64,000 nt of DNA from Rhodospirillaceae bacterium. GTDB taxonomy: Bacteria > Pseudomonadota > Alphaproteobacteria > UBA8366 > Aestuariispiraceae. The notes under the pieces were generated by a model. That model had not been told where the DNA came from. It was given only the letters and a program-made list of their open reading frames with translations, and did no database searches. Within the stretch, counting starts at the first letter, position 1, and the number at the start of each line of letters is the position of its first letter. The stretch lies in the NCBI GenBank assembly GCA_002709955.1, contig PAQY01000006.1, forward strand, positions 1 through 64,000, read 5' to 3'. The position numbers were made by a program, and so were the translations under genes. Below are positions 1 to 64,000 of the stretch, piece after piece.

Positions 1-160
1 GCGGACAGATAAGACGTATTTAGGGACACAAGAAGGGGACTTTCCGATCACACCTGGAATGGAAGCGACGGTTGACATCCATACAGGAACGCGAACTGTG
101 CTTGATTATATGGTCAGGCCCGTGCTGAAACTACAGCATGAAGCATTCCGGGAGCGGTAA
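1..160 (+). CDS. HlyD-family type I secretion adaptor, C-terminal fragment
   Basis: Reading from base 2, the first 52 codons are open to a TAA at 158-160. The product contains PGMEATVDIHTG followed by a basic, amphipathic end (VRPVLKLQHEAFRER). This is the typical C-terminus of periplasmic adaptor proteins of type I secretion systems, which link an inner-membrane ABC exporter to an outer-membrane TolC channel. The TolC-family gene follows 118 bp downstream on the same strand, which supports the call. The rest of the gene lies outside the window, so substrate and ABC partner cannot be seen. Confidence 0.85.
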   Translation, partial: RTDKTYLGTQEGDFPITPGMEATVDIHTGTRTVLDYMVRPVLKLQHEAFRER

Positions 161-278
161 GAGTCTGTTGGTAGACTGCCCATCTATCTGGTAAGAATAA
201 GATGGTTGGCGGTTTCGTTTATTGCATTGAGTAAGAATCAGGGCATTAAGCGAAGAATAGGGGTATAGAGGGGCGTCG

Positions 279-2435
279 GTGGCTAGAAATTTGAACGGTT
301 TTGGATTGGCTGTACGCGGCATGTGTGTTGGCGCGTTGTCTTTCTGCGTTCTGTCCACGGCAAACAGCCCGCAGGCCCAGGCCCAGTTGATGGCGGAAGA
401 ACTGCGGTCCCTTATCCAAACGAATCCAAGAATTGAAGAACAACGGGCAATTTTGCGCCGCACGCAAGAGTCTGTGCGCAGCGCCCGGTCCGGCTATTTG
501 CCGACCGTGACCGCGACCAGCAGCCTTGGGAAAGAACTGGTTTCCAATACTGCGACGCGGGCAGCGGGGACCCAGGGGGATTTCCAGGAATTCAAAGCTT
601 TGGGTATCCAGATCCGGCAGGTTCTGTTCGATGGTGGCGGCACCGTTAATCGTGTGTCTTCTGCCTTGATGGCGCGCGACAGCGTTGCCTATGCGCTGGA
701 AAGCACGGTTCAAACCGTCATGTTGCAGGGTATCACAGCCTATCTGGGGGTTTTGCGCCTGAATGAGCTGATTCGTGTCGCCCGCGCCCGGGAACGCACA
801 ATCCGGGAGCAACTGAATCTGGAAACAGAACGGGTTGAGCGCGGCGCAGGGATTGAAGTTGACGTGTTGCAGGCGAAATCGCGTCTGCAATTGGCGATTG
901 AGGCCCGCGTCGACCTGGAAGGGCAACTGCGTCAGGCTGTGGCTTCTTATATTCAGTCCTTCGATTCGGCACCCGACATTACCCAGATGCGCCTAGAACC
1001 GGTGCCGATGGAAGTTATCCCGGCGACCATTGATGACGCGCTGTATATTGCCCGGGATGAAAACCCCTTGATAACCGGCCGGGAATTTCTGGCCAGAAGC
1101 GCCCGTTTCACGATTGAGGCGGAACGCGGTGCCTATCTGCCCAGCCTTAGTGCTGTTGGGCGCATGAATTATGAAAGCAATGTCAGTGGCACCCGCAATG
1201 TCGATAAGGACATGGCGGTGTTGATTGAGGCCAGCTGGGAAATCTTCTCTGGCTTCCGCACAGATGCCGCTGTCGCCAGTGCGCAGGAAAGCTGGCTGGA
1301 ACAATTGGCTGCCGCTGATCGCACCCAGCGTGAGGTTGAACGCCAGGTGCGCCAAGCCTGGACGAAATATCAGAATACGTCCGAGCGTAAGGAATTGCTG
1401 TTCAATGCGGTTTCCATTGCGCAGGAAGTTTTTGTCGCCCGGCAGAAGTTACGGTCTGCGGGGAAGGAAACGACCCTGAACGTGCTGGATGCAGAAAATG
1501 AGGTTTTCCAGGCGGAACAGAACCTGATCCGGGCAGATTACGACACCCGCATCGCCGTATATGAATTGGCGACTGCGATGGGCCTGATGACGCCGGGCTT
1601 TATGAAGCTGGATGTCGACGTCATTGAGGACCTTGAGTTTTATAAGAGCAATGACGGGGATGTGCAGGAACTGCCGCCCCTGGAAGATGTGCAGTCGCGT
1701 CAGATGAAAAACAAGTTGGAATCAGAAGCGCCAGAGCCGCTTCCCGCGGCGGAACCTTTGGCGGCACCGGCTGAACCAACCGCGCCTGCTTCGACGATTA
1801 CGCCGCCACCAGAATCCGACTCCGCTGAACCAGAAACCGTTCCAGCCCCAACGACGGGCATGGCACCCCTGACTCCCACGCTGGATAGTGCCGCAACGAC
1901 CGCCGTCGAGGGTCCTGACGTCAGCACCGCCCGTGTTGCACCGCCAATCAGTGAACCGTCACCTGTTGCGGTTACATCTGAGTCGGGTGTTCAGCCTGTC
2001 AATGAGACCGCACCCGAAACCAAGACCGCCGAAACCAAAACCACTGAGGAATCGGAGAGTTTGTTCAGTTCTGTGCGTCGTCTTTTTGGCGACTCCTCTG
2101 AACCCAGTGTTTCAGGAGAAGACGCTGCGGCTGTTCAGGGCCCGTTGGATCGGTCTGTCGCGGCTGTTCCTGCTGTGGAGTCTGCAAGCCCGGCGCTGGT
2201 TACAGAACCTGTTTCCGCAGTGGTCCAAGATCCGATTGTGACACAGCCTGTAACGGCTGAACCGGCGACGCCTTCTGTCACCCCCGTGGCCGCGCCGACG
2301 CTTGCGCAAAGTCCGGTTCCGGTTGCCGGTGTTGAGGAAGTGAATGCAATTTCGGTGACGTCGACGCCCAGCGCCAATAGTTTTGAGATACCTGGATCAT
2401 TCCTGTTTGGCGGGCCAACTCCGCCGCCACAGTGA
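279..2435 (+). CDS. TolC-family outer membrane efflux/secretion channel with long C-terminal tail
   Basis: This is probably the outer-membrane channel of the type I secretion system whose adaptor ends just upstream. The GTG start at 279 has an AGAGGGG ribosome binding site 5 bases before it. The protein begins with a Sec signal peptide ending near the run AQAQ (about residue 36). Residues 38-450 carry the two coiled-coil repeats of the outer membrane efflux family (LRSLIQTNPRIEEQR at the start, later VLDAENEVFQAEQNLIRADYDTR). From about residue 475 to 718 the protein is a Pro/Ala/Thr/Val/Glu-rich low-complexity tail, broken only by a short amphipathic piece (SLFSSVRRLFGDSSE). Normal TolC homologues stop at about 450-490 residues, so the tail of about 240 residues is unusual. 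Its position, periplasmic or surface, is unknown. Confidence 0.85.
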   Translation: MARNLNGFGLAVRGMCVGALSFCVLSTANSPQAQAQLMAEELRSLIQTNPRIEEQRAILRRTQESVRSARSGYLPTVTATSSLGKELVSNTATRAAGTQGDFQEFKALGIQIRQVLFDGGGTVNRVSSALMARDSVAYALESTVQTVMLQGITAYLGVLRLNELIRVARARERTIREQLNLETERVERGAGIEVDVLQAKSRLQLAIEARVDLEGQLRQAVASYIQSFDSAPDITQMRLEPVPMEVIPATIDDALYIARDENPLITGREFLARSARFTIEAERGAYLPSLSAVGRMNYESNVSGTRNVDKDMAVLIEASWEIFSGFRTDAAVASAQESWLEQLAAADRTQREVERQVRQAWTKYQNTSERKELLFNAVSIAQEVFVARQKLRSAGKETTLNVLDAENEVFQAEQNLIRADYDTRIAVYELATAMGLMTPGFMKLDVDVIEDLEFYKSNDGDVQELPPLEDVQSRQMKNKLESEAPEPLPAAEPLAAPAEPTAPASTITPPPESDSAEPETVPAPTTGMAPLTPTLDSAATTAVEGPDVSTARVAPPISEPSPVAVTSESGVQPVNETAPETKTAETKTTEESESLFSSVRRLFGDSSEPSVSGEDAAAVQGPLDRSVAAVPAVESASPALVTEPVSAVVQDPIVTQPVTAEPATPSVTPVAAPTLAQSPVPVAGVEEVNAISVTSTPSANSFEIPGSFLFGGPTPPPQ

Positions 2436-2453
2436 TCGGGGAGGGCAGGTTCA

Positions 2454-3632
2454 ATGCCGCATAAAGCTCCATCACGCGCCGTTTCCCTGGTCTATCTGTC
2501 TGCCCTGTGCCTAACCGTGTCGGCGTGTCTCGGCCTGGGGGAGGAAGCGCCCCCAAACGGCATGTCGCAGCAACAACTGACACAGGTTCAGATGGCAGCC
2601 AGCGCCTTGCCCCGATTACAGCCAGGGGACCGCTTCACCTATGACAATCCTGATGTCACCTGGGAGGTTGCGGCAATCGTTGAAGAAGGGCGCATCGCAT
2701 GGCGGTCATCGGGCGGTGAAAGCCAGATCACAGATGCCAATCCCCTGCTGCCTGCCCTGGAATGGTCCAGTCCGGACCGTGGCAATGGAAAGCGTCTTAT
2801 TACGGATATGCAGGGGTCGATGTTCCCCTTGAAGCCCGGCGGAAAAATCACGTTTCGATCCACCGTTGATACGGATGTGCCGCCCTATGCCTGGGAATAT
2901 GATTGGCAATGCGTCACCGGCGGATTGGAATCGGCGATGGTTCCCGCCGGCACTTTTGCGGTCTATCGCATTGGCTGTGGTCGCGAAACGCCGGATGAGG
3001 TTACCTTCCTGTATGCGCCAGAGATTGGGAATTACGTGACGCTGATCGCCCGCGACAGTGCAGGTGGTCCACCGGTCATTCGGCGCTTGCAAAGCTATAG
3101 CCGGACCGGGCAATCGGCCATGATGCCGGAAGGAACCGCTGTGCCCCCCCAAGGCCAGGTTGTGATGGAGGCAGAGCAGCCAGACCAGATGCCGGTGATG
3201 CAGGGCGACAGCCAATCGCCCACCGGTCCAAAGGCGTTGGGCATGATCGCAGGTATCCCGCAGGCTGGAGAGGACACACAGCCCATGCAGGCGGCACCGA
3301 CGACCCCGCCGCAATCCAGCATGGCGACGGATACAACAGCGCAGCAGGGCGTTGCCCAAAGCGGTGCTGCGGTAACACCGGGAACCTTCGGGTTGCATCT
3401 GGCATCTTACAAGGATCAAGCCCGTGCAGAGGAAGGATGGAAAATCCTGATGAACGGGAATCGTGATCAACTGGATGGGTTGCGGCCGATCATTCGTCGC
3501 GTCGACCTGGGCAGCAAGGGGATATTCTATCGCCTGCATGCCGGACCGGTCGCTAACCAGGGCCAGGCCGCCACGATCTGTACAACCCTGTCGCAACGGG
3601 GTGTCTATTGTAAGGCGATCCCGCTGTCATAA
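2454..3632 (+). CDS. SPOR-domain lipoprotein
   Basis: The 392-residue product starts with a lipoprotein signal peptide (lipobox VSAC near residue 25) and ends with a SPOR domain (about 312-392, FGLHLASY to the end) of the kind that binds glycan strands stripped of stem peptides. The central part (about 40-210) is an unassigned globular region, and about 215-310 is a Gln/Pro/Ala-rich linker. It begins 18 bases after the TolC-family gene, behind a GGGAGG site, so the two are probably co-transcribed. The SPOR domain suggests envelope or septal localisation; the rest has no family I can name. A bidirectional-looking terminator follows at 3667-3691. Confidence 0.8.
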   Translation: MPHKAPSRAVSLVYLSALCLTVSACLGLGEEAPPNGMSQQQLTQVQMAASALPRLQPGDRFTYDNPDVTWEVAAIVEEGRIAWRSSGGESQITDANPLLPALEWSSPDRGNGKRLITDMQGSMFPLKPGGKITFRSTVDTDVPPYAWEYDWQCVTGGLESAMVPAGTFAVYRIGCGRETPDEVTFLYAPEIGNYVTLIARDSAGGPPVIRRLQSYSRTGQSAMMPEGTAVPPQGQVVMEAEQPDQMPVMQGDSQSPTGPKALGMIAGIPQAGEDTQPMQAAPTTPPQSSMATDTTAQQGVAQSGAAVTPGTFGLHLASYKDQARAEEGWKILMNGNRDQLDGLRPIIRRVDLGSKGIFYRLHAGPVANQGQAATICTTLSQRGVYCKAIPLS

Positions 3633-3666
3633 GGGACAGACGTCCGACACATGATTTGCAACGCAA

Positions 3667-3691
3667 AAAAGCCGCCCAAAGAGCGGCTTTT
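3667..3691. terminator. Intrinsic terminator between convergent genes
   Basis: AAAAGCCGC and GCGGCTTTT pair as a perfect 9-bp stem around the 7-base loop CCAAAGA. The A and T runs at the two ends let it work for both the SPOR lipoprotein transcript (plus) and the rpmG transcript (minus). Confidence 0.85.
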
Positions 3692-3727
3692 CAGCATTTT
3701 CGCCCCCCAAAAGGGTGGGCGGTAAGA

Positions 3728-3895
3728 TTACTTCATCTTGCTTTCTTTATACGCCACATGCTTGCGCACGATCGGGTCGTATTTCGTGAATTCCATCTTT
3801 TCCGTCATGGTCCGCGGGTTTTTCTTGGTCACATAAAAATGACCAGTATTGGCGGTGCTTACCAATTTGATGCGAATGGTCGCGGGTTTAGCCAT
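3728..3895 (-). CDS. rpmG: 50S ribosomal protein L33
   Basis: The 55-residue basic protein starts [20 protein letters not shown] and continues with [15 protein letters not shown] and [10 protein letters not shown]. This is the L33 fold, a protein of the large ribosomal subunit near the E site. It has no cysteines, so it is the zinc-independent (C-minus) form, which is normal for alphaproteobacteria. The start is ATG with AAAGGATT upstream. It lies downstream of the Nudix gene on the same strand and ends just before the shared terminator at 3667-3691. Confidence 0.97.
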
Positions 3896-4017
3896 CGGAG
3901 TAATCCTTTTCTACTTAATACGTCGCCCCCCGCCTGTCGGGTGCGCCGCTTTCAACGGTGCTGGAAGATAGCCGTGCGGCCCGTGATGTCAAGCGTATAT
4001 CCAACACAAAGCGTTTC

Positions 4018-4692
4018 TCAGGCCAATCCGTCCGACTGGGACTCGCGTCGGATCAGTCTGGCACCGTGTTCATAGGTATAGACGCGCACCGGGCGGCTTG
4101 GCTCAAACAGGCCCTCGCCGCGCTGCCACAGGCTCAGGGCCTCCCCCAGAACAAACTTGGTGACGCCGCTTAATTTCGTGCTGGAAAGGGCGGAAACGAC
4201 CGGCATCCAGACGACTTCGGGCAATTCTCCAATGGCAGTCGCGGTACCATGCATGTCCTCTGTGCCGGTCAGAAAGAACCGGGTATCGAACCGAATGGGG
4301 GATGTCGGTGGGGTTATGGCCCTGGCGATATACTGCAATGCCTCCGACGCGGGGCGCAGCCCCATGGCATTCAGGGCAGAAAAACAAGGATCCAGAGTGA
4401 CCAGATCCGCGTGCAGAGTGCCGGGTCTGGCCAAGCTGACGCCCGCTTCCTCCCAGGTTTCGCGAATCGCAGCGGCATGAAAGCGACTTCCCGGCCAGTC
4501 ACTAGCGGCCAGCGCAACATCTGGTGCATCAACAGCCCCGCCCGGATAGACGAAATAGCCCGGCATGAAACGGGCGGTGTCCCGACGGCGTCCCAGCAGC
4601 ACGTCGGGCGCTTCCACGGGCCCGCGCAGAATGACCAGGCTGGCCGCCTCAGTTGGGGTGACGGGCATGGGGGGTGGGTCTGTGGCATCCAT
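4018..4692 (-). CDS. Nudix hydrolase (NUDT19/CoA-diphosphatase-like subgroup)
   Basis: The product is about 224 residues. A Nudix box is present as RETWEEAGV, but PGGAVDAPD and the REXXEE part are separated by about 20 extra residues. That spacing is found in the NUDT19-like subgroup rather than in MutT. Such enzymes cleave nucleoside diphosphates linked to another group; the substrate cannot be read from the sequence. The chosen ATG at 4692 lies one base after the stop of the upstream S41 peptidase gene. An in-frame ATG at 4704 overlapping that stop is equally possible, and longer reads look non-coding. The order S41 peptidase, Nudix, rpmG on one strand suggests an operon. Confidence 0.8.
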   Translation of the reverse strand: MDATDPPPMPVTPTEAASLVILRGPVEAPDVLLGRRRDTARFMPGYFVYPGGAVDAPDVALAASDWPGSRFHAAAIRETWEEAGVSLARPGTLHADLVTLDPCFSALNAMGLRPASEALQYIARAITPPTSPIRFDTRFFLTGTEDMHGTATAIGELPEVVWMPVVSALSSTKLSGVTKFVLGEALSLWQRGEGLFEPSRPVRVYTYEHGARLIRRESQSDGLA

Positions 4693-4693
4693 A

Positions 4694-6259
4694 TCACGCA
4701 CCATCCGGTGCCTGCGCGATTTCCAGGGCGCGCCGCAACAATGTGGGTGAATCCAACAGCAATTCCGCAATCGACAAATCAATATCTCCTGAAGCATGCG
4801 GCTCCCAGGGGCACAGAGACAGAACGTGTTTTACAGCCGCCTCGTCATTGATATCAGCACTGCGTCGCTGCATCAGCAGGCTGCGTGCGCCGTCTGGACC
4901 ATTCCCCAGGGCGATGTTCAATGTGCTGACCGCATCTGAAGCGCCACTGGTACAGATTGTCGGCATAACGCCCATACGATGCAGGGCATAGCCACTGGGG
5001 GCGACAAACCGGGCCCAGGTCACATATAATTCCCCCCTATTGGGCATATCCAGCACTGTCTGGATGCTGCCCTTGCCAAAACTGTTCATGCCAACCAGGA
5101 CGGCACGGCCATGATCTTGCAGCGCAGAGGCGAGGATTTCCGCAGAACTGGCCGAAGCCCCATTGATCAAGACGATGATGGGCAATCCGGCGGCAATATC
5201 CCCCAATTCCGCCATGAACCGCTGGTGGCTTTCCGGATGTCGCCCGTCCGATCGAGAAATAAGGCCGGAATCCAGAAACAGGTCAGACGTATCGATGGCC
5301 TGATCCAACAGCCCCCCCAGATTGCCGCGCAAATCGATGATCAGACCAGACAGGTCCGGGCCGATATCCTGGTGCGCCTGACTGACAGCTTCGGATAAAC
5401 GCTTGGATGTGCGCTCATTGAAACTGGAAATCCGAATGATGGCGTGGTCACCATTGGGTTCCAGAATTACGGTGTTGGGCACGATTCGGGTGCGCCCTGC
5501 GGTCACGGCCAGGGGTTCCGGTAAGCCGGCACGAACAATGGTCAGTTGCACCGGTTTATCAATGGGCCCCCGCAACAGCCGTTCCATCTGTCGCACCGAC
5601 ATGCCAGCGATACGGATGCCGTCAATCGCCACAATCCGATCACCGGCCAGCAGGCCCGCGCCCGCGCCGGGTTTTTCAGGATCGACCTGAACGATTCGGG
5701 CCCCGTCCGGATGGCTGTCAATCGTAACACCGATGCCACCAAAACCTTCTCTTTCTGCTTTCAGGTCAGCCGCCGCCTTTGGCGTTGCATAGCGGGAAAA
5801 CTTGTCCAGGGTTCGCAGGGCGGAATTGATGAACTTCTCATAATAATCATCTTCAGGCGCGTCCCCCAAGGCGGCCCCGGATGCTTTGGCATATAAAACC
5901 AGGGATGTTGCCAGATCTGCCCATTCCTGTGGTGAGTCCGTTGGACCAAGCAGACGGGTCGATATGATTTTTGAATCATCAAGGGTCAGGACGATTTCAT
6001 CCTCGTCTATCAGTGCCTTGAAATCAGGGTCAATTCCTCGCAAGCCCTGCAGTCCAGCCAGGGTGAAATGCTGCATATCCAGGGGGTCGATATGGACCGT
6101 GTCGACATCGACATAGACCGCGCGGAACATGTCATGCATGCGGCTGGACAGAACCGGGTCAACATCGGGTTGCGATGCACAGGCGGCCAACAGAATTGGC
6201 ACCGCGAGTAAAATTCCGGGCGGGTGGTCCATCTTAAAGAAAGGAGGGCGCAATTGCAT
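4694..6259 (-). CDS. S41-family (C-terminal processing) peptidase, lipoprotein
   Basis: This is a serine peptidase of the CtpA/tail-specific protease family, about 521 residues, predicted to sit in the periplasm as a lipoprotein (lipobox LAAC near residue 27). A PDZ domain covers roughly 155-240 (GGIGVTIDSHPDG to PVQLTIVRAG). The catalytic domain follows, with the nucleophile region NGASASSAEI and the general-base lysine in SFGKGSIQT, so the Ser/Lys dyad looks intact. LIIDLRGNLGG is the usual substrate-groove strand. The ATG at 6259 is preferred because it gives a basic n-region; ATG 6232 also gives a working signal sequence. It precedes the Nudix gene without a gap. Confidence 0.85.
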   Translation of the reverse strand: MQLRPPFFKMDHPPGILLAVPILLAACASQPDVDPVLSSRMHDMFRAVYVDVDTVHIDPLDMQHFTLAGLQGLRGIDPDFKALIDEDEIVLTLDDSKIISTRLLGPTDSPQEWADLATSLVLYAKASGAALGDAPEDDYYEKFINSALRTLDKFSRYATPKAAADLKAEREGFGGIGVTIDSHPDGARIVQVDPEKPGAGAGLLAGDRIVAIDGIRIAGMSVRQMERLLRGPIDKPVQLTIVRAGLPEPLAVTAGRTRIVPNTVILEPNGDHAIIRISSFNERTSKRLSEAVSQAHQDIGPDLSGLIIDLRGNLGGLLDQAIDTSDLFLDSGLISRSDGRHPESHQRFMAELGDIAAGLPIIVLINGASASSAEILASALQDHGRAVLVGMNSFGKGSIQTVLDMPNRGELYVTWARFVAPSGYALHRMGVMPTICTSGASDAVSTLNIALGNGPDGARSLLMQRRSADINDEAAVKHVLSLCPWEPHASGDIDLSIAELLLDSPTLLRRALEIAQAPDGA

Positions 6260-6321
6260 AATACCCGACAGGATAAACACAGGCCGCGTTTGACGCCATG
6301 CCCTAAATGCAGATTTCCGAC

Positions 6322-6350
6322 GTAAATCGGCGGAAAATAACGCGATTTAC
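6322..6350 (-). terminator. Possible weak terminator/hairpin after rnr
   Basis: GTAAATCG and CGATTTAC form an 8-bp dyad with a 13-base loop, beginning one base after the rnr stop codon. The stem is AT-rich and no clear T-run follows, so it may only protect the 3' end of the transcript. Confidence 0.3.
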
Positions 6351-6351
6351 A

Positions 6352-8703
6352 TTACTTTCCGGAACCACCGGGACATTTGGCCTTGCGTTTGCTACCGCCT
6401 TTTTTCTTTAGGCCTTTGGGGCGACCTTTTCCGGGTGGGGTGCGGCGGCCCTTATGGGGACCAGCGCCACCGCGCGGGCCCTGACCATGGCCGGGCGTGC
6501 GTTCCTTACGGTCCTTGATGATATGCCCGCCATCAACGATTTCAAAGGCCAGGCCGCCCGTGATCGTGTTGGCTTCGGTCAACTTTACGGTGACAGCTTC
6601 CGCCAATTGGAACGCCAGGCCGTCATGTTGACCGATCAGGCGCTGGGATACTTCATCATGCCAATAGCGGTCATAGGGCAGGGAATTGACCGGCACCAGG
6701 CCATCTGCACCGGTTTCATCCAGCCGCACGAATAGGCCAAACCGCTTCACGCCTGTGACACGACCAGAGAAAGTGGCCCCGATCCGCTCTGACATATAGG
6801 CGGTCAGGTAACGATTGGTCGCGTCGCGTTCGGCCTGAATCGCGCGGCGTTCTGTGTTGGAGATCAATTCCCCATATTTCTCAAATTCCTGAGCCTGCTC
6901 ATCGGGCAGACCGTTCTTGCCCAGGCTGTAGGCGGAGATCAGGGCGCGGTGGACCAGCAGATCCGAATAGCGCCGAATGGGGGAGGTGAAATGACAATAT
7001 CGCGCCAGGGCCAGTCCGAAATGGCCTTGGTTTTCAGGGGCGTAAACCGCCTGGCTTTGGGATCGCAAGACCATGTCCGACACCAGTTGCGCCCGATCTG
7101 TCCCGGCGACATTGCTTAGAATCTTGGTGAAATCATGGGGCTTCAAGCTGCCTGTCGCGGCCAGTTTGATATCCAGCGCGCCCAAAGATTCCCGCAGCCC
7201 TTCCAGCTTGTCCAGGCCGGGGGGTTCGTGCACGCGGTACATCACGGCGCGCGCGCGTTTCGCTTCCAACAGTTCTGCTGCGGCGACATTGGCGGCGATC
7301 ATGAATTCTTCAATCAGCTTGTGACTGTCGAAACGACGACGGGGCGCGATGCGCTCCACCTTGCCGGTTTCGCCCAGCACGACCTGTAATTCCGGGATAT
7401 CCAGCTCTAACGTGCCACGCGCAGCGCGGCCCCGCAGCAGGCTGTCATAAGCGGCATATAGGGGCTTGATGACCGGTTCTATCAGATGTGCGATATCGGG
7501 CAGGGGGCGCCCCTCCATCGCATCCTGCACCTGGGTATAGGTCAGGCGCGCCTTGGACCGCATGATACCGCGCAGCATCTTGCGGTCTAAAAGGGTGCCA
7601 TCCGCGCTGATCTTCATGCGGATCGCCAGACAGGCACGGTCCCCATCCGGGCGCAGCGAACACAGATTGTTAGACAATTGCTCCGGCAGCATGGGAACAA
7701 CGCGATCGGGGAAATAGACGCTGTTGCCGCGCTCTCTGGCCGTGCGATCCAGCGGGCCTTCTGGCTTCACGTAATGGGCAACATCGGCAATCGCGACCAG
7801 GATTTTATGGCCCCCCGCATTGGCGGGGTCGGGGTCTGGTTCGGCGAAGACCGCATCATCGAAATCGCGCGCATCTTCCCCGTCAATCGTGACCAGTGCA
7901 ATGTCGCGAAGGTCGGTTCGTCCCTCCGGTGTGACCGGTTGCGCGGCGTCCGCCTCTGCCAGGGCTTCTTCAGGAAATTCGACTGGGATGCCCTGGGCAT
8001 GAATGGCGATAAGGCTGAAGGCCTTGGGTTCGTCCAGCCTGCCAATGATTTCAGAAACCCGCGCTTCGTGATTGCCGCGCTGTCCGCCGCGCAGGGGTTC
8101 TGCCAGAACCAGGTCACCAGGATTCGCCTCATTCATATTATCGCGATGAATGAACCAGGTCTTTTCCTTCTGCTTCTTGTCGGTGGGGACCAGGGTTGCA
8201 CCGCCGCGACATTCCTCCAGCACGCCCAACAGGCGGCTTGGGCCAGGCTGCAATACGCGGATCACGCTGGCTTCGTAGCTCTTATCATTCAAACGGCGCA
8301 GGCGGCCCAGTATGCGGTCGCCCATCTTGGGGGCCGGACCATTCCGAGCCCCGCCAGAAACCAGGATTTTGGGTGCGACACCATCTTCTTCGACATCCCA
8401 GGTGGCGGGACGGGCCCAGGGTTCGCCATCTGCATCCAGGCGATCAATGATCAGCACCAGGACCTCAGGCAGCGCGCCCTTTGGCGCGATCTTTTTCTTC
8501 GGACCCCGTTCGATCAGCCCGTCGTCTTCCATTTCTTTCAGGATATCACGCAGGGCCGCGCGTTGTGCGCCTTTCAGACCAAAGACGCGGGCCAGGTCGC
8601 GCTTGTCCAGGGGGCGGTCACTGTTATCGATATAGGCCTTGATCTGGGCCTTGTCGGGCAGTGTGCCCTTGATTTCGCGTGCGATGTCGTCTGGATTGTC
8701 CAA
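6352..8703 (-). CDS. rnr: Ribonuclease R
   Basis: This is a 3'-5' exoribonuclease that degrades structured RNA. In order the protein has an N-terminal winged-helix region (RDLARVFGLKGAQR), cold-shock/OB segments, the RNB catalytic domain with the metal-binding run DGEDARDFDDA, and a C-terminal S1 domain (GATFSGRVTGVKRFGLFVRL). It ends in a Lys/Gly-rich tail. There is no ATG near the expected N-terminus. I chose TTG at 8703 because AAAGGCG lies 7 bases before it and it directly follows the topA stop. This gives 783 residues, normal for the family. The frame stays open 141 bases further, into topA (ATG at 8842-8844). Confidence 0.93.
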   Translation of the reverse strand: MDNPDDIAREIKGTLPDKAQIKAYIDNSDRPLDKRDLARVFGLKGAQRAALRDILKEMEDDGLIERGPKKKIAPKGALPEVLVLIIDRLDADGEPWARPATWDVEEDGVAPKILVSGGARNGPAPKMGDRILGRLRRLNDKSYEASVIRVLQPGPSRLLGVLEECRGGATLVPTDKKQKEKTWFIHRDNMNEANPGDLVLAEPLRGGQRGNHEARVSEIIGRLDEPKAFSLIAIHAQGIPVEFPEEALAEADAAQPVTPEGRTDLRDIALVTIDGEDARDFDDAVFAEPDPDPANAGGHKILVAIADVAHYVKPEGPLDRTARERGNSVYFPDRVVPMLPEQLSNNLCSLRPDGDRACLAIRMKISADGTLLDRKMLRGIMRSKARLTYTQVQDAMEGRPLPDIAHLIEPVIKPLYAAYDSLLRGRAARGTLELDIPELQVVLGETGKVERIAPRRRFDSHKLIEEFMIAANVAAAELLEAKRARAVMYRVHEPPGLDKLEGLRESLGALDIKLAATGSLKPHDFTKILSNVAGTDRAQLVSDMVLRSQSQAVYAPENQGHFGLALARYCHFTSPIRRYSDLLVHRALISAYSLGKNGLPDEQAQEFEKYGELISNTERRAIQAERDATNRYLTAYMSERIGATFSGRVTGVKRFGLFVRLDETGADGLVPVNSLPYDRYWHDEVSQRLIGQHDGLAFQLAEAVTVKLTEANTITGGLAFEIVDGGHIIKDRKERTPGHGQGPRGGAGPHKGRRTPPGKGRPKGLKKKGGSKRKAKCPGGSGK

Positions 8704-8704
8704 A

Positions 8705-11425
8705 TCAGGACGCCTTTCGGGCTGACGACTTTTTCGCCCCCGACTTTTTTGCGCCCGACTTCTTTGCGCTCGCCTTTTTCGCACTGGCTTTCTTCGCAGA
8801 AGATTTTTTACCAGAGGGCTTTTTAGTCGTGCTTTTCTTTGCACTGGCCGTCTTGGCTGTGGGTGCTTTTCCGGCTGCTTTTTTAGCGGCCTTGGCTGCG
8901 ATCAGCTCCAGCGCCTGTTCCAGGGTCACGTCATCAGGTTCCGTGCCGCGTGGGATGGAGGCGTAGATTTTGCCATGCTTCACATAGGGACCAAAGCGTC
9001 CCGCGCCCAAAGAGACCGACTTACCGTCACTGGGATGGTTGCCAAGCTCCTTGGCGACAGAAACGCGCCCTTTTCCTTTCGGCCCTGCTTCCGCCAGCAC
9101 TGTAACGGCACGGTTCAGACCAATGGTCAGAACATCATCATCGGCGGGCAGGGACACAAAGGCATCGCCATGCTTCAGATAGGGGCCATAGCGTCCGATC
9201 CCGGCCTGGACCAGCAGCTTGCTTTCCGGGTGATCCCCCAAGGCGCGCGGCAGGCTTAACAGGCGCAGGGCCGTTGGCAGATCTATTTCCGACGGGCTCA
9301 TAGATTTCAGCAAGGATGCGCGGGGCGGCTTGGTCTTTGCCTTGCCCTTCGCATCCTTTTCCGCCTCTCCCGCCTGGACGTAATAGCCATAGGGACCCTG
9401 GCGAACACTGATGATGTCCCCGGTATCGGGATGTGGTCCCAGAATGCGGGGATATTCCGTCGCATCGGGCGACTCCCCATTCAGGTTGGCGGCTTCGTCC
9501 AGGTTTCGGGTGAATTTGCAATCGGGATAGTTCGAACAGGTGATAAACGCGCCGAAACGGCCAAAATTCAATCCCAGCCGGCCATTGCCACAGGATGGGC
9601 ATTTGCGCGCTGCTTCGGTGCTGCCCGTGTCGTCAGCAGGGAAAAAATGCGGGCCCAAAACTTCGTCAATCTTGTCGCGCACTTCCTGTCCGGACAGTTC
9701 CAAGGCCTGCTGGGTCGTTGCATTGAATGCCGTCCAGAATTCGCGCAGGACGGTTTTCCAATCAATGCGTCCCCCGGAAACATCATCCAGTTTTTCTTCA
9801 AGTTCTGCCGTAAAGTCATAATCGAAGTATTTGTTGTAAAAGGAAGAAAGAAAGACCGTAACTAATCTTCCCCGATCTTCTGGAACAAAGCGACGCTTGT
9901 CCAGAATGACATATTCGCGGTCCTGCAGAACCTTCAGGATGGAGGCATAGGTGGAGGGGCGACCGATGCCCAACTCTTCCATGCGCTTCACCAGGCTGGC
10001 CTCGGTAAAGCGGGGCGGGGGCTGGGTGAAATGCTGATTGGCATCCGCCTTTGTCAGGGACAGGGCGTCGCCTTCATTCATATTGGGCAGGCGACCGCCG
10101 TCGGCGTCATCCTCGTCCTTATCGTCTTCGCTCTCAATATACAGCGTCAGGAAACCGTCGAAGCGCACGACGGACCCATTGGCACGCAGGGTCGCAGATT
10201 TGTCCTTGGTGACAATATCGACAGCGACCTGATCCAGGGTCGCGCTTTCCATCTGGCTGGCGACAGCGCGCTTCCAGATCAACTCATACAGCCGCAACTG
10301 ATCCTTATCCAGATAGCGCGCGACCTGTTCCGGGCGGCGGCGCATATCGGTGGGGCGGACGCATTCATGGGCTTCTTGAGCATTCTTGGCCTTGCTGCGA
10401 TACTGACGCGGACCGGATGGCAGATAGTCATTGCCATAGACATCGCTGATCATGCCACGCGCCGCGCTGATTGCCTCGCGAGACATGACGGTGCTGTCGG
10501 TTCGCATATAGGTGATCAGACCAACAGTCTCCCCGCCCAGGGTGATCCCTTCATACAGGCGTTGCGCCAGGGTCATGGTCTTGGTCGCGCCAAAGTAAAG
10601 TTTTCGGCTGGCTTCCTGTTGCAGGGTTGATGTGGTGAACGGCGGGGCAGGGTGCCGCTTTACCTGTTTACGCTCAATCGCGCTGACCGAATGGCCACCG
10701 GACTTCACGGCTGTCAGGGCCGAATTCGCAGCGGTTTCGTTAGCCAGATCAAATTTATCCAGCTTTTTGCCCATCAGATGGGTCAGGCGGGCGTTGAAGG
10801 GAACACCATCCGGCGTCGCCATCAAGGCCTCAACACTCCAATATTCGCGTGCCTTGAAGGCCTCGATCTCAGCTTCGCGCTCACAAATCAGGCGCAGGGC
10901 GACGGATTGCACCCGTCCGGCGGATTTCGCGCCCGGCAGCTTGCGCCACAGAACCGGCGACAGGGTGAATCCGACCAGATAATCCAGCGCGCGCCGGGCC
11001 AGATAGGCTTCGACCAATTCCTGGTTCAAATCGCGCGGATTGGCCATCGCGGTTGTGACGGCCGATTTGGTGATTTCATTAAAGACAACGCGGCGCATCG
11101 GCAGCGCGTCCAGGCCTTTGCGCTGCTTCAATTCCTCTTGGATGTGCCAGGAAATCGCTTCCCCTTCGCGATCCGGGTCCGTTGCCAGGAACAGGGATGT
11201 CGCGCCCTTACAGGCCTTAACAATATCATCAATGCGTTTTTTGGCCCGGGCGTCGACTTCCCATTTCATTGAGAAATCTTCATCGGGCTGAACGGATCCA
11301 TCCTTGGGGGGCAGATCCCTTACATGTCCATAGGATGCCAAGACATAAAAGTCCTCACCGAGGTACTTATTAATGGTCTTGGCCTTTGCCGGGCTTTCGA
11401 CGACGACAACTTTTTGGCCTGTCAT
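8705..11425 (-). CDS. topA: DNA topoisomerase I (type IA)
   Basis: The enzyme relaxes negative supercoils. At 906 residues it shows the Toprim domain at the start (VVVESPAKAKTI, then ATDPDREGEA at about 81-90), the catalytic tyrosine in GLITYMRTDS (Tyr306), and one clear C4 zinc-ribbon (CPSCGNGRLG ... CSNYPDC). C-terminal TopA repeats (GRYGPYLKHGDAFVSLP, GRFGPYVKHGKIYAS) follow. The last 55 or so residues are a Lys/Ala/Ser tail with repeated AKKxSAKK units, probably for non-specific DNA binding. The start ATG is unambiguous by alignment to the family (MTGQKVVVVESP). rnr starts one base after its stop, so the two are likely co-transcribed. Confidence 0.97.
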   Translation of the reverse strand: MTGQKVVVVESPAKAKTINKYLGEDFYVLASYGHVRDLPPKDGSVQPDEDFSMKWEVDARAKKRIDDIVKACKGATSLFLATDPDREGEAISWHIQEELKQRKGLDALPMRRVVFNEITKSAVTTAMANPRDLNQELVEAYLARRALDYLVGFTLSPVLWRKLPGAKSAGRVQSVALRLICEREAEIEAFKAREYWSVEALMATPDGVPFNARLTHLMGKKLDKFDLANETAANSALTAVKSGGHSVSAIERKQVKRHPAPPFTTSTLQQEASRKLYFGATKTMTLAQRLYEGITLGGETVGLITYMRTDSTVMSREAISAARGMISDVYGNDYLPSGPRQYRSKAKNAQEAHECVRPTDMRRRPEQVARYLDKDQLRLYELIWKRAVASQMESATLDQVAVDIVTKDKSATLRANGSVVRFDGFLTLYIESEDDKDEDDADGGRLPNMNEGDALSLTKADANQHFTQPPPRFTEASLVKRMEELGIGRPSTYASILKVLQDREYVILDKRRFVPEDRGRLVTVFLSSFYNKYFDYDFTAELEEKLDDVSGGRIDWKTVLREFWTAFNATTQQALELSGQEVRDKIDEVLGPHFFPADDTGSTEAARKCPSCGNGRLGLNFGRFGAFITCSNYPDCKFTRNLDEAANLNGESPDATEYPRILGPHPDTGDIISVRQGPYGYYVQAGEAEKDAKGKAKTKPPRASLLKSMSPSEIDLPTALRLLSLPRALGDHPESKLLVQAGIGRYGPYLKHGDAFVSLPADDDVLTIGLNRAVTVLAEAGPKGKGRVSVAKELGNHPSDGKSVSLGAGRFGPYVKHGKIYASIPRGTEPDDVTLEQALELIAAKAAKKAAGKAPTAKTASAKKSTTKKPSGKKSSAKKASAKKASAKKSGAKKSGAKKSSARKAS

Positions 11426-11543
11426 GGGTGGAAAATGCCTTTATAGATCACGTATTGCATGGGTGACAGAATTGGCATTCGGAACAGGCAGCGTCAACTG
11501 CTCGTTTCTAAGTCTTTGGATATCTTGCGAAATTTAGGGTGTT

Positions 11544-12629
11544 TTAGGCGTCAGAGTCGCGAAAATCGGGTGTCCGCGTCTTCCAATGGTTCACAACCAT
11601 GGCCGCAGTCTTGGTGTCGATCCGGTCAAAATACGCCATCAGACGGTCCAGCGCGTCACTTTCTTGCCCCCGGCCCAGATGGTCCAGAACACTGGTAAAT
11701 CCATCCACCTCCATGCCAATCGCCTTCATCGCAACGGCCAGGGTTTGATCGTCTGCCCGCTCAAAGACCCAGGTGGCGATATCCAATGGCAGATGCGTCT
11801 GTTCCGCAAATGCCAGCGCCGCCCCACTGCGGCCATCGCGGAACAATCGGGTCAGCAATCTTGTGGCAGGCAGGATACCACCGCGGGCCTCCAATTCGGC
11901 CCAGCCGGTTCCCATCGCATCCGCCAGTGGGGCAGGGCGGTCCAATGCGTCCAGAACCGCACTATCCACCGCCTCATAGGCAAGCGCTTCATCCACATCA
12001 TAATTTTCCACGATGTGACGGCGCAGCGCCTCCCCAACAACGGTGTACAGGTTGCGCGCCAGGTCATTGCCCAAGTCGCCCCGATGTGCCAGGGGCGCGC
12101 GCAGTCCGACATTTTCAACCGACCGATCTACCAGATGCGACAGGTCCGAATGACCGATCTGTGCGGTCAGGTTCTTCGCCAGTGTCGTATCAACCAGGTC
12201 ATCATTCATGGCAACCAGAATGGCGCTGACCGGTTCGGTAAGGTCCGTTCGGGTCGCTATCGCCATGGCGTGACCATGCCCATGATCGGATATCAGGTGG
12301 ATCAGGTCCAGGTCGGTCAACAGTTTTGAATTGCGCAGAATAGGATAGGCGACATGGACGATATCATTGGCCAGAAAGGCGATAAGGTCTTTCGGCACAT
12401 CGGTGCGTTCTGACAGGTAATCGGAAATATTGCGGCGCACTTCGACCTCAACTTTGTCGATCAGCATGCGCAGTATTTCAAATGTCAGGCTCAATTCCCG
12501 CTCGGTCAGGTCTGAACGGGATTCCAGGCACATTTTGGCGACAGACGCCGCCAGTCCGCCCTTACCATCCAGGGCGCGCTGGTGTGCCAGACGCAACAAA
12601 TGCTCATATGAAACGGCGCGGTCGCTCAT
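11544..12629 (-). CDS. DUF2336-family protein
   Basis: This 361-residue, mostly alpha-helical acidic protein belongs to the DUF2336 family, which is common in Rhodospirillales and relatives and has no established function. Typical segments are LTFEILRMLIDKVEVEVRR near residue 65 and DIVHVAYPILRNSKLL near 105. No signal peptide or membrane segment is visible. The ATG at 12629 has GGAAGAA upstream; a longer start at 12674 adds a poorly conserved basic stretch. It stands between dprA and topA on the same strand, but AT-rich DNA before it suggests its own promoter. Confidence 0.7.
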   Translation of the reverse strand: MSDRAVSYEHLLRLAHQRALDGKGGLAASVAKMCLESRSDLTERELSLTFEILRMLIDKVEVEVRRNISDYLSERTDVPKDLIAFLANDIVHVAYPILRNSKLLTDLDLIHLISDHGHGHAMAIATRTDLTEPVSAILVAMNDDLVDTTLAKNLTAQIGHSDLSHLVDRSVENVGLRAPLAHRGDLGNDLARNLYTVVGEALRRHIVENYDVDEALAYEAVDSAVLDALDRPAPLADAMGTGWAELEARGGILPATRLLTRLFRDGRSGAALAFAEQTHLPLDIATWVFERADDQTLAVAMKAIGMEVDGFTSVLDHLGRGQESDALDRLMAYFDRIDTKTAAMVVNHWKTRTPDFRDSDA

Positions 12630-12768
12630 CGTTCGGTCTTCTTCCTTGCCCTGCCCCGGGCGCTTCCTGGACAAATCCAGAAAGACGATAAATTTCAGGC
12701 GGCATTCTGCCGTTCCTGCATACTCTATTGCGCAGTTAACTATGTTTGACTGGAAATGAGAAGCACTA

Positions 12769-12791
12769 TCAGTAAAAATTTCAGTAAAAAT
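12769..12791. repeat. Short tandem repeat in AT-rich promoter region
   Basis: TCAGTAAAAAT occurs twice with a 12-base period. It lies in the AT-rich 12740-12850 segment between dprA and the DUF2336 gene and may be part of the promoter or a regulator site of the latter. On the minus strand TTGTAA, 18 bases and TTATAT form a weak sigma-70-like pair just upstream. Confidence 0.4.
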
Positions 12792-12856
12792 AGATATAAG
12801 TGATTTTGATTATTTGATTACAAAATCTATCAAATTTGCAGAGTTCATCGGTCGGA

Positions 12857-14095
12857 TTAGAAGAGGTCCGCTTGTTTCTGGAGAGAAGCCGGCGTTTTTG
12901 TAGGTTTTTCATTGTTGCTTTCGATGCTTGACGGCTCTGGCGCAAGGCGTGAAATGCGGTTGCCGGGGTGGCGTTCGGCCAGTCCCGCCAATTCCAGTTC
13001 CAGGATGACCATGGCGACCAGTGCGGGCGCTAGGTTTAAATCCGCAATCAAATCATCAATTGCAACAGATGTCGGGGACAGGGCCTGATCCATCAAGGCG
13101 CGGGCGTGCAGCAGGTCTTCCTCATTGGGCTGGGGGCCAGTGCCCGGAATGAATTCTGGATTGGACGGCGCGTCCAGTTGCGGGGCTGGCATATTGTTCA
13201 AAATGCCGATCATCTCTTCTGGTGTTTCAATCAACGCGGCACCTTTTCGGATCAGGTCGTTCGCACCGCGCGCTCTGGGATCCAGGGGAGAGCCGGGAAT
13301 GGCAAAGACCTCACGCCCCTGATCGGCGGCCAGCCGTGCCGTGATCAGCGATCCCGATCGTTGGGTTGCTTCTACCACCAGCACGGCTGATGCCATGCCC
13401 GATATGATGCGGTTGCGTCGTGGAAAGTGGCGGGCCTGGCCCACCGTTCCGACCGGCAATTCGGCAACAACGGCCCCCTGATCGACGATCTGGTGATACA
13501 GGTCGGTATTTTCGCGCGGATAGATAACATCAACACCCCCGGCGACAGCCGCGATTGTGCCGCTGGACAGGCTTCCGAAATGGGCCGCAGCATCAATGCC
13601 AGATGCCAGGCCGGAGATGACGCAATAACCGGCATCCCCCAATGCTTTTGCAAATTGCTGTGCCAGGCGCTTGCCATTTGTTGAAGCGTTTCTGGACCCA
13701 ACAATGCCGATACAGGGTTTGGTCAGAAGATGAAGATGACCTAGCACGCTGAGCACGGGGGGTGCATCTTCGGTCGCGGCCAGCGCGGCGGGATAGTCCG
13801 GTTGACCCCAATGCACCATATGGCCGCCAATTCTGGTCAGCGCGTCCAACTCGCTCTGTGCCTCTGCGCGGCTGGCGATGCGCAGGCGGCGTTTGCGGCC
13901 CCCTTTATTGGCCAGGGACGGGATCGCCTCCAGCGCGCGGGTGGCGGTGCCAAAGCGGATCAACAACTGACGAAAGGTGATCGGGCCGACATTTTCCGAT
14001 CGGATCAGGCGTAACCGATCCAAGCGTTCCGACATATCCAGGGGGGCAGGTGTCATAAGAACCATTCCGGGAAGCGAGAGTGTTTCGTGTCGCAT
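12857..14095 (-). CDS. dprA: DNA-processing protein DprA
   Basis: DprA binds incoming single-stranded DNA and loads RecA during transformation. The 412-residue product has an N-terminal helical/SAM-like region and the Rossmann-like DprA core (IGIVGSRNASTNGKRLAQ, VISGLASGIDAAAH, GGVDVIYPREN, ATQRSGSLITARLAADQGREVFAIPG). A C-terminal winged-helix extension starts at about 320. The start is not certain: ATG 14095 has AAGG very close, and ATG 14050 or 14029 would also leave the core intact. Gene order near topA is typical of alphaproteobacteria. Confidence 0.93.
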   Translation of the reverse strand: MRHETLSLPGMVLMTPAPLDMSERLDRLRLIRSENVGPITFRQLLIRFGTATRALEAIPSLANKGGRKRRLRIASRAEAQSELDALTRIGGHMVHWGQPDYPAALAATEDAPPVLSVLGHLHLLTKPCIGIVGSRNASTNGKRLAQQFAKALGDAGYCVISGLASGIDAAAHFGSLSSGTIAAVAGGVDVIYPRENTDLYHQIVDQGAVVAELPVGTVGQARHFPRRNRIISGMASAVLVVEATQRSGSLITARLAADQGREVFAIPGSPLDPRARGANDLIRKGAALIETPEEMIGILNNMPAPQLDAPSNPEFIPGTGPQPNEEDLLHARALMDQALSPTSVAIDDLIADLNLAPALVAMVILELELAGLAERHPGNRISRLAPEPSSIESNNEKPTKTPASLQKQADLF

Positions 14096-14210
14096 CAACC
14101 TTAAAGGGCGCTGTCTGTTCCATAAAGCGAAATAATCAGGCAGATCAGGCTGATTTCACGGCACCGTTTTTCTATGGAAGCCTTGACGTTTCGTATCGCA
14201 AAGGAGTGTT

Positions 14211-14639
14211 ATGGGCGCTGTGGGGAATTTTGGGATTGGGGCAGACGCTATGACGACTCCGGGTAAAAACTCGACAGCGGCCTGTTTGTGGTTGCTCATG
14301 CTTGTGCTGGATGCAGATGGAAAGCGGCGGGATATCGAATTTTCTGAAATTCAGGGCTGCTTGAATGATCTGGCACCCGCATTGTCGGATGATCCAAAAG
14401 GGCAACCAGAGGCGCTGATGGCGTCTTTGAACCAATATTATGTTGAAATTGACTCCGGCGGTATCGAGGGCATTCTGGACACTGTGCTGCATCAGATTGA
14501 TGATATCGATCTGCGCCAGAAGGTCTATGTAACCTTGATGCGGGTTGCGATTTCTGACAGAGAACTGCACCGGCGGGAAGATACGCTGTTGCGTCGCATT
14601 GGCTTGGCCTGGGGCTTAAAGTTCAATCCGTCCGCATAG
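14211..14639 (+). CDS. TerB-like (tellurite-resistance/DjlA N-terminal type) domain protein
   Basis: The 142-residue, acidic, all-helical protein ends in a TerB-like segment (VYVTLMRVAISDRELHRREDTLLRRIGLAWGL), the fold of TerB and the DjlA N-terminus. The ATG at 14211 follows a strong AAAGGAG site by 4 bases. It lies alone on the plus strand, divergent from dprA and convergent with plsY. No tellurite genes are nearby, so a role in metal or membrane stress is only a family-level guess. Confidence 0.65.
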   Translation: MGAVGNFGIGADAMTTPGKNSTAACLWLLMLVLDADGKRRDIEFSEIQGCLNDLAPALSDDPKGQPEALMASLNQYYVEIDSGGIEGILDTVLHQIDDIDLRQKVYVTLMRVAISDRELHRREDTLLRRIGLAWGLKFNPSA

Positions 14640-14655
14640 GGAATATTGAACAAAA

Positions 14656-15285
14656 CTATTGCCCAGACTGGGATTCCTTTTTCCGCCCGATCTTAGGTTC
14701 TTCGCCCCGCAATAAGCGTCGGATATTGGTGGAATGGCGCACCCATCCAACTACAGCCAGGAATGCAGCGGCCCCCTGAATCAATGGGGCAGGGCCGTGC
14801 AACAGGGGCACCATCGTCCAGAATGGCGCAGAAGCCAGGGCTAACAATGCCGCCAGGGATGAATAGCGAAACACCGCAGCCACCACCAGCCAGGTGCCAC
14901 AGGCAGCCAAACCAACGGGCCAGCTCAACGCGGTCAAGGTTCCCAGCGTTGTTGCGACACCTTTCCCGCCTTTGAACTTCAGCCAGACTGGAAAGTTATG
15001 ACCCAGAACGGCCAGGACCCCGGCCAGGACTGCTGCTAAAGGAAGATCAGGCAGCAGGGCTCTTGCAATCAGAACGGCGATTGCCCCTTTTCCGCTGTCT
15101 AAAACAAGCACAGCAAATGCCAGCGGCTTATTGCCGGTCCGCAAGACATTGGTCGCGCCAATATTGCCAGACCCGATCTTGCGAATATCGCCCAGGCCCA
15201 CCAATCGGGTCAGGACCAGGCCAAATGGAATGCTGCCCAGCAAATAACCGCCACAGGCTGCAAGGAATAGGGTTGGATCAAACAT
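14656..15285 (-). CDS. plsY: Glycerol-3-phosphate acyltransferase PlsY
   Basis: PlsY transfers the acyl group from acyl-phosphate to glycerol-3-phosphate, the first step of phospholipid synthesis, in the inner membrane. The 209-residue protein has about five hydrophobic segments and the three family motifs: GSIPFG (near 17), GSGNIGATNVLR (near 38), and HNFPVWLKFKGGKGVATTLG (near 95). It follows pyrC by 12 bases on the same strand; the pyrB-pyrC-plsY order is common in alphaproteobacteria. Confidence 0.96.
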   Translation of the reverse strand: MFDPTLFLAACGGYLLGSIPFGLVLTRLVGLGDIRKIGSGNIGATNVLRTGNKPLAFAVLVLDSGKGAIAVLIARALLPDLPLAAVLAGVLAVLGHNFPVWLKFKGGKGVATTLGTLTALSWPVGLAACGTWLVVAAVFRYSSLAALLALASAPFWTMVPLLHGPAPLIQGAAAFLAVVGWVRHSTNIRRLLRGEEPKIGRKKESQSGQ

Positions 15286-15297
15286 GTTCAGGACCTG

Positions 15298-16602
15298 TTA
15301 AAAGCCGTCAGCCGCGAAAAGGGGGCGGCCATCAACGACCGTGCGCAGCACTTTACCCTGAACAGGACGCCCGCCAAAGGCAGAGTTTTTCGATTTGCTG
15401 TGCATCTTGTCCTCATCGATCTTCCAGGGCTTGTCCAGGTCGAAAAGCACCAGATCCGCAGGTGCCCCCCGCTTCAGGCAGCCCCCGGTCAGCCCGAACC
15501 GTTTCGCCGGATGGGTTGTGACCAAAGCCAGGGCCTCGATTAATCCCAAATGGCCGTTGTGATACAGGCTCAGAACCATCGGCAGCAGCGTTTCCAGGCC
15601 GATAACACCAAAGGCGGCCTCATCAAACGGCAGGCGCTTGGAATCCTGGTCATGGGGTGCATGGTCCGATGCGACGATATCGATTGTGCCATCAGCCAGG
15701 CCCGCAATCACGGCCTGGCGGTCTTCTTCGGATCGCAGAGGCGGAGAGACCTTGGCAAAGGTGCGATAGTCGCCAATCGCAAGCTCGTTCAGCGCAAAGT
15801 AATGGGGGGCGGTGTCGCAGGTGACATTCATGCCAGCCGCCTTTGCCTTGCGGATCGCCTCAATTGCCGCCGCTGTGGTGACATGGGCGAAATGCAAACG
15901 CCCACCGGTTCCTTCCAGCAGGCGCAGGTCACGCTCAATCATAATGACTTCCGCGACAGGCGGGATGCCCGACAGGCCCAGCTTGGACGCCAATTCGCCA
16001 TTGTTCATCACGCCCGATCCAGCCAGGGAAGGTTCTTCCGGGTGCTGAACAATCAAGGCGTCAAAGGCTTTGCCATAGCTCATGGCGCGGCGCATGACTT
16101 TCGCATCCGCCAGCGCGCGCTCTCCATCCGTGAAGGCGACGGCACCGGCTTCTGACAGGAGTCCGATTTCGCTTATTTCGCGGCCTTCAAGACCTTTGGT
16201 CAGCGCGCCATAGCAATAAATCTTGGTGCGTTTTAGTTCGCGTGATCGCCGGGCAACAAATTCCAGAACCGGCACATCATCGATAACCGGGTTGGTATTT
16301 GGCAACTGCACCAGGGTCGTAATTCCGCCATGGGATGCCGCCAGACTGGCGCTGGCCAGGGTTTCCTTATGCTCCTCGCCAGGCTCGCGCAATTGCACCC
16401 GCACATCGATCAGGCCGGGTGCCAGGCATTTACCCTGACAGTCGATGACTTCATTGACCGATGGCGCGCCAGTGCGGAACAGATGCGCCCCGAAATCCGC
16501 GATCAGGCCGTCTTCAACCAACAGGGCACCCGTCTGATCCAGACCGGTTTCAGGGTCCAGCAATCGGGCATTCAGATAGGCGATGCGGCCTTCCAACATC
16601 AC
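15298..16602 (-). CDS. pyrC: Dihydroorotase-like protein lacking the zinc HxH motif
   Basis: The protein (434 residues) is a class I dihydroorotase homologue in an operon with pyrB. Active class I enzymes bind zinc with DxHxH near the start of the barrel. Here this is [10 protein letters not shown], with Arg68 and Gln70 in place of the two histidines. Other metal or substrate positions look kept: AFTDGE (Asp), VQHPEEPSL (His), HFAHVTT (His) and VASDHAPH (Asp). It may be a structural PyrC'/PyrX partner of aspartate transcarbamoylase, or an active variant with altered metal use. The ATG at 16602 overlaps the pyrB stop (ATGA), so translation is coupled. Confidence 0.85.
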
Positions 16603-17558
16603 GGTGCCCCTGTTTCTCTAAGCGGGCGCGTCAACAGATCCAGGCATGCCATGCGGATCGCAACGCCCATTTCCACCTGGTCCCGGATCAAGGACCGATC
16701 CAGATCATCGGCCAATTCGGAGTCGATTTCCACACCGCGATTCATCGGGCCTGGATGCATCACCAGGGCGTCCGGCTTGGCAAAGGACAGCTTTTCACGA
16801 TCCAGCCCAAAGAAGCGGAAATATTCCCGGACGGAGGGGACAAAGGCCCCCTGCATCCGCTCTAACTGCAGGCGCAGCATCATCACGATATCGACATCTT
16901 GAAGGCCTTCGCGCATATCGGTGAAGACCTCAACGCCGAAGCGCTCTGCCTTGGCAGGTAACAGTGTTGGGGGGGCGATCAGGCGCACACGCGCGCCCAT
17001 GATTTGCAAAAGCTGGATGTTGGAGCGCGCGACACGGCTGTGGGCGACATCGCCACAGATTGCGACGGTAAGACCACTGATCTTCCCAACACGTCGGCGG
17101 ATCGTCAGGGCATCCAACAGGGCTTGCGTCGGGTGTTCGTGGCGTCCGTCCCCGGCATTGATGACCGCGCCATCCACCTTTTCCGACAGCAACCGCACGG
17201 CCCCGGAATTCCCATGGCGCACGACCAGGACGTCCGGATGCATGGCGTTCAGGGTCATGGCCGTGTCGATCAGTGTTTCACCTTTTTTGATCGAACTGGC
17301 CGCGACCGCCATATTAATGACATCGGCCCCCAGACGCTTGGCCGCAGCTTCAAAAGACGTGCGGGTGCGGGTGGAATTTTCAAAGAAAAGATTGATTACC
17401 GTCAGACCACTTAACAGATCAGACGTTTTGTGGACCCGCCGGGACTGTTCTACATAGCCGCCCGCAAGGTCCAGAATTGTTGTGATGTCGATAGGAGAAA
17501 GGCCTTCGATGCCAAGAAGATGGCGATGCGAAAAGGCTGTTTCCGGTGTCTGCTTCAT
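16599..17558 (-). CDS. pyrB: Aspartate carbamoyltransferase catalytic subunit
   Basis: It condenses carbamoyl phosphate with aspartate, the committed step of pyrimidine synthesis. The 319-residue protein has the carbamoyl-phosphate loop [13 protein letters not shown] (about 59-71), the 80s-loop region SSIKKGET, and [11 protein letters not shown] and [10 protein letters not shown]. No regulatory pyrI gene is near; the dihydroorotase-like protein downstream may be its partner, as in dodecameric ATCase-DHOase assemblies. The next gene upstream is divergent, so the promoter lies in 17559-17690. Confidence 0.96.
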
Positions 17559-17693
17559 CGGCGCAGGTTTATAAAGATTTGTGGCCAGTTGGCAAGCCTG
17601 ACGATGCGCGGAATTAAGCTTCTATTAACACAAAACTCTCTATACTGCTTCTTACAATGATTTGCATTTAAATTTAAAGTTGTGAGAGGGTTG

Positions 17694-19415
17694 ATGGGCG
17701 ACAGGATGAACATCATAACCACGCTGGTATGTTTGGCTGCTTTGGCCAATGTTTTGCTATTTGGTTCGCTGGCATATCTATTTCTGGTCGAAAATATCCA
17801 ATCTGATCTGATCTTGATTGTCCCGTTAGTGATACTGGCATTGGGGGTTGCCCCGTTGGCGCTGGTCTATCGTTACAAATATTTATTGAATAGCCGCACA
17901 CAGCAGGCGGATCAGGCAGAGGCGAAATCGCTGCATCTTCGCGCCTTGTTCGATAATGCACCCGTCGAGATGTATTTGAAGGACCTGGAGGGCAGGTATC
18001 TGCACATCAATGCCCAGTTTGAGAAACTGTTCGATGTGAAGAACGAAAATATTATCGGAATGCTGCCTGATCAAATTCACTATCCGGATTTGTCAGAAAG
18101 TGTCAGGGCACATGACCTGGAAGTTATAAATAGCGGTAAAGTTGTTATCCGTGAGACCGAAGCGGAAACGGCGCTGGGGTTTCGCCATCTACAGACGATA
18201 AAGTTCCCCATCTCGGGGCCGGATGGACGGATGGCCAGTATCGGCGCGGTTGTAACCGATGTGACGCCCATGCGTGAAATGACGGAATTGTTGAAGAAAA
18301 CCAATCGACAAATAAACGCAATTCTTGAGAATGCCCCTGTCGGTATCTTCCTGAAAGACAAGGAGGGCCATTTCACCCTTACCAATCCAACCATATGTCA
18401 ATTTATTGGGGCCACGAAGGACGAGATTCTGGGGCGAAAAATTGAGGATCTTTATAATGGGGAGCAATTGCAGAAGTTCCAATCCACGGACCGGCAGGTA
18501 TATTCAACAAAAATGCCGATATCTTACGAAAGTCGGACCATAGCCCCCGAGCGGGTATTGGACGTTAAGATATACAAGTTTCCAATTTTTGATGAGCTTG
18601 GAGAAATCGTCGGCATCGGCGGGATTGAAGTCGACATCACCGACCATAAGCATATCCAGCGAGAATTGCTGATCGCAAAAGAGCAGGCGGATCAGGCCAA
18701 TCGTTCCAAATCAGATTTCCTTGCCAATATGAGCCACGAAATCCGCACCCCATTGAATGCCATTTTGGGTTTTTCTGAAATTCTCAGCACTGAGGTTTTT
18801 GGGCCAATCGGGTCAGAGCGATATAAAATCTATGCACGGGATATTTTTCAAAGCGGCAGCCATTTGTTGGATCTGATCAGTGATATCCTGGATCTATCGA
18901 AGATTGAGGCCGGACGTCTGGATCTGGCGGAAGACGTGCTTGACCTGAAAGAGGCTGTGGACGGCAGTTTGAATGTCGTGTCCAACTTCGCCTCTGAAAA
19001 GGCCGTAAAGCTGGCGGTTTCCACGACAATAAAAGCTGTCGTTTCTGCAGATCGTCGTGCGGTGCATCAGGTTTTGATCAACCTGTTATCCAATGCCGTG
19101 AAATTTACGCCTTCTAATGGAGAGGTGGTCGTGTCGGTCAAGGACAAGGCGGATGGAACCCTGACCATCATGGTTCACGATACGGGAATAGGAATCCCAG
19201 ATAAGGACCTGGAGTCCGTTTTTGAGGTTTTCACACAGCTTAAGTCCGCCAATACAAGTGACCATTCCGGGTCGGGTATCGGCCTGGCGATTGTGAAGCA
19301 ATTGTGTGATGCGATGGGATGGTCCATCGACCTGCGAAGCGAGTTGGGGAAAGGAACATTGGTATCCCTGACTCTGCCTGCCTCTTCGGTAATCAAATCT
19401 AACAGTGAAACCTGA
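17694..19415 (+). CDS. Membrane-bound PAS-PAS sensor histidine kinase
   Basis: The protein (573 residues from ATG 17694) has two N-terminal membrane helices (about 5-27 and 33-57) with almost no periplasmic loop. Two PAS domains follow (about 80-195 and 205-325; both start with LFDNAPV/LENAPVG-like runs), then HisKA with the phospho-acceptor in FLANMSHEIRTPLN. The HATPase domain has NLLSNAVKF, DTGIGIPD and SGSGIGLAI. It probably senses an internal or membrane signal through PAS. No response regulator gene is adjacent, so its partner is unknown. GTG 17682 and ATG 17706 are other possible starts. Confidence 0.88.
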   Translation: MGDRMNIITTLVCLAALANVLLFGSLAYLFLVENIQSDLILIVPLVILALGVAPLALVYRYKYLLNSRTQQADQAEAKSLHLRALFDNAPVEMYLKDLEGRYLHINAQFEKLFDVKNENIIGMLPDQIHYPDLSESVRAHDLEVINSGKVVIRETEAETALGFRHLQTIKFPISGPDGRMASIGAVVTDVTPMREMTELLKKTNRQINAILENAPVGIFLKDKEGHFTLTNPTICQFIGATKDEILGRKIEDLYNGEQLQKFQSTDRQVYSTKMPISYESRTIAPERVLDVKIYKFPIFDELGEIVGIGGIEVDITDHKHIQRELLIAKEQADQANRSKSDFLANMSHEIRTPLNAILGFSEILSTEVFGPIGSERYKIYARDIFQSGSHLLDLISDILDLSKIEAGRLDLAEDVLDLKEAVDGSLNVVSNFASEKAVKLAVSTTIKAVVSADRRAVHQVLINLLSNAVKFTPSNGEVVVSVKDKADGTLTIMVHDTGIGIPDKDLESVFEVFTQLKSANTSDHSGSGIGLAIVKQLCDAMGWSIDLRSELGKGTLVSLTLPASSVIKSNSET

Positions 19416-19471
19416 CCGCGTGTCGCAACACCCTCTCGACCTTTGGTGAGAATCCCGCATTACTGTTGGTT

Positions 19472-20431
19472 ATGACAGAACCATTATTCATATGTGCGTA
19501 TCTTTTGGATGGCACTGGTAAGGCAGCGTTGATTGAAACGGATCAGGCCAAGCAGGCCTGGACGGATGCAGTCAACAGGCTGTGGATCCATATCAATCGG
19601 GAAAACCCTCAGGCTCAACAATGGTTGAGGGAGCAATCTGGTCTGGATTCGTTGATTGTTCAGTCCATTCTGGCCCCTGAAACGCGCCCACGATTTGATA
19701 CGGTTCCAGGTGGGGTGCAGGTCAATCTGCGGGGCATCAATCTGAATGAGGGCGCACAGCCAGAGGATATGGTGTCCATTCGGTGTTACTGTGATGGTAA
19801 GCGGTTGATTACTGCCCGCCTGCCGCGCCTGCGTGCAGTGGATGATGTGCGGACCAGCCTGGCGGAAGGACATGGCCCCAAAACTCTGGGTCAGGTACTG
19901 ACCGCGATTGGGGACCGACTGACCTATCGCATAGGCGATCTGGTGCTGAAAATGGATGAGCAGGTTGATGATATTGAAGAGGCGGAGACTCCTGACGAAG
20001 AACAATTGGGTGATCTCCGGCGGCGTATTCTTGAGCTTCGACGCTATGTCGCGCCCCAGCGGGAGGCCCTGACCCGCGCCTCTGCCCAGTTTGATGATAC
20101 GCTGGACGACCGCGCCCATGCCCAGTTCGGGGAGATCCGCGAACGCACGGCCCGCCTGTTGGATGACCTGGAAGTCCTGCGCGACCGCACCCAATTCATT
20201 CGGGAAGAAATTGCGGATCGGCGGAATGATAAAATGAACCGGGCGATGTATTCCCTGTCCCTTGTTGCCGGACTGTTTCTGCCCCTGGGGTTCATGACAG
20301 GGTTGCTGGGCATCAATGTTGGGGGCATGCCCGGTGTGGATGATCAATGGGCTTTTTGGATTGTCTGCGTCTTGATGGTTTTTCTGGGCATTGGTGTATT
20401 TGCCCTATTCAAAACGAAACGGTGGTTGTGA
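19472..20431 (+). CDS. zntB: CorA-family divalent metal transporter, ZntB-like
   Basis: The product (319 residues) has a long cytoplasmic N-terminal alpha/beta and helical funnel and two C-terminal membrane helices (about 257-278 and 290-311). The loop between them reads GINVGGMPG, the ZntB form of the CorA signature GMN, which suggests zinc or another divalent cation rather than magnesium. The ATG at 19472 is favoured over a TTG two codons earlier. The acetyltransferase gene follows within 6 bases. Confidence 0.85.
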   Translation: MTEPLFICAYLLDGTGKAALIETDQAKQAWTDAVNRLWIHINRENPQAQQWLREQSGLDSLIVQSILAPETRPRFDTVPGGVQVNLRGINLNEGAQPEDMVSIRCYCDGKRLITARLPRLRAVDDVRTSLAEGHGPKTLGQVLTAIGDRLTYRIGDLVLKMDEQVDDIEEAETPDEEQLGDLRRRILELRRYVAPQREALTRASAQFDDTLDDRAHAQFGEIRERTARLLDDLEVLRDRTQFIREEIADRRNDKMNRAMYSLSLVAGLFLPLGFMTGLLGINVGGMPGVDDQWAFWIVCVLMVFLGIGVFALFKTKRWL

Positions 20432-20436
20432 TTTGT

Positions 20437-20937
20437 ATGGATGTCATTCTGCGGGATATTTCTGAGGGTGATTCTGACTGGCTGCATGGCTTGAATGAGG
20501 CATGCTTGCCAGCCGTCAATCAATTGAGTCAAAAGGATTTATGGGCCCTGGTTCGCAAGACCGCTGTGACACGGGTTGCGGAACTGGATGGTCAGCCTGT
20601 GGGGGTTGCCATGACCCTGGCCCCCAAGGTTGGGCATACCAGCATGAACTACCTGTGGTTTGATCAACGGTTCGATGATTTTCTGTATCTGGATCGCATC
20701 ATGGTGGATGACCGGGCGCGCGGGGCAGGGATTGGCAAGGCCTTGTATCAGGATGTCTTTCAATTTGCTGCGACCCTGCCTGGCATTCGCGCTGTGACCT
20801 GTGAAGTGAACCTACGCCCCTTTAATGCGGGGTCGTTGAAGTTTCATGCTGCCTTGGGATTCGTCACGGTCGGTGAACAAGAAACAGAGGGCGGTAAGAA
20901 AGCTGTCAGCCTGATGCGACGCCCTGTCGGGGTATAA
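20437..20937 (+). CDS. GNAT-family N-acetyltransferase
   Basis: A 166-residue single-domain GNAT protein. The acetyl-CoA binding strand-loop is seen in YLDRIMVDDRARGAGIGKALYQ (about 85-106, RGAGIG as the pyrophosphate loop), followed by CEVNLRPFNAGSLKFHAALGF, the usual C-terminal half. The substrate is not evident. It starts 5 bases after the ZntB stop, with GGTGG upstream, so it is likely in the same transcript. Confidence 0.8.
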   Translation: MDVILRDISEGDSDWLHGLNEACLPAVNQLSQKDLWALVRKTAVTRVAELDGQPVGVAMTLAPKVGHTSMNYLWFDQRFDDFLYLDRIMVDDRARGAGIGKALYQDVFQFAATLPGIRAVTCEVNLRPFNAGSLKFHAALGFVTVGEQETEGGKKAVSLMRRPVGV

Positions 20938-21009
20938 GGTCCCGGATCGTTGATTGGCAACAGGTTCTCATTTTGCAGTCCATAATTATTTTCCAAGCCC
21001 CCTTGATGC

Positions 21010-21024
21010 GAATGAGAATCATTC
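21010..21024. promoter_or_regulatory. Fur-box-like palindrome
   Basis: GAATGA GAA TCATTC is a perfect 6+3+6 dyad, close to the core of iron-responsive Fur/Irr operators (GATAAT-like hexamers in inverted arrangement). It lies 43 bases before the DUF2061 gene start, where a repressor would cover the promoter. Confidence 0.5.
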
Positions 21025-21067
21025 TTAGTTATAGGATACAGGAAACAGCAAATGATAGGGCATTACG

Positions 21068-21283
21068 ATGGCCAGACAGATCAAAAAGACAGCAAGTTAC
21101 GCGGTGATGCACCTGACGGTCGCGATAACGGTCGCTTACATCCTGTCGGGTGACTGGCGGATAGCCCTGGGCATCGGCATCGTTGAACCGATGGTACAGA
21201 CGGTTGCCTATACCCTTCATGAGCGGTTCTGGGCACCCAAAGCAGGGCCAGAAAATACGGCTACGACCCCAGCGACCGCGTAG
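21068..21283 (+). CDS. DUF2061 small membrane protein
   Basis: The 71-residue protein has two hydrophobic segments (about 10-28 and 32-50) and the family's conserved look: KTASYAVMHLTVAITVAY, then GIGIVEPMVQTVAYTLHERFW. DUF2061 proteins are small inner membrane proteins of unknown function. The upstream Fur-box-like palindrome suggests iron-dependent expression. Its stop codon lies in one arm of a perfect inverted repeat shared with the convergent neighbour. Confidence 0.8.
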   Translation: MARQIKKTASYAVMHLTVAITVAYILSGDWRIALGIGIVEPMVQTVAYTLHERFWAPKAGPENTATTPATA

Positions 21284-21317
21284 AGCAACGCCTGATCGAG
21301 CGCATAATGCTCTACGC
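21278..21317. terminator. Inverted repeat containing both stop codons of a convergent pair
   Basis: GCGTAGAGCA (21278-21287) and TGCTCTACGC (21308-21317) are exact reverse complements around a 20-base loop. The TAG of the DUF2061 gene lies in the left arm and the TAG of the minus-strand membrane protein lies in the right arm. It probably ends both transcripts, though there is no T-run, so it could act by RNA processing. Confidence 0.55.
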
Positions 21318-22022
21318 TGCGTTCTTTAAATCCATATAGACGACAACGCAGACGATGCAGCCGTAAGCCAGAAACAGTGCATCAACGGCCGTCAGGATCA
21401 CAGAGCCGATTATGCCAAAGGACATCACCAGAAACAGCGTGATGCTGCTGACGACAAGGCTGACAATAAAGATTAGTGCGACCAGGGCGATGATCATGCC
21501 CCGCGCATCCGTTGTCAGGGCCATGCTGCGCGTTAAGGATTTTATCACGCCTGAATTTTCGATCATCAACACGGGCCCGGCAACAAACCATACGGCCAGA
21601 ATGATCAGGCCCGGAATAATCAGCAACATCATGCCGAAACTGACCGCAAACCCGGTAATCAGGCCCAAAATAATCAAAGGAACAGATTTTCGCAGCGCTT
21701 GTTTTATGCAATCCCCAATGGTTGTCGGATCGCCCTGTAAATAGGCAACGGTACCGACGGTGATCATGCCCAATGCCAACATGGATGGCGCAATCGTAGC
21801 CAGCATCAAGGAGGCATAGCTGCCAAACAGGCCGCCTGGAGTCTGGGCCATGTCTGCGGGGCTCATCATGCCGACTTTCATCAAGTCATAGACCCCTAAG
21901 GCCATCATCAGCAGAAGGGTAATGACCTTCATCAGAATGCTGATCATAAAAAAGGCGGCAAAATTATCTTTCAGCGTCGTAAAACTGCGGGTGATAATGC
22001 TGGAAATAGAGAGTTTTTGCAT
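21312..22022 (-). CDS. Multi-pass membrane protein (GDPD membrane-domain/YciC-like)
   Basis: The 236-residue protein is very hydrophobic, with about six membrane segments and a short cytoplasmic start (MQKLSISSIITRSFTTLKDN). The arrangement, with an amphipathic start, IKSLTRSMALTT before the last helices and a PGL turn, resembles the membrane domains of the glycerophosphodiester-phosphodiesterase/YciC/DUF975 type. No catalytic motif is visible and the function is unknown. Confidence 0.6.
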   Translation of the reverse strand: MQKLSISSIITRSFTTLKDNFAAFFMISILMKVITLLLMMALGVYDLMKVGMMSPADMAQTPGGLFGSYASLMLATIAPSMLALGMITVGTVAYLQGDPTTIGDCIKQALRKSVPLIILGLITGFAVSFGMMLLIIPGLIILAVWFVAGPVLMIENSGVIKSLTRSMALTTDARGMIIALVALIFIVSLVVSSITLFLVMSFGIIGSVILTAVDALFLAYGCIVCVVVYMDLKNAA

Positions 22023-22281
22023 GCGATTGCGAATTCCTGTTCAGCCTTGGGGCAGGGTAAGGGACTAATCTGCTTACCCCTATATAGGGGCCGGACTGTG
22101 GCCTGTCGCCCCCCTGTCCCGCAATAGAAATCGGGGCGGCTTAAAATATATCTGTTCAACATGACGGGTCGGCTGTCGATCCTATGGGAGAGGCATTGCA
22201 GTTGGCGCAATAGTCCTTATTTGCGAGAGGTGGCAAAGCCCTGTATCAAGGGCACCTTGTTGGGACAGAAGGACATTCGGA

Positions 22282-23250
22282 ATGGCTGCGACGATTTTCA
22301 TTGATGGCGAAGCGGGAACCACCGGTCTGCAGATCAAAAGCAGGATCGAAGGGCGCGACGGTTTGGATTTTATCCGGCTGGAGGGGGATCGGCGCAAAGA
22401 CCCCACTGCGCGTCGCGAGGCGTTGAATGCCGCTGATATCGTGATCCTGTGCCTGCCCGACGATGCGGCGAAAGAAGCCGTCCATCTGATCGATAACCCG
22501 AATACACGGGTGATTGATGCCTCCTCGGCCCATCGGATTGCGCCAGGCTGGGCCTATGGATTTCCGGAATATGCCGCCAACAGCCGGTCTGATATCGCGT
22601 CCAGCACACGGGTCACCAATCCCGGATGTTATGCCATCACCTCTGTCGCGATGCTGCACCCGCTGGTTCAGGCCGGTCTGGTGCCTGCCGATTGGCCTGT
22701 GACGATCAATGCGGTGTCAGGGTATAGCGGCGGCGGCAAGCAATTGATTGCAGCCTTTGAGGATCCCGCATCGACTGACCATACCGACGAAGCCTTTCGG
22801 GTCTATGGCTTGGGGCTTGCCCATAAGCATGTACCGGAAATTCAAACCTGGGGGGGCCTGACGCATCGGCCGCTTTTCGTTCCCAGCGTTGGTCGCTTCG
22901 TACAGGGAATGCTGGTTCAGATCCCCCTGCAATTGTGGGCGCTGCCCAAAAAACCCAGTGTTGAGGAAATCCACGCCGCCCTGGAAACCCATTATGCGGG
23001 CCAGACCTATGTGTCCGTTACGCCGCTGTCAGACAGCCTTTCTGCAACAAAGCTGGACCCTGAAGCGTTGAATGGCACCAATCAGTTGCGCCTGCATGTG
23101 ATTGGCAATGCGACGGAAGGGCAGGCCGTTGTCATCGGTCAGTTGGATAACCTGGGCAAGGGCGCATCCGGTCAGGCGGTGCAGAATCTCAATATCATGC
23201 TGGGCCTGCCAGAGGGTGAAGGCCTGGACCGCACTGCACGGATTGAATGA
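22282..23250 (+). CDS. argC: N-acetyl-gamma-glutamyl-phosphate reductase (type 2)
   Basis: ArgC reduces N-acetylglutamyl phosphate to the semialdehyde in arginine synthesis, with NADPH. The 322-residue length and the start IFIDGEAGTTGLQI match the shorter type 2 family. The catalytic cysteine is Cys116 in NPGCYA. The stop overlaps the next gene start (ATGA at 23247-23250), beginning a run of four coupled genes. The 259 bp before it, shared with a divergent gene, must hold the promoter. Confidence 0.95.
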   Translation: MAATIFIDGEAGTTGLQIKSRIEGRDGLDFIRLEGDRRKDPTARREALNAADIVILCLPDDAAKEAVHLIDNPNTRVIDASSAHRIAPGWAYGFPEYAANSRSDIASSTRVTNPGCYAITSVAMLHPLVQAGLVPADWPVTINAVSGYSGGGKQLIAAFEDPASTDHTDEAFRVYGLGLAHKHVPEIQTWGGLTHRPLFVPSVGRFVQGMLVQIPLQLWALPKKPSVEEIHAALETHYAGQTYVSVTPLSDSLSATKLDPEALNGTNQLRLHVIGNATEGQAVVIGQLDNLGKGASGQAVQNLNIMLGLPEGEGLDRTARIE

Positions 23251-23840
23251 TTCCGCTGGAACAAGGTCCCTTGGCCGACCGATTAGCGGCGGCACTGCGC
23301 GTCGATGAAGCCCGAATGCGCCACCTGGAAATCTGTCGCGCGGTTCTGGGGGCGGATGCCTGGATCGGGGCGGGGTTCCTGCGCAATCTGATCTGGGATC
23401 GTGACTTCGGCGATGGGGGCGTTGTGCCCCTGCAGGATGATATTGATGTGCTGTATTTCGATCCCACCGACTTGTCGCAAGACAGTGAAACGGCCTTTGA
23501 AAATCGATTGATCGCAGCAGAGCCTGGCACCCTGTGGCAAGTGCGCAATCAGGCACGCATGCATCTGAAACACGGCGACCGGCCGTATCGTGATATTCGC
23601 GATGCAATGTCATTCTGGCTGGAAACGGCGACAGCAATTGCCGTTCGATTGCATAAAGTGAATGCAGTTCAGGATCGAATCGAGATTATCTCAGCCTATG
23701 GATTGCAGGACCTGTTTGCTGGTTTCTTGCGCCCGACGGCACCGGATCGCGTGGACCGGTTCTTGCAGCGGGTTCAGCAAAAGCACTGGCAAGGCAGGTG
23801 GCCGGGCATCAGGGTTTTGGCTGAGGAGCCGCATGAATGA
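23247..23840 (+). CDS. Nucleotidyltransferase-like protein (NTP_transf_6 family)
   Basis: A 197-residue protein of the DUF925/NTP_transf_6 family. It has GAGFLRNLIWD (about 42-52), PLQDDIDVLYFDP (about 61-73, the acidic pair of a polymerase-beta-like fold) and a conserved RPYRDIRDAMSFWLETATAIAVRL block. It likely transfers a nucleotide, or is a relic of such an enzyme; no substrate is known. It is translationally coupled on both sides: ATGA with argC and ATGA with murI. Confidence 0.75.
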   Translation: MIPLEQGPLADRLAAALRVDEARMRHLEICRAVLGADAWIGAGFLRNLIWDRDFGDGGVVPLQDDIDVLYFDPTDLSQDSETAFENRLIAAEPGTLWQVRNQARMHLKHGDRPYRDIRDAMSFWLETATAIAVRLHKVNAVQDRIEIISAYGLQDLFAGFLRPTAPDRVDRFLQRVQQKHWQGRWPGIRVLAEEPHE

Positions 23841-24745
23841 TTGGCGTCTTTGATTCTGGGCATGGCGGGTTGACCGTGTTGCGGGCATTGGCCGCATCCC
23901 TGCCAGAGGAACGGTTCGTGTATCTGGGCGATCATGCCTATGCGCCCTATGGCATGCGGTCCGATACGGAAATATATCAACTGACGCGGCGGCGCGTGAA
24001 GGACCTGATCGATCGCGGTTGCCGGTTGGTCATCATCGCCTGCAACACGGCCTCAGCTATTGCCTTGCGCAGGTTGCAACAGGAATGGCTGCCGGGCTAT
24101 GCACCGACATGCCGGATCCTGGGGGTTTTCGTGCCAATGGTGGAGGCCCTGACGGATCAAAGCTGGTATGTGCAGGGACCTTCGCCTTACGCGCCCAAGC
24201 AACAGGCAAAAACCATCGGCATATTTGCGACCCGGCGCACGGTGGAAAGCAAGGCCTATCCAGAAGAAGTGAAGCGCAGGCTTCGTTCTGTCTCTGTTAT
24301 TCAACAGGCCTGTCCCCGACTGGTGGAGGCGATTGAGGAAGGGTTAAGTGACGACCTGATCACCCGGGGGGTCGCGCGCTATTGCGAACAGCTTTTGGCA
24401 AAAGCGGGGCGATCAAAGCTGGATCTGGTTGTATTGGGATGCACGCATTTCCCCCTGATCGAACAGGATTTCAGGGCGGCCTTGCCAGCAGAGGTCAAAA
24501 TTATGGACCAGCCCAGCGTTGTCACCGCCAGCCTGATATCCTATCTGGACAGGCATCCCGAATATCGCCGCGCGCCCACAGAAGTGCCGGGGGTGGAATT
24601 TCTGACCAGTGGTGACCCCACCCGCGTGCGGGATATCGCCCAACGGTTCTATGGCGCACTGACACCGTTTAAACATCTCAGCGGCATTGCAGCAGAAGAG
24701 CCCAAATCGGAGGGCCCCAATACAGATGAAAGTGTGTCGGTATGA
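23837..24745 (+). CDS. murI: Glutamate racemase
   Basis: MurI makes D-glutamate for peptidoglycan. The 302-residue protein has FDSGHGGLTVL, the two catalytic cysteines in ACNTAS (Cys69) and GCTHFP (Cys202), and GDHAYAPYG. The last 20 residues or so are a loose acidic tail. The start overlaps the stop of the nucleotidyltransferase gene and its own stop overlaps the carbonic anhydrase start, so the four genes from argC read as one operon. Confidence 0.94.
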   Translation: MIGVFDSGHGGLTVLRALAASLPEERFVYLGDHAYAPYGMRSDTEIYQLTRRRVKDLIDRGCRLVIIACNTASAIALRRLQQEWLPGYAPTCRILGVFVPMVEALTDQSWYVQGPSPYAPKQQAKTIGIFATRRTVESKAYPEEVKRRLRSVSVIQQACPRLVEAIEEGLSDDLITRGVARYCEQLLAKAGRSKLDLVVLGCTHFPLIEQDFRAALPAEVKIMDQPSVVTASLISYLDRHPEYRRAPTEVPGVEFLTSGDPTRVRDIAQRFYGALTPFKHLSGIAAEEPKSEGPNTDESVSV

Positions 24746-25266
24746 GTGATGATATCCTGCCCTTTGACGGCGTGATGCCTGTATTGGGAGAAAATGTCTT
24801 TGTCGCACCCGGGGCCAAAGTTATCGGGGATGTCCATATCGGGTCGGAATCCAGCATCTGGTATGGCTGTATCCTGCGCGGTGATGTGAACGAAATCCGC
24901 ATCGGGGCCCGCACGAATATCCAGGACGGCACCGTGATCCATGTGTCTTCAAAGGGGCAGGGCACCTATATCGGCGATGATATTGCCGTTGGTCATATGG
25001 CGCTGTTGCATGCCTGTACGCTGGAAGATCGCGCCTTTGTTGGGATGAAGGCGGTGATTATGGATGGCGCGGTGGTTGAAACCGGTGGCATGGTTGCTGC
25101 GGGTGCCCTGATCACGCCTGGAAAGCGCGTGAAAACCGGGGAATTGTGGACGGGATGGCCTGCGAAATATGCCCGCCCGTTGACCGACAAAGACCGGGAA
25201 ATGATGAGCTGGACACAATCCCACTATGTCGGGTTGGCGCAGAAACATAAAGCCAGCCTGAAATAA
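24742..25266 (+). CDS. Gamma-class carbonic anhydrase-like protein
   Basis: The 174-residue protein is a left-handed beta-helix made of hexapeptide repeats (VFVAPGAKVIGDVHIG and so on), with a C-terminal helix. The three zinc histidines of active gamma carbonic anhydrases are present: one in VIHVSSK and two in VGHMALLHAC. It would interconvert CO2 and bicarbonate in the cytoplasm. It closes the argC operon and lies about 2.6 kb from a bicarbonate transport cluster. Confidence 0.85.
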   Translation: MSDDILPFDGVMPVLGENVFVAPGAKVIGDVHIGSESSIWYGCILRGDVNEIRIGARTNIQDGTVIHVSSKGQGTYIGDDIAVGHMALLHACTLEDRAFVGMKAVIMDGAVVETGGMVAAGALITPGKRVKTGELWTGWPAKYARPLTDKDREMMSWTQSHYVGLAQKHKASLK

Positions 25267-25286
25267 AGCCAGCCTAAGATAAAGCC
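25249..25286. repeat. 16-bp tandem duplication at a gene end
   Basis: A 16-base unit (AAAGCCAGCCTGAAAT, then AAAGCCAGCCTAAGAT, then AAAGCC) is repeated 2.4 times across the stop codon of the carbonic anhydrase gene and up to the stop of the convergent peptidase. It looks like a slipped-strand duplication that filled the short intergenic space. Confidence 0.7.
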
Positions 25287-26540
25287 TTACTGGACCACGA
25301 CAGTATCCGTCAGGGAGATGATCTGCAGGTCTGTATCGCTGGCATCTTTGCGGAAATACCGGAAGGTGCCTGTATATACACCGGGCACCAGGGGCTCTGC
25401 CATATCCTGCTTTCCAATCGCCAACAGCTTGGACATGCTGAAATCCTCAAACCGCCGACCGGACCGCACGAATTGATTGCCGCTAGGGTCCGTGATTTCT
25501 GCAACGAAGCCGTCGCCAGGTTGAATTCCCGCAAGATAGACATGGAATACCAGGGCCGTGGATGTGGTGGGAATTGGTTCGATATTAAACAACGAATATT
25601 CTACCGCAGCCCGGTTCAGCACTTGATCGGCAAAGCCGGTACGCATTACCAGCGTGCGTGGATAGGTCAGCAGGGATGCGATATCATCGCGCCACAGCGA
25701 CGTCCCATTGATGCCGCATCCTTCATGGCGGGCAGCGCTTGTGAAGGGGTCGATGAACAGACCGTCCTTCATGACCTCAAAATGCACATGGGGAAATTCA
25801 GTCAGACCCGACATGCCAACCGTGCCCAGTACCTGCCCCCGCACCACTTCGTCGCCGGGTACGACGGTGATAGAGCCGCGCTGCATATGAGCATAGGAAG
25901 TTACAAAGCCATTGCCATGGTCAATGGCAACAAAATTGCCCCGACCCCGTTTGGTGACAGCGGCGCGACCGAACAGCTTGAAATTCGCGTCAGGCATGGA
26001 ATCACGAATTCTTGTGACCGTCCCGGCAGCGGCGGCAATCACCGAAACGCCTTCTTCCATCTGAACATTATCAATAAGACGGAAATCCGTGCCGCGATGC
26101 TCGTCATAGGTCATTGGACCACATGTATAGTCGCGGGGTTGCTCTGGGGCTCCGGCATTCACGAAACTTAAGATATAGCAATCCTGCCCGATTTCGCAGT
26201 CAACCGGCAGGCTCAGCCGAAACGGACCATCTTCCTGTGTGGTCTGCATTTCCGGCAAGGGCGGCGGTAATGACGTGTCATCCGTGCTGTTTGTGTCGGA
26301 ACCGGTTGCAGGTTGGGGCGTGACGGAGTCAGCGACGTCACTGGGCAAAGGGGGGAGGGGATCAGTAACCGGTTGTTCCGTCGGCTGTGATGCGCCATCC
26401 GTGGTGCCCTCTGGCGAGGTTGAGATATCGGTGATATCCATTGACGTGCCAGAGCCGCCGATATCAAGGAAGCGGGCGGCAAATCCCAGTCCGACCAGGA
26501 TCACGACAACGAATACAACTCCCAGAATGCGCCTAATCAT
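25287..26540 (-). CDS. M23-family (LytM) peptidase, membrane-anchored
   Basis: The protein (417 residues) has one N-terminal membrane helix (about 4-23) and a Pro/Thr/Ser-rich linker to about 110. The LytM domain covers about 140-270 with the metal ligands in EHRGTDFRL (HxxxD) and HVHFEV (HxH), so an active endopeptidase is plausible. A beta-rich C-terminal domain of about 120 residues is not recognised. The conserved PRDYTCGPMTYDEHRGTD context suggests a peptidoglycan hydrolase acting from the periplasmic face. Its start overlaps the stop of the RNase D gene (ATGA). Confidence 0.85.
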   Translation of the reverse strand: MIRRILGVVFVVVILVGLGFAARFLDIGGSGTSMDITDISTSPEGTTDGASQPTEQPVTDPLPPLPSDVADSVTPQPATGSDTNSTDDTSLPPPLPEMQTTQEDGPFRLSLPVDCEIGQDCYILSFVNAGAPEQPRDYTCGPMTYDEHRGTDFRLIDNVQMEEGVSVIAAAAGTVTRIRDSMPDANFKLFGRAAVTKRGRGNFVAIDHGNGFVTSYAHMQRGSITVVPGDEVVRGQVLGTVGMSGLTEFPHVHFEVMKDGLFIDPFTSAARHEGCGINGTSLWRDDIASLLTYPRTLVMRTGFADQVLNRAAVEYSLFNIEPIPTTSTALVFHVYLAGIQPGDGFVAEITDPSGNQFVRSGRRFEDFSMSKLLAIGKQDMAEPLVPGVYTGTFRYFRKDASDTDLQIISLTDTVVVQ

Positions 26541-27703
26541 GGCTCCCTCCGAATGACATCAATGCCATTTTTGCCGCCGGTCAATGCAATGACGCCACTT
26601 TTTAAAGCCAGGGCGTCTTTTCCGAATAATTCTTTGCGCCAGCCCTTCAGGGCGGGCACATCCGCATCATCGTAAGCGGCAATCTGTTCCAGATCATCGC
26701 CATTTGCTACCAATCGGGTGGCAACGCCTGCGGTTTCGCAATTGCGCTTCAGCAATACCTTAAGTAAGTCCGTCATGGGACCCAAGCCCTGTGGCAGGCG
26801 TTCCTGCTTTTCTGGGACTGGCAGTTGATCTTTTGGAATGGCCTGCGCGGCTGCAACCGCATCCAGCAATCCCTTGCCCAGTTTACCTTCGGCAAAGCCC
26901 CGGCTGAGACCCCGGATACGGGACAGATCATCCAGGGATTTGGGGGCACTGCCCGCAACATCCAATAAGGAGTCATCCTTGATGATGCGATTGCGCGGCA
27001 GGTCGCGTTCTTGTGCTTCCCGTTCCCGCCAGGCGGCGACATCCCGCACGATCTGTAAAAACCGTGGCTTCCCACCGCGTACCTTGACGCGCTTCCAGGC
27101 GTCTTCCGGTGCGTTGCGATAGGTATCGGGGCTGGACAGGATGGACATTTCTTCCTCAACCCATTGCTCACGATGGGTTTCTTTCAATTGCTTCGATAGG
27201 CTGAGATAGATATCGCGCAGATGTGTTACATCTGTCAGCGCATAGGTCAGTTGCCGATCCGTCAGCGGTCGGTTCGCCCAATCCGTGAAGCGGGAGGATT
27301 TGTCCAAATCACCCGAACAGATTTGCTTAACCAGCGCTTCATAGCCGATTTGATCGCCATAGCCGCACACCATGGCCGCGACCTGACTGTCAAACAGCGG
27401 GGCGGGAACATCGCCCATTAAATTATAAAATATTTCAAGGTCCTGACGGGCAGCATGAAAGATCTTCAAGGTCTTCCTGTCACGCATCAGGTCGAACAGC
27501 GGGGACATATCCATGTCCGGCGCAAGCGGATCAATTGCGCGCTCACTGCCAGGCTCAGGCGATGATATCTGGATCAAACACAGCTTGGGCCAATAGGTCT
27601 TGTCGCGCATAAATTCCGTATCGACGGTGACCCAGGGGGCACCGGCGAGCGTGCGGCAATGCGCTGCCAAAGCATCTGAAGTAGTGATAAGTTTATCTGT
27701 CAT
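26537..27703 (-). CDS. rnd: Ribonuclease D
   Basis: RNase D trims the 3' ends of tRNAs and small RNAs. The 388-residue protein has the DEDDy exonuclease residues: VDTEF (Asp, Glu), HAARQDLEIF (Asp), and YALTDVTHL (Tyr and Asp). Two helical HRDC-like domains follow. The family length is normal. The M23 peptidase gene begins inside its stop codon, so both are read together. Confidence 0.95.
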   Translation of the reverse strand: MTDKLITTSDALAAHCRTLAGAPWVTVDTEFMRDKTYWPKLCLIQISSPEPGSERAIDPLAPDMDMSPLFDLMRDRKTLKIFHAARQDLEIFYNLMGDVPAPLFDSQVAAMVCGYGDQIGYEALVKQICSGDLDKSSRFTDWANRPLTDRQLTYALTDVTHLRDIYLSLSKQLKETHREQWVEEEMSILSSPDTYRNAPEDAWKRVKVRGGKPRFLQIVRDVAAWREREAQERDLPRNRIIKDDSLLDVAGSAPKSLDDLSRIRGLSRGFAEGKLGKGLLDAVAAAQAIPKDQLPVPEKQERLPQGLGPMTDLLKVLLKRNCETAGVATRLVANGDDLEQIAAYDDADVPALKGWRKELFGKDALALKSGVIALTGGKNGIDVIRREP

Positions 27704-27853
27704 GACCTGTTGGCTATACGTGAGTCTTTTCCCAAGGGGAAGGCGTAAAGCGCATCATTTGTATTTGATGTCGCACCACCAGAGTCTCTCCTTTCGATCT
27801 GCAAACTTTAGGAATAGGGTAAAGCTCACTCGCCTTATTCGGACCGATCATTT

Positions 27854-29572
27854 ATGTCATCAGGCCGCCCATCAGATCCCGACCAATCGGTTGGATTTTG
27901 GGACTTGTTCACCCCGAAACTGCTGACAGTTTTTCGGGAAGGGTATGGTCTGGCACATTTTCGGGCCGATGCCCTGGCCGGATTGACCGTGGCGATTGTT
28001 GCCATGCCTTTATCCATGGCAATCGCCATCGCGTCCGGCGTATCGCCCGAACGGGGCTTGTTCACCGCAATTGTTGGGGGATTTCTGGTATCCCTGCTGG
28101 GGGGCAGCCGGTTTCAGATCGGGGGCCCTGCCGGAGCCTTTATCGTGCTTGTGGCCGCTACAGTGGAAAGGCATGGGGTTGATGGCCTGATCCTGGCGAC
28201 GATGATGTCCGGGGTTTTTCTGCTGGTGATCGGCTATTCCCGGATTGGAACCTTCATAAAACTTATTCCTTATCCGGTTACGGTCGGTTTTACGGCAGGA
28301 ATTGGCGTCATCATATTCACGAGTCAGATCAAGGATTTCTTTGGGCTTACTCTTGTAGCGAATGAGCCGTCAGCCTTTGTTCCGAAAGTCACGGTTCTGG
28401 CGGAATCCGCTGGTTCCTTTACGCCTTTTGCGCTGGCGCTGGCGGTATTGACGGTGCTGGTAATCCTGGCACAGCGCCGGTGGCGGCCGTCCTGGCCTGG
28501 AATCCTGATCGCGGTGGTTCTGTGTTCCCTGATCACCACATTCTTAGGCTTGCCGGTTGAAACCATTGGCACGCGATTTGGTGGCATTCCCTCCAGCTTG
28601 CCGGTGCCGGAATTGCCGGATTTCACGATCAATAAAGCATTGGCGGTGCTGCCAGACGCAATTGCATTCGCCTTATTGGGGGCGATTGAATCGCTGCTTT
28701 CCGCTGTAGTCGCAGATGGCATGACCGGTCGCCGGCACAGATCCAATTGCGAATTGGTGGCCCAGGGTGTGGCCAATATTGGGTCGGCGATCTTTGGCGG
28801 AATCTGTGTCACCGGCACCATTGCCCGAACCGCGACCAATGTGCGAGCCGGGGCCAGGGGACCGGTTGCGGGCATGCTGCATTCAGTGATGATCCTGGCA
28901 TTCATGGTGCTGGCGGCGCCTTTGGCCTCCTATATCCCGCTGGCCAGTCTGGCCGGTGTGCTGGTGGTGATCGCCTATAACATGGTGGAGAAACACGCCA
29001 TGCTGGCCGTGGCAAAATCGTCTAAAGGGGATTTGCTGGTTTTGGTGGTGACATTCCTTCTGGTGGTGCTGCGGGACCTGACAGAAGGGATTGTTGTTGG
29101 CGTTGCGCTGGGTGCGCTGTTGTTTATCAACCGCATGGGCAAGACTCTGGCGATTGAAAGTGAAACGCCGCTGATGGTCAGTGATCAATCAGACCGCATT
29201 TCCGAAGACAACGACTTGATTGATGCCGGGCAGGGAAATGCGCTGGATGCGGAAGTCTATCGCATATCCGGTGCGTTTTTCTTTGGGGCGGCCAGCACTG
29301 TCGGGCGCGTTTTGGATCGCATTTCAGAGCGGCGAAAACATGTCATAATCGACCTGTCCCAGGTGCCATTCCTGGATTCGACCGCCGCCAATGTCCTGGA
29401 AGGGACGGCGCGAAAGGCGAAACAGGTCGGCGTGCGGTTTTTCATCACCGGTGCCAGTGACAATTTGCGATCCATGTTACAGGCCCATGGCGTCGGGGGG
29501 TCGATGGCGGAATTTGAAGAAACCATCGACCAGGCGCTAGAAAAGCTCCGGTCGCAAAACCTCAACATCTGA
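27854..29572 (+). CDS. SulP-family anion transporter with STAS domain (bicarbonate/sulfate)
   Basis: This is an inner-membrane transporter of the SLC26/SulP family: 10-14 membrane segments over residues 30-420 and a cytoplasmic STAS domain at about 450-560 (HVIIDLSQVPFLDSTAANVLEGTA). The family signature region is GGSRFQIGGPAGAF. SulP members carry sulfate, bicarbonate (BicA) or organic anions. The SbtA/SbtB genes alongside favour bicarbonate here, which is an inference. Its last 36 bases overlap the convergent PII-like gene. Confidence 0.88.
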   Translation: MSSGRPSDPDQSVGFWDLFTPKLLTVFREGYGLAHFRADALAGLTVAIVAMPLSMAIAIASGVSPERGLFTAIVGGFLVSLLGGSRFQIGGPAGAFIVLVAATVERHGVDGLILATMMSGVFLLVIGYSRIGTFIKLIPYPVTVGFTAGIGVIIFTSQIKDFFGLTLVANEPSAFVPKVTVLAESAGSFTPFALALAVLTVLVILAQRRWRPSWPGILIAVVLCSLITTFLGLPVETIGTRFGGIPSSLPVPELPDFTINKALAVLPDAIAFALLGAIESLLSAVVADGMTGRRHRSNCELVAQGVANIGSAIFGGICVTGTIARTATNVRAGARGPVAGMLHSVMILAFMVLAAPLASYIPLASLAGVLVVIAYNMVEKHAMLAVAKSSKGDLLVLVVTFLLVVLRDLTEGIVVGVALGALLFINRMGKTLAIESETPLMVSDQSDRISEDNDLIDAGQGNALDAEVYRISGAFFFGAASTVGRVLDRISERRKHVIIDLSQVPFLDSTAANVLEGTARKAKQVGVRFFITGASDNLRSMLQAHGVGGSMAEFEETIDQALEKLRSQNLNI

Positions 29573-29851
29573 CAGGGTGACGATCCCGATCTGTTGGTCC
29601 AGAACCTTTCTGATTTCTTGCAGAACGGCGGGCACCTTGCCCTGATCCAGAACGATCAGCACCTGTACCATGCGGCCCGCATCCGAAGACAGCGCGTCGC
29701 GACGCCAGGATCGGCTTTTACCGCGCCCCGCCAAGGCAGGCAGCGCCGTATAGCCAGGCACATCCAGCCCGTCCAACAGGTCCAGAAGCCGATTTAGAAA
29801 GGGGGCTTCGATAATGATCGACAGCCGCTTTTTGGGATAGGTCTGTGTCAT
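29537..29851 (-). CDS. sbtB: PII-like regulator of SbtA (SbtB-like)
   Basis: The 104-residue protein has the PII-like ferredoxin fold pattern: KRLSIIIEAPFLNRLLDLL, GYTALPALAGRG, a T-loop-like stretch rich in Arg/Ser, and VQVLIVLDQGKVPAVLQEI. It lies 13 bp downstream of sbtA on the same strand, as sbtB does in cyanobacteria, where SbtB binds adenine nucleotides and shuts SbtA. The T-loop here is shorter and more basic than in GlnB and lacks the uridylylation tyrosine. The end overlaps the SulP gene by 36 bases. Confidence 0.75.
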   Translation of the reverse strand: MTQTYPKKRLSIIIEAPFLNRLLDLLDGLDVPGYTALPALAGRGKSRSWRRDALSSDAGRMVQVLIVLDQGKVPAVLQEIRKVLDQQIGIVTLSDVEVLRPELF

Positions 29852-29864
29852 CGTTATGCCTTTT

Positions 29865-30833
29865 CTAGGATAGCCACCCGGCCAGGGCGATATAGAAGGG
29901 GATGCCGATGGTCAGATTAAAGGGGAAGGTAATCGCCAGGGAAAGCGTCAGATACAGCGCGGGCTTTGCCTGTGGCAGGGCCAGGCGCATGGCCGCTGGT
30001 ACCGCAATATAGGATGCGCTTCCAGACAGGATCGCCAACAGGGCAATGCCCCCATCCGGCAAACCGATCAATGCTCCCGTTACCCCACCGATCACGCCTG
30101 CTATGGGTGGCATATACAGCCCAAAGGCCAACAGTGCGGGTGTCAGCGTCTTTCGGACCTGTCGTAATTCCCGCCCGGCAACCAGTCCCATATCCAGCAG
30201 GAAAAGGCACAATACCCCCTTAAAGGGATCGGCGATAAACGGTTCGATGTCGCTATAGCCTTTCTGACCGGTGACCATGCCAATAATAAACGCACCTATC
30301 AGTAGGACGATGGATCCATTCAGGGCCACTTCCCGCCAGGGGGCCTTTGGCGTCTGGGGGGTACCAGCCTGTCCCCGATGGGCCAGAAACAGGGCGATGG
30401 CGATGGCGGGTGCTTCCATCGCGGCGGCGGCGGCGACCATGATGCCGGGGAAGGCAATGCCCGCCGCATCCAGGGCGGCTGTCCCGGCAATGAAGGTGAC
30501 AATGGAGATGGACCCGTAATGCGCCGCGATTGCAGCAGCGTCGATTTGTGATACCCGCGTCGTTGTCCGCAACAACCAGAAGGCCAGTATGGGAATGCTG
30601 GCACTCAACAGGCCCGCCGCACCGATGACCAACAGCAGGTCCACCGTCAGGCCATTCTCGCTGGCGGCGACCCCGCCCTTGAACCCAATCGCCAGCATCA
30701 GATACAGCGACAGGGCCTTGGCAATGGCTTCTGGAATGGAAAGGTCGGACCGGGCCAGCGCCGCAACCAGCCCAAGGGCAAAAAACAGGACGGGCGGTGA
30801 AATCAGGTTCTGTATCGCAAGCGCCCAATCCAC
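29865..30833 (-). CDS. sbtA: Sodium-dependent bicarbonate permease SbtA
   Basis: The 322-residue protein has ten membrane segments in two inverted halves and the SbtA family features: PPVLFFALGLVAAL at the start, AAAIAAHYGSISIVTF, AMEAPAIAI, and ILSGSASYIAVPAAMR near the end. SbtA couples bicarbonate uptake to sodium. It starts at GTG with AGGAAA upstream, and SbtB follows. NhaA directly upstream on the same strand would keep the sodium gradient. Confidence 0.88.
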   Translation of the reverse strand: MDWALAIQNLISPPVLFFALGLVAALARSDLSIPEAIAKALSLYLMLAIGFKGGVAASENGLTVDLLLVIGAAGLLSASIPILAFWLLRTTTRVSQIDAAAIAAHYGSISIVTFIAGTAALDAAGIAFPGIMVAAAAAMEAPAIAIALFLAHRGQAGTPQTPKAPWREVALNGSIVLLIGAFIIGMVTGQKGYSDIEPFIADPFKGVLCLFLLDMGLVAGRELRQVRKTLTPALLAFGLYMPPIAGVIGGVTGALIGLPDGGIALLAILSGSASYIAVPAAMRLALPQAKPALYLTLSLAITFPFNLTIGIPFYIALAGWLS

Positions 30834-30871
30834 CGCCGTTTCCTATCCAATAAGATTTGCCATCTATCGCG

Positions 30872-32053
30872 TCAGTCCGATGTCTTATTCGTTGCACGCA
30901 GCAAGGTGTATCCTGCAATCGCGGCGATGATGGATCCAGACAGCACACCGATGCGCACCGATGCGGCCTGGTCAGGCGTGTCGAAAGCCAAGTTCCCGAT
31001 GAACAGGCTCATGGTGAACCCAATCCCCGCCAACAGGGCAACCCCCAGCATATGGTGCCATTGGATGCCTGTGGGCAGGCTTGCAAAGCCCAGTTTCACG
31101 GCCAGGAAACAGGCCCCCATGATGCCGATTGGCTTACCCAGCAACAGACCAAGCGCGATGCCAGACGCAATGGGTTCCAGCAACGCAGCCGGCGTCATTC
31201 CGGCAAGTGACACCCCTGCATTTGCAAAAGCAAACAGGGGCATGATCCCAAAGGCGACCCAGGGCGTCAGTGCATGTTCCAGGATATGCAGCGGTCCTTC
31301 CTCATCCTTCGTGGCACCCGCGATTGGAATACAGAAGGCGACAACAACCCCTGCCAAAGTGGCATGGACGCCTGATTTCAGAACCGCAACCCACAGCACA
31401 AGGCCCAACAGCATATAAGGCGTGATGGACCGGACGCCATATCGGTTCAAAACCACCATGGCGGCAATCATCAGGGCTGCAATGGCAAGCGCAAGGCCGG
31501 ACAGGTCCGCTGTGTAGAATAGGGCGATGATCACAATCGCGCCCAGATCGTCGATAATGGCGACAGCCAGCAGAAATACTTTCAGCGCCGTCGGCACACG
31601 TTTGCCCAGCAAGGCCAGAATGCCCAATGCAAAGGCGATGTCGGTTGCGGCGGGAATGGCCCAGCCTTTCAGGGCGGCGGGATCCCCCATATTGATGCTG
31701 ACATAAATCAGGGCCGGGGCGATCATCCCGCCAACAGCAGCCAGAGCGGGCAGGGAGGCGGATCGAATGCTGGACAATTCCCCTTCAACAATCTCCCGCT
31801 TGATTTCTAGCCCGACAAGAAGAAAGAAAATCGCCATCAGGAAATCATTGATCCAAAGGATCAGGGCCTTTGACAGGCCGATATCGCCGTAGGAAATGGT
31901 AAATTTCGTTGCCAGCGCATCCGTGTATGTACCAGCGAAGCCTGAATTCATGACCACCATCGCCAAAACGGCGGCGGCTATCAGGGTCAGGCCAGGGGCA
32001 GTTTCATGACCAAAGGCTTCTGCGACGGATTTATATATCTTTTTAACAGGCAT
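30872..32053 (-). CDS. nhaA: Na+/H+ antiporter NhaA
   Basis: NhaA exports sodium in exchange for protons. The 393-residue protein has about twelve membrane segments and the two ion-binding aspartates in VAIIDDLGAI, along with ATDIAFALGILALLGKRVP. The ATG at 32053 has a G-rich site upstream; an ATG at 32089 would add 12 residues without sense for the family. It stands 38 bp upstream of sbtA, so the two may be one transcript (nhaA-sbtA-sbtB). Confidence 0.94.
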   Translation of the reverse strand: MPVKKIYKSVAEAFGHETAPGLTLIAAAVLAMVVMNSGFAGTYTDALATKFTISYGDIGLSKALILWINDFLMAIFFLLVGLEIKREIVEGELSSIRSASLPALAAVGGMIAPALIYVSINMGDPAALKGWAIPAATDIAFALGILALLGKRVPTALKVFLLAVAIIDDLGAIVIIALFYTADLSGLALAIAALMIAAMVVLNRYGVRSITPYMLLGLVLWVAVLKSGVHATLAGVVVAFCIPIAGATKDEEGPLHILEHALTPWVAFGIMPLFAFANAGVSLAGMTPAALLEPIASGIALGLLLGKPIGIMGACFLAVKLGFASLPTGIQWHHMLGVALLAGIGFTMSLFIGNLAFDTPDQAASVRIGVLSGSIIAAIAGYTLLRATNKTSD

Positions 32054-32171
32054 CCTGCCCCCCAATAAGTGACAAACATTAACAAACATGCTTTAGATAC
32101 GATATAACCTTGAAAACATCAAGATACGGCGTTACAATTTTTTGAAAAATTTCCAGTGAAAAGATCCTAAA

Positions 32172-32363
32172 ATGCTGACAGAACCGCTCTTAACCCTGCA
32201 CGAAGTCGCCGATCTATTGAAGGTCAAGGAAGCGACGGTGCGGGCATGGATCCATGATTCAGATTTGCGCGCCATTAAATTTGGCCGCGAATGGCGTGTG
32301 TCGCAGAAGGACCTGGAAGCCTTTCTGAACGCCCATGCGAACAGGCCTGCATCGGACGATTGA
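32172..32363 (+). CDS. Excisionase-like HTH (MerR-type) small DNA-binding protein
   Basis: The 63-residue protein is a single winged-helix domain of the excisionase family: LLTLHEVADLLKVKEATVRAWI, then IKFGREWRVSQKDLEAFL. Such stand-alone proteins occur near phage genes and also as chromosomal regulators. No integrase is adjacent, so a local regulatory role (nhaA is divergent, nnrS downstream) is more likely. Confidence 0.8.
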   Translation: MLTEPLLTLHEVADLLKVKEATVRAWIHDSDLRAIKFGREWRVSQKDLEAFLNAHANRPASDD

Positions 32364-32507
32364 CCCCCCTTTTTCACGCGGCCTTCTGGGCTGGGCAGTT
32401 GAACGCACACTCTTTATTGGTGCGGCATTTAGCGGTCTGTCGATGCATCGGTAGGATGTGTCATTGTTGCTAGAGTTCGGGCCAAGAGCAGAAAGCAACT
32501 GACACAT

Positions 32508-33707
32508 ATGACTACAACCTCTCAACGGATGCGTGCCTGGCGCGGCCCGGCGCTGCTGACATACGGGTTTCGCCCGTTCTTTTTTGGGGCGGGGGTCTGG
32601 GCCATAGTCTCAATGCTACTCTGGCTGGGAATGTTAAACGGGGTTGTCGCGCCGCCAATAGCTCTGGATCCTGTAAGTTGGCATGCGCATGAATTTCTGT
32701 TTGGTTATCTAGGGGCCGTGACGGCGGGTTTCTTGCTGACGGCGGTGCCAAACTGGACGGGGCGGCTGCCAATTGTGGGCTGGCCTCTAGGAGGGTTGTT
32801 TGCGCTGTGGATTCTGGGGCGGGGGGTGGTTCTGTTCTCCGCAGGAATGCCGCCACTGGTCGTCGCACTCGTCGATCTGGCGTTTCCGGCGGTCCTGACC
32901 GCGACCATAGCGTGGGAAATCATTCAGGGTCGCAATTGGAAAAACCTGCTTGTGCTGGGCATGTTGGTCGTCTTTGCGACCGGCAATGCTGTATTCCATT
33001 GGGAAGCCGCCCGGGGCGATTATGCCGCACAGGGGCTGGGTCTCAGGATCGGTCTGGGCGCGGGGATTATGATGATCGCTGTGATCGGGGGCCGCATTGT
33101 ACCGTCCTTCACGCGAAACTGGCTGGTTCAGCGCGGCGGGACGGTTTTACCCGCGCCACCGATGGGGGGATTTGACAAGGTTGCGTTGCTGATCCTGTTG
33201 ATCGCGCTGCTGGTTTGGGTAGCCCGCCCCCAGGTTGCCGTGACTGGGGGACTTATGATTGTCGCGGCCATGGCACATTTCGTCAGGCTGGCGCGCTGGG
33301 CTGGGCATCGGACCGGGGCAGAAGCATTGGTCTGGTCCCTGCATGCCGGATATCTGTTCCTGCCACTGGGCGCATTGGCTTTGGGACTTGGGACTGTTTT
33401 TCAGACGGGTTTGGGCGTGGCGGCGGCACAACATCTCTGGATGGCCGGGGCCATCGGTTTGATGACGCTGGCTGTGATGACGCGCGCAACATTGGGGCAT
33501 TCTGGTCAGGCATTGACGTCCGGGTCAGGAACAATTGCCCTTTACCTGCTGTTGATTCTGTCCGTTCTGGCGCGGGTGTGTGCCGGGGTGATACCTGAAC
33601 AAGCCGCGTGGCTTCACATGATTGCAGGGTTTGGATGGCTGGGGGCATTTGGTGTTTTCATTGTCATCTATGGTCCGCTTCACATGGCGCGAAAAGGTCA
33701 GGCTTGA
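32508..33707 (+). CDS. nnrS: NnrS family heme/copper membrane protein
   Basis: The 399-residue protein has about twelve membrane segments and the NnrS family marks: LLTYGFRPFFFGAGVWA near the start, SWHAHEFLFGYLGAVTAGFLLTA, and GGRIVPSFTRNW. NnrS binds heme and copper and relieves nitric oxide stress in denitrifiers. No NO or nitrite reductase is in the window. The HTH gene lies 144 bp upstream on the same strand. Confidence 0.9.
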   Translation: MTTTSQRMRAWRGPALLTYGFRPFFFGAGVWAIVSMLLWLGMLNGVVAPPIALDPVSWHAHEFLFGYLGAVTAGFLLTAVPNWTGRLPIVGWPLGGLFALWILGRGVVLFSAGMPPLVVALVDLAFPAVLTATIAWEIIQGRNWKNLLVLGMLVVFATGNAVFHWEAARGDYAAQGLGLRIGLGAGIMMIAVIGGRIVPSFTRNWLVQRGGTVLPAPPMGGFDKVALLILLIALLVWVARPQVAVTGGLMIVAAMAHFVRLARWAGHRTGAEALVWSLHAGYLFLPLGALALGLGTVFQTGLGVAAAQHLWMAGAIGLMTLAVMTRATLGHSGQALTSGSGTIALYLLLILSVLARVCAGVIPEQAAWLHMIAGFGWLGAFGVFIVIYGPLHMARKGQA

Positions 33708-33922
33708 CCGATGCGGCATAGGCGCCGGACTGGGCCATTCGCATAGATATTTGTTCTGACACCGAAAATCTGAATTGTCGGACTGTACCGTATAATTTAA
33801 GGCGTGCGGTTGATAGTCTTTACCGGTACTTCAAGCGATGCCCTATTCGTGTGCCCCTGTTTTGACGTTTGAGGAGCTCCATAGGATCAAAGAGACATGC
33901 TGACGGCTCAAGGGAACGGCGG

Positions 33923-34465
33923 GTGATAATTTTAGATAGAATTCTGGATCCAGATATACGCTTGTTCTTTCAGGTATGGCATTCTCTTTACAAAACACTT
34001 GGCGGTATTCCGCCCCGTTCTGCCATTGAACCGCTGGACCTTGGCCGCGCCTTGGCAAAAGTTTGGTTGTATGAGCAACAACCCGACGGCAGCTATATCA
34101 GCGCCATTTCCGGCGATCATATCAGAACCAATTGGGGGGTCAGGATGAAGGGAAAACCCCTTTCCGAGATTATCCCTTTGGGCGGCCACAAACATGTCGA
34201 AAAGCGGTTTAACTATCTTTTAGAAAAACAGTGCGTTATTCACGGCTTTAACGTCACAGAAACCAAAGGTCACTCCTTCGCAGAGCGTCTTTATGCGCCC
34301 CTGGCCAATGCGGAGGGCGACCCTGTCTATGTCTTTGGCATATCCAATTATAACCAGACATTTTATACCGACACCGACAGATTCCGCGAAATCGTCCAAC
34401 GCTTCGAAGTCTACAGCTATGCCCCCGATACGATTGAAGAGCAGGAGAAGCTGTCATACGAATAG
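33923..34465 (+). CDS. PAS_5-type PAS domain protein
   Basis: The 180-residue protein is a PAS_5-like single domain: RLFFQVWHSLYKTLGGIPPRSAIEPLDLGRALAKVWLYE, then YISAISGDHIRTNWGVRMKG and a C-terminal YGISNYNQTF-like strand. Such proteins are very common in Rhodospirillales and may bind a small molecule; no output domain is present. The GTG at 33923 has AGGGA 7 bases upstream and is preferred over a TTG at 33869. Confidence 0.65.
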   Translation: MIILDRILDPDIRLFFQVWHSLYKTLGGIPPRSAIEPLDLGRALAKVWLYEQQPDGSYISAISGDHIRTNWGVRMKGKPLSEIIPLGGHKHVEKRFNYLLEKQCVIHGFNVTETKGHSFAERLYAPLANAEGDPVYVFGISNYNQTFYTDTDRFREIVQRFEVYSYAPDTIEEQEKLSYE

Positions 34466-34527
34466 CCGCTGTTGCTGGGTTGTCTGACATTTGATCGTCA
34501 GGGGTTGCGTCTTTCACAGATACGACG

Positions 34528-34953
34528 TTATCGCGGAACAGCATCTTCAGTATATTGGCTGGCAAAGACCTGCGCTGGGGGAATCGGTGTGATGACATCA
34601 ATCAGAACGCCTTCCGGGTCTTGTGTGATAAAGTGCCGTTGCCCGAATTCTTCGTTTCGCAGGGAAAGGAGGATCGGAAGATTTTCCCTCTGGGCGCGTT
34701 CATAAGCTAGGTCTACATCCTCTACCTCAAAATTCAGAAGTATTCCGGACGCTTGGGCCTGTTTGGTGACAGGGATCGTGGCATGGTTGCCTTTCAGAAT
34801 GGCGAGGTTGACCGTCGTGTCGTGGATGGATTGCAAATGGACGTACCAATCTGCTTCAAACACGGATCGGAAGTCGAAATGACGGATATAGAATGCCGCA
34901 GTCTTCGATACGTCCTGTACCATCAGAACCGGATAAAAGCTGGTGATCTTCAT
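34528..34953 (-). CDS. VOC-family (glyoxalase/dioxygenase fold) protein
   Basis: The 141-residue protein shows two beta-alpha-beta-beta-beta modules: [24 protein letters not shown], then [19 protein letters not shown] and [19 protein letters not shown]. Metal-ligand positions (a Glu in the last strand) are not all clear, so the activity is open. It is divergent from a TetR gene with a dyad in between, suggesting it is the TetR target. Confidence 0.8.
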
Positions 34954-34977
34954 TCTTCGTTTCCTTTTTAAGAGAAC

Positions 34978-34999
34978 GTGATTATTGTGCTGAAATCAC
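34978..34999. promoter_or_regulatory. Candidate TetR operator
   Basis: GTGATT (34978-34983) and AATCAC (34994-34999) form a 6-bp dyad with a 10-base spacer, in the 68 bp between the divergent VOC and TetR genes. It lies 22 bp before the tetR-like start and 25 bp before the VOC start. Confidence 0.45.
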
Positions 35000-35021
35000 T
35001 ATAAACAAACAGGCAGACTGT

Positions 35022-35663
35022 ATGCAAATTAAAAAACAACGCAGATCGAATTCTGATCGCAGCGCGCAAATGCGGGCAAGATTGGTTACGTCAGCGCGCG
35101 ATCTGTTTGTCAAAAACGGCTATGCCGAAACCAGCACCCCGATGCTTGTGGAAACAGCCGGGGTAACGCGGGGTGCGCTGTATCATCATTTTCCAGACAA
35201 GCAGGCAATTTTTCATGCCGTGGTGGATGCAGAGGCGGCCGCCGTCGCCTTGGCAATTGAAAACGAAGATGCCCCCAGCCTGTCCGCACAGGAACGCCTT
35301 TTTGCCGGTGCATCCGCCTATATGCGGGCCATGCAGGTGCCGGGGCGTGTGCGCCTTCTTTTAATAGAAGGCCCAGCGGTTTTGGGCATGGCAGAAATGC
35401 GAGAGATCGAGGCCCGCCATGGTGATGAGACCCTGCGCATAGGCCTTGAAGAGGCACTTGCGGAAAGCACGGCAATCAATCTGCCCATCACCCCACTGAC
35501 ATCACTACTCTCCGCACTGTTCGAGCGGGCCGCTATGGATGTCGCCGCGGGGGCGGACGAAGCAGATGTATTGGTGGTTATTCAGGCCGTTCTGCGCGGT
35601 GTTCTTGTCTCAGAGCAGGAACCATTGGATGAAGCGAACCTCGCAAAACCTTCTGGCGATTGA
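35022..35663 (+). CDS. TetR/AcrR-family transcriptional regulator
   Basis: The 213-residue protein has the TetR DNA-binding domain at about 15-65 (ARDLFVKNGYAETSTPML, then AGVTRGALYHHFPDKQAIF) and an all-helical ligand domain. It is likely a repressor that acts on the divergent VOC gene and its own promoter through the dyad at 34978-34999. The ligand is unknown. Confidence 0.87.
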   Translation: MQIKKQRRSNSDRSAQMRARLVTSARDLFVKNGYAETSTPMLVETAGVTRGALYHHFPDKQAIFHAVVDAEAAAVALAIENEDAPSLSAQERLFAGASAYMRAMQVPGRVRLLLIEGPAVLGMAEMREIEARHGDETLRIGLEEALAESTAINLPITPLTSLLSALFERAAMDVAAGADEADVLVVIQAVLRGVLVSEQEPLDEANLAKPSGD

Positions 35664-35872
35664 GGAACGAACAAGCCGAGAATCCCCTTGGTGCCGCCCA
35701 TTGATTTCACTGTGCGGAGTGTTTCCGTCCCAATACAGGAGGGAAGGGGTTGGACATGTGCCACTCATCCCCTTCTTGCGGCCTTGACAATTCGGGCGGA
35801 AACGGGCCCTTTCGCGCCGGAAACTTGTGGGCCGTTGCGGTCTGAATTCATATAATTTTGGAGTAATGCCTG

Positions 35873-37657
35873 ATGCACGCCTATCGCACGCATACTTGTG
35901 GGGAACTTCGCGCGGACCATGCCGGTGCGGAGGTTCGTCTTTCCGGCTGGGTTCATCGCAAGCGCGACCATGGCAATCTGCTGTTCGTTGATCTGCGGGA
36001 CAATTACGGCCTGACCCAATGTGTGGTGGATGTGTCCTCGCCCCTGTTGAAGCAGATCGAGGGGTTGAGCGCGGAATCGGTGATTACCGTGACCGGCAAG
36101 GTGCTGAAGCGCACCGAAGAAACCATCAATGCCAATCTGCCGACCGGTGCTGTTGAAGTCAGCATTGCAGACTGCACTGTTCAGTCGGCTGCTGCGGCCC
36201 TGCCGATGCCGGTTAATCAGGATGCGGGTTATCCAGAAGAAATACGCCTGAAGAACCGCTTCCTGGATTTGCGCCGTGAAGAAATGCACCGCAACATCCT
36301 GCTGCGCAACGCGATCATCGGGTCGATCCGCCGTCGCATGGTGGATCAGGGATTTTCTGAATTTCAGACGCCGATCCTGACCGCCAGTTCGCCAGAAGGC
36401 GCGCGGGACTTCCTGGTGCCGTCGCGGCTGCATCCGGGCAAGTTCTATGCGCTGCCACAGGCACCACAGCAGTTCAAACAGTTGTTGATGATCTCCGGCT
36501 TTGATCGTTATTTCCAGATCGCCCCCTGCTTCCGGGATGAAGATGCCCGGGCGGATCGCTCCCCTGGTGAATTCTATCAGCTTGATTTTGAAATGGCCTT
36601 TGTGACGCAAGACGATGTCTTTGCTGCGATCGAGCCGGTATTGCATGGCGTGTTTGAGGAATTCGCCGATGGCCGCAGTGTCTCTGCCCTGCCATTCCCG
36701 CGCATTCCCTATGCGGACTCCATGCTGAAATATGGGTCTGACAAGCCGGACCTGCGCAACCCGATTGAAATTGTTGATGTGTCCGAAGCCTTCCGGGGAT
36801 CCGATTTCAAGATTTTTGCCAAGCTGGTCGAAGGTGGTGCCGTGGTGCGGGGCATTCCGGCAAAGAATGTCGGCGGACAGCCGCGCAGCTTTTTTGATAA
36901 GCTGAACAGCTGGGCACAGGGTCAGGGACAGCCTGGTCTGGGCTATATCGTCTGGCGTGAGGATGGGGCCGCAGGGCCAATCGCCAAGAACCTGGACGAG
37001 GCGCGCATTGCCCAGATCGCAGACATTGCGGGCCTGTCGGCAGGTGATGCGATTTTCTTTGTCGCGGGCAAGGCCGATGATGCGGCCAAATTCGCTGGGG
37101 CCGCCCGCACGAAGATCGGGGAAGAATTGGGCCTGATCGATGCGAACCGGTTTGAATTCTGCTGGATCGTCGATTTCCCGATGTTTGAGTATAACGAAGA
37201 CCTGAAGAAGATCGACTTCTCCCACAATCCCTTCTCAATGCCGCAAGGCGGGATGGACGCGCTGCAGAACCAGGATCCGCTGTCGATCAAGGCATTCCAA
37301 TACGATATCGTGTGCAATGGGGTTGAACTCAGCTCTGGTGCGATCCGGAATCATCTGCCCGACGTCATGTATAAGGCGTTTGAAATTGCAGGCTATGGGC
37401 CGGAAGTGGTCGATGATCGCTTTGGTGGCATGATCAGTGCTCTGAAATTGGGCGCACCGCCGCACGGGGGTTCTGCGCCTGGGATTGACCGCATTGTCAT
37501 GCTGCTGGCGGGCACCACGAATATTCGTGAAGTGATTGCCTTCCCGATGAACCAGATGGCCCAGGACCTGATGATGGGTGCCCCGGCCAGCGTGTCGGAG
37601 CGTCAGTTGAAGGATGTTCATATTGGCCTGGACCTGCCGGATGGCTTTGACAGCTAA
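35873..37657 (+). CDS. aspS: Aspartyl-tRNA synthetase
   Basis: The 594-residue class II enzyme has an N-terminal OB tRNA-binding domain ([23 protein letters not shown]), motif 2 ([19 protein letters not shown]), a bacterial insertion domain at about 280-410, and motif 3 (GIDRIVMLL). Length and motifs are normal for alphaproteobacteria. Many of these make both Asp-tRNA Asp and Asp-tRNA Asn (with GatCAB), but this cannot be decided here. The hydroxyacid dehydrogenase gene begins 3 bases after the stop. Confidence 0.97.
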
Positions 37658-37660
37658 GCC

Positions 37661-38575
37661 ATGAAGATCGTCTATTTCGACAGCACGCGCGATTCAGAAA
37701 CTCTCCAAAAGGCCTTTCCAGGTTTGATGGAGGGGGTGGATGTCTATCAGGGGGGTAAGGTCTTTGGGGATGACGACCTGATCGCGCGACTGGACGGGGC
37801 ACAGGTTGCGGTCAACGGCCACAGCCCGATGTCCAATGCAGCACTGAACGCGCTGGCCCCGACCCTGAAACGCATTGTCTTTCTGGGGACTGGCGCTGCG
37901 ACCTATATTGATATCCAACATGCGAACAGCCTGGGGATTTCGGTTCAGGTCGTGCGGGACTATGGCAGCCGCAGCATCGCAGAATTCGCCTTTGGCTTGG
38001 CATTGTCCGCCTGTCGTCAGATCACGGTGATGGATCGTGGCATTCGTCAGGGGCGGTGGTCCGTGCTGGGGGGACCGGAACTGCGCGGAAAGACGATGGG
38101 GGTCGTCGGCCTGGGCGGGATCGGCAAGGAAATGGTGCGGATATCAGCAGCCTTCGGCATGCAGGTCGTGGCCTGGAACCGCAGCCCGATGACAGGCGAT
38201 CTGCCGTGTCAGCAGGTCTCGCTGGAAGACGTCTTCCGCCAATCGGATGTTGTTTCCTTGCATGTCGCATCCACGCCGGAAACGGCAGGAATGATCAATG
38301 CGGATCTGTTTGCCTGCATGAAACAGGGCGCGGTTCTGGTCAATGTGGCGCGGGGTGAAATCATCGATACCGATGCATTGATGAACGCATTGAAGAATGG
38401 CCCATTGGGTCATGCGGCGCTGGATGTATTCTGCACCGAGCCTCTGCCCGCCGATGATCCCTTGACGGCGTTGGAAAATGTCACCCTGACAGCCCATGCC
38501 GCCTGGAATACACCAGATGCAGATCGCAATCTGATGCAGATCGGCTTTAATCTGGCACGGGCACCGTTAGTCTAA
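37661..38575 (+). CDS. D-2-hydroxyacid dehydrogenase (NAD-dependent)
   Basis: The 304-residue protein belongs to the D-isomer specific 2-hydroxyacid dehydrogenases. The NAD-binding motif is GVVGLGGIGKE, and the catalytic residues are Arg in NVARGEIIDT, Glu in VFCTEPLPADDP and His in TLTAHAAWNT. The substrate (glyoxylate/hydroxypyruvate, phosphoglycerate or a lactate type) cannot be told. It overlaps by 4 bases the end of the convergent membrane protein gene. Confidence 0.88.
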   Translation: MKIVYFDSTRDSETLQKAFPGLMEGVDVYQGGKVFGDDDLIARLDGAQVAVNGHSPMSNAALNALAPTLKRIVFLGTGAATYIDIQHANSLGISVQVVRDYGSRSIAEFAFGLALSACRQITVMDRGIRQGRWSVLGGPELRGKTMGVVGLGGIGKEMVRISAAFGMQVVAWNRSPMTGDLPCQQVSLEDVFRQSDVVSLHVASTPETAGMINADLFACMKQGAVLVNVARGEIIDTDALMNALKNGPLGHAALDVFCTEPLPADDPLTALENVTLTAHAAWNTPDADRNLMQIGFNLARAPLV

Positions 38576-39210
38576 GCATCATGTGGACGTATTAGCTTTT
38601 GTAAGCCCACATCAAGCACGTTGATGAAATGACTCATTCCCAGGAAAAGCGATGAATTGCCTATTGCGCGGACAGGACGCGGCGGGGTTCTTCTGTGGCT
38701 TGGGGCGGCAGCGGTCGAGCCATTGGACGGGATAGCGATGCTGGTCGACGAACCCGATGCAGATGATGCCGAATTCTGCTGTGCCGCAGGGGCGGGGACA
38801 GAAGTGCCACTGGATTGCTGAGACGAAACTTGCGGGCTGGTATTGGGCATGAAGCTGCTTTCATACTGCCCGCCGCGACTGAACAGATACCATCCGCCGC
38901 CGGCAAAAAGACCCAGGGTAATGCCAAAAAGCAAAACCAGCGTTGTCAGGATGGCGGCTGTCATGCGGCGTTGCCGTGACAAGCCGTTGATTTCCGTGAT
39001 TGCCCGTTCCAGCTTCCCATCGACGCGCTTGTTGCCGTCATTCATTTCAGATTGCAGTCGGATCAGGGCGGCGGACAGGTCTGCGCGCAGGGCACTGTGC
39101 GCCTGCTGAACCGATTTTGATTCAGCCGCAACAATGCGTAAGGCGGCTCTAACCTGCGCCTCTACCGCAGACAGGTGTGCCCGGAGTTCCTCGCGGGACA
39201 AATCCGTCAT
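38572..39210 (-). CDS. Hypothetical single-pass membrane protein with coiled coil
   Basis: The 212-residue protein is not recognised. Residues 1-80 are a helical, charged segment likely forming a coiled coil (LRAHLSAVEAQVRAALRIVA). One membrane helix lies at about 84-107, followed by a Ser/Pro/Ala-rich tail. The layout suggests a cytoplasmic coiled coil with a low-complexity segment on the other side. The start has GAGGCG upstream. Confidence 0.55.
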   Translation of the reverse strand: MTDLSREELRAHLSAVEAQVRAALRIVAAESKSVQQAHSALRADLSAALIRLQSEMNDGNKRVDGKLERAITEINGLSRQRRMTAAILTTLVLLFGITLGLFAGGGWYLFSRGGQYESSFMPNTSPQVSSQQSSGTSVPAPAAQQNSASSASGSSTSIAIPSNGSTAAAPSHRRTPPRPVRAIGNSSLFLGMSHFINVLDVGLQKLIRPHDA

Positions 39211-39671
39211 TTATTTGCGCCTCTGCGTTGCCTGCCGTGTCTCAATCAAATTCAGGTCTCAACACGATCCATAATCAAAACCATGAAAGCAATACCGAAG
39301 TATTCATGGTGTATTAAGAACGATTCCTGCTATGGCGTCCATACCAAGATTTGCCGGGGTACCGCAAGGTAAACTCTCAACAAGTGGCGTTAAAGATTTA
39401 AACTGCTTCAAGAATTGACCCTTGTCTGGAAATGCGCGGTATTATCGTAATGAATTGCCGCCATTGGCGTTTCTGGAGACTGTACCAATTGGGGCGGTCG
39501 AGTGCCTGGTGCATCGACAGGAACGGGCCCTAAACAGGCAGGGCTGCTCAGTAAAAAATGGGCACAGGGCTTTCCCGCGTCGCCCGTTCTGTAATGGGAT
39601 GCAAATAATCATAGGTCAGGCTATGGTTCCGCTTTGACGCATGGGTGAAATACGGTGAGGCGAGAATTGGT
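39211..39671. other. 461-bp gene-free stretch before an alpha/beta hydrolase
   Basis: No convincing gene was found. A hairpin lies at 39281-39309 (CCATG/CATGG outside, AATAC/GTATT inside, CGAA loop). A 71-codon TTG-started frame (39422-39637) has no ribosome binding site or family signal. The final 50 bp must carry the start signals of the hydrolase gene. Confidence 0.4.
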
Positions 39672-40484
39672 ATGGGGGTGATCGCGAATATCGCCGTGGC
39701 GATTGTGATTGGATATGCGCTGTTGGTTGCAGGCCTTTATGTGGCACAGCGTTCCTTAATGTATCATCCAGATCCATCGCGCCCCCGGCCTGGCCCTGAT
39801 CTGGCTGGGCAAGTGACGATCCAGGAAATTCCATCACATGATGGTTTGGGTCTGTTTTCCTGGTGGGCACCACCGGCGGATGGCACCAAGCCTGTGGTTT
39901 TATACTTTCATGGCAATGCGGGGACCCAGGCGGATCGGGAAGAACGGGTGGCCGCCTTTGTCGCCTTGGGCTGGGGCGTTTTGATGCCAGGATATCGGTA
40001 TAATTCCGGGGCAGGGGGGACACCATCGGAAACGGCGCTATTGACCGATGCTCAGGCTGTCATGGCATGGTTGCGTCAAAAGGGCATTGGGTCAGGGCAG
40101 ACTGTCCTTTATGGAGAATCCCTGGGGACGGGCATTGCTGTTACTTTGGCAATGCAGGCGGATACCGCGCGGTGCTTAATTCTGGATGCGCCTTATGACA
40201 GCATTGCAGCCGTGGCCGCCCGGCATTATTGGTTCGTGCCGGTTGGCCAGTTGCTAAAGGATCGATTTAACTCCGTGGATCGGATTTCGGCGGTGCGTAT
40301 TCCCGTTCTTATCGGACATGGGGATCTGGACCGGGTGATTCCCATCGCCCATGGGCGCCGCCTGTTCGAGGCCGCCAATATGCCGAAAACCTTCGCCCAT
40401 AAACCGTCCGCCCATCACACAGACCTGTTCGACCATGGATTTCTGGACGATATCATTGCCTGTGTTGGACAGGGGGATGCGTGA
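39672..40484 (+). CDS. Alpha/beta hydrolase, membrane-anchored (BEM46-like)
   Basis: The 270-residue protein has an N-terminal membrane anchor and then the serine hydrolase fold: VLYFHGNAGTQADR (oxyanion region), the nucleophile elbow GESLGTG, and the acid and His regions HGDLDRVIPI and AHHTDLFDHG. This pattern matches the BEM46/ABHD13-type hydrolases; the substrate is unknown. ATG 39672 is preferred because GGTGAGG lies upstream; GTG 39645 is also possible. Confidence 0.82.
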   Translation: MGVIANIAVAIVIGYALLVAGLYVAQRSLMYHPDPSRPRPGPDLAGQVTIQEIPSHDGLGLFSWWAPPADGTKPVVLYFHGNAGTQADREERVAAFVALGWGVLMPGYRYNSGAGGTPSETALLTDAQAVMAWLRQKGIGSGQTVLYGESLGTGIAVTLAMQADTARCLILDAPYDSIAAVAARHYWFVPVGQLLKDRFNSVDRISAVRIPVLIGHGDLDRVIPIAHGRRLFEAANMPKTFAHKPSAHHTDLFDHGFLDDIIACVGQGDA

Positions 40485-40490
40485 CAAAGG

Positions 40491-40982
40491 CTATTCGGAT
40501 TCAGGAAAGAATGTTGCGCCAAACAGCCAGATGGTTGTTTCATCGCGGGCCAAGATCGGCAGGGACATGGTTTCAATCATTCCCGAATGATCCCCGCTGA
40601 TAAACCGCATTTTCAGAAATACCGGCTTTCGGGTCTGTGCCGCTTCGTTTGATATCCGGATCGCTATCTCCGCCTCGCATTCCAGCATATGCTGTCGGAA
40701 CGGGATGCCTGTCACATCGCGACCGTAGTAACGGACAATCTCGCTTCCCAACAGGCGATATTGCCAATCGTCTTCTCCGAACGGCTCCATAATAAACGCC
40801 CTGTCGGCACATCCAAGTGCTACCAGGTCCGGCAAGGAAATATCATCTCGCTTGGGTAAAATCGCCTCAGCCCCACCCTCAGACAAACGATGCTGCAGCC
40901 AATAGGCATGCAATGCCTTGGCTTCATCACAATCAGGCCCTGTCAGCACTTCAAAATATGGCTCTTCAAAGTCGAGTGACAT
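40491..40982 (-). CDS. PAS_5-type PAS domain protein
   Basis: The 163-residue product has the PAS_5 look (AKALHAYWLQHR, YRLLGSEIVRYYGRDVTGIPF, and a final strand IWLFGATFFPE), like the one at 33923. No output domain is seen. ATG 40982 has GAGG upstream; GTG 40997 would add five residues. Confidence 0.6.
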   Translation of the reverse strand: MSLDFEEPYFEVLTGPDCDEAKALHAYWLQHRLSEGGAEAILPKRDDISLPDLVALGCADRAFIMEPFGEDDWQYRLLGSEIVRYYGRDVTGIPFRQHMLECEAEIAIRISNEAAQTRKPVFLKMRFISGDHSGMIETMSLPILARDETTIWLFGATFFPESE

Positions 40983-41152
40983 CGACAATACCCTCACCCC
41001 GATACCCCAGTAGATTGTAGAATATCACACTGGCGTAACTTATCTAGAACAGAAATACAAAAATATGGAATTTAAACTCTTTCTTGCATTGTGCATTCCT
41101 CCGCGTATATCAAGGCGAAACAGTTTATTCCACGTTTCGAGGTATTGATTCA

Positions 41153-42091
41153 GTGCTAACGCAAAAATACATCTTATCCGCGCATTCAAGAATTCAGCAC
41201 TATGTGCGTAAAACACCGGTCCTGGACCTTCCCGCAGGGGACTTTCTGCCTGATAGTCAGGTCGTTTTGAAACTGGAACATCTTCAGCATACCGCATCCT
41301 TTAAGGCGCGCGGCGCATTCAATGCCATGTTATCCCAGGATGTTCCCGACAGCGGGGTTATTGCTGCCTCTGGCGGTAATCATGGGGCGGCAGTGGCCTA
41401 TGCGGCCAATACGCTGGGGCATCGTGCTGAAATTTTTGTGCCTGAGATTATCGGTCCGGCCAAACTGGCACGGTTAAAGTCCTATGGTGCGACGCTGCAT
41501 GTTGGTGGGCGCGATTTCGCAGATGCCTTAGCGGCCTGTCAGGCACGCCAACAGGAAACAGGTGCCTTATTGCTGCATGCCTATGATCAGGCGGAGATTT
41601 TGGCGGGCCAGGGGACGGTAGCGGTTGAATTTGAGGACCAGGCACCGACCCTGGATACAGTTCTGGTCGCCGTCGGGGGTGGCGGACTGATCGGGGGCAT
41701 TGCCAGTTGGTATCAAGGGCGCACACGGGTGATTGCGGTGGAAAGCACCGGTACGCCCACCCTGTATACAGCCCGGCAGAAAGGGGAACCTGCTGAGGTA
41801 ACAGTGTCCGGATTGGCCGCCGATGCCTTGGGCGCGCGGCGCATTGGTGATTTGGGTTTTGCCGCGGCACAGGCTTATGTCGATCAATGCCTTCTGGTAT
41901 CTGATGAACAAATCGTGGCGGCACAGCAACGGATGTGGGATCAGTTCAGGCTGATCCTGGAACCGGGCGGCGCAACAGCTATCGCTGCCTTAACGTCTGG
42001 CGTCTATAAGCCCGCTAAAGGCGAAAGGGTTGGCGTTGTCCTGTGCGGGGGGAATACGGACCCTTCAACTGTGACGGGAAACAGCCGATGA
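41153..42091 (+). CDS. Threonine/serine dehydratase-like PLP enzyme
   Basis: The 312-residue protein is a fold-type II PLP enzyme. The PLP lysine lies in ASFKARGAFN and the phosphate-binding glycine loop in VAVGGGGLIGG; SGGNHGAAVA is the substrate region. It lacks the regulatory ACT domain of biosynthetic IlvA, so it fits catabolic serine/threonine dehydratases or racemases. GTG 41153 is favoured; a TTG at 41084 adds an unconserved stretch. The SDR gene starts inside its stop (ATGA). Confidence 0.82.
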   Translation: MLTQKYILSAHSRIQHYVRKTPVLDLPAGDFLPDSQVVLKLEHLQHTASFKARGAFNAMLSQDVPDSGVIAASGGNHGAAVAYAANTLGHRAEIFVPEIIGPAKLARLKSYGATLHVGGRDFADALAACQARQQETGALLLHAYDQAEILAGQGTVAVEFEDQAPTLDTVLVAVGGGGLIGGIASWYQGRTRVIAVESTGTPTLYTARQKGEPAEVTVSGLAADALGARRIGDLGFAAAQAYVDQCLLVSDEQIVAAQQRMWDQFRLILEPGGATAIAALTSGVYKPAKGERVGVVLCGGNTDPSTVTGNSR

Positions 42092-42861
42092 CAGACCGAT
42101 TGGCCGGTCGCGTTTGCTTTGTGACGGGGGCGTCATCGGGGATCGGGCGCGCCATCGCCAGGCGGTTTGCATCGGAAGGGGCGCGCGTCATCCTGGCCGA
42201 TACGGTGTCTGATCCGCTTGAAGGGGGCCCCACCACAGACTCCCTGATCACGGATGCCGGTGGCACATGCCTGTCCATCCCGACGGATGTTTCGTCCTGG
42301 TCGGCGATAGATGCGGCCATCACCCAAACAATAGCCACCTTTGGGCGGTTGGATGTGATGGTCAATAATGCGGCAGTCAGCGATGGATACCGATTGTTGG
42401 ACACGACGGAAGAAAGCTGGGATCGCGTCATGTCCATTAATCTGAAAGGCGTCTATTTCGGCTGCAAGCGCGCGATTCAGCAGATGGTGAAACAAGACCC
42501 GCTGGATGGGGACGAGGCGCGGGGGCGGATTGTGAATATCAGTTCCCAGCATGGAATGGTATGTGCCCCATCCGATTTCAGCTATGGCGTCTCCAAGGCT
42601 GGTGTCGTCTATATGACCCGCCAGATTGCTGTAGATTATGCCAAAGACGGGATCATCTGTAATGCCGTCGCGCCGGGTAAGATCTTGACCGGGCGCGCCG
42701 ACGGCATGGTCGGTCTGGATTATTCACAATCGCGCACACCAATGGATCGATTGGGGCGACCGGAAGATGTCGCCAGTGCTGCGGTTTACCTGGCCAGTGC
42801 GGAAGCCAGCTATATCACGGGGCACAATCTGTTGATGGATGGGGGATGGATGGCGTTTTAA
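42088..42861 (+). CDS. Short-chain dehydrogenase/reductase
   Basis: The 257-residue classical SDR has TGASSGIG (cofactor), NNAAV, SSQHGM with the catalytic Ser, and SYGVSKAGVV (Tyr/Lys). The ending YITGHNLLMDGGWM is typical. The substrate is unknown. It is coupled by ATGA to the PLP dehydratase gene, so the two may share a pathway, such as hydroxy-amino acid turnover. A terminator at 42919-42955 follows. Confidence 0.87.
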   Translation: MTDRLAGRVCFVTGASSGIGRAIARRFASEGARVILADTVSDPLEGGPTTDSLITDAGGTCLSIPTDVSSWSAIDAAITQTIATFGRLDVMVNNAAVSDGYRLLDTTEESWDRVMSINLKGVYFGCKRAIQQMVKQDPLDGDEARGRIVNISSQHGMVCAPSDFSYGVSKAGVVYMTRQIAVDYAKDGIICNAVAPGKILTGRADGMVGLDYSQSRTPMDRLGRPEDVASAAVYLASAEASYITGHNLLMDGGWMAF

Positions 42862-42918
42862 GGAACGCCTGGATGTTCCAGGATGTGCTGGAACGGATCG
42901 TTCGTCGCCTTCAAAATA

Positions 42919-42955
42919 AAAACGGCCCCGCCATAGTTTGGACGGGGCCGCTTTT
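42919..42955. terminator. Bidirectional intrinsic terminator
   Basis: CGGCCCCG (42923-42930) and CGGGGCCG (42943-42950) form an 8-bp GC stem with A/T runs on both sides (AAAA before, CTTTT after). On the minus strand it is followed by TTTTTATTTT, a strong terminator for the small gene at 42980-43063; on the plus strand it ends the SDR transcript. Confidence 0.9.
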
Positions 42956-42979
42956 CTAAGATTGATTTGGTTTTGGCGT

Positions 42980-43063
42980 TTATACAAATGCGCGAGAAAG
43001 CATCTCAGCATTTGCAGCCGCGGCTGCCATCAGCAGCAAGGCCGAACAAAGGACGGCATCCAT
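42980..43063 (-). CDS. 27-residue small protein, Ala/Leu-rich
   Basis: The frame reads MDAVLCSALLLMAAAAANAE then MLSRAFV and ends in TAA. GGAG lies 7 bases before the ATG, an ideal ribosome binding site. The stop is followed 30 bases later by a strong intrinsic terminator with a T-run on this strand. The product looks like a signal-peptide-like hydrophobic helix ending in ANA. It is too short for homology to be judged by eye. The position, in a gene-free stretch with its own start signal and terminator, supports a real small gene; it could also be a leader or dual-function RNA. Confidence 0.6.
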   Translation of the reverse strand: MDAVLCSALLLMAAAAANAEMLSRAFV

Positions 43064-43376
43064 AATCTGTCTCCATCTTTGGATTACAGGGTTTAGCCTC
43101 AAGGACTGACCTGTAGATGCGCCTTGTTGCAGTGCAGCACAAACGCACGAAGCGTAACCATGTCCTGCATTAATTGCATGGCTGACGAAAGTGCATTTTA
43201 AGATATTGCATAAATATACGAATTATCGAGATTTTGTTTACCTTTTTTTATCAACTTTGTCGCATTTTTGAGGACAATGATGCGACCGATTCCGCCATGA
43301 TATTATGGAGAGGGTGTAAGATTAAGTTAAATCAGCAGATTCTGTTTTCATCTGTGCCACTTAGGAGCGTACTGCA
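43064..43376. other. AT-rich promoter region between a small gene and a sensor kinase
   Basis: The 313-bp stretch is AT-rich from 43195 to 43300 and holds no further gene I can support. It must carry the divergent promoters of the 27-codon gene and the LytS-type kinase gene. Confidence 0.4.
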
Positions 43377-45122
43377 TTGACGATTGAATTGGTAAAAGGG
43401 CTGGCGCTGCTTTTATCCCTGTGCCTGCTATACAGCTTCGTCCTGCGGTTTACGCGCAGGTCCAATCTGACGCGCACGCTTTCTTTGGGGGTGTTGTTTG
43501 GCATCATCGCTGTGGTTGGCATTATGTCGCCGCTGCAAGTGCATCATGGGCTGATTTTTGATGTGCGTGCTGTGGTTCTGTCCCTTGGTGGTTTGTTTGG
43601 TGGTCCGATTGTCGCCGTTATTTCCTCAGTCATGGCAGCGGCATATCGCCTATGGGTGGGGGGGCCGGGCGCGGTCATAGGGTTTTGGTTGATTTTCGTC
43701 AGTTCCGGATTAGGCATTGCTTATTATATATGCGTTCGACGTGGAATATTGGGATTGGGCATTCCACAGTTCTTGGTTTTCGGTGCGATTACACAGTCCC
43801 TTATCGCGATATCATTGGTATTATTCGCACCGGGCTACGGCGTAGTTCATTTAGATCCCACGGTCATTTCCCTGTTAATCATTCGCACAGTTGCCACCGC
43901 GATTCTGGGGCGGTTGCTGATGGAAATTGAGGATTTCTTCAGAACGGGCGAACGCCTGACTGAAACGTCACGACAATTGGCGACAGTTTTGGAGAGCATG
44001 CCTGATGGAATCAACGTTCTGGATAAGAATTTAAGGGCTGTTGCCTTCAATTCACGATATCTGGACCTGATGGGATTTCCCCATGATCAGTTCCAACAGG
44101 GGGATCCGTTGGAAAAATTCATCCGGTTCAATGTCATGCGGGGCGAATACGGGGATGTTGACGTTGAAAGCTATATCGCCACTGAACTGGCTAGAGTGAA
44201 AAGATTTGAAGCGAATTCGTTAACTGTGACCCGACCGAACGGTACGGTTGTCGCCATGAACAGCAACCCGTTGCCGGATGGGGGCATGGTGACATTGTAT
44301 TCCGACATTACCGTGCAGCGCAAAGAACGGCGCGACCTGGAAATTGCAAAAACTGCCGCAGAGAATGCCAGTGCCTCGAAATCTCAATTCCTGTCGCATA
44401 TGAGCCACGAGCTACGGACCCCATTGAATTCGATTATCGGATTTTCCGAACTTATCACCAGTCAGATATATGGGGAGATGAAACACCCCAGATATCTGGA
44501 ATATGTTCACGACATCAAACGATCGGGTGAGCATCTGTTGCAGTTGATCAATGACATTCTGGACCTGTCGAAAATTGATGCCGGTCACGTTGAACTGTAT
44601 GAAAAATCCATCTGTCTTAAGACGCTGTTGGCCCAATGTATCCGCATGGTCGGTGGGGAGGATAGCAGAAGCAAGGTGCGTATATCGTTGCAGGCCGAAG
44701 ATACGCCTTTTCAATTATGGGCCGATGATCGGCTGATCAAACAGATTATCCTGAATTTGCTGTCCAATGCCGTGAAATACAATGTGAAGGGCGGGCGCGT
44801 CGACATCAGGACTGGCTGTGACCGCCAGGGCGGCATGTATTTGACGGTTTCGGATACTGGAATTGGTATCGCACAATCGGATATCAAAAAGGTTATGGAA
44901 CCTTTTGGTCAGGCCAGGTCCGATGCCTATCGCACCCATGAAGGGACGGGACTTGGCTTATCCCTGTCCAAACAATTAACGGAATTGCATGGCGGCACCC
45001 TGGTGCTGACCAGCGAATTGGATGTTGGCACAACCGTGACGGTCGTATTCCCACCAGAGCGCACAGTGCGTGATACCATCCCGACAGAAAACGCCTTCCA
45101 GGAAGAACATTCCACAGTGTGA
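43377..45122 (+). CDS. LytS-type (5TM) sensor histidine kinase
   Basis: The 581-residue protein has an N-terminal 5TMR-LytS-like membrane domain (about 1-185, with MSPLQVHHGLIFDVRAVVLSL and GGPGAVIG), then a PAS domain (about 200-315) and HisKA with the phosphoacceptor in FLSHMSHELRTPLN. The HATPase domain follows (NLLSNAVKYN, DTGIGIAQ, GTGLGLSL). It starts at TTG with TTAGGAG 10 bases before. No response regulator is adjacent. The signal may be a cell-wall or membrane cue, as for LytS, but that is only by family. Confidence 0.85.
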   Translation: MTIELVKGLALLLSLCLLYSFVLRFTRRSNLTRTLSLGVLFGIIAVVGIMSPLQVHHGLIFDVRAVVLSLGGLFGGPIVAVISSVMAAAYRLWVGGPGAVIGFWLIFVSSGLGIAYYICVRRGILGLGIPQFLVFGAITQSLIAISLVLFAPGYGVVHLDPTVISLLIIRTVATAILGRLLMEIEDFFRTGERLTETSRQLATVLESMPDGINVLDKNLRAVAFNSRYLDLMGFPHDQFQQGDPLEKFIRFNVMRGEYGDVDVESYIATELARVKRFEANSLTVTRPNGTVVAMNSNPLPDGGMVTLYSDITVQRKERRDLEIAKTAAENASASKSQFLSHMSHELRTPLNSIIGFSELITSQIYGEMKHPRYLEYVHDIKRSGEHLLQLINDILDLSKIDAGHVELYEKSICLKTLLAQCIRMVGGEDSRSKVRISLQAEDTPFQLWADDRLIKQIILNLLSNAVKYNVKGGRVDIRTGCDRQGGMYLTVSDTGIGIAQSDIKKVMEPFGQARSDAYRTHEGTGLGLSLSKQLTELHGGTLVLTSELDVGTTVTVVFPPERTVRDTIPTENAFQEEHSTV

Positions 45123-45149
45123 TCCGCACGCAGGATGCTGGAATAGAAA

Positions 45150-45181
45150 CGGCCCCGCCTCTTTTACAAGGGGCGGGGCCG
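45150..45181 (-). terminator. glnA terminator
   Basis: CGGCCCCGCC and GGCGGGGCCG form a 10-bp stem with a 12-base loop, 29 bases beyond the glnA stop. On the minus strand it is followed by TTTCTATT. Confidence 0.75.
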
Positions 45182-45209
45182 ATATCGTCAGGCCTTGCTG
45201 TATGTCAGC

Positions 45210-46622
45210 TTACGCCGAGTAGTACATCGCAAATTCCATTGGATGGGTGGTGTGTTCCACACGATAGACATCCTCCATCTTCAGCGCGATATAGCTGTCG
45301 ATCTGGTCATCGGTGAAGACATCGCCCTTCTTCAGGAAGGCCCGATCTTTGTCCAGGGATTCCAGCGCTTCACGCAGGGACCCGCAAACAGTCGGGATGT
45401 CTTTCAGTTCTTCCGGCGGCAGGTCGTACAGATCTTTATCCATCGGCTCACCCGGATGGATCTTGTTCTGAATGCCGTCCAGACCTGCCATCAGCATGGC
45501 CGTGAAGGCCAGGTATGGATTGGCCATCGCATCTGGGAAGCGGGCTTCCAGACGTTTACCGTTCGCACCGGCTTCGTAAGGAATACGAATGGAGGCGGAG
45601 CGGTTCCGTGCGGAATAGGCCAGCAACACAGGGGCTTCAAACCCTGGGATCAGACGCTTGTAGCTGTTGGTGGACGGGTTGGTGAAGGCATTCAGGGCCT
45701 TTGCATGTTTGATGATGCCGCCGATATAGAACAGGCATTCTTCAGACAGATCGGCATAGCCGCTGCCTGCAAACATGTTCTTGCCATCTTTCCAGATCGA
45801 CTGGTGGGTGTGCATGCCAGATCCGTTGTCGCCAACGATTGGCTTGGGCATGAAGGTTGCCGTCTTGCCATATTGATGGGCGACCATGTGGGTTACGTAT
45901 TTATAGATCTGCATCTGGTCAGCGGTTTTGACCAGCGTGTTGTATTTCATGCCCAATTCGTGCTGGGACGGTGCCACTTCGTGGTGATGCTTTTCCATCG
46001 CCAGGCCCATGGACAACATGGTTGTTACCATTTCCGCACGCAGATCGGTTTCGCTGTCAACGGGAGGAACCGGGAAATAGCCGCCTTTGATGCTGGGGCG
46101 GTGGCCTGGATTGCCGCCGTCGAAATCTGCACCGGAATTGTAAGGGCCTTCGGTCGAGTCGATTTCGTAGGACATCTTCTCCATATTGATCGACCATTTC
46201 ACATCGTCGAATACGAAGAATTCTGCCTCAGGGCCAAAATACGCCGTGTCACCAATGCCGACGCTTTCCATATAGGCCAGGCCTTTTTTGGCAGTGGAGC
46301 GGGGGTCACGATCATATGGCTGGCCGGTTGATGGCTCCAGAATGTCACAGAAAAGAATCAACAGGGGCTGAACAGCAAAAGGGTCCATCACAGCGGATTC
46401 AGGATCCGGCATTAGAATCATATCGGATTCGTTGATGGCCTTCCAACCGGCGATGGACGAACCATCAAACATGATGCCGTCTTTGAAGATGCTTTCTTTA
46501 ATCGTGCTGACATGCTGGGCAGTGTGCTGCCACTTGCCGCGTGGATCCGTAAACCGGAAATCGACGAACTGAACGTCGTTTTCCTTGATCATTTCCATTA
46601 CTTTTTTCACTCCATCGGACAT
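45210..46622 (-). CDS. glnA: Glutamine synthetase type I
   Basis: GlnA makes glutamine from glutamate and ammonia with ATP. The 470-residue protein shows [21 protein letters not shown], the ATP region and [10 protein letters not shown]. The adenylylation tyrosine lies in DLYDLPPEE (about residue 398), so GlnE control is expected. glnB lies upstream on the same strand, and the sigma-54 promoter at 47148-47164 should drive both, matching control by nitrogen limitation. Confidence 0.98.
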
Positions 46623-46720
46623 GATCGTTTTTCCTCTCGATTTGTGTCTGATTGTTCCAAAAAACCTGATTGCCTAATTCACAGGGCGGTGAAATCCGTC
46701 CCGCGCGGCAAGCAGGAATG

Positions 46721-47089
<369 letters not shown>

Positions 47090-47091
47090 TT

Positions 47092-47122
47092 AGCGACGCG
47101 AAACACGTCGCAGAGTCTCTGC
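47092..47122 (-). other. Two adjacent hairpins in the glnB leader
   Basis: GCGACG/CGTCGC (47093-47111) and GCAGAG/CTCTGC (47110-47122) can fold next to each other in the transcribed leader, 33-63 bases before the glnB start. Their role is not known. Confidence 0.3.
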
Positions 47123-47147
47123 GGCTCTGTCCATTCAAACCGGTTAC

Positions 47148-47164
47148 AGCACTTGCCGTGCCAA
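47148..47164 (-). promoter_or_regulatory. Sigma-54 promoter of glnB-glnA
   Basis: On the minus strand the sequence TTGGCACGGCAAGTGCT matches the RpoN consensus (YTGGCACGRNNNTTGCW) at all but one position. The -24 GG and -12 GC are both present with the right spacing. Transcription would start near 47137, about 78 bases before the glnB ATG. An NtrC site was not identified by eye. Confidence 0.85.
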
Positions 47165-47409
47165 GCCGCGCGAATAAGAAATATAGTGTAATATCAATTT
47201 GTTATTTCATGCAAACGGGGTTTTCCTAATGGTGTTATTGTATATAAATTAGTCGTTTGCCTAATTTTTAATCAGTATATCCGATCTCAAATATGACGGT
47301 TTCGGATATATTCTTAAATGCTGTGCCGTCGATTCCGTTTTCCAGATCGGTTCAGGATGATAGAACAACTTAGATCCTTCGTATCGCTTAAAAGAGGAAA
47401 CACTCAATA
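47165..47409. other. AT-rich intergenic region before ilvD
   Basis: The stretch is AT-rich from about 47175 to 47330 and should hold the ilvD promoter on the plus strand and the enhancer area of glnBA on the minus strand. A 30-codon frame from 47318 ends on the ilvD start (TAATG), but it has no ribosome binding site and no run of branched-chain codons. Confidence 0.4.
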
Positions 47410-49125
47410 ATGACCATCGATAAATCAAAATTGCCCAGCCGCCATGTTTCTGTTGGTCCGTCCAGCGCGCCCCATCGGTCTTATTACTATGCCATGGGCA
47501 TGACCGAAGAAGAAATCGCCCTGCCTTTTGTTGGGGTGGCAACATGCTGGAACGAGGCGGCACCCTGTAACATTTCGCTGTCGCGTCAGGCACAGTCGGT
47601 CAAGACAGGCGTGAAGGCCGCGAATGGCACGCCGCGTGAATTCACCACAATTACCGTGACCGATGGGATTGCGATGGGCCATGCGGGTATGTTCTCCTCA
47701 CTGCCCAGCCGCGATTTGATCGCCGACTCGGTTGAATTGACGATGCGCGGGCATTGCTATGACGCGCTGGTCGGTCTGGCCGGGTGCGATAAATCGCTGC
47801 CAGGCATGATGATGTCGATGATCCGCTTGAACGTGCCCTCTGTCTTTATCTATGGCGGGTCGATCCTGCCGGGCCGCTATAAAGGCCGTGACCTGACCGT
47901 CCAGGATGTGTTTGAGGCCGTGGGCCAGTTCTCATCGGGTCAGATCGATGCGGAAGAATTGCATGGGATCGAATGTGCGGCCTGTCCGTCCGCCGGGTCG
48001 TGCGGTGGTCAGTTCACCGCCAATACCATGGCCTGTGTGTCGGAAGCCATTGGCCTGGCCCTGCCGGGATCAGCAGGCGCGCCAGCCCCGTATGAAAGCC
48101 GCGATGCCTGGTGTGAGGCATCGGGTAAGGCGGTGATGAATTGCCTGGAAAAGAACATCCGCCCGCGTGACATCGTTACCCGCAAATCGCTGGAAAATGC
48201 TGCGCGCGTGGTTGCGGCCTCTGGCGGGTCGACCAATGCCGGGCTGCACCTGCCAGCCATGGCCCATGAATGTGGCATTGATTTTGACCTGAATGATGTG
48301 ACGGAGATCTTCAAGTCCACGCCCTATATCGCCGATCTGAAGCCGGGTGGAAAATACGTCGCCAAGGATCTGTTTGAAATTGGTGGTGTGGAAATCATCA
48401 TGAAGGCGCTGCTGGATGGCGGCTATCTGCATGGCGATTGCATCACGGTAACGGGCAAGACGATTGCGGAAAATCTGGCTGATGTCGTATTCCCGACGGA
48501 TCAGGACATTGTGCGCACGACCGACAATCCCCTCACCAAGACAGGCGGCGTTGTTGGCCTGCGGGGCAATCTGGCACCAGAAGGGGCGATTGTGAAGGTT
48601 GCCGGTATGAAGAACCAGAAATTCTCCGGTCCTGCCCGCTGTTTCGACAGTGAAGAAGAAGCCTATGCTGCAGTGGCAGAGCGGAATTATAAAGAAGGTG
48701 AAGTTCTGGTCATCCGCTATGAAGGGCCCAAGGGCGGCCCTGGCATGCGCGAAATGCTGGCAACGACGGCAGCGATTTACGGTCAGGGAATGGGCGACAA
48801 GGTTGCCCTTATCACCGATGGCCGGTTCTCTGGCGCGACGCGGGGATTCTGCGTCGGGCATGTCGGGCCGGAAGCCGCCGTGGGCGGGCCGATTGGTCTG
48901 GTGCGCGATGGCGATATCATCACGCTGGATGCGGTTGCCGGGACGATGGAAGTCGACCTGACCGAAGATCAGTTGGAGGAACGCCGTAAGGACTGGAAGC
49001 CCCGCGCTCATAACTATCAGTCGGGTGCCTTGTGGAAGTTCGCCCAGACTGTCGGTCCGGCTGTGAAAGGGGCTGTAACCCATCCGGGCGGTAAGGCAGA
49101 AACCCACGTTTACGCGGATATCTGA
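47410..49125 (+). CDS. ilvD: Dihydroxy-acid dehydratase
   Basis: IlvD dehydrates dihydroxy acids in valine/isoleucine synthesis and binds an Fe-S cluster. At 571 residues it has [14 protein letters not shown] (cluster Cys), [19 protein letters not shown] (second Cys region), and [15 protein letters not shown]-like [16 protein letters not shown] near the end. AAAAGAGGAAAC precedes the ATG. The ureohydrolase gene begins on its stop codon (TGATG). Confidence 0.95.
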
Positions 49126-50099
49126 TGATGGAAGACACACCGCTGACCGAGCCGCCGTCGGGTCTGACCCGAACCTTTCTGGATTTGCCCTATGCGGGGG
49201 ATCTGGACGGCTTGGTCGCGGATGTGGCGCTGTTGGGAATTCCCTATGGAATGCCCTACAGCATGCAGGCACGGATCAATGATCAATGCCTGGCCCCGGA
49301 TGCGCTGCGCCGCCATGGGATTTTTGATTCCAGCTATACATTGACCCATTACGATTGGGATCTGGGTGGGCCCTTGCTGGATGACCGGCCCGTGCGGCTG
49401 GTGGATTGCGGCAATGTCACTGCGGAAATGAGCGACCCCAAAATTCATTACCAGCGGGCCGAAGCGGCCGTTCGCAAGATTTTGAAGGCCGGGGCAACCC
49501 CCATCGTGATTGGCGGGGATCATGGTATTCCGATCCCGGTCATGCGGGCCCTGGATGCCACGGGGCATGACAAGATCACCCTGGTGCATATCGATGCGCA
49601 TCTGGATTGGCGTGACGAGGTGAATGGCGAGCATGATGGCTATTCCAGCCCGATACGTCGTGCCTCGGAACTGCCCTGGATTGATAAGATCATTCAGATC
49701 GGCATGCGGGGTATTGGCAGCGCCAGACAGCAGGAAATCGATGACGCCCGGGCCTATGGCGCGGATTTGATCACGGCCTATGAAATGCACGCGATGGGAA
49801 TTCCCGCCGTGTTGGACCGCATTCCGGATGGCGGTCCCTATTATCTGACAATTGATGCCGATGGTCTGGACCCAACCATCATGCCGGGCGTTCTGGCCCC
49901 CACGCCGGGCGGGCTGACCTGGTTACAGACCTATGACCTGATCCATGGTCTGGTCAAAAAGGGCCGTGTTTTGGGGATGGATTTGGTGGAAATGACGCCC
50001 AGCTATGATGTGGGCAAGCTGACCATGGCCCATGCGGAGCGTCTGATCTGTAACTTTATCGGGGCAACGGTGCGCGCTGGATACTACGACAAGCGTTAG
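49125..50099 (+). CDS. Ureohydrolase (agmatinase-like)
   Basis: The 324-residue protein is an arginase/agmatinase-fold enzyme. The dimanganese ligands are present: GGDHG (His), HIDAHLDW (Asp, His, Asp), and DADGLDP (Asp, Asp). Substrates in the family include agmatine, guanidinobutyrate and proclavaminate; DWRDE after DAHLD differs from typical agmatinases, so the substrate is open. The start overlaps the ilvD stop, and its end overlaps the convergent manC-like gene by 4 bases. Confidence 0.85.
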   Translation: MMEDTPLTEPPSGLTRTFLDLPYAGDLDGLVADVALLGIPYGMPYSMQARINDQCLAPDALRRHGIFDSSYTLTHYDWDLGGPLLDDRPVRLVDCGNVTAEMSDPKIHYQRAEAAVRKILKAGATPIVIGGDHGIPIPVMRALDATGHDKITLVHIDAHLDWRDEVNGEHDGYSSPIRRASELPWIDKIIQIGMRGIGSARQQEIDDARAYGADLITAYEMHAMGIPAVLDRIPDGGPYYLTIDADGLDPTIMPGVLAPTPGGLTWLQTYDLIHGLVKKGRVLGMDLVEMTPSYDVGKLTMAHAERLICNFIGATVRAGYYDKR

Positions 50100-51532
50100 A
50101 CTATCCGTCCGTAGACGTCATCCAGCCGTTCAATATCGTCCTCTTCCACATAATCACCAACCTGTACTTCAATCATATGCAAGGGCTCTGTGCCTTTGTT
50201 TTCCAGGCGGTGTGTCGCGCCAATGCTGACATAGGTGCTTTGATTGCGGGTCAGGACGGTTTCTATCCCGTCGATGGTGACATGGGCCGTGCCTTTGACC
50301 ACAATCCAATGTTCGGATCGCTGGCGGTGACGTTGCAAGGACAGGCGACCGCCTGGATGCACCACGATGCGTTTCGCGCGAAAACCGTCATCCCGGTCGA
50401 TATCCTGATATGTCCCCCAGGGGCGCGATACTTTGCGATGCAAATCAGCCTCAGGCGCATTCAGGGCGGACAGGTCTGATACCAGGTCTTTCACCTCTCC
50501 AGCCCGGGCTAGGGGCGTGACCAGAACGGCATCGGCGGTAGAAACCACGACCATATCCTGAAGACCAATGCCGGTCAGCAGGCGGCCATCGTCGGATCGG
50601 AAATAACTGTTTCTGGTATCGCGTAGCTGCACCTTGCCCTGTGTTGCATTGCCATTGGAATCCTTGTCCGCAAAGCCATGCAATGCCTCCCAGGAACCAA
50701 GGTCGCTCCAGCCCATATCGGCGGCAACGGTGGCGGCCTGATCGGTTTTTTCCATGACCGCGACATCGATGGCGATGGACGGGCTGGCGGCGAAGGTCGC
50801 TGTATCCAGTCGCGTGAAGCCAAGATCCAGGGAAGCATTGGCAAGCGCTGCCTGTGACTGGGCCAGAACATCAGGCGCGAAGGCTTCCAAAGCCTTCAGC
50901 ATGACCGATGCGCGAAACATGAACATGCCGCTGTTCCAGCCATAACTGCCGGTGTCCAAATAGCGTTGCGCAGTTGCTGTATCGGGCTTTTCAACAAAGG
51001 CAGCGACCGATTCAATACCCGGCAGGTCCGATATGGGATCGCCATGTCGGATATAGCCATATCCCGTCTCAGGACGGGTAGGCGTGATGGAAAAGGTGAC
51101 GATGTAACCGGCGCTGGCCCCTTGAATGGCTGTTGCAACGGCGGACTGAAAGGCATCATCGTCGGCGATATGATGATCGGACGGGAATATTCCAAGAATC
51201 GGATCGGCACCCCGCTGCAGTGCCGCCAGACAGGCCAGGGCGACAGCCGGGGCCGTGTTGCGCCCCACCGGCTCTAATATAAGGGGGGCGGGCGTAACGC
51301 CGATTTCCGACAATTGCTGGCGGATCAGGAATCGGTGGTCATCATTTGCAATAACGATTGGATCTTCTGCATTGGGCAGGCGGGCCAGTCGCTGGGCGGT
51401 TTGCTGCAGCAGGGATCCATCCCCGATCAAAGGCAGCAACTGTTTCGGATAGGTGCGCCGCGACAGGGGCCACAGGCGCGTGCCGGATCCACCAGACAGG
51501 ATCACAGGGCAAAAGGCGGTGTCATTGAGCAC
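50096..51532 (-). CDS. manC: Mannose-1-phosphate guanylyltransferase/mannose-6-phosphate isomerase
   Basis: The 478-residue bifunctional enzyme makes GDP-mannose. The N-terminal nucleotidyltransferase domain has LSGGSGTRLWPLSRRTYPKQ and FVEKPD. The C-terminal cupin isomerase domain (about 345-478) has RPWGTYQ and the metal/substrate run QRHRQRSEHWIVVKG. GDP-mannose is a precursor for exopolysaccharide or O-antigen sugars; no glycosyltransferase genes are in the window. Confidence 0.93.
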   Translation of the reverse strand: MLNDTAFCPVILSGGSGTRLWPLSRRTYPKQLLPLIGDGSLLQQTAQRLARLPNAEDPIVIANDDHRFLIRQQLSEIGVTPAPLILEPVGRNTAPAVALACLAALQRGADPILGIFPSDHHIADDDAFQSAVATAIQGASAGYIVTFSITPTRPETGYGYIRHGDPISDLPGIESVAAFVEKPDTATAQRYLDTGSYGWNSGMFMFRASVMLKALEAFAPDVLAQSQAALANASLDLGFTRLDTATFAASPSIAIDVAVMEKTDQAATVAADMGWSDLGSWEALHGFADKDSNGNATQGKVQLRDTRNSYFRSDDGRLLTGIGLQDMVVVSTADAVLVTPLARAGEVKDLVSDLSALNAPEADLHRKVSRPWGTYQDIDRDDGFRAKRIVVHPGGRLSLQRHRQRSEHWIVVKGTAHVTIDGIETVLTRNQSTYVSIGATHRLENKGTEPLHMIEVQVGDYVEEDDIERLDDVYGRIV

Positions 51533-51596
51533 AGAATATCCTTTTCATAGGCCAACCGAGCAAACTGTACTAAGCCGCATATCCGATTGAAAGCAA

Positions 51597-52574
51597 TTAG
51601 ACCTTTGGGGGCAGCGGGCGACGTTCCGCACTGGGGGGATGCCCAAACCGGCCAGAGAAACTGCGGCTGAAATGCGCGGCAGAACTGAATCCGCTGCGAA
51701 AGGCGATTTCGATAATGGGAAGGTCGGTCTGGCGCAAAAGATGTCGGGAACGGTCAAGTCGCAAACCCCGGTAATAGGCAGCAGGCGTCGTCTTCAACCA
51801 CTTGCGAAACTGGCGCTCTAATTCGCGGGGGGAGATACCGGCCGCATCCGCGAAATCCGACATGGGGCGGGATTCTTCCAGGGCCGCCTCCATCTTTTCA
51901 ATCGCGCGGATCAGGCGGGGATGGAAGCCGCGCAACCGCTCCCGCAGGGCCAGTCTTTGCGAATCGCCGGGCTCTCGAATTCGGGAATAGACGAATTCGT
52001 CTGCGGCCTTTGTAGCCAGATCTTCGCCATGGCGGTGGCGCAACAGGCTTAACATCATATCCAGCCCGGATGTGCCCCCCGCCGCAGTAAACCGATCCCG
52101 GTCGACCACGAACAGGTCCTGGGTGAAGGCCACGCGCGGGAAATGTTCAATATGGCTTTCCAGCATCTCCCAATGCGCCGTGGCGCGATACCCATCCAGC
52201 AATCCGGCACTGGCCAGAATAAAGGTACCATTATCCAGCGCCCCCAGGGCGGTGCCAAAGCTGGACCAACGACGCAGTAAGGCCAAGATATCGGGCGTTG
52301 CCAGCTTTTCATGGTCATAGCTGGCAACAACGATCAATGTCGGCAGTCGCTGGGCGGAGGCGAGGGAGTGATCCACCCCGACACTGACCCCATTGGCGGC
52401 CTGCACCGGTCCCCCATCACGGGAAATCAGCACCCATTCATACAACGGCTTGTCTGACAGCCAATTGGCCATGCGCAGCGGATCCAGCATGGCCGAAAAG
52501 GCCAGCATCGAAAATTTGGGCAGCAGCAGGAAGCCGATGCGCTCTGTCTTATTACTTGGGGGCAGATGAAACAT
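51597..52574 (-). CDS. cdhR: GlxA-family AraC-type regulator of carnitine genes (CdhR-like)
   Basis: The 325-residue protein has an N-terminal DJ-1/PfpI-like domain (about 10-175: IGFLLLPKFSMLAFSAMLDPLR) without an obvious catalytic triad and a C-terminal AraC DNA-binding domain (about 225-315, two HTHs: ISPRELERQFRKW, AFRSGFSSAAHFSRSF). This is the build of CdhR and GbdR regulators of Pseudomonas carnitine and betaine catabolism. It is divergent from the carnitine genes and shares a 127-bp control region with two direct repeats (52587-52626). Its function as carnitine sensor is inferred from position. Confidence 0.8.
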   Translation of the reverse strand: MFHLPPSNKTERIGFLLLPKFSMLAFSAMLDPLRMANWLSDKPLYEWVLISRDGGPVQAANGVSVGVDHSLASAQRLPTLIVVASYDHEKLATPDILALLRRWSSFGTALGALDNGTFILASAGLLDGYRATAHWEMLESHIEHFPRVAFTQDLFVVDRDRFTAAGGTSGLDMMLSLLRHRHGEDLATKAADEFVYSRIREPGDSQRLALRERLRGFHPRLIRAIEKMEAALEESRPMSDFADAAGISPRELERQFRKWLKTTPAAYYRGLRLDRSRHLLRQTDLPIIEIAFRSGFSSAAHFSRSFSGRFGHPPSAERRPLPPKV

Positions 52575-52586
52575 GGCGTCAAAATA

Positions 52587-52626
52587 AAGTCGGAAATCAT
52601 CATGCTCAAGTCGGAAATTGATATGC
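52587..52626. promoter_or_regulatory. AraC-type operator: two direct repeats 21 bp apart
   Basis: AAGTCGGAAAT nnnn ATGC occurs at 52587-52605 and again at 52608-52626, with a shift of exactly 21 bases (two DNA turns). Fifteen of 19 positions are identical. It lies 12 bp before the cdhR start and about 76 bp before the cdhC start. This is the layout of an AraC-family activator that also controls its own gene. A 6-bp dyad (CGCAGC/GCTGCG, 52638-52653) follows. Confidence 0.75.
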
Positions 52627-52701
52627 AGACCTTTTGCCGCAGCGTAGGCTGCGTTTCAATTGCCCAAAGGCTGATCTGATATAAAGGGAGGCGAAAGTCG
52701 A

Positions 52702-53601
52702 ATGTCCGTTATGAACACTGAAGTCGTTATTACCTGTGCCGTTACCGGGTCCGGCGCGACCCAGGACAAGCATCCTGATTTGCCCAAGACACCAAAGCAG
52801 ATTGCGGAAAGCTCAATTGAGGCTGCGAAAGCCGGGGCGGCCATCGTTCATATCCATGTGCGCGAAGATGACGGCACGCCCTGCCGCTCTGTCGCGAAAT
52901 TCAAAGAAGTCTGTGACCGCGTGCGCGACAGTGGCGTTGATGTGGTGCTGAACCTGACGGCGGGCATGGGCGGCGACCTGACACTGGGCCCGCCAGATGA
53001 TCCGATGGCGATTGATCAGGCCGCAACCGACATGGCCCCCTGGTCTGAACGCTTGGACCATGTACGGGAATGTCTGCCGGAAATCTGTACGCTGGACTGT
53101 GGGTCGATGAATTTTGGGAATGGCAATTATGTCATGACCAACACGCCCCCCATGCTGCGCGCCCTGGCCCAGGGCATGAAAGATATTGGTGTGAAGCCGG
53201 AAGTCGAAGTGTTCGATACTGGTCATCTGTGGCTGGCAAAACAGTTGCACCAGGAAGGCCTGTTGGATGATCCGCCGCTGTTTCAATTGTGCTTGGGCAT
53301 TCCCTATGGCGCGGAAGCCAATACAACGGCGATGAAGGCGATGGCCGATATGATGCCCGCTGGGGCGAATTGGTCCGGATTCGGGATCAGCCGCATGCAA
53401 ATGCCAATGGTGGCCCAGGCGGTCCTGTTGGGCGGCAATGTTCGGGTCGGGTTGGAAGATAATCTGTATCTGGAACGCGGCGTCATGGCGACCAATGCAC
53501 AACTTGTGGAAAAGGCTGCCAAAATCATCGAACTGATGGGCGCAAAGGTCTGCACACCAGAAGAAGCCCGCAAGAAATTCTCCCTTAAGAAGTTGGTCTG
53601 A
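52702..53601 (+). CDS. cdhC: BKACE enzyme: dehydrocarnitine cleavage enzyme
   Basis: The 299-residue protein belongs to the beta-keto acid cleavage (DUF849) family. It begins with [12 protein letters not shown] and has the zinc histidines in HIHVREDDG (HxH region) and the catalytic Glu region [11 protein letters not shown]. The segments [20 protein letters not shown] and [11 protein letters not shown] match the carnitine branch (CdhC of Pseudomonas), which converts dehydrocarnitine and acetyl-CoA to betainyl-CoA and acetoacetate. GGGAGG precedes the ATG. The dehydrogenase that makes its substrate is the next gene. Confidence 0.85.
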
Positions 53602-53615
53602 GGAGCATCCCCATC

Positions 53616-54593
53616 ATGCGTGAGATTAAAACGATTGGCCTGGTTGGCGGTGGTGTCATTGGGGGTGGCTGGGCTGCGCGATGCCTGGCGAATGGCTATG
53701 ATGTGATTGCCTATGACCCGGCACCCAATGCCGAAGCGATTATTCGGGGCAAGGTTGCCAATGCCTGGCCCGCCCTGACCAAAGTCGGCTTGCACAAAAC
53801 CGCATCCCAGGATCGGTTGCGGATGGCATCCAGCATTGAAGAGGTGGCACAAGCCGCTGATCTGATTCAGGAATCCGTGCCGGAACGGTTGGATTTGAAA
53901 ATCAAAATTCACAGCCAGATCGATGCGGCGGCCGCACCGGATGTGCTGATCTGTTCGTCAACGTCCGGCCTGCTGCCCAGCGATTTTCAGGCGGAATGCC
54001 AGCATCCTGAACGGGTTCTGGTCGGCCATCCCTTCAATCCGGTCTACCTGTTGCCCTTGGTTGAAATTGTGGGTGGCAAGAAGACCAGTATGGAGAACCG
54101 GACCCGCGCAGGTGCTTTCTATGAATCCATCGGAATGCATCCAATCCAATGTCGCACCGAAGTGGAAGGTTTTCTGTCGGACCGATTGCAGGAAGCCCTA
54201 TGGCGTGAAAACCTGCATATGCTGGCCGAAGGTCATGCAACGACCCAGGAAATGGATGACGCGATCATCTATGGCCCCGGCCTGCGCTGGGCCTTCATGG
54301 GGGTCAACCGTACCTTTGCCCTGGCCGGTGGAGATGATGGCATGCGCCATTTCATGCACCAATTCGGCCCGGCCCTGAAGCTGCCCTGGACCAAACTGGT
54401 CGCCCCGGAACTGACGGATGAACTGATCGATACGGTTGTCGAAGGCACCGACGCGCAATTGGCAAACACGACAATTCCAGAGATGGAAAAGCTGCGCGAC
54501 AATTGCCTGATTTCGATCATGGAAGCCTTGTCTGAATACCGCGAAGGGGCAGGCGAAGTCCTGCTGCGCATCCGCAAGGCGAATGCACAGTGA
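53616..54593 (+). CDS. cdhA: L-carnitine 3-dehydrogenase
   Basis: The 325-residue protein is of the hydroxyacyl-CoA dehydrogenase superfamily. The NAD motif is GLVGGGVIGGGW, and GHPFNPVYLLPLVEIVGG is the catalytic His region. It has the family's DIDxx-like ending and no fused thioesterase domain, which some rhizobial forms carry. It oxidises L-carnitine to 3-dehydrocarnitine, the substrate of the upstream BKACE enzyme; the genes are 14 bases apart. Confidence 0.88.
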   Translation: MREIKTIGLVGGGVIGGGWAARCLANGYDVIAYDPAPNAEAIIRGKVANAWPALTKVGLHKTASQDRLRMASSIEEVAQAADLIQESVPERLDLKIKIHSQIDAAAAPDVLICSSTSGLLPSDFQAECQHPERVLVGHPFNPVYLLPLVEIVGGKKTSMENRTRAGAFYESIGMHPIQCRTEVEGFLSDRLQEALWRENLHMLAEGHATTQEMDDAIIYGPGLRWAFMGVNRTFALAGGDDGMRHFMHQFGPALKLPWTKLVAPELTDELIDTVVEGTDAQLANTTIPEMEKLRDNCLISIMEALSEYREGAGEVLLRIRKANAQ

Positions 54594-54635
54594 CAGTCCT
54601 GTCACCTTGGACCACTTGTACAAACCGTCCCATTC

Positions 54636-54787
54636 TCATCCTGAGGAGGTGCGGTCGCACCGTCTCGAAGGATGGGCTGTAAGGGCTTTGCTTGCAGTGG
54701 GCTCACCCTTCGAGACGCTGCGCTCCTCAGGGTGAGGAGATATTTGGTTAATGCACCGTCACCCCGGACGTGATCCGGGGTCCAGGG
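54636..54787. repeat. Composite repeat (hairpin plus GTCAYCCCGG unit), left copy
   Basis: Left arm 54636-54674 (TCATCCTGAGGAG, then GTCTCGAAGGATG) and right arm 54703-54738 (CCCTTCGAGACG, then CTCCTCAGGGTGA) pair as a long imperfect inverted repeat. At 54758 begins the second part (GTCACCCCGGACGTGATCC and on). Both parts recur in the same order at 59022-59190. The unit looks like a REP/palindromic element of alphaproteobacteria. Confidence 0.8.
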
Positions 54788-54861
54788 CGGGGGGCGCGGT
54801 TGGCTCTTTAGTCCCATCTGCGCGGGACAGATTGAAATGCATATAAGAGAGGAAACAAGCC

Positions 54862-56022
54862 ATGGATTTTGGCGTCAGTGAAGAGCAGACCCTGATCATT
54901 GAAACCGCACGCCGGTTCGTCGAAGAAGAACTCTATCCCTATGAGGAAGAGGTTGAACGGACCGATAAGGTGCGCCCGGAATTGGGGGAGCAAATCAAAC
55001 AACGCTCCATCGAACTGGGTCTTTATGCCGCCAATATGCCTGAAGATGTCGGCGGGGGCGGGCTGGATACACTGACCATGTGCATGTTGGATCGCACTTT
55101 AGGGCGTGCCAGTATGGCGCTGAATTATATAGTTTATCGACCTTCCAACGTGTTGCAGGCCTGTGTTGGGGAGCAGCGGGAAAAGTATCTGTATCCGGCC
55201 TGTCGCGGCGAGAAGGTGGACTGTTTCGCAATGACGGAGCCCGGTGCCGGGTCCGATGTGCGCGGTATGAAATGCACGGCGAAGCGGGACGGCACGGATT
55301 TCGTCATCAATGGCGTTAAACATTTCATCAGCCATGCCGATTGGGCTGATTTCGTGATCCTGATGGCTGCAACGGGCGAAGAAGACAGCGCCCGGGGCAA
55401 GCGCAAGAAGATCACGACATTCCTGGTCGACAAGGGAACGCCAGGATTTGTGATGCGGCCCGGCTATAACAACGTTTCCCACCGGGGCTATCACAATTTC
55501 ATCCTGGAATTCGATGATTGCCGCATCCCGGAAAGCCAGGTCCTGGGGGAGGTTGATAAGGGCTTTGATGTCGCCAATGACTGGCTGGGCGCGACACGGT
55601 TGCAGGTGGCCTCCCTGTGTCTGGGGCGCTGTGACCGGGCGATGGAACATTCGCTGGACTGGGCGGCAAACCGCGAACAATTTGGCCAGAAAATTTCCAA
55701 ATTTCAGGGGGTTTCCTTCAAACTGGCAGATATGAAGACCAAGCTGAAGGCAGCGGAACTGCTGACCTATGAGGCGGCCTGGAAATACGATAATGACTGT
55801 ATGGAGGACATGGATGCGGCCATTGCCAAACTGTCCGCCACGGAGGCCCTGGCCTTTATCGCCGATGAAGCGATCCAGATTCATGGCGGTATGGGGGTGA
55901 TGTCCGAATTGCCGCTGGAGCGGATCTGGCGTGATGCCCGTATTGAGCGGATTTGGGAGGGCACCAGCGAAATTCAGCGGCACATCATCTCCCGCGCGCT
56001 GTTACGCCCACTCGGCGGTTAG
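54862..56022 (+). CDS. Acyl-CoA dehydrogenase (possible gamma-butyrobetainyl-CoA dehydrogenase)
   Basis: The 386-residue protein is a typical FAD acyl-CoA dehydrogenase: N-terminal helical domain, MTEPGAGSDV (FAD and substrate), a central beta domain, and the C-terminal helical domain with QIHGGMGVMSELPLERIWRD and the last part IERIWEGTSEIQRHII. The catalytic base would be Glu in the EGTSE loop. The context (CaiD-like hydratase, acyl-CoA synthetase, carnitine enzymes) suggests a CaiA-like role on betainyl acyl-CoA esters. It is separated from cdhA by repeats, so it may be transcribed on its own. Confidence 0.85.
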   Translation: MDFGVSEEQTLIIETARRFVEEELYPYEEEVERTDKVRPELGEQIKQRSIELGLYAANMPEDVGGGGLDTLTMCMLDRTLGRASMALNYIVYRPSNVLQACVGEQREKYLYPACRGEKVDCFAMTEPGAGSDVRGMKCTAKRDGTDFVINGVKHFISHADWADFVILMAATGEEDSARGKRKKITTFLVDKGTPGFVMRPGYNNVSHRGYHNFILEFDDCRIPESQVLGEVDKGFDVANDWLGATRLQVASLCLGRCDRAMEHSLDWAANREQFGQKISKFQGVSFKLADMKTKLKAAELLTYEAAWKYDNDCMEDMDAAIAKLSATEALAFIADEAIQIHGGMGVMSELPLERIWRDARIERIWEGTSEIQRHIISRALLRPLGG

Positions 56023-56035
56023 AGGATTACAGCGT

Positions 56036-58099
56036 ATGGCTCAAGGGTTGGACCGGTTGTTGCGCCCCCGCAGCATCGCAGTGATCGGGGGACGGGAAGC
56101 GGAAAAATGTGTCGTGGAATGCTTGCGCATCGGCTTTCCGGGCAAAATCTATCCGATCAGCAAATCCCGACCCAGCATGGCGGGAATTCCATGTCTTGCC
56201 AGTCTGGACGACTTACCGGAAGCACCGGATGCGACCTTCATCGCAATCCCGGCGGAACCGACCATAGAGGCGGTGCGACAGCTCTCTGCCATGGGGGCAG
56301 GCGGAGTGGTCCTGTATGCCAGCGGGTTTGCGGAAACCGGCGCTGTCGGTCTGGACCGTCAAAAGCGCTTGTTGGAAGCCGCGGGTACGATGGGCATGTT
56401 GGGGCCCAATTGCTATGGCACGGTAAATTATCTGGAAGGGGTCGCCCTGTGGCCCGACGACCATGGCGGCCATCGCCTGGATCGCGGTGTCGCGCTGGTC
56501 AGCCAAAGCGGCAATGTCGCGATCAGCCTGTCGATGCAGGAGCGCGGCGTGCCCGTTGCGCAATTGGCGGCCTTGGGCAATCAGGCGAAAGATGGCGTGC
56601 CCCAGATTTTGCAATCGCTGCTGCGCGATGATCGTATCACGGCAATTGGTCTGTTCGTGGAAAGTGTCGGGGATATTCCGGGCTTTTGCGAGGCTGCGCG
56701 GGAGGCTGCGCGCAAGGGCATCCCAATCGTCGTTTTGAAGACAGGCAATTCAGAGGCCGCCGCGCGGGTCGCGCTGTCCCATACCAGTTCGATGACCGGC
56801 TCTTCTGCGGCCTTCAAGGCGCTGTGTGATCGCCTGGCAGTGGTGCGGGCGGAAACCCTGGCGCAATTGCTGGAATATCTGAAACTGTTCCACCTATTCC
56901 CGGGCCTGCCGGGCGACAGGCTGATGACGATGAGCTGTTCTGGTGGGGAGGCTGGCATCATGGCCGACATCGCCCATGAAATCGGCCTGCCCATGCCAGC
57001 CTTTTCCCCGTCGGCGCAGGAGGGGTTGAATGCCGTGCTGGGCGATAAGGTGGCGATCGATAACCCACTGGATTATCACACCTATATCTGGGGCAATCAG
57101 GCTTCGATGACCGCCTGTTTCTCAGCGGCCCTGGCCGATGATTTTGATGTCGGTATCCTGGCACTGGATACACCGATCCGCGAAGGGTTGGATCTGTTTG
57201 GCTGGAAAGAGGCGGAAGCGGCGATCATTGCCGCTGCACAGGCAACAGGCCGCCCAACCATTGTCGCCTCCAGCCTGTCCGAGAACATGCCGCGTCGTTT
57301 GCAACAGTCCTTTCTGGCCGCGGGCATTGTGCCCCTTCAGGGATTTGATGATGCGCTAAAGGCGGTGAAGGCGGCAGCCTGGTATGGCAGGGCACGGCAG
57401 CGCTCTTTGGAACAGGGCCCGGTCCTCAGTGCCACTCAGGTCAATACCGGACCGGCGCGCATGCTGGATGAATGGCGCGCCAAGAAGGTTCTATCCGCCC
57501 AGGGACTATCGGTGCCACAAGGCGTCCTGGTTGCGTCGGAGACGGAGGCCGTCGCGGCAGCGGAGGCGCTGGGCTATCCTGTCGTGGTCAAGGCCTGTTC
57601 TGTGACGCTGGCCCATAAGACAGAGGCGGGCGGGGTTGCCCTGAATTTGATTGACGGTCAGGCCGTGTCGGATGCTGTGACCCGAATGGACGGGCTGGCC
57701 CCGCATTTCATTGTCGAAAAAATGGCCCAGAATGCGGTCTGCGAAATCATTTTAGGCATGACCCGCGATCCCCAGATTGGCCCCATGCTGATGATCGGAG
57801 CGGGCGGCATTTTGGCGGAACTGATCGGGGATGCGACGGTGCTGCTGTTGCCCGCGACACAGGCAGATGTTGAACGGGCGCTGGATCGCCTGCTGGTCGC
57901 AAAGCTGTTGGCCGGCTTCCGGGGCAGGCCCGCCGGGGACCGCCAGGCGCTGATCGATGCAATCATGGCGGTTGCCGGGTTTATTGAACAGAACAAGGAT
58001 CGGCTGGTGGAAATGGACATCAATCCGCTGATCGTCCTGCCCCAGGGGCAGGGCGTGGTGGCGGTGGATGCCGTAATCCGCTGGACCGACGCATCTTAA
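56036..58099 (+). CDS. NDP-forming acyl-CoA synthetase (fused subunits)
   Basis: The 687-residue protein is an acyl-CoA synthetase of the ADP-forming type. It has a CoA-binding domain (about 1-130, LDRLLRPRSIAVIGGREAEK), the succinyl-CoA-ligase-like domain (150-310; MLGPNCYGTVNY and VALSHTSSMTGSSAAF, with the phospho-histidine), and an ATP-grasp domain at about 470-687 (AKKVLSAQGLSVPQG, VVKACSVTLAHKTEAGG). The likely start is ATG 56036 with AGAGGAT upstream. The reaction is acid + CoA + ATP to acyl-CoA + ADP + Pi, and it can run backwards. It stands where caiC (AMP-forming) and caiB would be expected. Confidence 0.85.
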   Translation: MAQGLDRLLRPRSIAVIGGREAEKCVVECLRIGFPGKIYPISKSRPSMAGIPCLASLDDLPEAPDATFIAIPAEPTIEAVRQLSAMGAGGVVLYASGFAETGAVGLDRQKRLLEAAGTMGMLGPNCYGTVNYLEGVALWPDDHGGHRLDRGVALVSQSGNVAISLSMQERGVPVAQLAALGNQAKDGVPQILQSLLRDDRITAIGLFVESVGDIPGFCEAAREAARKGIPIVVLKTGNSEAAARVALSHTSSMTGSSAAFKALCDRLAVVRAETLAQLLEYLKLFHLFPGLPGDRLMTMSCSGGEAGIMADIAHEIGLPMPAFSPSAQEGLNAVLGDKVAIDNPLDYHTYIWGNQASMTACFSAALADDFDVGILALDTPIREGLDLFGWKEAEAAIIAAAQATGRPTIVASSLSENMPRRLQQSFLAAGIVPLQGFDDALKAVKAAAWYGRARQRSLEQGPVLSATQVNTGPARMLDEWRAKKVLSAQGLSVPQGVLVASETEAVAAAEALGYPVVVKACSVTLAHKTEAGGVALNLIDGQAVSDAVTRMDGLAPHFIVEKMAQNAVCEIILGMTRDPQIGPMLMIGAGGILAELIGDATVLLLPATQADVERALDRLLVAKLLAGFRGRPAGDRQALIDAIMAVAGFIEQNKDRLVEMDINPLIVLPQGQGVVAVDAVIRWTDAS

Positions 58100-58113
58100 G
58101 GAAGGAATACGCT

Positions 58114-58896
58114 ATGTCAGAACCAATCAAAACCTATCGCAATGGCCGTGTGCTGGAGGTCACGATGGACCGCCCCAAGGCCAATGCCATTGATGCCGTA
58201 ACCAGCCGGATCATGGGGGATGTCTTCGCTGCTTATCGCGATGATCCAGAATTGCGCTGTGCCATCCTGACCGGCGCGGGAGAGAAATTCTTTTGCCCCG
58301 GCTGGGATTTGAAGGCAGCAGCAGAGGGGGAGGCTCCCTCATCGGACTATGGCGTCGGCGGTTTTGGCGGATTGCAGGAACTGCCCAATATGAACAAGCC
58401 AGTGATCGCGGCAGTCAACGGTATCGCCTTCGGGGGCGGTTTTGAAATTATGCTGTCTTGCGACATCATCATCGCTGCAGAGCATGCGACCTTCGCGCTG
58501 CCGGAAATCCGATCCGGCGTGATTGCCGATGCCGCAACGATCAAACTGCCGCGCCGCATCCCCTATCATGTGGCGATGGAAATGCTGTTCACCGGGCGCG
58601 TTCTGGACGCGGAGGAGGCCGCCCGTTGGGGCTTTGTGAATGAGGTCGTGCCCGCCGATAAGCTGATGGAACGGGCGCGGGAAAAGGCAGAATTGCTGGC
58701 CGATGGCCCGCCTTTGGTTTTTGCTGCCATCAAGGAAACCCTGCGCGCCACGGAAGCCATGGGCTTTCAGGACGCCCTGGACCAGCTGAATAAAGAAAAG
58801 CTGCCCACCATCCAGAAACTGTACCATTCCGAAGACCAACTGGAAGGCGCCCGCGCCTTCGCAGAAAAGCGCAAACCGGTCTGGAAAGGCAGATAG
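58114..58896 (+). CDS. caiD: Carnitinyl-CoA dehydratase (crotonobetainyl-CoA hydratase)
   Basis: The 260-residue crotonase closely resembles E. coli CaiD: RPKANAIDA, GAGEKFF then GWDLKAAAEGEAP, KPVIAAVNG then AFGGGFE, and the end FAEKRKPVWKGR. It would interconvert L-carnitinyl-CoA and crotonobetainyl-CoA. It starts 14 bases after the acyl-CoA synthetase gene, so the two share a transcript. Confidence 0.88.
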   Translation: MSEPIKTYRNGRVLEVTMDRPKANAIDAVTSRIMGDVFAAYRDDPELRCAILTGAGEKFFCPGWDLKAAAEGEAPSSDYGVGGFGGLQELPNMNKPVIAAVNGIAFGGGFEIMLSCDIIIAAEHATFALPEIRSGVIADAATIKLPRRIPYHVAMEMLFTGRVLDAEEAARWGFVNEVVPADKLMERAREKAELLADGPPLVFAAIKETLRATEAMGFQDALDQLNKEKLPTIQKLYHSEDQLEGARAFAEKRKPVWKGR

Positions 58897-59021
58897 ACAC
58901 CAGTTTGACGGTTTCACACCCCCTTTCGTCATCCAGGACGGGAAGAATAAACGCAAAGAGCGCAGAGAAGACGCAAAGGACGCTGACGGACTGGTGTGTT
59001 AGGCATAACTTCCGCCCCATT

Positions 59022-59122
59022 CTCATCCTGAGGAGGCGCGACAGCGCCGTCTCGAAGGATGCGCGGTAGGTTCGGTGCTTGCAGAAAGGCACCCTTCGAG
59101 ACGCTACGCTCCTCAGGGTGAG
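59022..59122. repeat. Composite repeat hairpin, right copy
   Basis: Left arm 59022-59061 and right arm 59090-59122 repeat the hairpin at 54636-54738 in direct orientation (TCATCCTGAGGAG ... CTTCGAGACG ... CTCCTCAGGGTGA). Only the right arm is seen again, in part, at 59536-59564. Confidence 0.8.
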
Positions 59123-59144
59123 GCGTCGTTTGTCTTGAAACATT

Positions 59145-59520
59145 GTCATCCCGGACTTGATCCGGGATCCAGGGCAGTAGGTGCGATTGGTGCGTGCGGT
59201 ACTGGGCTCCCGCCTTCGCGGGAGAGACGAGCTTGTACTTACCTTTGCGCCCTTTGCGTTCCTCCGCGCCCTTTGCGTTCCTCACTGTCGTCATCCCGGA
59301 CGTGATCCGGGATCCAGGGCGGCAGGTGCGATTGGTGCGTGTGGCCCTGGGCTCCCGCCTTCGCGGGAGAGACGAGCTTGTATTTGCCTTCGCGCTCTCT
59401 GCGTTCCTCCGCGCCCTTTGCGTTCCGCACTTTCGTCATCCCGGACTTGATCCGGGATCCAGGGCAGCAGGAGCGATTGGTGCGGGTCGCCCTGAACACC
59501 CGCCAGCAGGGTGACGGGGA
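59145..59520. repeat. Tandem array, 145-bp period, about 2.6 units
   Basis: GTCATCCCGGAC begins at 59145, 59290 and 59435, exactly 145 bp apart. Units one and two match over their whole length with few changes (GTGCGATTGGTGCGTG, then CTCCCGCCTTCGCGGGAGAG and TTCCTCCGCGCCCTTTGCG). The third is cut off after about 85 bases. Each unit contains two small palindromes. Confidence 0.85.
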
Positions 59521-59723
59521 GGGGGATGCGTGCAGCGAGACGCTGCGCGCGTCAGGGTGAGGGGGGGGCTGCGCCGTTGCACGCCGCGGCGGTGGTTATA
59601 TGACGTGGAATTTATGTGCGAAAAACACTGCTGCTGGCTTGTTCCTGCGGCTGAATCGCGCTATTTGGACGCTTCCGCGCGCCCACCCTGTATTCAGGAA
59701 AAATTTGGGAAAGACCTGCCCCT

Positions 59724-61292
<1,569 letters not shown>

Positions 61293-61498
61293 GGAACGCT
61301 TAATCCAGTATCCTTGATTTGCACTGCAATTATGAATTTTTTCTTTCAGGGTGCTGCGCGCATTCATGGTGCTGTACAGCAAATTTTCGCAGACATAGGA
61401 TAGTGCGCCCCGTCTCATGTGAGAGGGGGCTGGCTTGTTTGTGCCCGATTTTAAGCGGGGTACGGCAAGCGATTCTCTCTCTGTGAAAGAAATACCCG

Positions 61499-62329
61499 AT
61501 GACGACGATCACAACGAAAGATGGCGTTTCCCTGTTTTACAAAGATTGGGGCCCCAAAACGGCCCAACCGATCTTCTTTCATCATGGCTGGCCGCTGTGC
61601 AGTGACGATTGGGATGCGCAGATGCTGTTCTTCCTGGCCAAGGGCTATCGTGTCATTGCCTATGATCGCCGCGGTCATGGCCGCTCCAACCAGGTCTGGG
61701 ATGGGCATGATATGGATCACTATGCAGCGGATGTTGATGCCGTAGTGACCCATCTGGATCTGAAAAATGCGGTCCATATTGGTCATTCGACCGGTGGTGG
61801 GGAGGCAGTCTGCTATGTTGCCCGCCATGGCAAGGGTCGGGTGGCGAAGTTAGTCATTATTGGCGCGGTTCCGCCAATCATGGTGAAGACACCGGAATAT
61901 CCAGATGGCTTGCCAATCGAGGTTTTCGATGGTTTCCGCAAAGCCTTGGCCGACAATCGCGCCCAGTTCTATGTCGACGTCCCGTCAGGCCCATTTTATG
62001 GGTATAACCGGCCCGAGGCTGTTGTGCATCAAGGCGTGATCCAGAATTGGTGGCGCCAGGGCATGATGGGCGGTGCCAAGGCGCATTACGATGGTATCAA
62101 GGCATTCTCGGAGACCGATTTCACCGCCGATCTGAAATCCGTTGACGTTCCAACGTTGGTCATGCACGGCGATGATGACCAGATTGTTCCCATCGCGGCT
62201 TCTGCCCTGTTGTCGGTGAAATTGCTGAAACAGGGGGTGCTGAAGGTCTATGAAGGGTATGACCACGGCATGTGCACATCCCATGCGGATGTCATCAACA
62301 CGGATCTGCTCGCCTTTATTGAAGGCTAA
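61499..62329 (+). CDS. Alpha/beta hydrolase, non-heme chloroperoxidase-like
   Basis: The 276-residue protein belongs to the cofactor-free haloperoxidase/esterase group. It has FFHHGWPLCSDDWDAQM, YDRRGHGRSNQ, the nucleophile elbow GHSTGGGEAV, the acid in HGDDDQIVPI and His in YDHGMCTSHAD. Such enzymes hydrolyse esters and, in vitro, form peracids. The physiological substrate is unknown. It follows guaA by 206 bp. Confidence 0.85.
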   Translation: MTTITTKDGVSLFYKDWGPKTAQPIFFHHGWPLCSDDWDAQMLFFLAKGYRVIAYDRRGHGRSNQVWDGHDMDHYAADVDAVVTHLDLKNAVHIGHSTGGGEAVCYVARHGKGRVAKLVIIGAVPPIMVKTPEYPDGLPIEVFDGFRKALADNRAQFYVDVPSGPFYGYNRPEAVVHQGVIQNWWRQGMMGGAKAHYDGIKAFSETDFTADLKSVDVPTLVMHGDDDQIVPIAASALLSVKLLKQGVLKVYEGYDHGMCTSHADVINTDLLAFIEG

Positions 62330-62772
62330 GGGGTTTGCCAGCAGGATTCGGCGCGACTCTTTGATCCGTCGTCGTCATTCTGACGGGGGTGTTTCAAGGG
62401 GGCGCGCCGATCTTGGGTGGGTAACCAGAAGTAAGGTAAGGACCGACCCTGACGGAGCGGATCTGAGTGTGCGCATGGTGACGCCGCAGCCCGATCGACA
62501 AACGCCCGAAGCGAACCCGCAGCGCATCGGCCCTTGCGGAGTGCTTTGCACATATTGGGCATGATTGCAGCAATTTTGTAGGGCAGGGGACAGCAGGATG
62601 TCACCGATGACCAGCCCAGCGTCGTGATCTGAAAGCCATAGAGTCTCCAAGCCTAGTATTTGGTCGCAATGCTCACTACGATATTCAAAATCATGCAAGG
62701 GAGTTGGAATGGAGAAGTATCTGGATGCAGGGGAAATTAAGACTTAGAGGCATCAGCGGGGGTGATTAGATT
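62330..62772. other. 443-bp stretch without a supported gene
   Basis: No convincing gene. A 107-codon frame on the minus strand (62375-62698) and frames on the plus strand have no clear start signal or recognised family. The segment may be a decayed remnant or the edge of inserted DNA. Confidence 0.4.
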
Positions 62773-63849
62773 ATGAACGACCAATCACCACCAGAGCAAC
62801 CAAAGACCAAAGCCTTCGACCTCCTCGCGTCGGTGGCCGCTTTTGCACGCAAACACGCTATCCCGCTAAACGATCCGCTGTTGGTCGAGCGCTTCATCGC
62901 GGACGCAGCGCCTAAACTGAAGGAAGCGTTGGCCGATCGGACGCTGATCTATGGCTCGCGAACTGAGCGCCTATTTGAGGCGACGGTCCTTAGCCTGGGT
63001 CGCTTTCGATTGCTGAAGATCGAGGATGTTGGTCGCGTCCATGCCGCTGAGACCTGCCGCGCGCCGGATTTCCGGGTAGTGCTCGACGATGGCGAGCAGT
63101 GGCTGGTTGAGGTCAAGAACGTCCGAAGCAAGGAGCCGTTCAAGCAGAAGACGCAGATGTCCGCCGCGTATCTGGCCTCACTACAGACATATGCAGAAAT
63201 GGTTGGCACGCCGTTGAAGCTGGCGATATTCTGGTCGCTCTGGAACATCTGGACAGTCATTTCACCGGATCGCTTCCGTCGTCCAAACGGTTGCCTGCGC
63301 GTTACGATGAAGGATGCGGTTCTCGCCAACGAGTCGGGAAGGCTTGGCGAGGTGATCATCATGACCAAGCCACCGCTGCGACTCGTGCTCGGAGCGGCGA
63401 CCGACATGCCACATTCGTTGAGCCCTGAGGGGCTTGCAAACTTTATCGTCGGCTCTGCGAAACTCTACAGCGGCGCGGTGGAGTTGACTGATCTAAAGGA
63501 TCGCAAGCTCGCGGCGGTGCTTCTAATGCACGGTGAGTGGTCTACACATGGCCCGCTGGCGGTCACCGATGGCGGCGAGTTCGTGGGTGTCGAATTTGTC
63601 GCGACGCCGGAAGAGCCATCCGATCAGGGCTGGGAAGGTATAGGCTTGGCTAGTCGCATTTTTAGCCGGTTCTTCGCCAAGCAGACCGTCGATGGTGACC
63701 AGGTCATTCAGCTTCATGGCGAGGCGGCCCCCGAATGGTTCGCGCCGCTTTCGGATTGGGATTTCAAGAACAGCAAGCTGCCACTCTTGTTGGGACGGGT
63801 TCAGGCGCCGACTCCTGCCGATGGCGGTTTGGCGGAGCCAGTTGATTGA
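62773..63849 (+). CDS. PD-(D/E)XK nuclease-like protein of unknown role
   Basis: The 358-residue protein is not recognised as a whole. Near residue 90-115 it has APDFRVVLDDGEQWLVEVKN, a pattern like the PD-(D/E)XK nuclease core (Asp then Glu-x-Lys after one beta hairpin). This suggests a restriction-type or DNA-repair nuclease. The rest is alpha/beta with no clear domain. No methylase or partner is visible before the window ends. It could be a defence gene or a stray accessory gene. Confidence 0.5.
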   Translation: MNDQSPPEQPKTKAFDLLASVAAFARKHAIPLNDPLLVERFIADAAPKLKEALADRTLIYGSRTERLFEATVLSLGRFRLLKIEDVGRVHAAETCRAPDFRVVLDDGEQWLVEVKNVRSKEPFKQKTQMSAAYLASLQTYAEMVGTPLKLAIFWSLWNIWTVISPDRFRRPNGCLRVTMKDAVLANESGRLGEVIIMTKPPLRLVLGAATDMPHSLSPEGLANFIVGSAKLYSGAVELTDLKDRKLAAVLLMHGEWSTHGPLAVTDGGEFVGVEFVATPEEPSDQGWEGIGLASRIFSRFFAKQTVDGDQVIQLHGEAAPEWFAPLSDWDFKNSKLPLLLGRVQAPTPADGGLAEPVD

Positions 63850-63913
63850 TCAAGGCACTAGTTGGATGGTTGCAAGCACTTTTCGAGCGACGTGAACTGA
63901 ACTTGTCTTAAAA

Positions 63914-63933
63914 TTGAGAAGGCACCTTCTCGA
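63914..63933. terminator. Dyad after the nuclease-like gene
   Basis: GAGAAGG CA CCTTCTC is a near-perfect 7-bp dyad 64 bases after the stop at 63849. It may be a terminator or an operator; there is no T-run. Confidence 0.3.
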
Positions 63934-64000
63934 TTATCAACATGGACCTGCGTGCGTTTATCGAAGGATGAGGGGCTCATTTGAAGAATTCGGTGCGAAT

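Follow-up and report, generated by a model that had tools for sequence, protein, structure and literature searches.

Both carnitine and gamma-butyrobetaine are quaternary amines of wide occurrence, and several bacterial gene systems acting on them have been described. The enterobacterial cai operon encodes CaiA, CaiB, CaiC and CaiD, while the Pseudomonas genes for the conversion of carnitine to betaine specify CdhA, CdhC and the thioesterase CdhB, the latter encoded beside cdhA. In work by Bazire and colleagues in 2019, five enzymes reportedly catalyze the seven-step conversion of gamma-butyrobetaine to betaine in Sinorhizobium meliloti, the genes forming a conserved cluster and being conserved across classes; the same S. 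meliloti cluster is said to bring together a dehydrocarnitine cleavage enzyme, a dehydrogenase, a ligase and a hydratase as well. The butyrobetaine-to-betaine pathway type is not new, having been described for S. meliloti.

A passage in PMC12482172 credits Bazire et al. 2019 with the S. meliloti protein SM2011_c01638, a dual carnitine dehydrogenase/betainyl-CoA hydrolase, and names carnitine dehydrogenase, BKACE and DhcAB for the Pseudomonas carnitine-to-betaine genes. The same study is cited in passing in a section of PMC7305145, and 3-dehydrocarnitine and betainyl-CoA are mentioned for a Rhizobium model in an excerpt of PMC8751395. The bbu genes of Emergencia timonensis, according to a portion of PMC8364193, include two class III CoA transferases and eliminate trimethylamine. 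Searches of an incomplete open-access collection found no paper on a betainyl-CoA thioesterase with carnitine, an ADP-forming carnitinyl-CoA ligase or an Agrobacterium butyrobetaine acyl-CoA synthetase.

The window analyzed here, a 64,000-nucleotide stretch from a Rhodospirillaceae bacterium, carries a locus with the following features:

51597..52574, minus strand: AraC-type regulator, CdhR/GbdR-like, transcribed divergently from the operon (family scans)
52702..53601, plus strand: cdhC, BKACE, predicted to convert 3-dehydrocarnitine and acetyl-CoA to betainyl-CoA and acetoacetate
53616..54593, plus strand: cdhA, L-carnitine 3-dehydrogenase, 325 aa, lacking the C-terminal thioesterase domain that many relatives have
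54625..54803, plus strand: composite repeat located in the cdhA-acd gap, with a second copy in the same orientation at 59012-59190
54862..56022, plus strand: acd, acyl-CoA dehydrogenase, predicted to form crotonobetainyl-CoA from gamma-butyrobetainyl-CoA; the motif WEGTSEIQR carries the acid residue E366
56036..58099, plus strand: NDP-forming acyl-CoA ligase, 687 aa, with CoA_binding_2, Succ_CoA_lig and ATP-grasp_5 domains; H249, W352 and W390 conserved
58114..58896, plus strand: caiD-like hydratase, predicted to convert crotonobetainyl-CoA to L-carnitinyl-CoA; crotonase glutamates E111 and E131

ORFs and family scans bear out the positions and strands that an earlier note had given for the six genes, in which cdhR diverges from cdhC-cdhA-acd-ligase-caiD. 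The ligase ORF it reported is present but its start had to be corrected, ATG 56036 being most likely the true one rather than GTG 55931, which lies inside acd. The divergent cdhR-cdhC gap measures 127 bp and most of the operon is tightly packed (14 bp between cdhC and cdhA, 13 bp between acd and the ligase gene, 14 bp between the latter and caiD), the cdhA-acd gap of 268 bp being the one that holds the repeat element. The two direct repeat copies flank acd-ligase-caiD about 4387 bp apart and are 81-88% alike in pieces; a 15-base core of the composite repeat occurs 37 times in the window genome (reversed control, 0). Scans for promoters and terminators gave numbers close to chance (5 versus 3.2 and 8 versus 7.3, respectively).

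The cdh genes were recognized by their family models, with cdhA scoring above the cut-off of NCBIfam NF005471 “L-carnitine dehydrogenase” (453.4 versus 414 bits) and cdhC passing that of the BKACE family, Pfam PF05853 (327.7 bits). The regulator, of the AraC/DJ-1 type, was nearest to the GbdR model and fell below its cut-off (318.9 versus 480 bits). The dehydrogenase gene acd fell short of the CaiA model NCBIfam NF002885 (200.9 versus a cut-off of 540 bits) and passed no equivalog cut-off. Among the models listed, the best for the hydratase was that of CaiD, NF002936 (crotonobetainyl-CoA hydratase), again below the cut-off (341.8 versus 500 bits). All 91 aligned best hits of the hydratase keep both crotonase glutamates, E111 and E131. 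At the position of E366 in acd, 60 of 94 aligned best hits have Asp and 34 have Glu. As the earlier note had it, neither caiB nor caiC nor cdhB is seen in the locus. A simple cai operon was rejected, the CaiA and CaiD cut-offs being missed and CaiB and CaiC being absent from the locus, as was trimethylamine release of the bbu type, from which the gene content differs.

The ligase has the features of the ADP-forming class, i.e., CoA-binding, Succ_CoA_lig and ATP-grasp_5 domains plus the phosphohistidine (Pfam and alignment); its scores against the named models of ADP-forming ligases fall well short of their cut-offs. Its best solved match is DddX (7cm9, 238.5 bits), the next being an ADP-forming 4-hydroxybutyrate-CoA ligase. 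In the account given in parts of PMC8163506, DddX His292 is likely phosphorylated, W391 and F435 contact the sulfonium of DMSP-CoA through cation-pi interactions in the docked complex and are important in mutants, and Glu432 is the probable lyase base; the onium contacts there rest on docking plus mutants, with no bound structure. DddX His292, Trp391, Phe435 and Glu432 align with H249, W352, W390 and L387 of the window ligase, respectively (residue numbers in the pairwise alignment with DddX are 2 lower than in the W352/W390 numbering). Because the catalytic Glu432 is replaced by L387, DMSP lyase activity would not be expected, and the window ligase was rejected as a DMSP lyase.

H249 and W352 are invariant in all 19 rows of alignment A1 (the window plus 18 of 19 fetched regions, L046 with its truncated ligase being left out) and in all 80 loci fetched from public genomes, the best 80 of 586, three of which repeat rows of the alignment. 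Position 390 is aromatic in all rows and loci of the same two sets. The histidine is also kept in 15 ligase paralogs, 11 of them from other families and four from the window genome; none has an aromatic residue at position 390 (one has a gap there) or W at position 352. Site 352 alone is not specific, since 13 of the 15 paralogs carry Y or F there. In the ligase tree, for which 28 of 77 fetched loci were drawn at random, a branch with 100/100 support has all 15 on the same side. The alignment of two clade-conserved aromatics with the sulfonium-contact residues of DddX would fit an onium substrate, and a quaternary ammonium (onium) acid is a fair, though not conclusive, prediction for the ligase. 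The W352/W390 aromatic pair may serve as a sequence mark by which onium-acid ligases of the ADP-forming class can be recognized.

Conservation of the gene neighborhood was scored in 96 distinct ligase loci, made up of 19 regions from 18 relatives in the order plus 80 public-genome loci, minus three repeats (L064, L066 and L074). The public loci are the best 80 of 586 confirmed stretches; their record titles place them in Alpha-, Beta- and Gammaproteobacteria and Actinomycetota. The loci of both sets were chosen for closeness to the ligase and are therefore nonrandom. Some of the linkage counts are undercounts owing to contig ends and identity limits. In this set, including the best 80 of 586, acd adjoins the ligase gene in 93/96 loci, caiD in 90/96 and both in 88/96; cdhA or cdhC lies nearby in 62/96, and a CdhR homologue (at least 30% identity) occurs at most 12 kb from the ligase gene in 50/96. 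The earlier note held that the genes join a butyrobetaine-to-carnitine and a carnitine-to-betaine branch, a view it would have given up had the last three genes always stood apart from cdhCA in relatives. All five genes are found together in 49 of the 96 loci (best 80 of 586 included), in agreement with that claim. Neither cdhA nor cdhC was found nearby in 34/96, an upper figure given the contig ends and identity limits. In a control, no acd, cdhA, cdhC or cdhR match was found in the flanks of the 15 paralogs, a weak comparison with at most 1.5 kb a side; one paralog has a partial 40% hydratase match within the same flank limits.

Co-occurrence was also examined across 387 Alphaproteobacteria genomes of at least 90% completeness, six of them from the window's family, with thresholds of E ≤1e-150 for the ligase clade and E ≤1e-75 for cdhA. 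The ligase clade was present in 43 of the 387 and cdhA in 81. Of the ligase genomes, 41/43 had cdhA versus 40/344 others, the genomes being related, so that the Fisher p-values are not independent tests; leaving out the window's family, the figures were 35/37 versus 40/344, again among related genomes. A ligase of the window clade is missing from 40 cdhA genomes.

Two variants speak for acd-ligase-caiD being a separate unit, one that could supply cdhAC with carnitine. In G013, from the window's genus, the regulator is directly divergent from acd-ligase-caiD, while cdhC and a thioesterase-fused cdhA sit on a different contig; in G006, acd-ligase-caiD occurs without adjoining cdh genes. The gene order of the window recurs in two annotated Rhizobium plasmids, where the products include “carnitine 3-dehydrogenase” and “carnitinyl-CoA dehydratase” and genes for ABC transporters come next; at E 1e-120, the ligase matches 149 plasmid records. 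G004 has an additional cluster that is more distantly related (L063), comprising caiD, cdhA, cdhR, cdhC, four ABC-transporter genes, acd, the ligase gene and a gene for a beta-lactamase-family protein.

Overall, the operon probably converts gamma-butyrobetaine via carnitine to glycine betaine, a reading to which we assign a probability of roughly 0.8. Counting against it are the scores of acd, caiD and the ligase below the named cut-offs, the Y or F at site 352 in most paralogs, the docking basis of the DddX contacts, the 34/96 loci (best 80 of 586 included) with no cdhA or cdhC found nearby, the separate contigs of the two halves in G013, the 40 cdhA genomes lacking this ligase clade and the frequent Asp in place of Glu in acd. 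From genes, families, linkage and residue pattern, all read in the sequence, we infer the substrates and reaction direction of the operon's enzymes as follows. The ligase would be phosphorylated at H249 with ATP and form gamma-butyrobetainyl-CoA, W352 and W390 holding the trimethylammonium group (step 1); the acyl-CoA dehydrogenase would then yield crotonobetainyl-CoA (step 2) and the CaiD-like hydratase L-carnitinyl-CoA (step 3). Removal of CoA would give L-carnitine (step 4), which CdhA would oxidize to 3-dehydrocarnitine (step 5), and BKACE would convert this with acetyl-CoA to betainyl-CoA and acetoacetate (step 6). A second removal of CoA would release betaine (step 7). For each of steps 4 and 7 the candidates are the ligase, acting reversibly, or a hot-dog hydrolase encoded elsewhere.

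At these two steps the window lineage appears to differ from many of its relatives. Its 325-aa CdhA has no betainyl-CoA-releasing domain, and no thioesterase of the family of alignment A2 was found in window positions 46001-64000. In relatives, the placement of a hot-dog thioesterase varies: it may be fused to the C terminus of cdhA, stand separately after cdhA or just before acd, or lie elsewhere in the locus. Eight loci (L065, L068, L072, L073, L076, L077, L079 and L089) have two, one linked to cdhA (fused to it or following it) and the other immediately ahead of acd, which suggests that betainyl-CoA and carnitinyl-CoA may each have their own enzyme. Other loci, for example L069, L080, L086, L087, L094 and L106, have only the acd-linked thioesterase, and cdh genes were not found nearby. 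Among the 49 five-gene loci (from the set including the best 80 of 586), 12 are without a thioesterase, seven from the window's family plus L090, L120, L126, L127 and L142. L120 has a short-chain-dehydrogenase-like ORF (7038-7808) between an unfused cdhA and acd, the slot of the thioesterase elsewhere; a 20-locus cluster resembles this ORF by its first residues.

Genome-wide profile searches gave a strong CdhB-like thioesterase match in 14 of 19 genomes, those missing it being five of the window's genus. In these (G000, the window genome, and G009-G012, with G009 and G011 being drafts of 100 and 320 contigs), genome-wide alignment searches found weak family matches only, with best E values of 4.4e-18 to 1.5e-14. 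The earlier note's point that cdhB is missing holds and extends to the genome, in which no carnitine-linked thioesterase of the A2 family was found. The thioesterase matches of G004-G008 have mlaA and GGDEF genes as neighbors instead of carnitine genes, and the best match of the window genome (G000:C16:65730-66113; L175) is the hot-dog gene of the same slot. Comparison of L166-L175 indicated that the mlaA-hotdog-GGDEF slot is common to the family and that its hot-dog gene has strongly diverged in the window's genus, scoring 55 bits in the window genome versus 151-174 in G004-G008, with much of the family pattern lost.

At about even odds, the pathway is the same but the ligase activates only, and carnitinyl-CoA and betainyl-CoA are hydrolyzed by a thioesterase encoded elsewhere, such as the mlaA-GGDEF hot-dog gene or another general thioesterase. 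Seven 4HBT_2 hot-dog genes lie outside the locus in the window genome, and the common slot holds a better-matching thioesterase in G004-G008; against this, none of the window genome's hot-dog genes sits in the carnitine locus, and the slot gene has diverged as described. Six ligase-free genomes (G285, G206, G109, G195, G349 and G274) have a cdhC-cdhA pair without an adjoining thioesterase and each holds one elsewhere, likewise in favor of this reading. The six pairs come from 20 cdhA regions hand-picked mostly for a short open frame and no adjacent thioesterase match, three others of which had a thioesterase of this family: in the same frame as cdhA (G334), adjoining it (G174) or on the opposite strand (G176). 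Ligase relatives also coexist with dedicated hydrolases, because many of the ligase loci in the 96-locus set (best 80 of 586 included) carry a thioesterase and eight carry two.

Release by the ligase itself, with the recovery of ATP that the earlier note suggested, is the other candidate for these steps. Acting in reverse, it might free CoA from carnitinyl-CoA in step 4, a tentative proposal only slightly short of an even chance, whereas its doing so on betainyl-CoA in step 7 is doubtful. It is unlikely that the entire route dispenses with a thioesterase, one ligase spending ATP on gamma-butyrobetaine and regaining it from both carnitinyl-CoA and betainyl-CoA; if true, such a route would yield energy otherwise wasted by hydrolysis. 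The thioesterase family occurs in 160 of the 387 Alphaproteobacteria genomes, and at E 1e-35 it has no match in 3/41 cdhA genomes with the ligase (G000, G012 and G169) versus 7/40 without it. Given these two figures, nothing indicates that the ligase replaces the thioesterase, and loss of the latter was discarded as proof that the ligase recovers ATP; the step from a missing thioesterase to ligase-driven release would be a weak one. Because the number of linked thioesterases ranges from two to none among the loci, ATP recovery can be tested directly by comparing ligases of each kind.

It is improbable that a CaiB-like type III CoA-transferase encoded elsewhere moves CoA from betainyl-CoA or carnitinyl-CoA to gamma-butyrobetaine: the window genome has five type III CoA-transferases above the Pfam cut-off, but none in the locus. 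Degradation of an unrelated acid by an acd-ligase-caiD unit that merely neighbors cdhCA would accord with the 34/96 loci (best 80 of 586 included) in which cdhA and cdhC were not found nearby and with the repeat-bearing 268 bp between the window's two halves, yet is very improbable in view of the 49/96 loci of that set joining all five genes, the presence of cdhA in 41/43 ligase genomes, the crotonobetainyl-CoA hydratase model as best for the hydratase and an aromatic pair in the ligase that fits an onium group.

With conversion of gamma-butyrobetaine to betaine as the preferred reading, the locus suggests substrates for genes annotated as “acetate--CoA ligase family protein” and “acyl-CoA dehydrogenase family protein”. 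Compared with known systems, the window shares its ADP-forming ligase superfamily with DddX, the phosphohistidine and both onium-contact aromatics being aligned (parts of PMC8163506), but has L387 in place of the lyase base E432, and a CoA ester rather than cleavage would be expected. It resembles the E. timonensis bbu system in the predicted passage of gamma-butyrobetaine through a CoA ester and in an acyl-CoA-dehydrogenase-like protein and differs from it in gene content, bbu having two class III CoA transferases and trimethylamine elimination (a portion of PMC8364193). With the enterobacterial cai operon it has in common a hydratase nearest to the CaiD model and an acyl-CoA dehydrogenase; in contrast, its genes score below the CaiD and CaiA cut-offs, CaiB and CaiC are lacking and the predicted direction is oxidative. 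CdhA, CdhC and a CdhR/GbdR-type regulator are shared with the Pseudomonas cdh genes, whereas the window has no CdhB-type gene beside cdhA and adds a CoA-ester branch of acd, ligase and caiD.

A further likeness in content is to the S. meliloti pathway, with its carnitine dehydrogenase and conversion to glycine betaine, and the window has the cdhC, cdhA, acd, ligase and caiD order with divergent regulator of an S. meliloti-type operon, as compared with the Rhizobium plasmids, not S. meliloti itself. The S. meliloti dehydrogenase, however, also makes betaine from betainyl-CoA (a passage in PMC12482172), for which the window CdhA has no such domain. What is distinctive in the window lineage is that the thioesterase often present in relatives is not found beside these genes. 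In type, the pathway is both known and widespread, and the window lineage gives it a twist of its own.
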